Origin: Saururus chinensis
Lineage: Eukaryota; Streptophyta; Magnoliopsida; Piperales; Saururaceae
Length of the DNA: 64,000 bases
Direction: 5' to 3'
Assembly (NCBI GenBank): GCA_035235625.1
Contig: CP141144.1
Span: forward strand, 19,279,014-19,343,013
The translations under genes and the position numbers were made by a program. The notes below the pieces were generated by a model. The model saw only the letters and a program-made list of their open reading frames with translations. It was not told where the DNA came from and did no database searches. This document shows positions 1 through 64,000 of the stretch, one piece after another (positions within the stretch are counted from its first letter, which is position 1; every line of letters begins with the position of its first letter).

Positions 1-23
1 ATAGAAAAATTAGGGACCTTACA
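1..23 (-). repeat. Edge of an LTR running in from the left
   Basis: The first 23 bases read, on the minus strand, as a typical LTR start (TGTAAGGTCCCTAATTTTTC). Nearly the same string, also on the minus strand, occurs at 24650-24669 at the end of the long LTR-like block there. This is seen directly. That it is the start of a second LTR of that family lying mostly outside the window is inference. Confidence 0.45.
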
Positions 24-559
24 GTCTCCTTATGATTACTTGAACTATATGTTTTATAAACCTCAATAACTTTGGTAGCTACCTTTATTTAAATACATAC
101 AATCTAACTTCTTATTTTAATATATATATATATACATATACATAAATAACTTTGAGATTTATGTTTAGTTCAGAAGTATAAATATTTCCTTTTAAAACTA
201 TGTTTAGCTATCTCCTACTAGTGGGGAGGATGTGCTACTATCTGATAGCTCCACCTCAATTGATACCAAACCTCATGGTGTAAGAACATAAATATTATTG
301 GCTTATTGTCGTGGTCAAAACAATGTCATCAATTGTGTATTTTGAGTTAATTTCAAGTTTAAAGATGGATTTCTAAAGGTGGAACAAAAAGAAGACCCGA
401 GTAAGTGTTTTTCGTAAGGTAAAAAATATGTGCACACATTACATTCATACACTTTAGGGTAAAAGAGACCTTAGGTGAAAGAATAGTAAAGTATGAAGAT
501 TTAAATAGTAAAAAATCAAAAATTTCTTAAAAAATGATAGAACCATCTATCATTAATGT

Positions 560-1380
560 GAACCGACCAATTGACACCAAAAATTGCATTGTTCAAAATG
601 AAGCCAAGAGTTTGCGATCAAGCAACGTATGGAAGCAATTGATCGGATGAAGTCTTGATAAATACAAGGAATGATTAATCGCCCTCTAAAAATGATTGAT
701 CGTTTGAGTGGCAAGTTGCTAAAATTAAGATTGTTCGGTTGGGTTACGATACCAAGTTAGAGATCTTTTACTTGTAGGGTTTGTGAGTCTATAAAAAGAT
801 ATTGGAATGTGATGGAGGAAGCGAGAAGATATAAAAAATAATTTGGAGCTTGTGTGGAGTCTCTTCAATGGAGTTTTGAGAAAGTTGTCTTCTAAATTGT
901 AAGAATCTCTACCATAAATAAAAAAGAGTCATTATAATTGAGATAAGAGCACAAAATACTATGTGTTTGCTAAAGCTTGTTGCTGAGAAGATCAAGTGAA
1001 TAAAAGATTCATTTCAAGGAGATTATGAAAGATCTATGTTGATCAAGAGAGCATAAAGGAGAAAAAGATCAAGGTATGACCCGTAAACAGCCAAGGAGTG
1101 GTTGATTCATAATTCAAGAGTGGTATGAAAATCTATCCGGTTTGAAGAAAATGAGTCTTATATCTATGTAATCGATAATTCTATAATCCTAAGTTTACAT
1201 AGTTCATAGTTGATCTGAATAGAGTGTCCTGTAGTTTTTCCTTGGTTGGGTTTCCACGTAAAAATTCTTGTATGATTAGATTGCTAATTTCATTACAAAT
1301 TATCATTAGAACACATTGGAATTAAAATGTTTAATTGGTTAAATTCTTGGTTTATTTTATTTAAAGGGAGAAAATAAATT
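560..1380 (+). other. Probable LTR/leader of an old Ty3/gypsy relic
   Basis: This AT-rich stretch has no coding sequence. Around 1230-1275 it has the look of the 3' part of a plant LTR (TTGGTTGGGTTTCCACGTAA), and it precedes gag-like sequence at about 1508-1585. No precise ends or target duplication were found. I assign it to the gag relic only from its position. Confidence 0.3.
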
Positions 1381-2265
1381 TTAACTTAATTTCGACTTAG
1401 AAGCACTTTATTTTCTTTGTTTGTCTATGCCACATGCATAGTCTAACAAACCAACACATTGTGTTTTAGCAACCGAGGATTCTACTTCAATTTTTCTCTA
1501 TTTGAAGATGCAAATGATGACTAAGCGGCTCCAAGCACAAAGCTATCAAGTAAGTCAATCCAAGAAAGTGGGAGAAAACAATTCATGTGACACCTCGTGT
1601 TCTGATTACACTTAACAGAAGAAAGTTATGGGTAATTATGTAATTTTATTTTAATTTTAAGGGGTTTTAAAGGATCAAATTCTTGTATTTAGTTAAAGCT
1701 CAAAGTAATGAGTGCAATGAATCAAAGAACACGTAAAACGGAGGTTGGGAACGAAAGTTATGACCTTGGGAAGCATGCCACATGGGCGGGACTTACTTGT
1801 AAAGTGCGAGATAACTTACCTATGTATGGTCTAGTTTCAAAGGGCTCATCGATACGAGTCCATCGGTACTAAGAACGCATGATTCTAACTTCTAAGTAAG
1901 AAGATATAGTATTTTAAAGTATTAAAAATAAAAGAATAAAAATTATGATTTAATGCCATGTGGTAGCACGAGAGTGCGTTAGGAATCTGACACATGTCAG
2001 AAAACTAACGTGTGCCTAACACTCGAGAAAGTATTTGGTGGAACTGCTCTACCACGTGGTGGTGCATACCTCCATTCACATTTAAACACGTAAACCAAAA
2101 TTCATGCCTCATCTTACTCACTTGTAAAGATGTACATATTGGTTAAACTTGTCACCCATCAAGATGACGTATCTACCATGTGGTCCGTGCAACGGTTCTA
2201 CTAGATAATTTTTCCTGACACTGGCATCAGACGCCTAATGCACAGGCGTCATACTATCACAGGCA

Positions 2266-2697
2266 TGCCCTTCAGCAGCCGACCATGCGGTGCTTGCATG
2301 CTAAAGGCCCACCAAGCAAGCCTTTGTTTGGGACGAATGGCTTGCCTTGCATGGATGCGTTGTGCAAATTACTTGCGGGCACTCATGCAAAGCAAAAAGG
2401 TAAGGGGCAGAAAGTGAGTCACATTGCAAGGAAACGAATAAGCACAAGCATGGAAAATAGATGCATTCACTATCAACATGTTTACAAGCAATGGGTGCAA
2501 CAACACTATGACCAACAACACAACTACTCACTTCCCCCTATATAGCATAAGAAATTTTTTGTATATGGCTGGAGTGGTTGTACGGGCATGGTTGCACCAT
2601 AAAACATAAATAAAGAAAATATATGAAAATAAAGAAAAGTACATGTAAATAAAGCAAAAAGGGAATTGGTAGGGTCCCCGGAATGCAGCCCATGACA
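2266..2697 (-). repeat. 3' LTR of the chromovirus
   Basis: It aligns with 8762-9185. Read on the minus strand it starts TGTCATGGGC and is preceded by a purine-rich tract (GAGTGGGGGAGCA), the expected polypurine tract. The outer end is placed where the match to the other LTR stops (TGCCCTT on the plus strand). That boundary could be off by a few tens of bases. Confidence 0.75.
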
Positions 2698-3448
2698 TGC
2701 TCCCCCACTCAATTTTGTTGACGCCCTCGTTGATGCTTCTCCAGGAGGTAGGCTTTGACTTGATCAGCATGGTGGTTGAGGAGTTCTTCTTCTGGCTCCC
2801 AACTATGTGGAAGGTCTCGCCATTTGATGAGGAATTCGCGGGTTTTCTCCTTGCCGCATTCAACTTCACGATCAGCGATGATTTCGTCGAGAATTTTGAC
2901 GTCGATGGTGACTTTGGGATTACTGCATGCAATGTGTTGTCTGGAGAGGTCTTCAACATCTGCATGGTATGGCTTTAGATAGCTGGCATGGAAGATGGGG
3001 TGTATTTGCATCCAGGGTGGTAGTTGCAATTTGTACGATACTTTCCTAACCCGTTGGAGGATGGGTATGGGGCCTTCATACTTGCGAATGAGGCCTTTGT
3101 GGAGCTGGGGGAAAAGCTTCAGTTGAGCAGGGTCGTGCTTGGCGAGCAGAGATCCCCCACACTAAAGTTGGAGGGTTGGCAGCCTTGATCGGCCCACTTC
3201 TTGGCGTAGGCAGCAGCCTTCTCGAGATAGGCACGAGTAATTTTAGAGGTTATGTTCCAGTCTTATGCTAGGCAAAAGTCATGGGGACTGTTGCTAGTAT
3301 AACCTAGAGCCAATGTGAGGGGAGTGGCAGGTTGGCGGTCAGTGGCTAACTCAAAGGGGCTCTGGTTAGTGGCGGAACTCTTCTGCAAGTTGTAGGAGAA
3401 CTGAGCAACATCGAGGAGATAAAATGACCCAGTTCTTCTGGTTGGCGC

Positions 3449-4847
3449 TGATAAGTATGAAATCTATATCTATTTTATATGCCTTTTTACCTTATTTGCT
3501 AATATAAATTAGGTTAATTTAGAGTTAATTATGGTTTATTTAGATTAAGATAGATATTAGTATTTTAGTTTAATTATTAATAATTTTGTAGTTATTAGTA
3601 GTTTAGATGTGTATTTAAACAAAGTTGGAATTTTAATTATATTCTATATGTCTAAAATATGGTATTTTATGTTTTGTAGGTAAAGTGTGCTTATCGAAGT
3701 ACTTGGACGATGTTTGAAATAATTCAAAATAGTCTTGACATGCTTTAAAGTGATTTGGACAACATTTCGGAGTTATAAACAAGTTAGAAATTAATATGGA
3801 CACGAAGGAAAGCTTAATGAACAGAATATGAACTGTCTAGGAAAACAAAAACACTGTAGCCGTTCGAACGGGGTCACTTACCGTTCGATCGGGATAATGT
3901 GAATTCAGACAAAAATACAGTTCAAGCATTCGAACGGCATAACGTGCAGTTTCCTAGTTTGACCCAAATTTCAATCCTTTTCATATTGGACTTCTTCCTA
4001 CGGAACTTATGCCTATAAAAAGACATATTTGGCATAAAATTAGGGGATTCCAGTAGATTTTATGAAGAGAAAAAGGAAGAAGATGATGGAAGAGAACTCA
4101 AAGCTTTTAATGGAGATTCAAGTGCTTTCTTCTACAATGGAAGGCTAGACTTTTCTTTTACTTAGGAGTTGATGAAGCTATAGATAAGTTTCAGTTTCTT
4201 TTCTTTTTAATTTAGATCTCAGTTGTGAATGATGACAATTGTATGATAAGAATTTCCTTTTTAATGGAAGAACTTTTCATGTTTATTCAAGTCTATGTTG
4301 ATTTATTGTCTTGTAGATGATAGATTAATGTGGTTTTGATATTTTCATCGATTCTAATTTCTATGATTTAGATGAGATGTTCATACAATAGTTTTAATGT
4401 TTAGATAATTAATGACTTGGATGAGTTATATTAAGATTAGATGGGTCATGCCTATAGCTAATTTAGTGTAGATGATTCGTGTTATTGTCGAAGATAGTTC
4501 ATGCCATGGAAGTTAATTAATGATTCTTTTTGAAGTAATTCTAGCTTGTAGCTGAGAATACTTGTTCATATTCACACTAGATTTAGATTAAAAGTTAAGG
4601 AATTGTTATGGTTTTATAGTGGATTCAATTTCCTAAGTAAATTCTATCGAATTAATCTCTTGCTTTTAAACTAGTTGATTTCTTTAGTTTGCTTAATTTA
4701 AGTTTAAGTTTGTTTTAGTTTTTAATCAGCAAATTCCTCTTTAGATTTAGTAATAATTCATCTGTCCCTGAGGTTCGACAACCCTTAAATACTTATCCAA
4801 GTACAATTACCTTGTACACTTGCAAAGGGTTTAATTATAAACGATCA
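3449..4847 (+). repeat. Solo LTR A (1399 bp) inside the chromovirus integrase region
   Basis: It begins TGATAAGTATG, ends AAACGATCA and is flanked by a perfect GGCGC duplication (3444-3448 and 4848-4852). There is no internal coding region, so it is a solo LTR left by recombination. A sister copy is at 9792-11212. The 3' end, with a phrase like CCTGAGGTTCGACAACCC about 100 bp before the terminus, resembles LTRs of the Athila/Tat side of Ty3/gypsy. That assignment is from general knowledge and is tentative. Strand is that of the better-looking LTR 3' end. Confidence 0.85.
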
Positions 4848-7800
4848 GGCGCTAATGAAGTGGTGTAGATACTCCATAAGGATAGCATTAACGTTCTTTG
4901 TTTGCCATCTATTTGAGGATGCATGCTTGACGAGAAATTTAGCTTGGAACCAAGCAGCTTAAATAGTTCCATCCATAATCGGCTTGTGAAACATCCATCC
5001 CGATTGCTTACAATGGTTTGCGGCACGCCCCAATACTTGACAATATTCTTTAGAAAGAGGTGGGTAGATTCTTCAGTGGTGCAATGCTTGGGAGTTGGCA
5101 TGAAGGTAGCATATTTAGATAAACAGTCAACAACCACCAAGATTGATCCTTATCCACCAATTTTGGGCAATGCTGAAATAAATTTGAGAGAAACACTCTC
5201 CCAAGGTCTCTGCGGTACAAGCAGTGGCTCAAGGAGGCCTCATGGCTTGTCACGTTCCACTTTGTCTTGTTGGCACGTGAGGCATGTTCGAACATATGCC
5301 TCAACGTCATCGCCCATGTGAGGCCAAAAATAAGCCCGCTCCAGAAGGGCCAGTGTGTGATGGATATCTGGATGGCCAGCCTAAGGAGTGTCATGACACT
5401 CATGAAAGAGTTCTTTCCGTAGGTGGTCTACTTTTGAAACATAAAGTTGTTGTCCCTTGGTCATCAATAACCCATTGTCAAGCCAAAACTTACGAGTCTT
5501 GCCTTCTTTCACTTGCTGGAGGAGGACACCATGGGATCTTTTGTCATTACTATTCGGATGCTATATTGCAGATCATTCGAACAAGAAGTGATGCTAGCAA
5601 GATGGAGGGAAGACAGTTCGGTCAATTCTGCTTATCGACTAAGTGCATCAGCAATGACATTGTTTTGCCCAGGCTTGTACTCCAATATATAGTCAAATTC
5701 GGCCAAAAAGTCTTGCCACCGAGCTTGCTTGGGAGATAACTTGGGCTGGGATTGGAAGTAACTAGTTACAATGTTGTCTATTTTGACGACAAAGCAAGAA
5801 CCCAATAGGTAGCGGCACCAGGTGCACAGGCAATGGATAATAGTTGTCATATCCTTCTCTTGTATTGTGTAGCGTCTCTCCATTTCATTGAGTTTGAGAC
5901 TTTCAAAGGCAATAGGGTGGTCGTCTTGTAAGAGAACACCCCCAATGGCATAATCGGAGGCATCCATTTGAACTTCAAATGGTTTGGAGTAGTTTGGGAG
6001 TTGCAGCACGGGTTCTTGCGTGATTGCAATCTTTAATTTAATAAAGGCTTTTTGACATTGTTCTGACCAACACTAAGGGAAATCTTTTTTTAACAAGCCC
6101 GTTAAAGGGGCAACTTTTTGTGAATACCCTTGGACAAAATGCCTACAGTAGTTGGAGAGGCCCAAGAAAGCTCACAATTGTTTGACTTTGGTAGGGGCTG
6201 GCCAATCCTCAATTGCACATACCTTTCCTTGGTTCATCCAAACTTGTCCACTGCCGATATGATGTCCCAAAAAGAGAATTTCCTGTTATGTAAAGGAGCA
6301 CTTCTCCAACTTGATGTATAGTTTGTTCCGGCGGAGGACCTCAAACACAGTTCGCAAGTGAGTAATATGCTCGACAAGTGTATTGCTATAGACCACAATG
6401 TCATCGAGGTAGACGATAACAAAGCGGTCAAGGAAGTCATGGAAAATATTGTTCATGAATGTGCAAAAGGTGGTCGGTGCATTGGTGAGGCCAAAAGGTA
6501 TGACCAAGAACTCGAATGCATCATTGCGAGTAACACATGTTGTCTTGGCTTCATCATCATCAGCAATGCGCACTTGGTAATAACCTGACCGAAGATCCAA
6601 TTCGGAGAAGTAACGAGCACTACCAAGCTGATCGAAAAGATCCGCGATGAGTGGGAGGGGATATTTGTTCTTCACTATCAGTTTGTTTAGTGCCCGATAG
6701 TCTATACAAAGGCGCAAGCTCCCATTGTGCTTCTTTTGGAATAGAACCGGCGCACCAAAGGGGGAACTTTGGAGGAACAGATAAAGCCGACATCAAGCTG
6801 TCTTGGCAATTTTGTAAGTTCAGGGGGCACCATCCGGTAGGTGGCGTAGGCTGGTGGCTTCGCGCCAGGCTCCAACTCGATGTGGTGGTCAATGGGTCAC
6901 CACGAAGGCAAACACTTTGGTAAGGCTTCAGGCATAACATCAGCATAGTCATTTAAAACAGATTGAACTTCTATCGGCAATGGTTGATCCCCCTGTGGTT
7001 GATTTTACATACGAAGAGCCACAAGGTATGTTCAATCACCTTTCTTCAACCCATTGTCTAGTTGCAGTGCAGATAGATGTGCAGTATCAGTCTTGCTCTT
7101 CTGAACAACCGGCACCATGCAAGGATTTGTGGCTTCAAACATACAAAAGAACCCCAAATGTGGCATCGGGACAATGTTCACTTTCTGTAAGAATTCCATC
7201 CCAAGGATAACTTGGAAGTCATCCAAGGGGACGGCCATGAGGTTTGTCGTACCAGACCACTTCCCAATATGAATGGGAACATCTTTGGCCAGCCCAGTGA
7301 TAGGGTGAGCTTCAGAGTTCACTGCCTTCATTCGACTAGAATCTTTGATGAGCGTTAGCCCTATGCGTCTTACCTCATTGTCCAATATGAAGGTGTGGGT
7401 GGCTACCATGTCTACCATTGCTTTTGTTGGGACATTGTTCAGGTGGATCTTGATGTACATCAGACCCTTTGCTTGAGGTAATTGTTTTTCTTGAGTACCC
7501 TCAATGGTGTTGAGAAGTCACAACACTCCCATCTTAGGTGCTTCCTCTTCATCGCCAAAGACTTCATCATTTCCTTCAAGTCAGGCTGACTCTCTTTTAA
7601 CGAGGGCATTGAGCGCTTTCTTTTAAGGACACTGCCAAGTAAGATGGGGTCCGGCACATAGTAAGCATGATAATGGACCCTTAGCACGGTTGAAGGGTTG
7701 GAACGGCCAAGTGGTAAAAGTGGAGCTATCAACTTTAGTCCTGAAGTCTTTGTAAAAAGGCTTCTTTTTACCACTTTGCCCTTGCTCTTGTCCTAGGACT

Positions 7801-8761
7801 CACTTGGGCTACTGTGGTCCAGTTGACCTTATCGCAGGCCTTGGTCCCTCTGAAAAATTCCAAGTTTTCTTGTATTGTCCTGAGTAGTGAAATCAATGAG
7901 ACGTTCGATTTCTGTGATAACTGCAGATAAGTCCCACACTTTGCGCCGATTCAGCTCTGTTTGGGCCTAAGGCTTGAGGCCTTCAAGGAAGTAGAGCAAC
8001 TTGTCATTCTGGGCCATATTGCGAATGTCCAACATCAGGGCTAAAAATTGTTTAACATATTCACGAATGGTTCATGTTTGTTGGAGATGAAGGAGGTTCT
8101 GTCGGGCAATGAATTCCACATTTTCAGGCAAAATTTGGGTCTTCAGCTGACCCTTCAGGTCTTCCCAAGTGTTTACTTCAAGGTGACCATTCAAAATTTC
8201 TTCGTACTTCATCCTCTACCAAAGCTTGGCATCGCCGAATAAGTACACCGTGGCCATTGTGACCTTATCTTCTTCTGGCTCTGGGCGAATGGCACAAAAG
8301 TATTGTTCCATATCGAACAAAAAAATTTCCAATTCTTTAGCATCTCGCACTCCCCGCTAGACCTTAGGTTCCGGCACTATAGGGCATTTGACGGCTACAA
8401 CAGGATCTTGTTGGGCCGTTGTTCAGAGGAGAAGGCTCACTTGTGCAGACAAATTTTGTACCTCCTCACGCAAATTCTCAACTTCTGCTTGCGATTCTTC
8501 GATCAACATGTGGTTCTCTATATTGACATCGTGATTTTGTGATCCCATTTCGTGGTTCCATTTTTCCACTTTTTCAATAGATTTCATTCCTCCTCCAACG
8601 CAGGAAATCTGCTAACCAAGGGGGCCACTTGCTCCTCCAAGGTATCAACGTGGTCCTGCCATTTGGATGACTTTTTGTGTTGTGGGTCTGGAGCCGCATG
8701 CTGACTCCACTAGCTTCACTTGCAACCGACTTTGGCATCGCTAGTGGAAGCTCAACAGACG

Positions 8762-9185
8762 TGCCCTTGGGCAGCCAACCGTTCTTGTAGGCTAAAGGCC
8801 CACCAAGCAAGCCTTTGTTTGGGACAAATGGCTTGCCTTGCACATATGCATTGTGCAAATCACTTGTGGGCGCTCATGCAAAGCAAAAAGGTAGGGGGCA
8901 GAAAGCGAGTCACATTGCAAGGAAATGAATGAACACAAACATTCACTATCAACATGTTTACAAGAAATGGGTGCAACAACAGTATGACCAATAGCACAAC
9001 TCCTCATTCTGCCCTTTATAGCATAAGAGATTTTTTGTTTATGGCTGGAGTGGTAGCCACAGTGATTGTACGGGCATGGTTGCACCATAAAACATAAATA
9101 AAGAAAATACATTAAAATAAAGAAAAGTGCATGTAGATAAAGCAGAAAGGGAATTGGTAGGGTGCCTGAAACGCAATCCGTGACA
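8762..9185 (-). repeat. 5' LTR of the chromovirus
   Basis: It matches 2266-2697 over nearly its whole length and starts, on the minus strand, TGTCACGGATTG. A primer binding site could not be recognised with confidence just inside it. Confidence 0.72.
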
Positions 9186-9791
9186 AGATGCGTGTTTGAC
9201 ACATGACGCGTGTCAGACACGCATCAAATGCAAGTGGAATTCTGTTTTCTATATAAACTGCACTTCTTCATTTCCAATCCAAAATTTCATTTCTTCGTTC
9301 TTTATTCGTTTTAAGTCTGATTCGAGTCGTTCAAAATGCATTTTTAGCTAATTCGAGGGTGTTCTATGCAATGGAGCATCAATTCATCGAGTTGGTGACT
9401 TAGAGAAGTACCTAGGAGTAAGAGGAGACTCTGCCCGTCACCCTCAAATATGAAGGAGAAGTTTCTGGAGTTGTTCCGAGTCTGTTTTCTTCTGTTCAAA
9501 AGGGGTTCATAGCTAATTCGAGGGTGTTTTACGCAATGGAAGCATCCATTCATTGAGTTAGTAGCCCTATATGGGGGAAATACCCTGGGCAAGGAGACAT
9601 TTTGTCCGCCGCTGACAGGCACAGGAAAGGTAAAGTGTCTTTGGGGCAAGGGGAAAGTCTGTCTGCCGCCTACGGGCACATGAAGGGTAAAATTTCTCCG
9701 GGCAAGAGGAGGTTCTATCCACCACCTACAGGTGCAAAAAGTGAGAAATGTCTTTGGTTAAAAGGAAATTTTGTCTGTCACCTATGGGCAT

Positions 9792-11212
9792 TGATAAGTA
9801 TGAAATCTATATCTATTTTATATGACTTTTTACCTTATTTGCTAGAATAGATTAGGTTAATTTAGAGTTAGTTATGGTTTATTTAGATTAAGATAGATAT
9901 TAGTATTTTAGTTTAATTATTAATAATTTTGTAGTTATTAGTAGTTTAGATGTGTATTTAAATCAAGTTGGAATTTTAATTACATTATACATGTTTAAAG
10001 TATGATATTTTATATTTTGTAGGAAAAGTGCGCTTATCGAAGTACTTGGATGATGTTTGAAATGATTAACAATAGTCCTTACATGCTTTAAAGTGATTTG
10101 GACAACTTTTCGGAGTTATAAACAAGTTGGAAATTAATATTGACATAAAGAAAAAGCTTAATGAACAGAATATGAACTGTCCAGGAAAACAGAAACATTG
10201 TAGCCGTTTGAACGGGGTCACTTACCATTCGATCGGGATAACATGAATTCAGACAAAAATACAGTTCAAGCATTCGAACGGGCATGCAGGGCGTTCGAAC
10301 AGCATAACGTGCAGTTTCCTTGTTTGACCCAAATTCCAATCCTTTTCATATTGGACTTCTTCCTACGGAACTTATGCCTATAAACAGACATATTTGGCTT
10401 AAAATTGAGGGATTGCAGTAAATTTTATGAAGAGAAAAAGGAAGAAGATGATGGAAGAGAACTCAAAGCTTTCAATGGAGATTCAAGTGCTTTCTTCTAC
10501 CATGGAAGGCTAGACTTTTCTTTTACTTAGGAGTTGATGAAGCTATAGATAAGTTTCAGTTTCTTTTCTTTTTAATTTAGATCTCAGTTGTGGATGATGA
10601 CAATTGTATGATAAGAATTTCCTTTTTAATGGAAGAGCTTTTCATGTTTATTCAAGTCTATGTTGATTTATTGTCTTGTAGATGATAGATTAATGTGGTT
10701 TTGATATTTTCATCGATTCTAATTTCTGTGATTTAGATGAGATGTTCATACAATAGTTTTAATGTTTAGATAATTAATAACTTGGATGAGTTATACTAAG
10801 ATTAGACGGGTCATGTCTATAGCTAGTTTAGTGTAGATGATTCGTGCTATTGTCGAAGATAGTTCATGCCATGGAAGTTAATTAATTATTCTTTTTGAAG
10901 TAATTCTAGCTTGTAGCTGGGAATACTTGTTCATATTCACACTAGATTTTGATTAAAAGTTAAGGAATTGTTATGGTTTTATAGTGGATTCAATTTCCTA
11001 AGTAAATTCCATCAAATTAATCTCTTATTTTTAAACTAGTTGATTCCTTTCTTTTGCTTAATTTAAGTTTAAGTTGTTTTTAGTTTGTAATCAGCAAATT
11101 CCTCTTTAGATTTAGTGATAATTCATCCGTCCCTGAGCTTTGACAACCCTTAAATACTTATCCTAGTACAATTACCTTGTACACTTGCAGAGGGTTTAAT
11201 TATAAACGATCA
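9792..11212 (+). repeat. Solo LTR B (1421 bp), sister of solo LTR A
   Basis: It has the same termini as solo LTR A and a perfect GGCAT target duplication (9787-9791 and 11213-11217). It sits inside the 5' LTR of the outer element. By eye the two copies are about 97% identical, and this one is 22 bp longer, mainly from an extra block near 10280 that repeats a CATTCGAACGG-like motif. Different target duplications show two independent insertions followed by LTR-LTR recombination at each. Confidence 0.87.
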
Positions 11213-11749
11213 GGCATGTTGTGAGAAAAGTGTCTCAGGCCAAGGGGAGGTTATGTCAGTAACCTACTGGCACGAAAAGAGAAAAGTGTTCCGGGTCATG
11301 GTGAGTTTATGTCAATAGCCTATAGGCACGGAAAGAGGAAAGTATTCCAGAGTTAGAGAAGATTTTGCCCACCATCTCTGGACCTGAAAGAGAGGACACC
11401 TTAAGGAAATGAGAAACTCCGAACGTTGCCACTTCCGAAACTGCAAGGAAGTATGCTCTTTTGACCTTCTAATTTAATATGATTTATATACATGCATATC
11501 TTAATTAGTAATATACTAATTAAGATATATAATTTGCTATGATTTGATATATGTCGATATGTTCCAATTTGATCTACTTTGATATATTCTGTTGTGATCC
11601 GAATTACACTGAAATGCTCTATTGTGATCTGATATACTATGATCTGATCTGATATGATCGGTATGGTCGAATGAAATCTAATAGGATCTAATATGATCTA
11701 ACATGCTCTATAGTGTGTTCATCTCCACTCTATGATAGAGTGGGACGTG

Positions 11750-12939
11750 CATCATGGGAAAGCTCCTATCCTTCTGAGCCTCTCGCTACCCCATGCGTGT
11801 TGAGGGGAATGTCGTTCAATATCACAACTCTGTTCTTTCTTATTTATCTATTATGTATGATTTATCCGTTCGGTCTGATCTATTTGTTCTGTCCATTTTG
11901 TCTGTTCCATCTGATCTATTTGAGATGTCTATTTTGTCTGATCTGTTTGATTTGTCTATTTTGTCTTATCTGTTTCTTCTGTTTGATTTATCTATTCTGT
12001 CTGATCTGTCTAATATGTCTAATTTGTTTGTTCTATCTGATCTATCTGTTTTGTCCATTTTGTCTAATCTGTCTGTTCTGTCTAATCTGTCTAATATGTC
12101 TATTTTGTCTGATGTCCATTCTATATATTCTGTCTGATCTGTTTGTTCTGTCTGATCTGTCTGTTCTGTCTCATATGTTTGTTCTTATTTTGATCCTGAA
12201 AAATTATCTCACTTTGAAAATAATATTCAGATTCTATTATCCAATATAAAATTATCAGAGTTTGATTATGTGATTTATTGGATGATTTAGTTTCGACAAT
12301 TTCTGGATTTATCTGTCTACTCTGTTATAATTTGATTTGGTCCGATTCCAAAAACTGACTTATCATAATCGGATTCTGTATGATATGATCTAAATTTCAA
12401 TTAGTCAATATTTGTAAGTATTTTATACGATCATAAATTATCGGATTGCGTTTCTGAAGGGTTTTTGAATTGTGCCTATAGATTTCATTAACCCTATTTT
12501 GCAACATTGTGTTTTGATTCTGAATCATGACCTATATGTTGCAAAAAACATAATCCGAATTGTGTTTCAAGTGTTCTATCTGTATATGAACTATTAGATT
12601 TTGTTTGTGAAGATTCTATCTGATCCTAAAATATTGGATTATGTTTATGAAAGTGAAATATGAAGTTTTTCACGAATTCTATTTACAAGTATTTAGTCTA
12701 ATTATAATTAGATTTTGTTTTGTGATATCCGAGTGGTTTAAACTACCCGATTATGTATTTTATCCAAATAGTTATCAGATTATGTAATCACTCAATGGAT
12801 GGTTCTTCTGACTGTTGTGTCCGATTGTAAATCAACCGGATTCATGATTATACTTGCTCTCTGACTAAATGTCAGATTTTATTTTGAAAAGTATTTTTTG
12901 GAGAATTGCGATGACGCAATTCATTTAAGGGGGGAGGAA
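11750..12939 (+). other. Internal region of the outer element, with a C/T-rich minisatellite
   Basis: About 1.2 kb between the two LTRs. No gag or pol is visible. About 11835-12180 is a run of degenerate repeats of 10-11 bases built on TGTCTGATCTG and TCTGTTCTGTC. It translates as a leucine/cysteine-rich string that is only a by-product of the repeat. The remainder is AT-rich. It ends with the polypurine tract. Confidence 0.6.
11835..12180. repeat. Degenerate TGTCTGATCTG tandem repeat
   Basis: Roughly thirty short units with a period of 10-11 bases, of the form TGTCTGATCTG, TCTGTTCTGTC or TAATATGTCTA, with substitutions between units. Open reading frames across it reflect the lack of purine-rich stop codons and are not genes. 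Confidence 0.75.
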
Positions 12940-15292
12940 TGTGACACCCCGTATTTCGATTACGCTTAACCTAAGAGGGTTAGGGGCAATTATATAATTT
13001 TAGTTAAATTTTAAGGGGTTTTAAAGGAACAATTTCTAATATCTAGTTATAACTTGAAGTAACAAGCACAATAAATCAAAGAACACGTAAAATGGAAGTT
13101 GAGTATGAAAGTTACGACATCGGAAAGCATGCCACATGGGCAGGACATACTTAAAAAGTGCAAGATAACTTACCTATATGTTGTCTAGTTTCAAAGGGCT
13201 CATCGATATGAGTCCATTGGTACTAAGAACCTGCAATTCCGACTTCGGAGTAAGAAGATATAGTATTTAAAGTTTTAAAAATAAAAGAATAAAAATTATG
13301 AATTAATGCCACATGGCAGCACGCGGACACATCAGGAATCTAACACATGTCATATGCGTGTGTCAGAAAACTAACACATGTTTGACACTGGTGTCAAACG
13401 CCTGAGGTGTGTATGACGCATGCCAGACATGAGTCAGACGCACGTGGAATTCCATTTTCTTTATAAATTGCTCTTCTTCATTTCCATTCTAAAGCTTATT
13501 TTATTCATTTTAAGTGTGATTCGAGTCATTTAAAATGTGTTATTAGCTAATTCGATGGTGTTCTACATAATAGAAGTGTCAATTCCTTGAGTTGGCGACT
13601 TTATAAGGGAGAAATGCCTAGGTATAAGAGGAGGTTCTGCCAGTCACCCTCGAATACGAAGGAGGAGTTTATGGAGTCGTTCTAAGTTCGTTTTCTTCCA
13701 TTCAAAAAGCATTCTTAGCTAATTCGAGGGTGTTCTATGTAGTGGAAGTATCTATTCCTCACGTTAGTGACCCTATATCGGGGAAACACCCCGGGGCAAG
13801 GGGAGGTTCTGTTCGCCACCTACAGGCACGGGAAAGGTAAAGTGTCTCCGGGGCAAGGGGAGAGTCTATCCACCGCTTACGGGCACGTGAAGGGTAAAAT
13901 GTCTATGGACAAGGAGAGTGTTGGGAACGTCCTAGGGGCTGCTAGGGGGTGCCACTGGGGCCACATATTAGGGTAATTAGGGTATTTATGTAATAAGGGT
14001 ATTTATGTAATAAGGGTATTTAAGTAATTAGGTTAATTAGGATGTTCTTTAATTATGTTAACGGGCCTTAGGCATCTGTTAATGAGCCCATTAGTTTGCT
14101 TATTTAAGTGTAAGGGCTAGGACCTCATTTGATTATGGAATGAATTATCTTTTGTCTAACTGTCTCTTCTTCTCCCCTGCCTCTCCTCCCTGTCCGGCGG
14201 CCACGCCGCTACCTCTCCCCTTTCCCGGCTTCCCTGCGCCACTCCTGTCCCGTTATTGGCTAGCCAGGCCGTTGTGCCACTTTGGGCACAACAGAGAGGT
14301 TCTATCCTCCACCTATGGGTGCAGAAAGTGAGAAATGTCTCTAGGTAAGGAGAAATTTTGTTCGTTACCTACGAGCATGTTGTGAGAAAAGTGTCCCGGG
14401 CTAAGGGGAGGTTATGTCTGTAAGCTACAGGCATGAAAAGAGAAAAGTGTTCTAGGTCAAGGTGTGGTTCTATCCATAGCCTATGGGAATGAAAAAAGGA
14501 GAATATTTTGAAGTTAGAGGAGGTTCTGCCCGCCATCTACGGACCTGAAAGGGAGGACGCCCTAAGAAAATGAGCAACTCTGAACGTTACCACTTTCGGA
14601 ACTGCAAGGGAGTACCCTTTTTTGACCTTCTAATTTAATATTATTTATATACATGCATATCTTAATTAGTAATATACAAATTAAGATATATAATTTTCTA
14701 TGATCTGATATATGTCGATATGTTCCTATTCGATCTACTTTGATATATTCTATTGTAATCTAAATTACTCCAAAATGCTCTATTGTGATCTGATATACTC
14801 TGATATGTTTTGATATGATCGGTATGGTCGGATGAAATCTGATATGATCCAACATGCTTTGTAGTGTATTCTACTCCACTCTATGATAGTGTGGGACGTG
14901 TGATTTTGTTAGTATTCTGCTCACCTATGTGAGATGTGTATTTCGCTAATTTATTGGCTTCAATTTGACTCCAATGATGAATGTATTAGCCGTTAGGTAG
15001 AACTACGTTCAGATCCGATCATATTGGTATAATATTATTAATGTTATCTAATATGTACATAGGCAACCAACGGTAAGGCAACATTGGCCAGATCCAAATT
15101 AGTTATAAAATTAGGTTTGTTTTGACCTACGTGCAATGAAGCACTAATGCTTGTAGTGCATAGAAGAACGTTTCAACTTTTGTACACATAGTCTACAGCT
15201 CCTGGTCTGTATTGGTTTTAAATTTTTTTGTTAATTTAATACACTCCGATTCTGTTTTTCGAATAACCCCCAGTCCGGGTCGGGGTGTTACA
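12940..15292 (+). repeat. 3' LTR of the outer element
   Basis: It begins TGTGACACCCCG and ends GGGTGTTACA, next to the right copy of the ATTCA duplication. It aligns with the 5' pieces through shared blocks, for example the region around 13600-13900 with 9400-9700 and 14370-14900 with 11218-11749. Without the 375-bp solo LTR inside it, it is just under 2 kb. No coding sequence is seen. Confidence 0.8.
13919..14293 (+). repeat. Solo LTR C (375 bp) inside the 3' LTR of the outer element
   Basis: It begins TGTTGGGAACG, ends GGGCACAACA (TGTTG...CAACA termini) and is flanked by a perfect GAGAG duplication (13914-13918 and 14294-14298). The sequence is absent from the matching place in the 5' LTR. 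Size and termini suit a small Ty1/copia LTR or a TRIM. Contains a repeated AGGGTATTTATGTAAT block at 13979-14020. Confidence 0.8.
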
Positions 15293-16205
15293 ATTCAAGC
15301 GAAAAAGACAATAGTCAGAATGATTAAAGAAGCTTGCAGAAGCCTTTACAGTCGAAGGTGGCCCCAAAGCCGTAGAAAAATGGACAATCGGGGTAGAATG
15401 AATTTTCAAGGTGATGAGGAAACCGGAAGGTCAAAAGGTGTTTATAGCCAATTTTTCCATGACAAGTGAAGCCGCTTTCTAGTGGCCATCCACTAAGAGG
15501 AACTTCTTCCCAAACAGTGATCACATCAAATGGGTGAACTTTCGAGAAAATCCATGCTATAATTTCCTCTTCATGTCGAAGAAAAGAAGGAAAAAGAATA
15601 TTTAGATCACCAGAAAGGAGGAATGACAGTTGGCTAGTACAAGAACAAGTTCATCCAGCTTCAACAATTTGCTACTGACTCTTGTCTTACCAAGTTGAAG
15701 AAAGCATGAAAAATCATAAGGGGGCTAAACAATGGTTTGCAAAGTAGAGTTGTAGGCTTCCAACCTGCCACATTTGCTTAGGAAGTGGAGTTCGCCTTTA
15801 TTTTAGAACAAGACCATAAGGAGTATTTGGCAGAGCGTAGAAACTAAAGCTAGAATGCCAACGCAAAGCTTGAAGAGGTAAACAGAAGTCTCTATTCAAT
15901 GACAATAATGGTAATCACAAGTTTCAAAAAGCTGATGAAAGCACAACCTCAAGTTAATGATGAGAAGAAATTGGAGAAATGCCATATATGTAATCAATTT
16001 CACCCTAGCAAAAATTTGTATAATAAAAAAATTACTCTTAAAATCATGCTAATATTTGTAATGCTTAAGAAAACATAAAACATGATTAGAACTTAGGGTT
16101 TTATCCCCTATTAGCTATACAAGTATCTCTTGGAGAAAACCATTGAGTAAAAATGGTAAACTCGTCTAAATTATAATTTATCTTTTAGTCAAAATAGAAT
16201 ACAAA

Positions 16206-16323
16206 AGACCTAATTTGAGACTAACATCTTATTTTGAAAAGAAGATACATTCGATGATCGCATTAGACCTAATTTGAGACTAACATCTTATTTTGAAAAG
16301 AAGATACATTCGATGATCGCATT
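16206..16323. repeat. Perfect 59-bp tandem duplication
   Basis: The 59 bases starting AGACCTAATTTGAGACTAAC at 16206 recur immediately at 16265 without a visible difference. The identity implies a recent local duplication. Confidence 0.9.
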
Positions 16324-16329
16324 AAATGA

Positions 16330-17210
16330 CTGAGCTCCCTTAGTGGAGATTGCAAAAACTAGATCGCCAACCTTAGGTTTCTACTCAAGCCTTGGCTCTT
16401 CTTGACTTTTATTTTTTGGGCAATCCCAAGCCTTGTACCCTTGCTCGCCACATGAAAAACAATGTCCTTCTGTGAAGTAGCACAGGGAATTACCAATCTC
16501 CTTGGCGCATCGCATCCCTGAGTACGCCTTCAGTTCAAGCACCTTAGCCTTCTTTGCCGTTTATTGCAATGAGGGCTCACCCCCACCTCTGGATGGAGTG
16601 TTGATGCTCTTCAACACTGCCACATCATCCACCAATTCTTTGATCTTTGCCGCTGTTGTATCCTCAACTTGTTGCACACACTGCTTGAGGAAATATGTTG
16701 TCACAGCCACATCAGCCACTAATGTGGTAAGACGGACTGCCCCTTCAGCTGTACTGCCCTCCTGAGACTAGTCAAGGTGAGGTGCAACTTCAAGCAGGGA
16801 CACTTGTTGGTCGAAGACAACCAAATGCTCCTGAATACTGCCCATGGAGGTTTCCACTTCAGTCAACATTCCGTTCATTGTATCCATCGCGTCCACCTTG
16901 GCCTCGAGCTCAGTAATACAAGTCAGCATTGAGCCCACCACAACAACTCTCTGTTTCAGCAACTCGCTAAGTTTAGGACCTTGGCAAAAATCTCCAACCG
17001 ACCTAGTGCCAAGACTTTCAAGAGCTTTCACCTTCTTCCGAGTGGTCTCAGCACTTCAGCACCTTCAGCCAACTCCCTTGCCAATTCCATACAGAGCTTT
17101 TACCTCCTTCAAGTATCCCAGCAATGGAATAAATTGTCATGGGCACGAAGCTGAGCCTAACATTCACACACGTGATGGCCTGGCTGCCTAGCGCAACCAG
17201 CAGCCTATCC
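16330..17210 (-). mobile_element. Ty3/gypsy gag relic, minus strand
   Basis: Read on the minus strand it holds an acidic, helix-rich N-terminal part (about 17031-16768, with LEAKVDAMDTM), a segment AKVLELKAYSGM resembling the conserved start of plant gypsy gag domains (compare PEPKPFSGARDAKELENF), and a zinc knuckle-like CFSCGEQGYKAWDC at about 16463-16421. Broken, with no pol seen. The flank at 17210-18425 may be its LTR, since it carries a minus-strand AATAAA-like signal near 17300. I could not fix termini. Confidence 0.55.
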
Positions 17211-18465
17211 CCTTGTTTCACCCAGGTCTTTGCCAGTCAAATACAAGAACAACGCAGAAAAATAATAAGGAAAAAGGAGGACCACCTTCAAAACCTTTAT
17301 TTAGCACTGTAGTTTACAATAACAAGGCCCCTACCTTATTCCCAAACTTGTCCCCTCTCAGGTATCTCGGTGAATAGTCCTGCCCCTGGCTGAGTCTGCT
17401 CCCAATCCTTGCTGAGATTATAAGTATAGTCCACCCCTTAGCTCAGTCGCACCACACCAGCCCCTCTAAGTCACCAATAGATTGCTTGCTGCCCAACGAT
17501 CCACCAGAACTGTTGACAGAGTTCTCAGCCCACCCTTGCAATTTTCTTAGTTTCTAAATGGATAAATTTTTATGTCTAACCTACCATGACACCCGTTATA
17601 TAGGAAAGGGGTTGGGAAGCCTAGTCCCACTAGTACTAGTCCTCCCTTTTAGTTACAAATTAGGAATCCCACTTCCCTCCCACATTACAAATAGGAAACT
17701 AGCTCATACAATTGCCCAAAACCATCTCTAAGGAGTCCTAACCCAACTCGAAGCCTAGTTGAGCCCTCCTTCAAGTGTCCTACCTTATTTAGCATTCCTC
17801 GGGACTCCTACTCCGGCTAGAAGTCCTCAGCCTACATGTCATTCACTTAGGAAGAGTCATTGTTGCATCCACTTCTCGTGAATAGTCCTTTTCCTGCTTG
17901 GATTCGGTTGCCTTGAGCAATCCGACTTGCACACAACTCCTTGTCCACATTTTCTACATGTATTAGGCCTCCAAGGTGACTCCTAGTTGCACTAGGAAAC
18001 ATGGCAATAAATCAACAACCATATCCAAGTTTTTTCTTATTCCTTGAGAGCCACGGCCATCCTAGGTGATGGCACCCAGCTCTCCATCATGTCCTACTCT
18101 GAGTAGGACATGTATACGAGTCCACCAATGCTCCAATGCTGCCATTCCTCAACTTTCCCTTGGTTATCTGCTCTCTAAGCTAAAACTTGTCTGCACGTAG
18201 CCTATTCATTGGCTAGGGGTCTAAGAGCAGTTGTGGCTATTGGCAGGCATGGTTCTTGGTGGCACGCCAGCCAGTTTCACTAACAAGTACCAAGCAATAT
18301 CATGTGCTTTATTCAATCAAAGAGAAGAAGAGATTGATCTGTATTTCAATTTGCTCCCCAATTCAGCTCTTATAAAAGGGAGGTGTTCTAAGTTAACATG
18401 TGCCAAACTAAAATCTTTATAATATAGTAAATTTACATTTTGCCCTTACAACCATGACTTTTAAG
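17211..18465 (-). other. Gene-free stretch, possible LTR of the gag relic
   Basis: GC content is higher than in the flanks, and the tone is that of a plant LTR (many CCTAG, AGTCCT and TCCAACT phrases), but there are no recognisable termini. No host gene was seen. Confidence 0.25.
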
Positions 18466-19035
18466 CATGGAAGGCCGTATCAACTTAGACAAGTGCATAT
18501 TGGTTGATACATATCCGTATCAACTGAGACCAGTATAGGTACGAGGGGCAGTATGTCCCCCATATGAAAATCAATATGCATCGGCCATATTGGTTGTACC
18601 ATATCGAGACAACCAATACTCATTGTTACTTAATTAAATTATTATTTTAATTTTTAAAAAAATATTTAAAATTTTATTTTTTTTCCTAAAAACAAAAACA
18701 CGTTTCAAACCCAACTTTTTCGAAGTTTTAAGATGACAATATTTTTTTTATATTAAAAGTAATTTTTAAAATTTATGTGAGATCAATACGGGTGGGTCCA
18801 TATAATTTACATAATTATTTTCTTTAAATATAGTGCTCCATAAGTATGCATTTACTTAAACATCTAACTGTAACTTATATTAAGCATCTTATTTGGTTCT
18901 AAAATAAACTTATTTTAGAGCACTTAATATGGGAAAGAGGGAGTAATTTTTTCTATGGGACGGAGGGAGTAATAGTGTATAGTTTCAAAATGAACTAATT
19001 TTAGAACACTTGTATCAGTCGATATGGCCTTCCAT
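18466..19035. mobile_element. Inverted-repeat element (MITE-like), family 1, copy 1
   Basis: Left end CATGGAAGGCCGTATC and right end GATATGGCCTTCCATA form terminal inverted repeats of about 16-25 bp. Near the left is a GGGGCAGTATGTCCCCC block that recurs, inverted, near 54990-55020 in a second copy. Near 18890-18970 is a Stowaway-type string (GGGACGGAGGGAGTA), so a second MITE may be nested inside. No clear target duplication. Non-coding. Confidence 0.6.
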
Positions 19036-19212
19036 AGTTTTATTATACAATAAAAGAAGTATTATAATGATATTATTAGTTATAATATTTTTTCATCTGT
19101 ATAAAAACGTTCGCATATGTTTCTGCATATACTAAGCATATCATTAGGGCGCACTCATATCCATGGTCATTGATACTGTCATCCGTTTCAATACAACCTT
19201 CCAAGCTTTTAA

Positions 19213-19532
19213 GGGGTTCTTTGGATGTCATTTGAAGGGGATGAAAGGGTCTTTAAGCCCATTTGCCTTTTATGAAATTAAAACCAAGTACGCTCACATT
19301 TGGTATTGCGTAGTCCCTTCTCGCAAAACGCTGCTCAAGATGAGGGTTTAATTAGAAAGTATTGATTTTCATTTTGCCTAGTATGACAATTTACCGGTTT
19401 TAAGGGTTGTATTTCCCACTCTCTAAACCAAATGTCTATTCTAAACATGTTATAGCAAGAAATGGGTTTTCAAGGGTTTATAAGCTACCCATCAAAAGAA
19501 AAAAGGGTTTATCAATCACTTTAAACATTCCC
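19213..19532. mobile_element. Tourist-like MITE with TAA target duplication
   Basis: The left end GGGGTTCTTTGG and the inverted right end GGGAATGTTTAAAG are imperfect inverted repeats, and TAA flanks both sides (19210-19212 and 19533-19535), the PIF/Harbinger target. About 320 bp, non-coding. Confidence 0.5.
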
Positions 19533-20759
19533 TAAATGAAGCTAACTTGGATTCGCAGGTAGATATTGTTATAAAACTTAAGAAAAATTACCGTAAGTTA
19601 AGAACTTAATGTAGAACTTCTGAATTATCTTAGAAATTTTGCTCAAATATAGAAGAAAAAGAAAAGCATTAATGTGAACAACCCTATAGGTCCTAAATAA
19701 TCGATTTAATAAAGATCTTAACGAATTACATTAGTAGGGTTGACTTAATGTCAGTATGTTATGTACTAGTCTTTATTTTCAAATTGATGAGAATCTTACT
19801 ATCTATTAATCCTATTGGCTATAATGCAATTTTTAAGGATATTACTTTGGCCAAGTAATCAATGGACAAGTCTTGTCTACATCTGTGTCTGTTTATAATT
19901 TGTTCGTCAAAGTTTTGTCTGCAAGCAAAGCCTCTTATCTGATAGACATGGTCATTGTTTGCAGGTGTAGCCTCTTAGGTAATTAGATGAGGGCTAAGGC
20001 AGTTAGAGAGACTAAGTGAATAGTTGGCAAATGTGACCCAGTGCAATAACGCCCAAGATTTTTCATCACATTTTCTCAAAATTCACGGAAACTTTTTGCA
20101 ATATAAAGATTGTAAATCGAAAAAAAATGACAAATACAAAACCTGTGAAAGCAGTTTTATAATTTAAAACATCACACATCCATTTTTCCCATAAAAATTT
20201 TTGCATATTCGATCAAATATCGTACGGCCAAACCAAACATCCTCAAGCACTACTTGAAAACAACGTATGAATAAATTGCTATGATTATAAACTTTAAATA
20301 CAAATATCTCCCAAGCATCCTTGAGTGCAAGTCCCATAACAGTCCATAGTCTAATCCAAATTACAAGTCCAGAAAGCATAAACACTTTAATTCTCATCTC
20401 ACCCAATAAAAGATATCGTGGCACAAATAATACTCGTAGTGAGTCAAAGATATACCTGAGTCAAAGGGAGTCAATCCATCACAGAAACAAGCATCCATCT
20501 CCAGGAGCTCTCCATCATAAACCTACAAAAGCCTCCCGAACAATGGGGATAAAAATAGGGTAATGAGTATTTTCATACTCAGTAAGAAAATACCCAGTAG
20601 GGGAATTCTAAACAGTGAACTCAGTAAATCGATACATAGATATATTCATGCAACTCAAACATGAAATAGACAGACATATAATAATCATGCACATATGCAT
20701 ATAATCATGCGAAACACACACTCCATTAAACGAATCTTACAAATACATTCTTAATCAGA

Positions 20760-21100
20760 GTCTTACAAACTACTCGTACAATATATATTTACTCATACAA
20801 CTTACACATACTTGTATGACCTTACTAGTACATTCATACGTTTACTGATATAACTTACACATACTTGTACGACCTTACTCATACAATCTTACACTTACTG
20901 TCTTGCTCAGAAACATATGCTTACAATCATGCTTGGAATCATACTCTTACAGTCTTACTCAAAAACATATGCTTACAGTCTTGCTCAGAAACATACTCTT
21001 ACAATCGTACTCATTCTCATACTCTTACAATCGTGCTCACATATATATGCTTACTCAAAAATATACATACTCACTTATACAATCGTACACATACTGTCGA
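20760..21100. repeat. Short-period tandem repeat within the LTR-like block
   Basis: Units built from CTTACA, CTCATAC and CAGAAACATATG recur with a period near 21 and its multiples. Overlapping open frames across it carry near-identical peptide repeats, as expected of a tandem repeat and not of genes. Confidence 0.65.
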
Positions 21101-21354
21101 CCACTGAAGCTCATTACAACTACTAAGCTCCAGCATCACAATAAAAAAGAATGTCACTGGGGCATCACCTTAACCTCTCAGGAGTGACTAAACGTCATGG
21201 ACATTTCCGAAGGCAAGGCACACCAATGCTCATGGGGCAGAGGATCAAACAAGTAAGAGCAGGTCCATGATACTACATACTTGAGCGCGCAAACTTAAAC
21301 ATAAACGCCCACACTTTAGGGGCCATACAATTGCCCACCATTATAGGTCTTATA

Positions 21355-21445
21355 GTGCCAATGTCACTCTTGGGTAGAATCATAGAGTGCCATTCTTGGG
21401 CAGAATCATAGAGTGCCACTCTTGGGCTGAAATCATACAGTGCTC
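21355..21445. repeat. About 31-bp tandem repeat, three copies
   Basis: The phrase CTTGGGYAGAATCATAGAGTG recurs at about 21370, 21392 and 21421 with small changes. Part of the LTR-like block. Confidence 0.65.
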
Positions 21446-22317
21446 TCAATAGAACATCAAACATCTAGGCTTATACAGCACATAGACCAAATCAAAAACA
21501 TGCATTGCTCTCAACAGAGCATCAGACGTCTATGTGCTCAATACAGCACACAGACAACATCCCACAGGATAAACACCATGGCAAGACATAAGAAATGCTC
21601 AACCAACTCATTGTTGGCTAGCTCAAACACGAAACTTAATCTAGCAAACCCTTAGGTCTCAAACTCACAGCACTATCATTAGCTTTGCATATAATTCAAG
21701 TTTGAATTAAGTAAGTTATGCAGTACAATTATGCCACACAAACTCTCAAACATACAATGCTCCACTGATCAAACCAAAGCTAAGCTAGATCTAAAACCCT
21801 AGTTCATCAGGGCAGCAGACTTCACTTAACCCATCCATTTTACAACATAACACACCATACCCATAAATCTTACATATTCATACAATCTCCACCATCCACC
21901 TTATAGCCAACACATCTTACTCGAAAGTCATCAAACTGAGCTCCTCAAAGCCAAACCCAGTTATACCCTCTTACTTATACCTCACTTATTATGCTTACTT
22001 TTCACTTCATAATTTGTATGTTATGCTTGTACAATTATGCAACACTCTTACTGTCTAACAATCCCCCAGCATATGCTCTGATCCAAACCAAACAAACTGC
22101 TCCAATCCTCGACCATCAAACTTACATCCTCTGTCTTACGTCATACGCTTACACATCCACAACAAATCTAGATGAAACCCTCTGTCACCTCTCACTGTCC
22201 ATCGACCATAGTTTTGGCCCCACATGCATACACATATCCATCAGATAGGAGTATAGCCATAATACATATGTATGTCCAACACACACACACATATAACATA
22301 CACATACATTTATATAT

Positions 22318-22460
22318 AGCTTACCAACATACTTGCTAGCCATCACTAGCACATACATACACATCACCAACATACTCGCTAGCCATCACTAGCACATACG
22401 TACACATCCATACACATAGCTTACCAACATACTCGCTAGCCATCACTAGCACATACATGC
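22318..22460. repeat. About 50-bp tandem repeat, three copies
   Basis: The string GCTAGCCATCACTAGCACAT recurs near 22336, 22378 and 22435, preceded each time by ACCAACATACT. An upstream CA/TA-rich microsatellite (22270-22320) adjoins it. Confidence 0.75.
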
Positions 22461-22669
22461 ACATCCAAACATACTTCAAACATATGTACAACCCCATGCA
22501 TGTCATATGAATTTCAACATGGCATAATTTATCCTTTTAAATCATGCAAGCGGATCATGATTTAACATCCAAAACATTGAATCACACAATCCTAGCATGC
22601 TACTACTCATTCAAAGCATGCTATCATGAAGTTACGAGTTCAAAGCTCTCCTACCTCGTAATCATGACG

Positions 22670-24440
22670 TTTGATGGCGAGCATACGACGGTGGTGGCGT
22701 CGGCAGCGGAGTTTGCAGCCAAAAGCATTGCTAAGTTGAGAGAGTTGTTGTCCCAAGGGTTTCAGAAGTGCCAGAAGTAATCACGGCCAAAAGGGGTGAC
22801 ACAAATCAACACGGAAAAATCCGCAAACCACGGCGGCACACCAGGGCGGCCAGGAAAAAGGTCGTGCCAAAGAGTGGTAGGTGTGACAAAAACTCGAGGT
22901 GTACTCACTAAAGGTCAGCCGGCGGTTGATAAGTACTTTGTTGGCCTCAAAATGTTGAAATCGGTCGTGGATAGCACCCAACGACATCAATTTTGTGTCT
23001 ACAAGGGTCCACATAAGGACAGAAAGCATGGGGCAATGCTCGAGGATGGAGGAGAGGTGGAGGAGGACTCTGATGTCGACTCCATTTGGTGGCAGAGTCA
23101 TTTGATGGTCAGGCGACATAAATACGGTGCCCAAACCCTAAATTGCATGCATGGCTACACGCACAATTGGCCAAAGGGGAGGGGAAGAGGGCTACACGTA
23201 AGTGGCCCAAGGCCTAGAAAAGGCCGACAGGGCTAAGGCTCCAATGGTGGCCAACAAAGATGGCTTTTGTCGTTGTTGTCTCAAGGTAGGCCGACTAGAG
23301 GCCAATCGACATCCGGCGAGGGTAAGATGATAAAAGGGAAAAATGTGGCGCTCTCTATGGTGCTGTCAAAGATAGCCAATAGAGGGGGAGTCTAGCTCAT
23401 TTAGGACAAAGAGAGGCAGTACCTTGCTAGGGCAGTGACCCAGCCATCTCAGTCTAAAACTGGATGGAGAAAGGTGATCTAAAGGTTGTTCGACGTCCAA
23501 AGGTGCTACAATGGCCAAAAACGGCAAAAAACCCTAGGGACACACGGAGGAGCAGGGAGTTACCAATGGCTCTGGCTGGCTCCGCCATTGCCACAGTGAC
23601 CGGGTGGAGATGGGTCCAATGGAGGACGATAGCAACAACAGCAGTGACCTTTCAACGGCACAACACATGACAGAAAGGCACCATAAAAAAAGGCAGAACA
23701 TATTGGTGGCTCGTACGGTGGAAAAACACAAAGGAACATGGGGGAAACAGGCGAAGGAGAGGGCTGAGGAGGGAAGGTGGCAGCCTTGGCCAGCTCCTTT
23801 AGGGCCGTGGTAGCTAGGCGGAGCTATCTTCGGCCAAAAGCGGCAACTTCCAATGCCAACAATCCTAAACAGACAAATCAAACCAAACCAAAAGCAGAGG
23901 GGAGTCTAGACTGACCAGAAGAGAGATGTAGGGGGAGGAGGAGGAACCGGGCTGGGTGAGGTGGCCCACTACCTTTGCCTGACCAAGGTGGGGCCGGGCC
24001 GAGGTCCGGTCGGTCGTGGCTTGTCGCCAGCAGCCACCATTTAATCGAAACAATGCACCGGAGGGAGAACAAGGTAGAGGGGGAAAGTGGATGGGGCGGT
24101 GGAGGAGAGGTCCACTCGGGCCGGGAGGGACAACCTCTTGCCATCGCCAGGCCGGGGAGGAGCGGTGGGCGCCCGGCCGGCCAATGCCAGCCCATAGTGG
24201 CTGCAAAAACAACACAATACATAGAGAGGGATGAGGGGCTAACCGGGACAATCCAGGTGGGGAGCCGGAGGGGCTAGCCAGGGCGGCGGCCTTGCCATTT
24301 CTGACCGGTGACTAGCCAGACAGAGGCTAGGCGGAGCCCACTGGCCACCACCGGTGCCGCCACAGCAGGAAACAAAGTGAGAGGGAAGAGAGACCAGGGC
24401 CTTCTCGTTGCTTCCAGAATAGGATCGGGTGAGCCTGATC
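22670..24440. other. GC-rich part of the LTR-like block, no gene recognised
   Basis: The base composition changes sharply to GC-rich. Several long frames are open on both strands at once (for example 22781-23236 and 23865-24277), which is what GC-rich non-coding DNA does. None of the peptides shows a domain I recognise. A T-rich run (24452-24512) closes it. Confidence 0.4.
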
Positions 24441-24669
24441 TTGATTATATATTTTTTTCTTTTTTTTCCCTTACTCTCTTATTCAGTCTCTTTTTTTTTT
24501 CTCTTTTTTCACACCGTAAGCATGCATCAAGGCTCGTGGCCTACGACTGAACCCCACACCTGACTCTATGGGTACAAATACTAAGGCCAAATATGTCGAA
24601 GCATCACAATTTTCTGCTGGAAATGAATAGAAAAATAATAGAAAATCGTAGAAAAATTAGGGACATTAC

Positions 24670-26580
24670 AGCGTGGCGATGAGGGTGGAGAACCATGTAT
24701 TAAGAAACTTAGTTATATTATAACAATTTAGAGCTATACATACCATATACCTTTACTATTGAAATTGCCTTCATATATGTAGTAATTAACTCTATTGAAA
24801 AAGTCAAATGTACAATCAACATGATCGTATTTAATTAATATTTAAGGTATAAGAAAATTAAGCTTAAGAGTAGTTATTGAAAAACAAAAAAGATGCCCTT
24901 TATATATATAGGGGTGCCAACGGTATCTGTTCTACCATATGTACCATACCATTAAGAAGTTAAATGGTATACTTAAATTTATTCAACAGGCGAATAAGAA
25001 GATAATTTTATCCAATCGTTATCTAAATGGAAGATAATGGAAAAAGTTTTTCCATACCGATTTATCTGTTACCCGTTTGTCATATTTAAAAATCATACAT
25101 ATATTATATCCATTAGTCTTAAATGGTTTAATTTGAAAAGAGATTGGCTTATGGTCTTTTACAATAATTTTCATGTCATAATTCGCCACTGTGATTTACT
25201 CAAACAGAAGATATCATTCAAATCCTAAACATTTGTTGAATTAATTTAACTATTTACAACCATTCATTATAATTGTTACAAGCGGTTACTTGGAAGATAA
25301 TTTGCTCTTTCTAGCATTTCATGTCTAATTGCATTTTTTTATAAAAAAATATCTATTTGTAATTTACATTTTATATTCTCATAAACTTACTTCACTTTGA
25401 TCTTTCCCATTTGGTTGCTTTGTTTGATTTCTCTAGTCTCATTAGGTCAAGGTTCATCTTTTATTATATGTGCTAAAATTTTAACTAGCTACACACACTT
25501 GCTACAAAATATTTTCGCAACTCTTAGGCTAGTTTCGATTCTATTTTAATAACTCAACCACATAAGTATTTTTCTATTTTTGATAATTAAACTTATTGCG
25601 TGTTTGTTTATGCAAGAAAATGATTGGTGGGTTTGGAATAATATTATTGTGTTAGCTCTATTGTGCTCAAGACTATTACAAGCTGGCTCAAATCAAAGCT
25701 TAAACTTGGGCTAAAAGTACAAAACTCTTACTTGGCCCATCTCGAATGGGCTTAGTTTGAGTATTAGATGGCTTAACTTTTTATGAGTAGTGTAGGTGGT
25801 TTATTTTGAGATTTGATATATGTTAGTTGGAATTATGATTATGTTACAAACCATGCTTATATTTAAGATTGTAAAATTTAGAATGATGATTTACTTATTG
25901 AAATAGATTGAAATCAACAAGTTTTGAATTATCAAATAGGTTTACGTGAAATTTTGAATATGTTTAAATGAATTTTTTTCTAAAATATGAGGGGATTATT
26001 TTAAAATTTGTAGGTGATAATGTTATCATCTAGTCAACCTAGCTCAGCCACTAATCCCGGTTAGGGTCCAGGCTGGGTTTTAAAATATTTATTCAAAGAG
26101 ACATTAATGGGTGATGCACATCACTGTATATGGTCTCATTCTTGCCTATAAGGCTATGATAAGGTAATTGTCATTATTCTCATATTTGGGATTATTTTGA
26201 AATGGGTAATGGATAGATATTTTGGAGTTGGGCTCATATAATAGAAAAGAATTATTAGCAAATAAATAGTTTTATTAGGTATATGTCTAATATATGTGTC
26301 GATTTATGTTTCATGTTTAATGCTTAAAATTTATTTGTAACAACAATAATAATTATGTTAATTTTTTACCTTAGTAATATCTGATTAAGTTAATAAAAAA
26401 TATTTACTTAACCTTTTTGACTAATTTTAAAATATAATAAATAATTATTATTCGATTAACTGGTCGATTATTAGTGAAAAGAATATATAATTATGAAAAT
26501 ATTTATACCGTTTACTTAATATAATGGTTATGAATAAAGATTTAAAAAATAATTATAATAATAGAATAGGCTATACCATA
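24670..26580. other. AT-rich intergenic DNA, no feature recognised
   Basis: No convincing coding sequence, LTR terminus or inverted repeat was seen in this stretch. Confidence 0.5.
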
Positions 26581-26591
26581 ACAGTATTGTT

Positions 26592-26596
26592 CCATT

Positions 26597-26642
<46 letters not shown>
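26592..26642. repeat. (AT)n microsatellite
   Basis: About 25 AT dinucleotides in a row, followed by GTATGTATGTATATA. Confidence 0.97.
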
Positions 26643-26654
<12 letters not shown>

Positions 26655-26963
26655 ATAAACCTTAGAATACACGTAGGTTGATGTGTATTCTAAAACTATA
26701 ATCACATGTTTACACAGCCAACTTGTTGTACTCAAAATATAACTTCACAAGACATATAGATCAAGTAAGGTCATCAAGGTAATAATTTGTTCCCATTTTG
26801 ACGAGAACACAAAAAAATAGCTTACCACATGAGCATCTTTGTTGATTTTGTAGATAAAACCATAAGCATCCTGGTCCGCACTAAAATGAAACTTGTTTAT
26901 TGCCCAAAAAATGATGAAAACGAACCTGAAACTTGTCATTTACATTTAATAATGGACCATCCT

Positions 26964-27041
26964 ACTATACCAATCGACATAGCCATGACAAATGAGGTGG
27001 TGACTATACCAATCGACATAGCCATGACAAATGAGGTGGTG
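26964..27041. repeat. Perfect 39-bp tandem duplication
   Basis: The unit beginning ACTATACCAATCGACATAGC at 26964 repeats at 27003 without change. 39 is a multiple of three, so it keeps an open plus-strand frame (26829-27149), but the peptide resembles nothing I know. Confidence 0.9.
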
Positions 27042-27462
27042 CTCACTGTCTCGTTATCAACCCCACCAACTTGTAAAAAAAGCCATCCACCCCCGAAAGT
27101 ACGAAGTTTCATGTTTTTAAAATTGATGGTACACATTAGCGCACTTTAGCGCTAGTGATATTAATATTACGTGCTAACGTTAAGCCGTTGATCTCATGGA
27201 TAAGCAACCCTCGAGTAAGGTGAGCATTAAAATTCTTCCCACAAAGTATAATACTATTAGTCAAACATCTTTAAACAAAAATAAAGATTAAACGCATCAT
27301 TGATCTTTATCTGTTCATCATCATAATTTCGGCGATTACTCATAGTGGTGTCTATAATTAGCCATCTTCTTTTTCTTTCCTTTTTATATCCATAATTAGC
27401 CATCTTCAACATTACTATATTATGATTATGTAATATTTTCGTTCTCGTCACTTGATGAACAT

Positions 27463-27930
27463 TTATATAAGAAACAGCACATGCAACTGCTCAACTTGAA
27501 ACACTTGAGATTGAACTTGTTCCCACCCAAGGTCAATAGGTCTCAGTTCTCCTGAGAAGGGCTGTGATTCATGCATCTTACTCCAAGAAGGGTAGCTCTT
27601 GGAGGCTGCTGGAGTAGTAGACGAGAGTCTTTGTGGGCCTCGCCGCGAAGGCGCCATGGCAACCATGCCGGTGGGACAGTCCGATTGGGGAACAGAAGGA
27701 AGAGGATGCGAAGCCTCAGGATCAATGCGCGCCGGCGGTGCATCAGGTTGAGATTGGCCTTGCTGCTCCTGCTCCGGAGGTTGAAGAAGTCCATCATTGA
27801 GAAAGCTTCCAATGGGCACTTGATTGGATCTTGTTACTGCTCGTCTTTGCCTTTTGTCTACCCTCTCTCATTTTCTTGAATTTGTTCATATTTCCTTCTT
27901 CCCCCTCGGGCATAAATCTAAACAAGCATA
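27463..27930 (-). other. GC-rich island with coding-like composition, identity unknown
   Basis: A block of about 350-450 bp is clearly richer in G+C than the AT-rich DNA on both sides. On the minus strand an open frame covers 27819-27463 and a second starts at about 27915 (a lysine/arginine-rich peptide beginning MPEGEEGNMNKFKKMREG). Neither shows a domain that I can name. It could be a captured or broken exon, a transposon coding remnant or chance. No splice structure was established. Confidence 0.25.
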
Positions 27931-27999
27931 GGCAAGATGTCTAATAACCCAAGTGTGAAGTGTGATTTAGTGAATGTTATTGTCTGGTCTACCTTGGTT

Positions 28000-28690
28000 T
28001 TCAATTTCGCGTTGATGCAATATTAGTTATACTATTTTTTCTCACTGATGTGCTTCCTACTTTCAGACACTCACTACTTGCTGGGAGCGTAGCTAAGCAA
28101 AAGAATTTTTATGTCATAGAGACAGAGTTAAGTGACTAAAATGAACCAGCTAGTAATCATGTTCTGCATATTGTTGAAAATGGCCACAACTTAGAGCCTG
28201 AGACCATAAGAAAATCTACGGAGTTTTGATTTCCTTTCATCATTCGATAGCAGCTCGTATCAAGTCATTTCCTAACAAATTAAATTCTAACAGAGGTTTG
28301 GTTTGAATTTTTTAGTAAAAAACCAATTGATAACATCTCAACTCCATTTGTTGATGGCATCTCATATCGAGTACAATTGTCTATTATAAAGTTCCTTTCT
28401 AGTAACATATTGAAGTTATTCGTTATGTCATATTCTTTAAGTTGTTAGTTGAATCAGATTTTCAACTCCTTGTTTCAATAGTTAATGAATATTTTCGTGT
28501 GCCTTGGTCACTGCATCATATTGTGGATAACATTTTAAAATTTATGCTTCTTTATCTAATTAAAATCAAATATACTAGTAGAAGCATATGTACGTAATAC
28601 ACATGCTGCACTCCATAGATTTAGAGCCTTATATAATTACCATATACAAATTGATCTTCAAGTTTAATTAACTTACCCGATCCATAAATA
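28000..28690. other. AT-rich intergenic DNA, no feature recognised
   Basis: No coding sequence or repeat structure was noticed. Confidence 0.45.
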
Positions 28691-28699
28691 ATATTCTTG

Positions 28700-29130
28700 G
28701 CGTATTGGGGATAATTTAGGACTTCCATGACAAAAAATGTGGTCTCCTTTTCAGTTTAATAATAGTATATATTAGGGGTAATTTAATATTTTTATGATAA
28801 AAATCTTTGCCCCCCGTTCTTTTGTGACAAAAATATTGGCCCCCTTTTTACTTTAATAATTAATAGTAAAGATTAGGGGTAATTTAAGACTTCTATAGCA
28901 AAAATCTCTACCTCACTTCTCATTTTAATAAGTTCTAAACAAATTATGACTATGAAACTTAAAATTATATGTATTGGAGAAATTATAGTAATAGTTTAGG
29001 TTTCTTGAACTTTAAATTAATTAAGAGTTTCTTTGAAAGGGTAATATGGGTATAGCATAGCAAAAATCCCCACCCCCTTCGCACTTTAATAATAGTATAG
29101 ATTTATAGGGAATCTAACATATTAGCATAT
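28700..29130. repeat. Degenerate tandem repeat of about 70-100 bp, about four copies
   Basis: Units contain GGGGTAATTTAA, then a GCAAAAATCT or GACAAAAAT phrase, a C-rich CCCC run, then CTTTTAATAATAGTATA. Unit starts are near 28707, 28774, 28875 and 29040. Non-coding. Confidence 0.65.
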
Positions 29131-30758
29131 TTTATGGCCAAACTGTTGCACAACTCAAAATTCTAGCATTTATCCTCCCTTGCCTGACCAAGGGGATTTC
29201 TAACTTTGATGGTTTTGGAAAACAAAAAATGTTTGGATGGCTTGAATCTTCTCTTCTAAGCATTTGTTTATCAATTTATATTTTGTACCACAGGGGGGAC
29301 AGTTGAGTTGGCATGTACAAATAACAAATAAAAAAGCAGATGTTCCCTTGGATTTTAGTCATTTGGGTCTTCTATAGCTTGGAGAAGGAATAGTACATTT
29401 GTCCAAATAAATGTATGTATTCTTACCGCAGAAGCCAGAATATGAGAATCAACTATTGGCTCTAATCCAAAGTTGGCCTCGTGTTGAGCGTGACAACCTA
29501 TAAATGAAAAGGAAAATGATATTCATACTCTATTTTTTCTACATCATATGCTTTACGCCACCTTTGATTGGTTAAGGAAAGTGGATCTCACCCAACAACA
29601 TGAGATTAACTTTTCTCCATCCAATTATAAGTAGTATAAGGCCTATAGGTGTAGACAAAGTGGCGTAAGAATATCACTATCCCAATGAAAACACTTTAGG
29701 CTTACATATAGCCTTGGCAATCCAATCAAGGTAATTATTATATTAATCTCCTCCTTTGATTTGAGGAGAAATTTTATAATATTTTTAACTATCAATTTTA
29801 TTGAGTAACTTGGTAACAATCTTTTAAAAAGTAGTAAATTTATAAAAACTACCATTCACTTTTCTAAAGGACAAAATTACTTCTACGGTTCACTTTCCCC
29901 TATCAGGTTTAGTTTAATATTAAAAATATCTCACCTTTCTTCTCCAAAGTTTCAGCAACATGTGCGATGCTGCTTGTGACATCATAATTTTTCAAGTTTC
30001 AGCTGCATGGGAGATTGTAAATTTGATCCTTAAACCTTTTGAGGATAATAACTCCTCATATACAAAAATTAGGTAGAAAGAGCTTCGTAATGCTACTAAG
30101 AAAGCGCAAAACTAAGTTCATATGAGAAATATATTATTGTTTGAAGTTGAACACAATTTACGAATTTTGTTTACCTATATTGATGTAAATTGATCGATTT
30201 TTACGAACCTAAAATAAATTATAAAACTTAGTTTAGAGAAGCCTTATTAGGCTGCTAATCAAGGTTGATTAGGACCAAATTTCATAGGTGATTAAGAAGC
30301 TCAATCATTATAAATACCAATCTAGGGTGCTCTTTGGGGGATCTTTAGAGAGTATACATGAAAGAAGGGGAGGCTGGAAAAGATGGTGTTTTCGGAAAAT
30401 GGAAAGGAGAATGGGGTGGGATTAGCAAGGAGGAGGAGTGTAATTATGAAGAATACGTCATTGGAGAGGTAAGAAGTCGAGCCAAAAGTTACTTTTATTA
30501 CATGACTAGGATGACAACTTCCTAGTTACTAAATAGGCTAATGTGTAAAAATGCATGATTTAGATTTAGTTAAAAAATATAGAGGATTTGGGGAGTTGAT
30601 TGGTAAACACTGCCAGTGGCACCAATAGTGGAACCCACAACAAAGCCTATGGTGCTGGTGAATCAAAGAGTAGACGAGGAAAAGTACTGTCAAGTGGAGT
30701 CCAGTGTCAACCGAATCAATTGAAGTTATCCCACCCATCTACTTTCGATTGTTGGGCT
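29131..30758. other. AT-rich intergenic DNA, no gene recognised
   Basis: No recognisable gene. A GA-rich patch lies at 30355-30475. The hAT element begins just to the right. Confidence 0.4.
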
Positions 30759-30766
30759 ACTCAAAC

Positions 30767-33676
30767 TAGGGGTGGCCATAGTGCAGGCCTGGCCAGGGCC
30801 AATCCCTAAGTCTAAGAGTCGTCGGGCAAATATCATTTGGGGGCTTAGCCCGGCATATTTTTTTTAAATAAATTTGAAAGGAGGGGGAATTGCAAAATTG
30901 TCATCCCCTTCAAAGAGATAATTTTAACAATCAAATAATGGTCATTTTCAAGGGTAGGAGAGGTAACCATTATATTTGAAAATCTATAAATAGAGGGAAG
31001 TGTAACCTTCTCTTTACCCTTTCCTCTACTATCTAAGACTCTCTTTCTCCTCTCCTCTTATACTCTCAAGTCTCAAGAACTTAATTACTTTAATTTTTAT
31101 TTTTAATTAAAATTTAAAATTAAGTTATCATACTCTCAAGCTTCAAGATTCAAGAATCAAGTTCTCAATTCTCAAGCTTTCTCCTCCTCCATCAGGTGGG
31201 AAACTGGGAACTCAAGTCTCAACTCTTAAACATCAAGGTAAGTAAATTTGATTTAATAATTTAATTTTTAGTTTAATTTGTCTCCTTTTTTTTCTTGGTA
31301 CATTTTTTCCTGTTTTAAAGAATATGGCATTCCACTCAACCAACAATACCTCCTCCTCCTTGGTCGCCCCCCTAAGTTCAAACACCAATTTTCCTATAGG
31401 AGGAATTCTCGGCATAGAAGAATTAGACTACGAAAGAATTCCACCAATGCCTCTGACTGTGGGAGAGAAAAAAAACGGCACCCCTCCATGGTGTAGAACC
31501 ATATGAAAAAAATTAAGGTGGACAACCATAACAATCTTGGCAAGTTCTTCCAAAAAACCAAATGTAACTATTGTAAGAGTTTTCTAATTGTGGGAACCGG
31601 GGGAGGAGGCCAAACATCTTCTCCCACATGCTAGATCATTCTTGGCTAAGCATGGACCGAAGGACCCCAAACAAGCACAATTAAGTGCCATGAGCACCTC
31701 TTCTACCTTTATTAGTACTTTTACTTTTAATCAAGATACAAATTTGAAGGAGTTTGTGAAGTGCGTTGTGCGCACCGAGCACTTTTTCTCCTTCACTGAT
31801 GATTCGAAGTTTGAGACATACGACCTTCAACAAAATTTTGCGCAACACTTCGAAGAGAAATATTTTCAAGCTACACAAGGAGTACAAGGTAGAGCTTAAA
31901 AAAATCCTATAAACAATTCTAAGTAAGATTTCTTTAACTCCTGATATTTGGACTAGTATCCATTGGCCATACATGTGGTACCACTCATTTTATGGATGAA
32001 ACATGGAAATTAAATAATAGAATAATAAATTTAACATTCTAGAATATCCTCATTGCACTTCAATTATTAAAAAAATTTAGATGTATGTTTTAAATGAATA
32101 CTCAATAAAAGATAAAATTATGTCTATTACTTTAGATAATGTCTCTGATAATAATTTAGCGGTAGAACTTTTAGACTCATTGTGATCACATTGGTGCAAT
32201 AGAATCAAGTATATTTCATATTAGATGTTCACGTCACATGATAAATTTATTTGTTCAAGATGGTTTAAATGTAGTTAAACCTCATATTCAATTAAACAAA
32301 AAATTGTTTGTTACATATCACCTCTTCACCCTCTAGATTACAAGAATTTAAAGACTTGTGTAGATTGCATGGTAAGCAATATATAAAATTTCAAGTAATT
32401 GTTCATCATAGGTGGAATAGCACATATTCAATATTAAACACTTGTGAAGGATTTAGAAAGTTTAATTATATGTTGGGATACAGAAAAGTTACCTCATCTT
32501 GGACTTAATGAAGGTCATTTTGTCATATCTATTTGTTTGATGCATTTTCTATATTTATTTTATAATATTACTAAAGATTTATCTAGAGTTTACCATCCTA
32601 CTTCTTGTTCAAATCTAAACCACATGTATGATATAACTTATGAATTTGCACTAGATAGAGATAATGAAATATTTGCATATCTTGTACAGGAATGAAAACA
32701 AAATTTAATAAATATTACTCTCCTATCCACTTAATTTATTGTTTAGGGGTTGAAATGGATACTAGGGTAAGATTAAAAGGTATATAAATTTTATTAGATG
32801 GTATACAGGAAAAAATGAGTCCCTATGTCAATGAAAATGATACTCCATATAAAACTATATAAACTACTTTGTATTCTTTATATAATATATATGCAATAAC
32901 TCATGGATCAAGATGAATTCAATCAACTTCTTCTTCTTCTACTTCTATGCATCTTCTAAGCAAAACTAAGTCTTGGATGTTACTTCAAAATAAAAAATAA
33001 AAATTTAGTTCTAATACTAATAAATTAGCTAACTATTTACAAACTGATTTGAGCCTCATTTTATCCGAAGAATAACTTAGTAATATAAATGTTTTAATTT
33101 AGTGGAAGACATATGGAAAGAACTATCCCGTGTTGTCTGCTTGACTCGTAATTTACTAACCCACCCAGCCCCTCCCCTCGATGTCTACAATAACATCGAA
33201 ATATGCTTTTAGTGCAGGAGGTAGGGCCTTGAACGATAAGCGAAGTCGACTAACGCTTGATGTGGTGGAGCCATTCATTTGCCTAAAGGATTAGTTGGGC
33301 GTAGAAGAAAGGGCACAAGCTCCAAATTTTGAAGAGGAAATTAGAGAAAATTTAGAAAACTTCACAATCAATAATTAGCTAATAATGTAATTTTTATATA
33401 TTTTTATATTTAAGGTTTTAGATTATAATTGTAAATGAGAGATAGATAAGTGGGTGCCAACCTCGTTGGGATGTACATTCTATAGTGATTCAAATCTAAT
33501 ATTCACTTTGTAAGTAATAATTCCATTGTATAAGTATATAAATTTTTTATTAAATATTTTTTAGAATTTTTTTTATTTATTTTAAAGGTTTCTTCTAAAA
33601 AAAATATAAGGCGAGAGGCACGGCCCCCCTTCTCTCCCACCTTAGCCCTCTGCACCCTATGAGGGGGCCACCTCTA
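30767..33676 (+). mobile_element. hAT DNA transposon, 2.9 kb, inactive
   Basis: Terminal inverted repeats start TAGGGGTGGCC on the left and, inverted, TAGAGGTGGCC on the right. Flanks ACTCAAAC (30759-30766) and ACTCAAAT (33677-33684) form an 8-bp target duplication with one mismatch, the hAT hallmark. A TATA-like CTATAAATAGAGG lies at about 30987. A possible 5' leader intron runs from a GTAAGT at about 31231 to an acceptor ending TTTTAAAG at about 31320. The transposase gene inside is decayed. Confidence 0.9.
31324..33380 (+). pseudogene. hAT-family transposase with BED zinc finger, decayed
   Basis: It would cut and rejoin hAT ends in the nucleus if intact. An N-terminal start at 31324 (MAFHSTNNTSSS) precedes a BED-type zinc finger: CNYCKSF at about 31563, then HLLPHARSF at about 31613 in another frame. 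Mid-region motifs follow: TPDIWTS (about 31939), LDNVSDNNLAVELLDS (about 32138) and RWNSTYSILNTCEGFRK (about 32410). The C-terminal dimerisation region includes YAFSAGGRALNDKRSRLT (about 33195-33250), close to the SAFSxGGRxL block of plant hAT transposases. At least ten stops and several frame changes interrupt it, so it is not functional. Order and spacing match ZBED/Ac-type plant transposases. Confidence 0.88.
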
Positions 33677-33877
33677 ACTCAAATAGAGTCACAACCAGTG
33701 TTTTAAAAATCGGACCTGACTGGCCATTTTTGTAATGCACCCGATCCGAGCCGGGCCCACAAAATCACTAATAGAAAATTTCTTTCCTTAAGCCAGGAAT
33801 CATCGTCAGTGTGCAAGAGGTACAACATTCGTCTACGCACTACAGACCTTCAAGGCTTCCCATACATAGACTTAGGT

Positions 33878-35635
33878 TGTAACAGACACAAACACACAAC
33901 GAAGCTTCATAGTTCGTCGCGTGAAAAATAGAATAAAACATATATAATAATTAATTTGGATTGGGTCAACGTTACCTTGCCGTTGGTTGCCTACGTACAT
34001 ATTAGATATTATTCCAACACAATCAGATCCTAACGTAGTTCTACCTAATGGCTAATACATACAACAAGTGTCACAAAATCATATATGTTAATATACATAT
34101 ATACTAATATTTAGTTGGAGTTATACAAAAATTTGTCATATATCGGAGTCAAGCAAAAATTAATAAGTCAACAAAATCGTACATCTCGCTCTACCACAGA
34201 GCGGTATCAAAACCGCATACACACGTCTCGCTCTATCACTGAGCCGAGACTGAACACACATACACACTACATGTCTTGCTCTACCCTAGAGCAAGATGGA
34301 ACATAAAAATGTCACATCCAAGCATAGCAGGTTAGAGCACAAAGGATCATAGCATAACACACATCCTAATTTAGCACATGTAGCTCTATAACTTAAACGG
34401 GATGTTAGAAATACTTACTCCCCTCATGTTTCGTAAGGTAACGGTATTCGGAGTTGCTCATTCCTTCTTGGCATCCTCCCCTTAGGATCCAAAGGCAGTA
34501 GGCGAAGCTTCCTGTAGCCTCCATACGCTCCTCGTCTTGTACTGAAATACTGCATACAAACGTTCTCCTTGCGAGACTCTTCTCATTTTTTGTGCCAGTG
34601 GGCGGCAGACAGAACCTCCCCTGCTCAAGGATGTTCCTCACACATTGTGGCTCTTCGGTGGAAGACAGAGCCTCCCCTACTCTAGATTGCATCTCTAGTT
34701 GTGGCCCGGCAACTTTGGACAGAACCTCGTCTTGCTCCTGGCCCCATTTTCTTACTTCGTTGCTCGAGGATGACGGGCAAGGCCTTTCCTTGTCTCGAGG
34801 CATTTCCTCCTCATACAAATTGCCAACTCATAAAACGGACCCCTCCATCACGAAGAGCATACTCAATTTAGTCCAGAACGCCTCTTGGGTGGACTAAATT
34901 TGAGCTACGATGCTCAGAAACAGAGAAAAAGAAGATTGTTGGTGCTCGAGGACAACAGGCAGGACCTCTCCTTCTCTTGGGGCGTTTCCTCAACATACGG
35001 TCTCCAACTCAAAGAAAGGACCACTTCATTGCATAGAGCATGCTTGATTTACTTAAGAACGCCTCTTGAATGGCCATAATCAGACTTAGAAATGTCCGAA
35101 ATGGAGGAGAAGAATTGACTCAAAAACAAAATGAAATGGGGTATTTATAGACCCGAAACTGCGGCGCCGCGCCGCCATTTCTGGAGGGGCTGCAGTTTCG
35201 GTGGTGGCACCAGCTGAAACCATGTGGCTCGAGGCCATGTGTTACACTGGTCGCACCCGCGCCGTAGAAACGCGGTGCCCGCAGTAACGCGGGCTCGCAC
35301 CGTTTTTTCCTTTTCCTTTTTTTTTCTTCTTCTTTCTTCAAACACATGTATCTCCCTACCCCGGATTTGGATTCGCGCGTTCTTGGTACCGTTGGACTCA
35401 TATCAACGAGCCCTTTGATATTAACCCACTTAAAGCAATAAATTGTGCTCTTTCAAGGCCATAACTTCCGGTATTGACCTCCGTTTCGCCTGTTCTTTCA
35501 TTTGTTACACTCGTTTCTTCGATCTCTACTCAAATACAGAGGTTTCAACCTTTGAAACTATTTATAATTTATTAGAAAATGTACTAATTACCTCTAACCC
35601 CCTTGGTTACGTAATCGAAAAAGCGAGGTATTACA
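33878..35635 (-). repeat. Solo LTR of the outer-element family (1.76 kb)
   Basis: On the minus strand it starts TGTAATACCTCGC, followed by TCGATTACG as in the outer element's LTR, and ends TGTTACA. Internal blocks match too: 34010-34060 corresponds, inverted, to 14980-15080, and 34430-34490 to 14540-14620. There is no coding part. Flanks TAGGT and GTTTT do not match, so no target duplication is claimed. Diverged from the copy at 12940-15292 by well over 10% by eye. Confidence 0.72.
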
Positions 35636-35809
35636 GTTTTGACTAAGTTCAACCGGACCCATTATAAAAAACAGGCCGGTTCTATTTAATTTTTGGCTCG
35701 ATTTAACCTGGATGGGTCAGCAGAAGTTGGACGGTTCAACTGGTTACCCGGTGTTCCGGTCTGGTCCGGGTTCTAAAAAAAACCAAAGTGGCAATTTGGA
35801 GGCAGGGTG

Positions 35810-35980
35810 GTTGAGGATGGAGAAAGGGGGAAGAGGAGTGGGAAGGGTCAGGGTCGGGCTGCCAAGGAGGAGAGAGAGGGGAAGTCTGGTCCGGGGGGGG
35901 GGGGGAGAATTTGTCTGGTTTGTGAATTTGTGGTCAAGCCGTCGGGAGGAGAGGGAGAGGAAGGTGGAAGAGGGGAGATG
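35810..35980. repeat. G-rich low-complexity tract
   Basis: GGAGAGAGAGG and a run of twelve G near 35890 make frames open on both strands. Not read as coding. Confidence 0.7.
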
Positions 35981-36048
35981 AAGCAGAGCGACGATTTGGG
36001 GGCGGGGCAACTATGAGTGACTATGATTTGTGGTCGAGCTTAGCCGCA

Positions 36049-36605
36049 GGGGTGGAGAGGGAGCCATGGAGAGGAGCTCGGCCACTGGGGTGGAGAGGGA
36101 GCCATGGCAAGGAGATCAACCACCGGGGTGGAGAGAGAGCCATGGAGAGGAGATCAGCTGTCGGGGTGGAGAGGGAGATGTGGAGAGTTGCTTATTCCAC
36201 ATCCAATCTTTGTGCACTAGATTCACGAAGAACCTATCTTTACGAACTCTATCTATCTTCAAGGTTAGGATAGTGCCTTCTGAAAGTCCTTAAGGATCTA
36301 TATCATGAAGGTGCTTTGTGTTAATCAAACCAGTCAGACCTAAATCTAGAACACGTATTATACGCTCAGGTTGCACCCTCTGAACAGTGGCATGCACAAG
36401 TCTTCCTTTAGCTAGTGTCTCATCACTTTCCCTAGAAATCATTAAAAATACTTCATCTTGACTTGGTTCAGAATAAGGGGTACGGCCATCCTTAAACCCA
36501 TGCAACAGCCCCGGCCATCGGAGTGGAGAGGGAGCTTTAGAGAGGAGCTTGGCCGCCAGGGTGGAGTCGTGGCTACCGGTTGGGGTGGAGCCATAGAGAA
36601 GTGGT
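36049..36605. repeat. 38-bp GA-rich minisatellite, split by the SPT6 fragment
   Basis: Units beginning GGGGTGGAGAGGGAGCCATG start at 36049, 36087, 36125 and 36163, an exact 38-bp spacing. The array stops near 36186 and related units (GGAGTGGAGAGGGAGC, CAGGGTGGAG) resume at about 36520. The 320 bp in between has different composition and is the host-gene fragment. Confidence 0.85.
36186..36509 (-). pseudogene. SPT6: Captured fragment of the SPT6 transcription elongation factor gene
   Basis: The minus strand encodes about 107 codons in one frame. The first part, LLHGFKDGRTPYSEPSQDE, then an S1/OB-fold-like segment (ETLAKGRLVHATVQRVQ ... VLDLGLTGLI), and after one in-frame TAA at 36288-36290 the segment GLSEGTILTLKIDRVRKDRF. 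It matches, from memory, the region of plant SPT6 proteins (ELMHGFQDWR.PYKEPSQDEEF, then S1) just before the SH2 domains. SPT6 is a histone chaperone travelling with RNA polymerase II. Here only this piece is present, with no promoter, other domains or flanking exons, and it interrupts a minisatellite inside a transposon-like unit. A non-functional capture is the natural reading. A transcript from either strand cannot be excluded. Confidence 0.8.
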
Positions 36606-37002
36606 AACCGTCAAGTCTGACTGCCAGTGAGAGGGAGCAAGACGGTAGGAGAGGAAGAAAGAGGAAAGAGGCGGCAATTGGTGGGACTAGGGATAGTGAA
36701 GGTCCTTAAGGAGAAGTTATATAATAACCCTCCGTCCATGTCGATTTTTAAAACATTGTCATAACATAAGGAGAGTAGGCAACATAATTGGTCTACTCGC
36801 AGGACCCTATGGGTAGCCTCACCAACAACACCGACCAAACAATTGTGATCTCTATCATTGGGTAATTAGTCTCTAACCTGATACAATCATAGCAAGGCAG
36901 CACCACCAATAGTTGTAGGGGATATAAAAAATAAGTAAAGCCTTTCAACCGTGGTCGGCACTCTAGTGAAGCACTGCCGGTCGAGTCATTTGAGTCACCA
37001 CC

Positions 37003-37476
37003 TGTTGTTACATGACTTGTTTGAAAAGTCCAGCATGGGTTGGACTCCAGAATTTGGTTACGAATGTGATAAAGTTGAATCGGGAAACGGTTCTTAGGCT
37101 TATCTAAATATTTCCCTGTTGGCTACACACGGGATGGACTTGAGGAGTTTTTTTTTTCAGTTTTTCTCTTTGACGTGAGGCATAAAGTTGGTTCTCTTTC
37201 TTCTCTTGGTTTTGGGCAGCAAAGAGAGTCTTCTTCTCTTGATTTTATTTCTTGTGAGAGAGGGGTGAGAACTTGGGTGTACAAGGGGTTTCTCTCAAGG
37301 GCTGTTTGAGAGGCTTGTAATTCATCCGAATATTTATCAAGTGATAGTGTAAGGCTCTCTCCGGTCGTGGACATAGGCACCTTGTCGAACCACGTAAATT
37401 TCTGTGTCTTGCTCTATTTATTTACTTGCATTATTTTTCTACTTTATTTTGGATTGTGCCATTAAGAAATTCTACG
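37003..37476 (+). repeat. 5' LTR of the copia element
   Basis: Begins TGTTGTTACATGAC directly after CCACC and ends before the primer binding site. Nearly identical to 41599-42074. Confidence 0.92.
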
Positions 37477-37479
37477 AAG

Positions 37480-37491
37480 TGGTATCGGAGC
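37480..37491 (+). promoter_or_regulatory. Primer binding site (initiator tRNA-Met type)
   Basis: TGGTATCGGAGC, three bases after the 5' LTR, is one base from the usual plant TGGTATCAGAGC that pairs with the 3' end of initiator methionine tRNA. Confidence 0.85.
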
Positions 37492-37516
37492 TTTGGTTTA
37501 AAGAAATTTTTTCATA

Positions 37517-40500
37517 ATGGCATCTAAGGGGTTTAGCAAATTTAAAGTGGAAAATTTTGATGGAAAAAATAACTTCAGTTTGTGGCAGAGAAGGGTTAAT
37601 GATCTACTGGTACAATAGGGCTTATTAAAAGCGTTGTATGGAAAATCAAAGAAACCAGAAAACATTAGTGAAGATGACTGGGAGGAGTTCGAGATGAAGG
37701 CGGTAAGCACTATTCGTCTTTGTCTTGCTGATGAGGTGTTATACAATGTTATTGATGAGGAGTCAGCTCCGAAACTCTGGACAAAATTGGAGAATTTGTA
37801 CATGACAAAATCCCTTACAAACAAGTTATTCCTCAAGCAACAATTGTATGCTCTAAGGATGGCGGAAGGGGCAAATTTGTTAAAATACTTCAACACGTTC
37901 AACAAATTGACCTCTCAGTTGCTCAGTATTGGTGTTAAAGTTGAAGAAGAAGACAAGGCACTACTACTTTTGGCATCTCTTCCACCTTCATATGAACATA
38001 TGGTAACAACGTTGTCATATGGGAAAGAGACAATAGAGTTGGAAGAGGTCATGGCTGCTCTTTTATCTAATGAGATGAGGAAGAGGCCTAGTCTTGAAGA
38101 TTCGCAGGCTGAAGGTTTTGTGGTTCAAGGAAACAATCGGGGAAGAGGAAGATTCAGGAACAATGAGTCTAATGATAATAGGTATCGCTCCAAGTCGAAG
38201 GGAAAGAAAAAGATTGAATGCTATTATTGCAAGAAAGAAGGGCACATGAAAAGGGATTGTCGAAAGCGCAAGGAGGACCAAGAGAAGAAGAAGGAAAATG
38301 TGGCTTCTTCAGGTCAGGCTAGCATGGTGGAGGATCAACCTGATGATTCTGAGGCTGATGTGTTATCTGTCACTTCAGGTATGAATTATTTTAATGATTC
38401 ATGGATTTTAGATTCAAGTTGTTCATTGCACATGTTTCCTAATCATGACTGGTTTGATACTTATGAGTCATATAATGGTGGATCTGTTCTAATGGGGAAT
38501 AATGCTACATGTAAGACCATTGGAGTAAGAACTATGAAAATTAAGATGTTTGATGGCATAATTCGAATACTTACTAATGTTAGACATGTTCCTGATTTGA
38601 AAAAGAATCTAATCTCTTTGGGAGCATTAGATGCACTTACTTGTAAGTTTAATGCAACAGGTGGAGTGTTAAAAGTTACAAAAGGGGTAATGGTGGTGAT
38701 AAAGGGTCAAAAGGTTGGAAACCTATACAAATTAATAGGGAGTACAGTTGCAGGTGGAGCTGCTGTGATTATTCCTATGGAAGTTAGTGATGATGACACA
38801 TACTTGTGGCACATGAGGTTAGGGCATATGAGTGAAAGGGGTATGCAAGAACTTCATAAAAGAAAATTGTTGAAAGGTGTCAAAAGCTGCAAATTAGGTT
38901 TCTGTAAATATTGTTTGTATGGAAAACAGTACAGGGTAAGATTTCACACAGGGAAAGATACAAGCAAGGATGTGTTAGAGTATGTCCACACAAATATTTG
39001 GGGTCCAGCTTCAACTCCATCAAAAGGTAAAGCTGAATACTTTGTGACTTTTATTGATGACTACTCAAGAAAGGTGTGGGTATTTTTTATGAAACAGAAA
39101 TCAGAGGTGTTCATGAAGTTCAAGCAGTGGAAGGCCCATGTTGAAAAGCAGACAGGAAAACAGTTGAAATGTCTCAGGTCAGACAATGGGGATGAATACA
39201 AATCAAAAGAATTTGTTGATTACTGCAAGAATGAAGGCATTGCACGCCACTTCACTAATCCAGGAACCCCACAACAAAATGGAGTAGCAGAGAGGATGAA
39301 CAGGACACTCTTGGAAAAGGCAAGGAGCATGAGGCTGAATGCAAATCTTTCTAAGGAGTTTTGGACTGAAGCAGTTAACATGGCATGTCACATCATAAAT
39401 AGGTCATCATCTACAGTTATTGACTTGAAGGTGCCTGAGGAGGTATGGACTGGAAATCCTGTAGATTACTCCACTCTTAAGATTTTTGGGTGTCCTGCAT
39501 ATGTCCATATTCAGAGCATGCAAAGAAGTAAGCTTGATTCTAAGTCTTAAAAATGCATTTTTCTTGGGTATGAGAAAGGAGTGAAGGGATATAAACTTTG
39601 GGATCAAGAGGCAAAGAAAGTAGTATTTAGCAGAGATGTGGTATTTGATGAGTCTCAAATGTTAAGCAAACAGGATGGTGACTTAGTGCAACAGAAAAGT
39701 CAGCAACAAATGGAAGTTTAGGTAAAATTAAATGATGAAGATGCCCAAGGGGATAGTAAAGACAATGAGCAATATTCTCATATGAGTGATGAACAGCATC
39801 AAGAGCCTTATAGCATTGCAAAAGGAAGAGCAAAGAGAGACACTAAAGCAACAATCAGGTATGGCTTTGAAGATATGGTTTCTTTTGCTTTATTCACTGG
39901 TAGTGGAGATCCATCTTGTTTTCAGGATGCTATAAAGTCTAAAGACAATAACAAGTAGATGACAGCCATGATGGAGGAGATGGAATCTCTACATAGGAAC
40001 AAAACTTGGGAGTTGATTGAACTACCTAAAGGAAAAAGGGCTATTGGATGCAAATGGGTGCTCAGAAAAAAGGAGGCTTCATCAGACAAGGAACCTGAAC
40101 GGTTTAAGCCTAGGTTAGTGGTCAAATGATATGCACAGGTAGAAGGTGTGGATTTTAATGAATTTTTTTCTCCAGTGGTAAAACACACATTTATTCGGGT
40201 TTTGCTGGCTATGGTTGCTTGTTATGATCTAGAACTTGAACAACTTGATATGAATACAACATTTCTTCATGGGGAATTAGAAGAGCAAATTTACATGCAG
40301 CAACCAGAGGGATTTGAAGAACCAGGGAAGGAAGACTTGGTATGCATGTTGAAGAAGTCTTTATATGGTTTAAAGCAATCACCAAGACAATGGAATAAGA
40401 GGTTTGACTCTTTTATGTTGAACAGTGAATACACTCGTTGTGAGTATGATCATTGTGTTTAATTTCATGTTCTTCATGATGGTTATTATATCTATTTGCT

Positions 40501-41476
40501 CTTATATGTTGATGATATGTTGATTGCTACTAAGAATATGTCAGATATTGACTTGTTAAAATCTAAGTTGGGAAATGAGTTTGATATGAAGGATCTTGGA
40601 GCTGCAAAAAGGATCCTTAGTATGGAAATTCAGAGAGACAGAAAACTTGGGAAGCTATGGCTCTCTCAAGGGAAGTATATAGAGAAGGTGTTGGACAGGT
40701 TTAGCATGAACAATGCAAAACCAATTAGTACACCTCTTGCTGCACATTTCAAGTTGAGTGCAGAGTTATGTCCCACCACAGAGGATGATATTTCAGGTAT
40801 GAAGCTAGTACCTTATTCAAGTGCAGTTGGTTGTCTAATGTATGCTATGGTGTGCACTAGGCCAGATATTGCCCAGGCAATGAGCGTTGTTAGTAGATAC
40901 ATGGCTAATCTAGGGAGGAAGCATTGGGATGCTGTAAAGTGGATTCTGAGATATCTAAATGGGACAAAGAATGTTGGCATTTTGTTTGAGAATGATGGAA
41001 CATTGGCACATATAGCTGGATATGTGGATGCAGCCTTTGCAGGTGATCTGGATAAGCATAAGTCTACCACAGGATATGTGTTCACTTTTGCAGGTGGTAT
41101 AATCAGTTGGAGGTCTATTCTCCAAGCAGTGATTGCTTTATCAACAATAGAGGCTGAATACATGGCAGTTGTAGAAGCAGCTAAAGAGGCTATATGGTTG
41201 AAGGGCTTGGTCAATGAACTTGGTTTGAAGCAAGAGAATATCATAGTACTTTGTGATAGTCAAAGTGTTATACATTTAGCAAAGAATCAAGTTTATCATG
41301 CCAGGACAAAGCACATTGCAGTAAAATATCACAAGATAAGAGAATATGTGTCAGATGGGGAGATCAATCTTCAGAAGGTGGATACAAAAGACAATGCTAC
41401 AGATATGTTAACAAAGACGGTGACCACAGAAAAGTTCAAACATTGCTTGAGCTTGCTTAATCTCACAGGATGTTGA
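37517..41476 (+). pseudogene. Copia gag-pol polyprotein gene, broken
   Basis: Parts in order: gag from ATG 37517 with a zinc knuckle CYYCKKEGHMKRDC near 38218; protease region around 38400 (SWILDSS); GAG-pre-integrase HMRLGHMSERGM near 38810; integrase core about 38960-39450 with WVFFMKQKSEVF and GTPQQNGVAERMNRTLLEKA; reverse transcriptase about 39960-40740 with LLYVDDMLIA at 40498; RNase H about 41000-41400 with STIEAEYMAV. The longest uninterrupted stretches are 37634-39550 and 40496-41476. It is a fossil. Confidence 0.92.
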
Positions 41477-41585
41477 GGATCACATTGCACCCAATTGGGG
41501 TGTGGAAGGATCTGTGTTCAAGGTGGAGGACGCAGGGACACAGATATGTGTGGATGATTCTCCTAGGTGACTTGTCAAACTCAAG

Positions 41586-41598
41586 TCAAGGTGGAGAT
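41586..41598 (+). promoter_or_regulatory. Polypurine tract
   Basis: CAAGGTGGAGAT lies directly before the 3' LTR, the usual plus-strand priming site of copia elements. Confidence 0.75.
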
Positions 41599-42074
41599 TG
41601 TTGTTACGTGACTTGTTTGAAAAGTCCAGCATGGGTTGGACTCCGGAATTTGTTTACGAATGTGATAAAGTTGAATCGGGAAACCGGTTCTTAGGCTTAT
41701 CTAAATATTTCCCTATTGGCTACACACGGGATGGACTTGAGGAGTTTTTTTTTTCTAGTTTTTCTCTTTGACATGAGGCAAAAAGTTGGTTCTCTTTCTT
41801 CTCTTGGTTTTGGGCAGCAAAGAGAGTCTTCTTCTCTTGATTTTATTTCTTGTGAGAGAGGGGTGAGAACTTGGGTGTATATGGGGTTTCTCTCAAGGGC
41901 TGTTTGAGAGGCTTGTAATTCATCTTAATATTTCTCAAGTGATATTGGAAGGCTCTCTCCGGGCGTGGACGTAGGCACCTTGCTGAACCACGTAAATTTT
42001 TGTGTCTAGCTCTATTTATTTACTTGCATTATTTTTCTACTTTATTTTGGATTGTGCCATGAAGAAATTCTACA
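41599..42074 (+). repeat. 3' LTR of the copia element
   Basis: Ends TTCTACA directly before the second CCACC. See the 5' LTR. Confidence 0.92.
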
Positions 42075-42079
42075 CCACC

Positions 42080-43125
42080 ATATGGCAAGTCAATCCGGCT
42101 AGCCTCTTACCCAAGGACGACAATTGTTGATGCACCCGACAGAGATTGTAGATGGACGATCTAGTAGGAAGAAGAATTTGAGTCAGGCAAGCAGGTAAAT
42201 GGACGGGTGGCTAGACCGTCTTATAGTGTGCATTTATCTATCCGTCTATTTGTTAAGGTCCAGGCCGAGTTAAGGAACAAAATCCAGTCCGGGTTGAGGC
42301 AAAAGGGAATTGAACCCAGTGATTAAACCAAGTCTAGTTCAGGAGGTCGAGGTGTTAAAAAAATCTACAAAATTTACAAATTTACAGTGTAAAGAGTGTC
42401 TTGATCAAGTTTCAATCCAAGGATAAATCCTTGTGATAGTATGAAAAAATTATTTTCACCTTAGAGATGAATTATGGTTTAATATCCAACTTGGCTCTAG
42501 TCTATGTGGCCTAAGAGTGGAGTTCAAAATTCCAAAAAAATCTTAGTGAGAGGTGAGGGTCAACCCTAGGCATAAACCAAGTCACATGTATGACATAAAT
42601 CCAAGTAAACAGTAGGTAACCATTTTGCGCTAAGGTTAGAAAGTGAACAGTTGAGTTAATGAAGCATTCTACGAGGGGCACTTAATGACCTAAACATTAT
42701 TAAGTGTCATTAACATTAATATAGATTATTGGGCTCAATTCTAGTCTGAACAGAGTTTATTATGACCACTATTGGAATAAAAGAAATACGCTTGTTAGTA
42801 GACTGGTTTGCATTCTGATAATGGACTCATGAGCCAATTAGAGAGTTGAACCTTCTTAAGACAATGACATGAAGTCTAAGAAGAGAAAGTGAGGTGACCG
42901 GATGACACTAAGAAGAGGGTTGTACTGAAGAGAGGAATTACAAAGATGTTTGTGGAATAGCCTAATTGAAACTAAGCTTGAGAAGAGATAGGGTATCACA
43001 ATAAACATAGTTAATATTGTAGAGGAATTTATATATTGGGAAATCTTATGACCAAATTACTCACTTACATATGTGGATAATCCGCCTTATACCTTAGATT
43101 TATTATGGCTGTCTGAGATGACAAA
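42080..43125. other. Intergenic DNA, no gene recognised
   Basis: No coding sequence, repeat array or termini were noticed. It was the target region of the copia insertion. Confidence 0.45.
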
Positions 43126-43131
43126 GTAAAT

Positions 43132-44610
43132 GTATGGTTTAACACCCCGAAAATTAGGAAGAATGTTTTGTAGTTAATTAATGTTGAGAGAGAAATTAAA
43201 CCCATTAAGTTAAACTGGACCCCAATAAAAACCTTGATTTGATCCCTTGAGTATTAGGGGTAGGGGTGGGAACTTTCCAAATGTAAGTAGAGAGTGTAGG
43301 ATTTCACGATCAACCTAGTCAACTTGACTACTCGAAACCCTAAAACCCTAACCAAAGTTCCGGGAAGGGAGAAACACACTATTTAGACCTAAGTGTCTAA
43401 TTTTTATAAGCTATCAGACCTTTCTATAAGACTTGACTTGAGCAACCCATGTATGAGAGTGTGCCCGTGAGGGGATATGATTCATCTAGACTTGCTCGTG
43501 AAGCCCTAACCAGAAGGGCTTGCCCTAACCAGAAGGGCTTGCCCTAACCCTTGCATTGGTGTCAAGCTGCCCAAGAGTCCATAATCTTTCAAATGGGGAA
43601 TGATTGGTGCAATCTCCCTATAAGGAACTCCCCTCTCCTCTCTCTCTCTCTCTCTCCCCCCCCCACCCCCACCCTTTCTCTCTCTTCTCTCTCCATTGGT
43701 TCGGCCAAGCCTCTTCCAGCTCTCTTTCCTTTTTTATTGCCCCCCCCCCCTCTCCTTTAGATTTCTTTGGAATTAGAGGCCTTCAAGACCACCCTTGGAA
43801 CTTAGAGAAAAAGGAGGTCAACTTACTTAGCGAAGCTAGGATCAAAAATTTTTGGGAGGAGTTTTCTTCATCAAAAAAGGTAGGAACTACGTACACCTCT
43901 TTAGTTCATGATGGATCTAGGTTTTGGATATGTTTTGTATGTGTCTTTCTTAATTCATGTGTGCGTAAATGAGAATGCATGTTTAGGCATTTATTCCATG
44001 GTTAAAGCTAGTATTGTTTATAAAATATCATGTGCTTATAACTCTATGCATGTGTTTAAATTCAAACATGATCATTATGATAGCTAGTATTGTGTGTTTC
44101 ATGGCTGGAATGAGTAACAAGATTTAATGGTCCTATTTTTTTTGCAATTTTTTGTGACCTTTTTCTATTTTTTTGCTTATTTTTCAACAAGAAAATTGAG
44201 ACTTTGGCATTTTTTTTGTGTATATTATCAAAATATTTTTATCTATAGAGTTGGGTGTAGGACCTTGTCATGGATAGAAGGCTTTGGTGTGCCACAAAAG
44301 GTGTTACCGTGAGAAGAAAAGAAAATTGAAGAGGAAAGAAAATGAGAGAGATGACAAAAGAAAAAGAAAAAAATGCATTAGACAGGGAGCGGGAGTGCCC
44401 AACCTATTTTTTGGTGGAACCCCCCACCCCTCATATGTCCTCCTCCTACTGCCAGTGGGCATCTTGGACGCAATTGTCGGCTGAGTCTTGGATTGGTGAT
44501 GCAAGTGGTTGCAGCCTTGGATGTGCACTGCCCCCTCCTTTTTTAGTTTTACCAATAAAAGCAGTCCTCCTCCTTGTTTGTTTTCATGTTAGTGCCGCTA
44601 CCACTGGCCG
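43132..44610 (+). repeat. LTR-like fragment, plus strand
   Basis: Starts near TGTATGGTTTAACACCCCG, followed by AAAATTAGG, a style common at the start of plant Ty3/gypsy LTRs. It contains a 20-bp repeat (CCCTAACCAGAAGGGCTTG twice, 43505-43545) and CT/C runs (43630-43755). No coding region and no fixed right end. Assignment is tentative. Confidence 0.35.
43630..43755. repeat. CT- and C-rich low complexity
   Basis: CTCTCTCTCTC runs followed by two poly-C runs of about ten bases. Peptides read through it are not credible. Confidence 0.9.
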
Positions 44611-45650
44611 TGTCACGCCCCTGCCATATCCCTCTTGACCCAAACCCAGCCAAAGTGGGATAACAATGGTGAGACAAGATTAGTGCTAACCCAACCTGGG
44701 CTAGATCAAAGTACAATGCATTCCATTTGTGCAAAAGCAATTACTGGAGTTGAAGGAAATTAATTTATGTCATAAAAATACTCTCTCCCACAACATGTCA
44801 AGTGTCATAGTTATGTGACAATGTTACATCAAAATCAATCAAGTCTATCTCAAAACATGTAGACAATCTCTCATTCGATATGCATCTAACAACCTTTATT
44901 CTCGCAAAATAGATCATCCTGAGCACATGCATGGCACAACCATATATGGGATCCCCAATGGATACCCTAAAATATAACAATGCAAATGGGGTGAGCTTAG
45001 CTCAGTAAGGGTTTGAAAATATAAAGTTCACATTAACACCAAAATATAATCATTAAGGAGCATAACATAAGTCTTATGTGAAACCAGTGTTAATAACATA
45101 AGACCACGTCAAATTCCTCACACATACAACCTGTGCAAATATCTCATTCATGCATCACATGTCCATAATCAAAACCTATGCATAATGTCTCAATCATGCT
45201 TTATAATCCACACACAAAATTTGTGTATTTAAGTGACATGTCCATATGCATCTTGCACAATCAAGTGTCATGATTTATATACAACTTGTGTAAACGACTA
45301 TCATATTCTTTAAAATCCTCGATGGAGAAATCTTGGTAACAGAAGGTATCAAATCTATACTTACCCAATATTCCTAAAAAGGAAAGACTAAAAGTAGTTG
45401 GCAAATCTAGTAAACTGGAGTGCCCCTAGTTAGCTGGTGCACACAAACAAACAAGCTTGGAGCTCACTCTAGAAGTCTTAATAGTTTTTTCATCATAGCA
45501 TTTCACTCTTCTCACCTAGGGAGGAGCAATCCCTTTCATTACAAAAACTCTACGCTCAAGGACAAAAACCTCCATTTCTAATGAAAAACCCATTCATTCA
45601 AATCCCAATGCAGCTAATCCGAAAAACTACAGAACACTATGGATAATCAT
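44611..45650 (-). repeat. LTR-like fragment, minus strand
   Basis: On the minus strand it ends GGGGCGTGACA (plus strand TGTCACGCCCC at 44611) and has CCTTACTGAGCTAAGCTCAC (plus 44988-45008), a box often found in plant Tekay/Del-type LTRs. No coding part. The other terminus was not found. Confidence 0.35.
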
Positions 45651-45699
45651 TGTTAAACATATAGCTTAACATATCATTTTCATGATGTATGTGATAACC

Positions 45700-48600
45700 T
45701 TTTTATTTTGATTCTTTTGTCATAATTACCCAAGAAAAATAGGTATAAAAAATGTTTTGACAACGGTGTTAAGTAGTTTTAACAATTGTCTCAAAACATC
45801 TTCAACATAGTGTTAAAGCATTTTGACAATGGTGTTTGAGGCATATGTGAAAAGGGGGGAGGGGAAGCCCCTACAATAATATCGTACTGGTCAAGGGTCC
45901 CAGGATGGGAAAGTATCTTCTAGAGATGATGGGTGTCGGGATGTGGCCCATTGTGGGGGTGTACATGACGGTGTTTGCATAACACACAACTTTCAAAGTT
46001 TGATTATTTGAGTCATGTTTTATATCATTAATCCCTATTTGACTCATCCTAATCCCCAAAAGGCTAAAATATTAGAATTGTAATCCATATTTTTTCATTT
46101 ATGTTGATTTTAACTTTGTAATATTATATCTTGTATTCCCGAACTAGAATTCATGCATTCTTAATATCGTTAGAAAGCTCTCAATGAGCTATATCAAATG
46201 AGATCTCACGTGACTATGTTTTCTCCAACCATTTTGTAGTCCCTACGTATATAACACACTTCTTAATAAATTTTATTTATATTTTTGCATGTATTATACA
46301 TGTACAAATTTGTATATTCTAAACACCCTTGGAAAATCCCCGCATAGCTCTATCAAATGAGACTTACTGTGAAACTGATCCTAAATATGAATAACATGAT
46401 CGACGACAAAAAGACCTACGACGCCATTATATTTTCCAACCTATGACATATTATTTAGCCTATGCAATTTGGATTTACAATTGCCTACTATGAGTGTATA
46501 TGGGCTAGAGTAAAGCTTGTATGTATAACCGATGATCATTATGATCCTCAAAGCCAAATATTGAAAATATAGCATTCAAGGGAGACCTTTGTTCAACATA
46601 TATATTTTTTAATTTATTTTATTTAATCTTATCTAATTTGCATTTACACATGTAATGTGTGAGTAATCTTGTTATATCTATACTATTGTCAAAGTCAAAA
46701 AGGGGGCAAGTTTTTTTACCACACTATGTTTATATTACCCTTATAAGATAATAATACATATAGTTATATCCTTTGTAATTTATAAGTATCTAATACGTAC
46801 GACCATCCAAAGGCACTTAGAGAGTGGGTTTCTCCTAGGTTAAATGGGTTTTTTTAAAAAAGAGAAGTCCTGAGGGAAGGAGGTGAAAGAGACATAATAA
46901 ATGGGTATTTGCTAGGGGTAGTGTTGGGACTTAGAGAGTTCAGCTTTTGGGTGTTGGGCTATGCATTACCATTCGTGTCTCTTGTTTCTTAATTTGTTTA
47001 ACTCTAAGAATCAACAGAAACAATGGTGCTCTATAATAGGAAAATGATCTTGTTTGATCTTATTCTAAAAATTACCAAACAACTAGAAGTACAAAATACA
47101 AAGAAAATGTACGATCATTGTCTTATAGTATTTGTGGTATAAAACTATCATTATACTATATTGTCTCATTTGTATTAAGCTTAAATATATATCACATCAC
47201 CTCAACTACATCTTAATAATTTTTCTATTTATCATTTATAGGTAGAAATAGGAAAATGGTCATAGCATACATCCACTTATATACTAAGCCAAAGTCGTTG
47301 CTCTTTATTAACCATGCGCAAATGCATATACACATTGACTAATAATAATAATAATAACAATATGTCCTAGATAAAGTAAAACACTTTGTGGCTTTGAGTA
47401 AAATACATTGTCCTCACGTCTCATACCCTTCTCACCTTAACACCCTCAATTTACTATATAAACTGTAAAATGTGTTATGAATTAAGTACGAGTGGATATA
47501 GTATCTTCCCATCTCCTAATTGTGCGTTTCATTTTTCTTAAGTAAGAGTATTACAGTTTCAACTTTGTATAAGGGCATAGCTTACATTTATATTCATGGA
47601 GCAAAATGCATGATGTGGACGCAGGAGATTATATACGTGTAGTTTCTAGACAGTTAGAGAATGGGAATCTTCTAGGGCCTAGCCCCATCCAACAAACAAT
47701 GTCTGCGTGGCTGACAGTTTTTGGCATGGGCCCCTGCAAAATCATGAGCACGTAAAATCACGAAAAAGCCACCAGTAAGAAGAACAACGGATGACGCATA
47801 CCAGCCAATGGCTGGCATGCTTCCCCACCTGCCTGCCACTCCTCTCCTGCACTAAATTTCATACGAAAGGGATAGGAACAGCTGTCCATTAGCACAACGA
47901 TCCCATTCACTCTCACCCAGCGCCTTTTCACCAACGAGTGGGGAAGAGTATTTTATATAATTTTTTAGTTTTACATATAAGAACTGCTGATATTTAAGAT
48001 TAGTAGCTCACATATTAATATATATTAATATAAGTATTATTGATATTAATATGTATTAGCTTATGTACCCATGATTTTGTAGATGAAAAATTCGCATGTT
48101 TAATTTATCTTAGGTTCATTGTTAGAGTGGAGTAGGGAAATAGTTTTCCATGTGATTGGACGTTGGGCAATTCAGTGGGTCACCTACCCCTGATAATACA
48201 TACACCATTTCCGCATACATACAAATTGATCCTAGCCTAATAAGACACTACTAACTTGTGTGGTATGTTGATTAGCAAAATAAAATAAACTTGTGTATAA
48301 TATATTTTTTGGGGGGACCTATTCTAACCCAATACACCCTTTATTTCATATTGATAACTACATTCGATAAAATAGTAGAATTCATTGAATGGTGAAATCC
48401 ACGTCTAAGAGAAGAGAAAATAAGCTTATTATATTTTTTTTTAAGTACTTAATTATTTTAATTGAACAAAATGAAGTTATTGATATAGAATAAGCTTTTT
48501 TTTTGTCAAATGAAGCTATTAATTTAAGACGGAGTAAATATTATTTGTACATATTTAAAAAATATAATATATTTAAAAAAGAGTATTGTTAGTATGTGCC

Positions 48601-49185
48601 CAAAGTTGAGGCTTATGCACCCGCTGCATACCCATAATACTAAGGTGGTTTAAATTACCCGCCCACTTTTTCTCATCTAACATGAGCCATTAAATCATCA
48701 ATTCGACGACTCGCATAGCGCCACGTTCTTTTGTTTTTTATATTAACTTTTATTAAGGAAACTAATTTATGACTGTTTTTGCTCTATTCATTAACATGAG
48801 ATAAGACAATTAATATAAAACACATAGGGAGTAGTATTTTAATCAAGCTTGAATATTATACTTTATATAATGAAGTTTGATTTACACTCGCAGTATTAAT
48901 CTAAATACAAAAATTATGTAATCTCTGCGTCTTATGTTAATAGATCGATTTGACAAAAAAGATTGTATCATACTAATGGCTTCACTTTTCTCAATTTAAG
49001 TGGTTGAATACTTGAAAAAAGTATTATTAGCTTATTTTCCTTTCTCTTAAATATGAGTTTTACTATTCAATAAAAACTACTATTTTTTCAAATATATCTA
49101 TTAATATGGAATTGAGTGAGTATATTATTAATGTTCCAATAATAAATAGACAAAAAAAATTTTATGAAACCTAATATTCTTACAG
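45700..49185. other. AT-rich intergenic DNA, no gene recognised
   Basis: Contains scattered short elements such as (AAT)n near 47340-47355 and MITE-like scraps (for example 48520-48540). No coding sequence was recognised. Confidence 0.45.
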
Positions 49186-49189
49186 ACCC

Positions 49190-49387
49190 GTTTATATGAG
49201 CTCAGGCAGTCAGGCTCATATACGCTTACGTGAGCCCGAGCTCTATGGACCGTCGGATTTACATCTGGTAGCCTATAATACTCATGGGCATTTAAGCCCA
49301 TAAGTATTATGGGCCACCAAATGTAAATTTGATGGCCCATAAAGCCCGGGCTCACGTAGGCATATATGAGCCCGGACTTATATAAAC
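49190..49387. mobile_element. Foldback MITE, about 198 bp, near-complete hairpin
   Basis: The left arm (GTTTATATGAGCTC...CTTACGTGAGCCCGAG) and right arm read inverted (GTTTATATAAGTCC...CCTACGTGAGCCCGGG) pair along almost the whole element. The centre is ATGGGCATTTAAGCCCAT near 49284-49301. Non-coding. It lies about 0.85 kb upstream of the Mpv17-family gene. Target duplication not clear. Confidence 0.8.
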
Positions 49388-50235
49388 TTTTTCCATATTC
49401 TTAATGATAAACTAATAAATATATATTCAAAATAATGCTAGACTTACCTACATGTGACAAATGAATCATCAAAATACAGTTTAACCCCAAGAAAATTTGT
49501 TCCTCCCATTGATATTTTATAGGTGTACTTCCTTTCACCAAAATAGTCAATCATCCAAAATAACAACACATACATTAGCACATGTCACTATTGCTCATAA
49601 ATGTGTACGCCAATATGTACTAATTTGTGTACTATCAACGATTCAAGCGAGACATATTGTGACTAAGAAAAGTTTTTTATATTTTCTTCTAACAATGAGC
49701 TCGGTGTAAGGAATATATGAGAGTATTTAATATTAAAATAAACGGCGCATACGCTAGTAGATGCTAGTGCGAATATCATGTTAGCATGCACATCCTCAAT
49801 CTTATAAATAAAAGGTTTTCTTGCATCCCTTAGGGCTGAAAAATGCTTTCCTCGAAAGAGATGCAAGTGTGTGCACAAATATTCATCCCAACTCTTTCAA
49901 ATTCAACTCACAAGAACTTCGTCAATGCCACTCAAATCTACTTCATAAAACTCTAGAGATGTTACCAAAAAAAACGCCACAGTTTAGTAAACCACTGTTT
50001 ACCGTGATGCCCCTTACAAGTCAAAATTATCTCTGTCCGGCCTTTTGCGTTAGTTGCAAAAGCCAAGTTTGGTTCATGGTAGACTTTTGAGCTTGTGGCT
50101 TAGATTGCAGCTTTATCTCCGGCCAATAAGTCAAGCTTACAAATACAGACATCCAGCCCCCTGGTTACTCTTGAAAAGAAAAAACCAGCGTGCAGGTTTC
50201 TTCTCTTTCCACTCCGCTCTTCAGACCACCCGTTA

Positions 50236-53200
50236 ATGGCTTCGGTGAACAGTATAGCTACTCAGAGGTTCCTTGCTATCTCGGGACCCACCAGGGAACC
50301 CAAGCTGAGGCTGGGTTTCCATGTCAAGCCCCGCCTCCGCCCGCTGCTGTGGGCGACCTCCGTCAGGCTCCAGAGGAGTCCAAAGACGGGATTTTTGGGG
50401 GGAAGGGCGCCCAGGAGGGACAATTGGGGAGTTGGGTCGGTGGCGGACGAGCTGGACGTGATTCCGGTACAGAGCAGTGACGCCACGGACCAGCAGGAAG
50501 GGTCGGTGGCTTGGAGCGAGAGGGAGCTGGAGGATTCCAGTGAGGGGAGCCGGGTCGGCGGGTTCGTGAATGAGGGGAGGCTCTCGTTCGATGGGGGAGT
50601 GGGTGGGGATTTCCAGGGCTTCTCTTCTTCTTCCTCGTCTTCTTCAATCATGGCGGAGGCGACCGAGGAAGTGGTGGATATGGATCGGCTGATCGATCGG
50701 GCGATCAACACCACTATCGTTCTTGCTGCGGGGAGCTTCGCTATCACGAAGCTGGTCACCATTGATAGTGATTACTGGCATGTAAGTGAATGGATTTGGT
50801 AATTAGGATTTTCAATTCTTCATTTTGATAAGAAAATAAAATTTCTTTAGGAGGATTCTATTGAATCTGAGAGTGCTTCTTAGTTTGCTCATGGATGTAA
50901 TTTGGTGTTCAAATGTAGTTTGCGTGAAGGATCTTTGCTTTACTGTTTCTGGAAAAACTCATTTAACAGTGTTCGTTTCTGGAATTTATAGACTATATGT
51001 ATCAGGCCAAACTCAAACTAATGTTTCGTGTAATTGAGCTAATGAGTTTGTTCTTTATATTTTATAAGGTGATTGCCGCAAATCAGAATTGCTTTGGGTT
51101 CTTCATAGACCTTTTGATTTTTCTTGCACATAAAACCTTTAACTATCTTGCTACTTGAAACCCAGAATTTGATATATAATCTAAATGTATAGTTGTTTGT
51201 TTGGAATCAATTGATATTTTTCCTATTATGTAGTGCAATTTACTTGGATTTTACAGAATTGGTGTATTTGATTTGTTAAATTGACCGTCAGTTTGTTCCT
51301 GTTCACCCCTTGCTAACCCTTCATTTTTCATGTGCATATCATTAGGGATGGACACTTTATGAAATACTAAGATATGCACCTCAACATAACTGGTCTGCTT
51401 ATGAGGAAGCCCTTAAGGCAAACCCTGTTCTAGCCAAAATGATGATAAGTGGGATCGTTTATTCCCTAGGGGACTGGATTGCACAGGTAAAATGCTTCGC
51501 TGAGAATCTATTTTATAGCTCTTTTATACTACTGGTTTTTATTATCATAATCATTATCACACTTCTGTTCATTTTAGTGCTACGAAGGGAAACCACTCTT
51601 CGACTTCGATCGTGCTCGAATGTTTAGATCTGGCCTTGTTGGATTTACCTTTCATGGGTCACTTTCACATTTTTATTACCAGTTTTGCGAGGTAATTAAA
51701 TTTGAAAATCCCAATGGCAGTCTTTGGTATCAAAACCCTTGTCAGCTTTCAGACTTGCAACTTATTTTATTACATTACATGGAACTCTTATTATATCTTC
51801 TTTCCCTTGATTTCCAGGCTCTTTTTCCTTTCCATGATTGGTGGGTGGTTCCAGCCAAGGTCGTTTTTGACCAAACCGTATGGTCTGGAATTTGGAACAG
51901 CATCTACTATGTACTTTTGGGATTCCTGCGTTTAGAATCACCAGTCACCATCTATAATGAATTGAGGGCAACATTTTGGCCGATGTTAACAGTAAGATGT
52001 GGTTCTTTATCACCTTCATTCTAAAATGTTCTCTTTTGAACTCAAGAGCTTTAAATATCAGCTAATTGATTCTTCCTAGAATATTTGCCAAAATTTGTTG
52101 CAATATTTATCTAGTAGTTTCCAAGGAGAGATTATCTTGTTGTCTTCATTTATCCTCTCACCTTATTTCAATAGCATGGACTATATACTTCTCTATTTTC
52201 CTTTATTGTTTGCCCTTCTAGAATTTAAATGGTTAAATATAAATCCGATGAATTCTATCTGCTCATCTATCAAGCACAACTTTGCATTTAGTATTTGCAA
52301 GCCCAAATGAACTCCTGGAAAATTCATTGGCAATATCTTGAGCTTGTATGATGCATCTTACATGTTGTGTGCTCTCTGAAAATTTTGACCTCAAAGCATT
52401 GTCCTCCGAAAAAAATTAGCTCAAAGTAAAAAAGAGAGAAACTGCTCATTGGTTTGCTTTTTTTTCTTTTTGCCACAGGCAGGGTGGAAGCTTTGGCCTT
52501 TTGCTCACCTCATTACTTATGGTGTAATACCAGTTGAACAAAGGCTTCTGTGGGTAGACTGCGTGGAGCTTATTTGGGTTACAATACTCTCAACGTGAGT
52601 TTATTAAATTTGATGTTCTAATGCCTTCATTAGCTTTGGAAGAATTGACTGGAAAAAAAAGGATTTCAAAAAAAGAAATGTGATCACAATAACAAGAGGA
52701 AAGGCTGCCGCATGATTTAGAAAGTATTCCAAGAACTCATCTAGTACCCTCACCCATGATTTAGTCTTAGCCATTGTGTTAAGACTCTGTATTACCCTTC
52801 CGGTTGTTTGGTTACATAACCTACTAAAACGGAATTTCCACAAAAATATTTCTAGAATATGGCATTTTAGATTCTAGTGTTCGTTGATGTCGGATAACAC
52901 ATCTGGATAGTACTTTAGACTTTAGAGTCCCTTGCATTACTTTCTAATGATTGATAAGACTTCTATTCCCTCCTCCATGCTTAATGTAAGCTACCCAGAT
53001 TGCACAAAATCCTTTGATTACAAATGCAAGGGCTTTACATTCTACATTCAATGACGAGAAGACTTATTGCCTATTACATTAGTAATTAAGTTGAAAGTAG
53101 TGTCTTTTCTATTAAATACATTAGTAGTTAAGTTGAAAGTAGTGCCTTTTCTATTAAATACATTTGTGGCATGAGTTTTGCTACTGTTGGTGGTGATCTA

Positions 53201-53622
53201 TGTCCTTGCCAACTCTCTTAGTTGGATAGGTATCAAGTCCTTTGCCAATTTTGTCCATAACAGTTTTGGGCGTCTAGTTGGCAACATAACATTGGCATCT
53301 TTATCATCTTATCTCAGTTATTTTGGGTACGATGGAATAAATCCTGCTGCCTTATTTTCTATATAATTAGGATTTTCATTTCCAATTTTAACGGACAACA
53401 AAGTGACATTGCAAATATATTCTATGTTCTGCATATTCTGACAGCTTACTCAAACACCACATTTTAAGTAAGGCATGTCTAACACTCTGATACCATCTGA
53501 GAAAGTAACTCATTCCTGTATTTGTTGATGCCAGTTATTCAAATGAGAAATCAGAAGCGAGGAGCGTAGAAGAGTCAACAGAGGCAACTCCCCCCTCTTC
53601 ATCCACTGGACACAAGGTATAG
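50236..53622 (+). CDS. Mpv17/PMP22-family membrane protein, plastid-targeted type, six coding exons
   Basis: Coding exons: 50236-50781, 51346-51486, 51578-51691, 51818-51991, 52479-52594, 53535-53622, all with GT-AG introns. The first four introns are phase 0 and the fifth phase 2. The product is 392 residues. Residues 1-60 are rich in Ser/Arg/Leu with few acids, like a chloroplast transit peptide. A Glu/Asp/Ser-rich linker with a poly-Ser run follows (about 90-145), then hydrophobic segments near 158-175, 215-230, 245-265 and 285-300. The C-terminal part FWPMLTAGWKLWPFAHLITY and VPVEQRLLWVD-like sequence is the family signature (W.xWP...N/H...VP...R..W). Plant paralogues of this type (Arabidopsis At1g52870 and At4g03410 class) are larger than peroxisomal PMP22. 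Family members form small channels or affect organelle membrane permeability, but the substrate here is unknown. The start is the first ATG in frame, with GC-rich coding context. The last exon could instead splice at 53615 to an exon at about 53942, changing only the final residues. Confidence 0.92.
52595..53534 (+). other. Intron 5 of the Mpv17-family gene
   Basis: The longest intron (940 bp). Holds a tandem duplication of 42 bp (53076-53117 and 53118-53159, a unit with ACATTAGTARTTAAGTTGAA). Small frames inside are not coding. Confidence 0.85.
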
Positions 53623-53634
53623 AACTAAGAAATG

Positions 53635-53866
53635 CTCCCTCCATCCCATTTTAGTTGTCTAATTTTTTTATAAAAAACTTTTATCCAGCATTAATTGTCT
53701 GTTTTGGTAGGGAAGTTTCTTAATTTAGTAATTCAAATTGGTTTGGTTATGCTGGATGAAGCAAAACTGTTGGTGGGTTAAGTGTGAATGGAGTAATAAG
53801 GTTAAAAAACGAGGTCCTTAAATGTCACTTGTTCTCCAAATAGGACTATCAAAACGGGACAGAGGG
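53635..53866. mobile_element. Stowaway-like MITE in the 3' part of the Mpv17-family gene
   Basis: Left end CTCCCTCCATCCCATTTTAG and inverted right end CCCTCTGTCCCGTTTTGATA, the classic Stowaway-type terminus. About 232 bp, non-coding. It lies 13 bp after the stop codon, in the 3' UTR or in a possible last intron. A TA duplication is not clear. Confidence 0.75.
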
Positions 53867-54353
53867 TGTGGTTTTCTTCTTTTGAAATTTCCGCTTAACA
53901 AAATAGTACATTTAAATCTTGCATTGATGGCTAATTTTCAGAATCACTAGAAGGATATGGACTATTGATCGCATACTTCATGCCCTCCTCATACTGGGTA
54001 ATCAGAGGAACCATAATTGCAATGTGAACAGGAAGTTGTATAAAACTGCAGGAAGTGTTTACAATTGGGTGCTTCTTGTACCTTGCAGTTAATGATATTG
54101 CACATGTTATTACTAGCGTATATACTTTCTGTGGTCATTGTAACCATCATGGAATGAGCATGCAGTATCCTCATGTAAAATATGTATACTGTAAGAAGTA
54201 ATGTATAGCATTTTTTAGAAGATCCGACCTGTACTGAAATGAGACTGAATACAACAGTTTGGGAGAGAATTTTTCTACCCAAATAATACAAGTGGGCATT
54301 GTTCTTTTTTTTAATGATGCAAAGAGAACCTACAGTGATAAGAATATGGAGCC

Positions 54354-55065
54354 CATAGAAGGTAGTATCGATACAGATAGTATCAATAATCATGGATATG
54401 GGCATGTGTTGCGATACGTGTGGTACGTGCCGAAACGGTTGTAAATCCTTTGATGTACATAAAAAAATATTATAACTAATAATATATTATTATAATATTT
54501 TATTTAGAGCATAATAATACAACAAAAGGTCGTACTAATTGATATGAGTACTTTAAAATTATTTCATATTAGAACCGTACACTTTACTCTCTTTGTCTTC
54601 TACAAACTATTATTCTTTCCGTCTCATATCAAGTACTTTGAACTTAATTTATTTTAGAACCAAATAAGATATTTAATTTGAGTCATATAAATATTATAAA
54701 GAAACTTATATGGTAGATGTTTAAGTAAATACATAATTATAAAGCACTAAATTTAAAAAAATTATGTAAACTATATAGACTTACTTATATTGATCTCATA
54801 TAATTTTTTAAAAAATACTTTTAATATAATAAAAATATTGTTATCATTAAACCTTCAAAGAGGTTGACTTGGAATTATGTTTTTTTAAGAAAAATAATTT
54901 TAAAAATAAAAAATTAATAAAATAATAGAATATCTATAAGTATCGGTCGTATCAATATGATACGGCTGATACATATTAAAGATATGTGTGGGGGGCATAT
55001 TACCCCCTACTGTATTGGTATCGATAAATATGAGTACATATCAACTAATATAGACGGCCTTCCAT
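54354..55065. mobile_element. Inverted-repeat element (MITE-like), family 1, copy 2
   Basis: Inverted relative to 18466-19035. Shared: the CATGGAAGGCCGT end (here the right end), the GGGGGCATATTACCCCC block, and a TAAGATATTTAATTTGAGT-like core matching the other copy's TTATTTGGTTCTAAAATAA part. The left terminus CATAGAAGGTAGTATC is more diverged. About 712 bp, non-coding, 0.7 kb downstream of the gene's stop. Confidence 0.6.
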
Positions 55066-55299
55066 GCTCTAGCCATGAATGACTATCAGTTTAGTGTCAT
55101 TCTAATTGATGGGACTTCTTCTTCTTAACTGGGTAATTTTTGTTCTATTTTTGGTAAAACAAACAAAGGCTATACATGGAGGGGTGATAATTAACAAAGC
55201 CCACTAAGTAAACTTTTTATGCTAAAATAATAGTGCTCAAGTCAAATCGTCCAACCTAGTTTGAGGTAAGCGCATCTCAACTCAGTTTATATTCAATGC

Positions 55300-56040
55300 A
55301 TATTCTCCACTCTCTCTCCTCACTCTCTCTCATCTCTCTCTCTCTTTCTCCTCTTTCATCCCTCTCTCCTTTCTCTCTTCTCTCTCCTCTCTCCTCTCTC
55401 TCTCCACACTTTTCACTCTCTCTCTTCATTCTCTCTCTACTCTTTCTTTATTTTTAAAAATTTTTACAAATAATTTATAACGAAAATTTTATTTCTTTCT
55501 CTCCTCTCCTCTCCTCTCTCTCTCTCTTCTCTATCCCCTCTCTCTCGCTCGTCTCCCTCTCTCCTCTTTCTTTACTCTCTAGCTCCTCTTTCTTCTCTCT
55601 CTAGCTCCTCATCTCTCTCTTTAATAAAATATATTATATTTGATAAGTTTATTTTTAATTTTTTAAATATTTATTATATATATAAATAGTAAATATTAAA
55701 TAAAATATATTATATTTAAACTCTCTCCTATCTCTCTCTACACTCTTCACTCTCTCTCTTCATTCTCTCTCTACCCTCTATTTTTTAAAATTTTTACAAA
55801 TAATTTATAACTAAAATTTTCTTTCTTTCTCTCTCTCTCTCTCTCCTCTCTCTCTCATCTCCCTCTCTCCTCTTTCTTCTCTCTCTAGCTCCTCATCTCT
55901 CTCTCTTTAATAAAATATATTATATTTGATAAGTTTATTTTTAATTTTTTAATATTTATTTATTATATATACAAATAGTAAATATTAAATAAAATATATT
56001 ATATTTAAGAAGTTAATTTTTAAAATTTTAAATATTTATT
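55300..56040. repeat. CT-rich microsatellite with a duplicated AT-rich module
   Basis: TCTCTC runs alternate with an AT-rich block. A unit of roughly 300 bp that includes TTTTTACAAATAATTTATAA and TTAATAAAATATATTATATT occurs twice (about 55430-55720 and 55770-56040), so a compound tandem duplication took place. Confidence 0.75.
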
Positions 56041-56074
56041 TATTATAAATTTATTTATTAAATAAAATTAATTA

Positions 56075-56695
56075 ATCAAGCTATTAGCGACGATAATAAA
56101 AGTGTCACTAATAGTTGTATTAGTCGCAACACGTTAACAAATCGTCACTAATAAGTTGTGTATTTTTTAAAAAAAAATTATTTTATTAGTGACGCTTAAT
56201 AAAAAACGTCGCTAATATGATAAGTGTCGCTAATAGTTGTGTTATTAGTTATGCTTTATAAAAGCATCACTAAAAGTTATTCATTTTAAATTAAAAAGAA
56301 AATAATTATAACTATTAGCAACACTTGTTTTTAAGCATCGCTAATAGCACTACTAGTAGTAACGTTTTATTAAAAGTGTCCCTATAGTTAAACATAGCAG
56401 TGACACTTGAAAAAAGTGTAGCTAATAGTTATAATTATTTTTTTAAATTTCAAATGAATAACTTTTAGTGATGCTTTTATAAAGCATTGCTAATAACACA
56501 ACTATTAGCGACGCTAATAGATGTCATATTAGCAACGTTTTTTATTAAATGTTGCTAATAGATGTACTATTAGCGATATTTGATAAAAAACATCACTAAT
56601 AGTCAATTTTTTGTAATATTTTTTTAAGTGTCATAAGTAGTATTTTTTAGCGACGCTTGATTATGTGTCACTAATAGTATATTTTGTTGTAGTAT
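56075..56695. mobile_element. CACTA-like terminal region with inverted subterminal repeats
   Basis: Many copies, in both orientations, of a motif like ATTAGYGACGCTTNNTAA. A large inverted repeat pairs about 56218-56320 with 56428-56520. The right edge, read inverted, is TACTACAACAAAATATACTA, one base from the CACTACAA(C/G)AAAA terminus common to plant CACTA elements. The opposite terminus was not found. No transposase is present, so it is a non-autonomous or truncated element. Confidence 0.6.
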
Positions 56696-56699
56696 GGTC

Positions 56700-58740
56700 A
56701 CGTGAAGGACCAACTCCATGAAAGGCACCCTCCAAAAAAGCAAGGAGACTCTCACCCACCTCCAGCCAGTCTATTGGGCATGCACCACAACCACTAGGGC
56801 GGATGTTAGGCAATAATTTTCACACAAAATGAAATGCACAACTTAAGCCACACTAAACTTTTTAACTAATTATCTTGTTTATATGTTATGCAACATTGGA
56901 CTCCAAGCTTATTCCACTACGTTACATGCATAAACATGGTTTTTTAATTATGTGTATAATTGCCATTTACTCAAAAGAATAATACAAAATAATGTTCATA
57001 AGAGACATCTAGGAAATAGCTTAAAATTTGTTAGCCCCTCGGGCCCTATTTTTTAAACATGGGTGTTGGGCAACCTTTCAGCTTTGGCGGACAAACAAAT
57101 AAGGCAGGCACATTCCATGGAAAGTGTGCACGTCAGGAACATCGTTGGTGCGGTGGCCAAACAAGTTTGTGGAAGTCCTATTCCTAGAGGACTTGGTGGC
57201 GAGCTGGGTGCCACTAGCATAGGTTGGAATCCTATGCATGCTGGATGGATGATAGGATCACCTACTTCAAGTAAAACTCGAATATGGATGGCCAAATTCA
57301 TGGTGGTACATGCGGGCAGCCACACCAAAATTTACAAATAGTGGTGCTCATGCAAGATGTTTGGTTGTGGGTGTGCACATAATGAAGACCTTAGTTGGTG
57401 AGATCCTAGAACAACTAGAAATTTGAGCAAAAGCCCATTACAATTGGGAATCCCAGAAGTGAGTGGTTGCATGCAAATGATTGCTCAAGAGGGCTAAATC
57501 CTACTGCCACTTGGACTCCATGTGACATGTGGATGCGACTTTGAAGAAGTAAGAGGCAAGCGAGTTGAGGACTTTGAGTTGGAATAGGAACTTGATGACT
57601 ACTAGAAGGAGGTGGGATTCTAGAAGAAAGGTGCAACCTAAATCCTAGTATGGATGGGACTCTAGATAGAGGTCCTCGGTGGGATGTGAGTATATTTTCT
57701 AGTTGTAATAGGCTTGGGATGCTTGTATTTAGAAGTTTGCAAAAGGCTGCATGAGAGGGCATTCAGCCAGAGGGTTGAGATTCAGTGTTGTATAATCAGT
57801 AAGAGAGGGTTGAGAGAGTTGTGAGGCAAGTTGGGGCAGGGTCGATATGCTATAAGGTAGTTGTATGAGAGTGTAGGGTTGTGTGAGGATATATGTGTCA
57901 TAAATATTGTATTGGCTTTAATTTATTGAACATAACTATGTCCATTTTATATGTGTACTTAAGTCTTACAGAGTTTGAGTTGATTAGTGATGCATTAAAT
58001 TAGATTTAGAATTAAAAGACTTGAAATAACAAAGCAAATATGCTTTGAAGATTTCAAGGTGAAAGACTTAAAGAAGTGATTACATTTCACTAGTGCAGCT
58101 GGTATGGAATCAGCACGCACATCAACATGCTTAGAAAATTATATGATTTATTATATAAGTGTGGTAACAGACTGAGTAGAAAAAAGAGTAAAACATTGCA
58201 TAGGTATGCAAAATTTTCATTCGTGATCAATTGGGGTTGAAATGGGGTCGATCAAGAATGAATTACGTAGCCTATAACATGTTATTGTAGTAGTATTGTT
58301 TACTGATGTATTTTGCGTAAATTTTACAAAGCACCATGAAAACTACATAAAGGAGATGGAGGCTAGATGAGGATGATACTTGGAAAGATCTAGGAGGAGG
58401 CGAGGAGGCCGTGGCGGAGACGAGACAATCTATCAGATCATGATACACTACAATTCGAGGGTGGAATAGATACTGGAGAAGGGGTTTACTCTCCTAATAG
58501 AAATGTTTATTGTGTGTGAAGCAAAAATGTACATAACCCAATTTCACTTTGCAAGAGGGGAGGAGGTAGGGTAGCATCAAGAGAGATGTTTAGAGGACAG
58601 GAAAGGGGTTGTAGGATAAATTTGGGACTGGTTCATGAACAACAACAAACAAAGAAAAAGTAAAAACTGTCCAGTCTTAATAAATCAACGTTTGTGAACT
58701 TTGTGTGAGCCCCACTTTTTAACTCCAATCAAAACTCTTA
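56700..58740. other. Gene-free stretch
   Basis: Short frames on both strands at 57053-57341 and 57415-57762 resemble nothing I recognise. No repeats or termini were noticed. Confidence 0.4.
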
Positions 58741-58996
58741 ATTAGAGTATTTGTAAGTATTTTTGTAGTGACAATATCACTATCCTCGCCGCACCCGAAT
58801 TGGAAGTGTTGCCGCTAGAGAGGGAGAGCCTTGGGCCTATCACTATCCTTCGCCTCGCCCCCCGTCTTCTTCTCTCGCCCATCCCGTCTCTAATTTGCGG
58901 GCGCCGGCTCTTGGATCCTCTGGTATCCTCAATCCGAGATCTGAACCATGGCCATGTTTCAGGCATTGGAGGAAGAAAAAGGAACGAAGAGAAACC

Positions 58997-59152
58997 ATGG
59001 CTCCACCACCTTCTTCGTCCTCGTCGACTACCTCTTCCTCCTCATATTCATCTGCTTCCTCTGTTTCTTTATCTCCAAAGTATTTGGATTTTGATCCTGG
59101 TTCTATCTTCTGTCTTTGTTCTCTCTGCAAATTGGCCCGGTATAGCGACAAG
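58997..59152 (+). CDS. Possible first coding exon of an unidentified gene
   Basis: ATG at 58997 follows a GC-richer leader (58790-58996). It encodes 52 residues: a Pro/Ser-rich start, then [20 protein letters not shown] and LARYSDK. The frame ends exactly at AAG|GTAAAA, a plausible splice donor in phase 0. I do not recognise the family, and no second exon could be found to the right, so it may be a first exon with a long intron, a broken gene or chance. The paired Cys (CLCSLC) are worth noting. Confidence 0.35.
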
Positions 59153-59399
59153 GTAAAATTGATCTTTTCACTCGTTTCTTCGTATTATTTACCGATTTGG
59201 ATTCACACTGCGACCGAAATCCCAAGGCAGTATGTATTCTGTCTCCGATTATCTCAATTAGCGTCGATTGGATTTGACCCAAGATCTGGATCTGCAATCT
59301 TGGAGCGCATAATGGGTTTTGGCTGGAACGCAGGAATCTTGTGTTTGTGGGGTTTTGTAATGGCGGCTGATTCGCCTGAGTGTCTTGTTTGATGCAATG

Positions 59400-61300
59400 T
59401 GAGAATTTTTTCCCATGATAATGGATTTCTAGCTTTTGCCTTCCCCTCGAGCTTGCTAAACTCAGATAGTTAAGGCGTAACAAAGTGTTAGTGCTTAATG
59501 GCATTTGGATACCGGGCTGGAAAGGGAGAGAGCGAACAGACATGGGGAACTCGATGCTCAGCATCCCCAGGAGGACGCTGAGCGTGTGAGAGGGGAGGGC
59601 GACGCCGAGGTGTCCCATTGGGCGTGGATTAGGTCAAGAAGGTTCAGGAGCACTGCCTGAAGCCTTCACAAGTCTATGGCTCTGTAATCGATGAATAATA
59701 CAGAAAAGAGTTGGCTATTGTACGAGATTTAGCGAATGGAGAGCAGCCTACTGAGCCCTTATCAGTTATACCCATTCAGCATATTAACAATCTTACGTTT
59801 GGGTGATTTTTTGTGCAGAGAAAATGCTAAAAGCGTGGATCATGTCCTAATATTCTCATTTGCCTTTGTTACACAACTTCATAACTCTGCTTTCTATGTT
59901 GTAAACTTGGGAGTGATGCGTCTTAGTTCTACTCATGTCTATGTCCACCCATTTTCGTGTCTAGTTTAGTACTCCACGAGGGAACATTGTTTGAGAAATT
60001 CTGCCTGTAATATTTATAAAGATAGAGATATGGGTGTGATATGTGAATGATAGGAATACGGGTGTAGCAGGATGAATTGCTAAGGAGAAAATAAAATAAT
60101 CTTTAAAGTGGAAAAAGTGAATTACGGTCTGTCTGATTTTATTGTATTGTTTAGTACTCTATATTGCTCTAAGCCTCGAAAGAAAATGTTGTGCTGGTTT
60201 AAATTTAGTGGCCTAAATTAATGGTTTTATTTAGTAAAAAATTTTGTTCTATATATTAATAGTTTGATTTTGTTTAATTTAAAGTAATTAGGTACTTAAA
60301 AAAGAATATTATAAGCTTATTTTCACTTCTCATAGATGTAGATTGTACTTATAAGATAAAACTATTATTTTTTAAATTGTAACTATTATATAAAACGGAG
60401 GAAGTGTTCCTTAGTCCTCGCCAACCATAGTGGGATTTTGCTTAGCCTGTTAATATGGAAGAACTTTTAGCCAGAGATTTGATGATCACCTCCAGTAGTA
60501 CTGGAGGAATGGCCTCACTTCCGTCATGTAAAACCGGAAACTGGCATGATTAATGCGCTGACCTTGAATAGCGACAGCATTTGCTGAAAACTTCTATCAC
60601 ATTACCAGGTGACAGAAAATGATTAATGGGATGATTTAGAATAGAATCAGTACAGAGAAAACTTCCATCACATCACTAGGTGAAAGAAAAACAGGAGTGC
60701 AATTACTCTGGTGAAAATGCTTGTGGGCAGATACAAACGTTCCTAGACACAGGGCACCTAACGATATATTGGTGCTCCTTGAGAGAAGTGTTTTTATGTT
60801 CCACTTTGACAATGAGCCCAACTTAAAGTACATATGGGAGTCATTCATCTATGAGATTAACAACATGTATATTAGTGCATGTGAGCCCCTATCGTGGGGG
60901 GGCTGTGGCATGGGCAACTGGCAACAGCCAGTAAATTGCCTATGTTACATGATCCCTTACAATGGGGCTGGGCCTCATTTTGAGTTTATATTTTTAGGAA
61001 GTACCTTAAAAATTTGCTAATAATGCAAGTGAATGAACTACTATCGGGTGTGCATTGACTTATACTTACATTATTTATATCCTTTGTTGTGGTTTAAAGC
61101 TAGAAAACTGAAGAAGGCGCCCTAAGCTTTACCCTTAGCTTTGGAGGGCTTGAACATCCTCAACGCCTATAGTTTTGAGGGAGCAAATATCCACTATTCA
61201 CTATGGCATCCTTCTCAGTAATAAGTCAACAAATCAAAGAAGTAAAAGGAAATTTCTAAAACCTTGATACTGAGCAATGCATATACGAGAATCATGTTTA
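59400..61300. other. Gene-free stretch
   Basis: No recognisable gene. A GC-richer patch at about 59500-59640 shows frames on both strands and no known motif. Confidence 0.4.
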
Positions 61301-61311
61301 CCACCTATTAA

Positions 61312-61856
61312 GGGGCTATTTGGGTGTGAAATTTAAGATTTTATCGGTTTTGCCCCAATTTTGGCCGGAATTACTGGAATCCTGGTTGGGTGCAGAAGGT
61401 GAGCAAAATTAAAAATTCTACCCTAAAGTTGATTCCAAACCATTTTTGGCCGAAATCACCAAATCACTTTGATTCTGTTGATTCCAGCTCCCAACCCCAT
61501 TTTGGAATTAAAGATACTGTTATTTTTCAATTGTTACTTTTTATATTGATTTGAGACTCGAGAAATATACCATATACGTAGAGCCCACTTTAAAAATTCA
61601 AAATTACCCACCCATGTAGAACCTTATTTTATAAGGCTCATCAATACGAGTACAATATTACCAAGAATGCGTATATCCAAGTTTGGGAGAGAAAGTTATG
61701 TAAATTTAAATTTTTAAAAATGAGTTTAACTCGACATCTGAATTTATTTTAAAAAATTTCATTACTAACCATAATTCTCAATCGGTGATGAATTATTGGA
61801 ATTAATTCCAAAAAATTCTACTTCTATTTCTAAAAGTTTCACACCCAAACAACCCC
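61312..61856. mobile_element. Tourist-like MITE, 545 bp, TAA target duplication
   Basis: Left end GGGGCTATTTGGGTGTGAAA and inverted right end GGGGTTGTTTGGGTGTGAAA agree at 18 of 20 positions. TAA flanks both sides (61309-61311 and 61857-61859). Non-coding. PIF/Harbinger-related by terminus and target. Confidence 0.85.
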
Positions 61857-62500
61857 TAAAGAATCCGCACGTAGCAAAGTGTGGGCTGATGGGTGGTGAG
61901 CACGATTTCCCCTTACACATAGGCATACCCATTGTCCCTCTCACATTCCAAGAGTAATAATGATAGGCTGTGTACCTTTATATTGAGTGTGCAGTATGTG
62001 CTCATAGGTTGGAGTCGTTTGATGATATGCGACCCATCTTGATCAGACACTTAAGCACATGGGTCCCTCCAATTATTCTGCATTGCCTCTTTCCACATTT
62101 TAAATACTTGTCCACTTGGCTTTTGTTACTAGAACATTTAATCAAATTAAAAAAATAGTTTTAGGACCGACTATCATAACCACAATGCATGACAAGTAGA
62201 CATGTGGAGAGAGGAACCTAGGAATCTGTTGGATCCAGATCCCAAGTTTCTCTCACAATAGTCCTTTGATGATGAAGCAGCCTCACATTGTTGGTTACCA
62301 AGTCTTATTAAGGAAACTTGATCAGGTTAGATGTCAGGGGATTAAAGCTTTTGTCTAGTGTTTGCCCCATGATGGCTTGGTTGTGCCTGCAACCAGCCAC
62401 CTTCTTCTCATTCTTCCCTCTTGTATGCACAGGAATAAAAGAAACCAACAAACACTTAAGTTTGCAAGGGCTCTGACCCAAGCTTTATTGCCACAAAATC

Positions 62501-64000
62501 TGTCACACCCTCAATTTTCACGTATAATTTTTTTTATAAAATATATATTTGTTCTTCCTTTTAAAATAAAATATCTTAAATCTAGTCCATCCATCGTGTT
62601 TGTTGCAGTGATAAAAACATATGAAATAAATAAAGAATTGGGGGTATGAGTATCATCTATCTTTACAATTATTTAAATGTGATACCAATATCTCTAATAA
62701 AAATTTATATGACTATTATATTAAAATATTCACATAACCCACAAGTTTACAAATGTCTCCTAGCAATATCTAAAAAAAGAAAAGATAAATGGCACACCAC
62801 GTTCCTAATAAAACCTAGTTGAAATATCTCTATCAATGTAGAGTAAATCTTCACCACAACTATGACCTTCACATACGTTTGAGCCTCGACCCAAACACCT
62901 ACACCACAAAGGATGCTAAGTATATAGAAATACTTAGTGAGAACAATTTTAAAGAGGCATAAAAACTCAATCAACATACTATCGAATTTTTGTTGGAAAT
63001 TTAGTCGATTCATCACTGTACAAAGAATACATACCTTTCATATTATTCATTTCATTTGTAAGTAAAAACTCTTCCCGAAGGTTCTCTATATTCGATGACC
63101 TCATCTAGGAGTATTGCCCTCCTAGATATTGAACCACCACATAATGACCTCAGTGCTATGAAGTTTGCCACTTTTCATTCACAGTATAAAGTAAATGCTC
63201 ACTAGGGCTCATGGACCCTAATGTTGAGATTCTGGCTTTTCATAATCATTAAAACCTCTTGTATTGTGTTGTGTGGGACTAATCATCTTTTAATGTTCTA
63301 ATTCATTCGAACATGACTCCTAAGCCAAGGAAGCGGTTCTACATAACTTCTATTTTTGGAGATACAAAAGATTTTTTTTTTCATACCAACCCCCTTCTAT
63401 CGACGTGGCTAAAGTCTCACTTTTAAAACCAAGGTATCAAGGGTTCCTATGACCTTGGTTTTCATATGCATAATCTTTTGGGTACCAATTCATAGCAATC
63501 AATAGTATCTTATACACATGCATTAGGGATTCTAACCCCTAAGTAATATATGTATAAGTGATATTTCATTCACATCACATATCACATAAAAAATCATGCA
63601 TTATTAATTATAAGTACTATAGCATACATTAGCTATAATCCTAATGAAATCCAAAATCATATATTCCATCAGCAGCCTGACTGATATGTCGACGACTCCA
63701 CCAATGACCATCAGTGAAGTCATCAACATTTCAAACCATGCCGATAGTAACTTTGAGGTCCATCGATAACCTCATGGATGGGTCAATAACCTCACTAATA
63801 ACCATAGGTGAGATCATTGACACATCGAACCTTACCGATAGAATCTATCAGTGACTTTACAAATGGGTCGATATCCTCACTAATAACCATCGGTGAGTTT
63901 ACCGACTCGTCGACTATCACCAACAAAGATATTAATCTCCATCAGTTCCTTCACTAATAGGTCAACACCCTCACCGGTAACTAACGATGAGATCATTGAT
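62501..64000 (+). repeat. Possible LTR start running off the right edge
   Basis: TGTCACACCCTCAATTTTCAC at 62501 has the form of a plant gypsy LTR start. What follows to the end of the window is non-coding and includes a tandem repeat. Termini cannot be checked within the window. Confidence 0.3.
63685..64000. repeat. Tandem repeat of about 86-92 bp, four degenerate copies, open at the edge
   Basis: The phrase CCTCACTAATAACCATMGGTGAG and its relatives recur near 63697, 63791, 63877 and 63970, each followed by an ATCATTGA or TACCGAC phrase. Non-coding. Confidence 0.75.

Follow-up and report, generated by a model that had tools for sequence, protein, structure and literature searches.

A fragment of an SPT6 gene within the GA-rich array of a putative non-autonomous hAT-like element of Saururus chinensis

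The analyzed window (the whole stretch of DNA under study) comprises 64,000 nt of Saururus chinensis contig CP141144.1, positions 19,279,014-19,343,013 of the forward strand. Read directly from this DNA, the locus contains a pair of hAT-like ends bordered by a target-site duplication, a GA-rich array between these ends, a fragment related to SPT6 within the array, and a long terminal repeat (LTR) inside the element (Table 1). The first-pass annotation had described the fragment as cutting a 38-bp GA-rich array in two, and this is the arrangement that we observed, with four units to the left of the fragment and a further two, less well conserved, to its right.

Table 1. Coordinates of the features of the hAT-like element (positions within the window)
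Feature	Position	Strand	Remarks
Left target-site duplication GTCACAAC	33688..33695		7/8 identical to GTCATAAC; fits nTnnnnAn
Left hAT-like terminal inverted repeat CAGTGTTTTAAAAATCG	33696..33712	plus	16/17 bases complementary to 36742-36758
Putative nested solo LTR, 1905 bp	33731..35635	plus	TG...CA ends; flanks ATTTT / GTTTT (4/5)
Left part of 38-bp GA-rich array	36036..36187		four units
Captured SPT6 S1-region fragment (putative)	36186..36509	minus	107 codons, 1 stop; borders accurate to a few bases
Right part of 38-bp GA-rich array	36507..36582		two decayed units
Right hAT-like terminal inverted repeat CAATGTTTTAAAAATCG (minus-strand reading)	36742..36758	minus	
Right target-site duplication GTCATAAC	36758..36765		its first G also ends the right repeat

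The fragment had been annotated as approx. 107 codons of SPT6-like S1-region sequence on the minus strand, interrupted by only one in-frame stop, and both statements were borne out by our analysis. The single stop is codon 73 (window positions 36290-36292), and the other two minus-strand frames of the fragment contain 14 stops each. The openness of the SPT6-like frame is nevertheless weak evidence when taken alone, because 5.7% of 20,000 order-1 shuffles of the fragment were equally open (at most one stop in at least one of the six frames). It was therefore dropped as stand-alone evidence and, as judged from sequence comparison, it is homology, not openness, that decides the SPT6 identity of the fragment.

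The Pfam profile PF21710 (Spt6_S1) matched the fragment with an E-value of 1.9e-8 and a score of 34.9 bits, thus passing its curated cut-off of 27.5; the match covers only positions 1-48 of the 91 in the profile. Neither the general S1 model (E 0.0062) nor that of the RRP5 S1 domain (E 0.018) reached its cut-off; a match to an unrelated S1-domain family was an alternative that the first-pass annotation had itself raised. The sub-cut-off match to the general S1 model spans residues 32 to 97 of the fragment, i.e. it crosses the stop, which suggests that the reading frame has been kept; the part after the stop gave no Pfam match when searched alone. All seven PDB matches obtained up to an E-value of 10 are named SPT6. 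One of the seven, the best match (8a3y, E 2.4e-6), lies below E 0.001, and the remaining six range from 0.012 to 0.38; with the pre-stop part of the fragment alone, the best E-value was 9e-7. Since the fragment represents part of one domain only and contains a stop, it is unable to make SPT6. A search for its relatives in viral contigs yielded nine pattern matches, none of which was confirmed.

The presence of a single stop in the frame could also be a feature of a degenerate SPT6 gene that has additional exons at this site, a reading of the flanking sequence which had been envisaged at the first pass as well. Minus-strand stop-free pieces of at least 45 aa in three intervals were scanned with Pfam for SPT6 domains, and beyond these intervals the search covered 10 of the 44 longer ORFs. 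With the exception of the piece carrying the fragment, no further SPT6 domain was found in the pieces of 35634-37002 (9/9 scanned), 30000-33695 (12/12) or 42080-45000 (13/13). The sole SPT6 match among the minus-strand pieces (36293-36610, 27.8 bits) is the fragment itself, and SPT6 domains were lacking from all 33 of the others, a count that includes the post-stop part of the fragment. The presence of SPT6 exons nearby was rejected for the pieces searched, in which the weak sub-cut-off matches were to DUF7271, FeoA and C1_1. As other SPT6 domains were not found in the pieces searched, the sequence is best described as a fragment and not as a gene. The array, moreover, adjoins the fragment directly on both sides, and, on the basis of the pieces searched, we regard the presence of a degenerate SPT6 gene as extremely improbable.

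Compared with a consensus made in this study, the four units of the left array match at 34, 35, 34 and 30 of 38 bases, and the two right units, which start at 36507 and 36545, are poorer (29 and 25 of 38 bases). The left array stops at a unit end, and the clear match on the right starts at 36512, in the register of the unit that begins at 36507; by this register, the inserted stretch corresponds to approx. 36188-36506. The resumption of the array register therefore indicates that the fragment is an insertion of approx. 319 bp, at the expense of no more than a few bases of the array, or else of entire units. According to an arithmetic estimate, the register would be kept within approx. 5 bases by chance in about 6 cases in 38. 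Words of 4-6 bases common to both borders of the fragment, which would mark a repair step, were not found.

The hAT-like inverted ends that had been proposed around the fragment are complementary at 16 of 17 bases and are accompanied by an 8-bp duplication with 7/8 identical positions. The right copy of the duplication overlaps the last terminal base by one G, and therefore one G may have been lost. Both copies, GTCACAAC and GTCATAAC, fit nTnnnnAn, which is the target consensus reported for the insect hAT element Hermes (PMC2803484), and duplications of 8 nt are described for all hAT elements that one study identified in rice and maize (PMC8903248).

An end-pair scan, designed after the pair 33696/36758 had been seen, searched for 16-base inverted ends with at most one mismatch, placed 400-6000 bp apart and bordered by a duplication of at least 7/8, a one-base shift being allowed. 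The pair 33696/36758 was the only one in the 64 kb with such a duplication. Comparable pairs were absent from all simulated windows (0/20 of order 1 and 0/60 of order 3), a result which, for the 60 windows, bounds chance only to approx. 5%. When the duplication rule was removed, the scan returned 42 end pairs in the window (126 entries, three offsets each) and 4-30 pairs (12-90 entries) in 20 controls. On account of the 42 pairs, inverted ends alone were rejected as evidence of a transposon. A duplication rule of 6/8 was also rejected, as it was matched in 9 of 60 controls and additionally returned 56017-61720 in the window.

Six matches to the element ends with at most three mismatches were detected in the window, i.e. 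the two ends themselves and four sequences with three mismatches. Since 4.66 matches are expected by chance, no further copy of the ends is seen in the window, and no second copy of the hAT part was found within the 64 kb. We found no report of the terminal sequence CAGTGTTTTAAAA in the literature.

These data bear on an explanation that dispenses with transposition, in which break repair or retroposition would have brought the SPT6 piece into GA-rich plant DNA of an ordinary kind, and the ends would be coincidental. The frequency of end pairs without a duplication, the overlap of the right duplication with the repeat by one base and the lack of another copy in the window are all compatible with it, but ends combined with a 7/8 duplication did not occur in any simulated window, and the duplication fits the hAT target consensus. 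An origin of this kind thus appears improbable to us.

As regards the type of element, the ninth base outward differs between the two sides (A on the left, T on the right), so that a duplication of 8 bp (7/8) fits better than one of 9 bp (7/9). A MULE is for this reason less favored, though decay could hide a 9-bp duplication. A transposase domain was not detected by Pfam in any of the 16 stop-free pieces of at least 45 aa in 35634-37002. All seven plus-strand pieces of this interval were scanned without a match, and hence the element yielded no transposase domain in the pieces searched. The combined features support the classification of the enclosing structure as a putative non-autonomous hAT-like element of the Pack-TYPE, which carries a host gene fragment and whose scanned pieces contain no recognized transposase domain. 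A tRNA scan and a search of Rfam at gathering scores returned no matches.

The first-pass annotation had placed the SPT6-like segment and the array between the hAT-like ends. The ends are real, but the nested sequence at 33731-35635, which also lies between them, had gone unmentioned. It begins with TGTAATGCAC and ends with AGGTATTACA, and pieces of it align with a related minus-strand LTR at approx. 12940-15292; the aligned part extends rightward to 35635, and its left limit is 33947, or 33809 if a weak match is counted. Visual inspection served to compare the two LTR starts, TGTAATGCACCCGATCCGAGCC and TGTAACACCCCGACCCGGAC. We read the sequence at 33731-35635 as a solo LTR that probably entered the hAT element when the latter was already complete. 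With the LTR and its duplicated 5 bases removed, the hAT element proper measures approx. 1153 bp.

Several other repeats occur in the window. LTR-type sequences that are related and in part duplicated cluster in the region 1585-15292; among them, 3449-4850 and 9792-11215 form a pair of 1424 bp at 93.3%. Minus-strand frames of a retroviral-type protease (7035-7517) and a reverse transcriptase (6289-6792) are also present and, judging by their position, presumably belong to the same Ty3-type family as the LTR. A degenerate 9-bp tandem array, GTCTGATCT, extends over 11873-12171 (approx. 33 copies, showing a higher-order period of 63 bp), and at 16206-16324 a 59-bp sequence is perfectly duplicated in tandem (2.0 copies at 100%). 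On the right, 244 bp from the hAT end, lies a Copia element (37003-42074) with interrupted gag-pol frames, LTRs (37003-37475 and 41599-42073) that are 95.4% identical, and the target duplication CCACC. To the left of the hAT-like element, the plus strand of 30767-33000 may be the fossil of another hAT that was once autonomous, with broken frames which we take to resemble hAT transposase. This possible fossil starts with TAGGGGTGGCCATA, which differs from the ends of the element; of 13 plus-strand pieces of at least 45 aa in 30000-33695, the eight that were scanned gave no match above the Pfam cut-offs.

The first-pass annotation had interpreted the locus as the transduplication of a host gene piece by a hAT-like element, and our results agree with this: capture by such an element, of the non-autonomous kind, finds support in the SPT6 identity of the fragment, in the inverted ends with their duplication, and in the fact that no other SPT6 domain was found in the pieces searched. 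Ac/Ds elements gain filler DNA through abortive gap repair. We consider it likely that the locus represents a Pack-hAT-type non-autonomous element of approx. 1153 bp, in which the SPT6 piece was captured as filler in a break of the array, and which was moved in trans. We infer that a break would have arisen inside the GA-rich array of the element and would have been repaired with a stretch copied from SPT6, which would leave array on both sides of the SPT6 piece. Transposase, presumably supplied in trans by another element, would have moved the package to its present site, either before or after the capture, and the solo LTR would have inserted into the element later.

The array on both sides of the fragment is also compatible with a fusion, in which two adjacent related elements with GA arrays flanked the SPT6 piece and were mobilized together by their outer ends. 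For Pack-TYPE elements, fusion of neighboring elements has been proposed as the general mode of origin (PMC8903248). In the present case no internal terminal repeat is left, as only the two outer ends, of the six matches with at most three mismatches, lie inside the element. In addition, the register of the array is maintained from one side of the fragment to the other, a feature that fusion does not predict and that is only mild evidence against it. We therefore consider fusion unlikely, and prefer capture of the SPT6 piece as filler within the array.

From the single stop it had been concluded that the capture may be recent. The stop is present, but recency is not established by it. On the assumptions that the piece was intact at capture and has not been under selection, one stop and no indels in 321 bases correspond to a neutral decay of 4.2% per site, with a 95% range of 0.2-18%. 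In this estimate, the chance of a stop per substitution was computed from the codons of the fragment, and for the indel rate, five pairs of repeats in the window were taken together, with 11 gap openings and 274 mismatches in all. A recent capture is therefore possible, and is only weakly constrained by the range obtained. Most likely, the fragment is a passive piece that decays neutrally, and nothing points to a function. Antisense or small RNA against the parent SPT6 gene had been envisaged at the first pass. If the element were transcribed from its left side, the product would be antisense to the S1 exon of SPT6 and might reduce the expression of the parent gene, but we think such a role very doubtful; if it were true, a factor required for general transcription elongation would be regulated by a hAT element.

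In the literature collection searched, we found nothing on SPT6 in Pack-MULEs or on the capture of SPT6 by plant transposable elements, which means that the SPT6 cargo may be unreported there, though the kind of element is known. The in-register interruption of the minisatellite would provide a useful test of filler repair versus fusion, if fragment-free copies exist in the genome; as a single decaying copy, the element is otherwise ordinary.

MULEs mostly generate 9-bp duplications and often have long ends. Pack-MULEs resemble the element described here in carrying host gene fragments between terminal inverted repeats; the latter best fits an 8-bp duplication and has 17-bp ends. The statement made at the first pass that hAT elements also capture pieces of host genes is in agreement with two publications, which describe Pack-hAT elements in maize (PMC8903248) and genic sequences in the hAT elements Hatvine-6 of grapevine (PMC2528002). 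Pack-hAT is thus an already published kind of element, to which the S. chinensis locus adds one structurally clear case. It shares with Hatvine-6 the hAT superfamily and the presence of genic sequence in a variable interior; Hatvine-6 elements are said to share transposase coding sequence (PMC2528002), whereas none was found in the element analyzed here. As in the maize Pack-hATs (PMC8903248), the element is non-autonomous, with hAT ends, an 8-nt duplication and an internal fragment of a host gene; it differs from them in its occurrence as one copy in the window, in the minisatellite split by the fragment and in the nested LTR.
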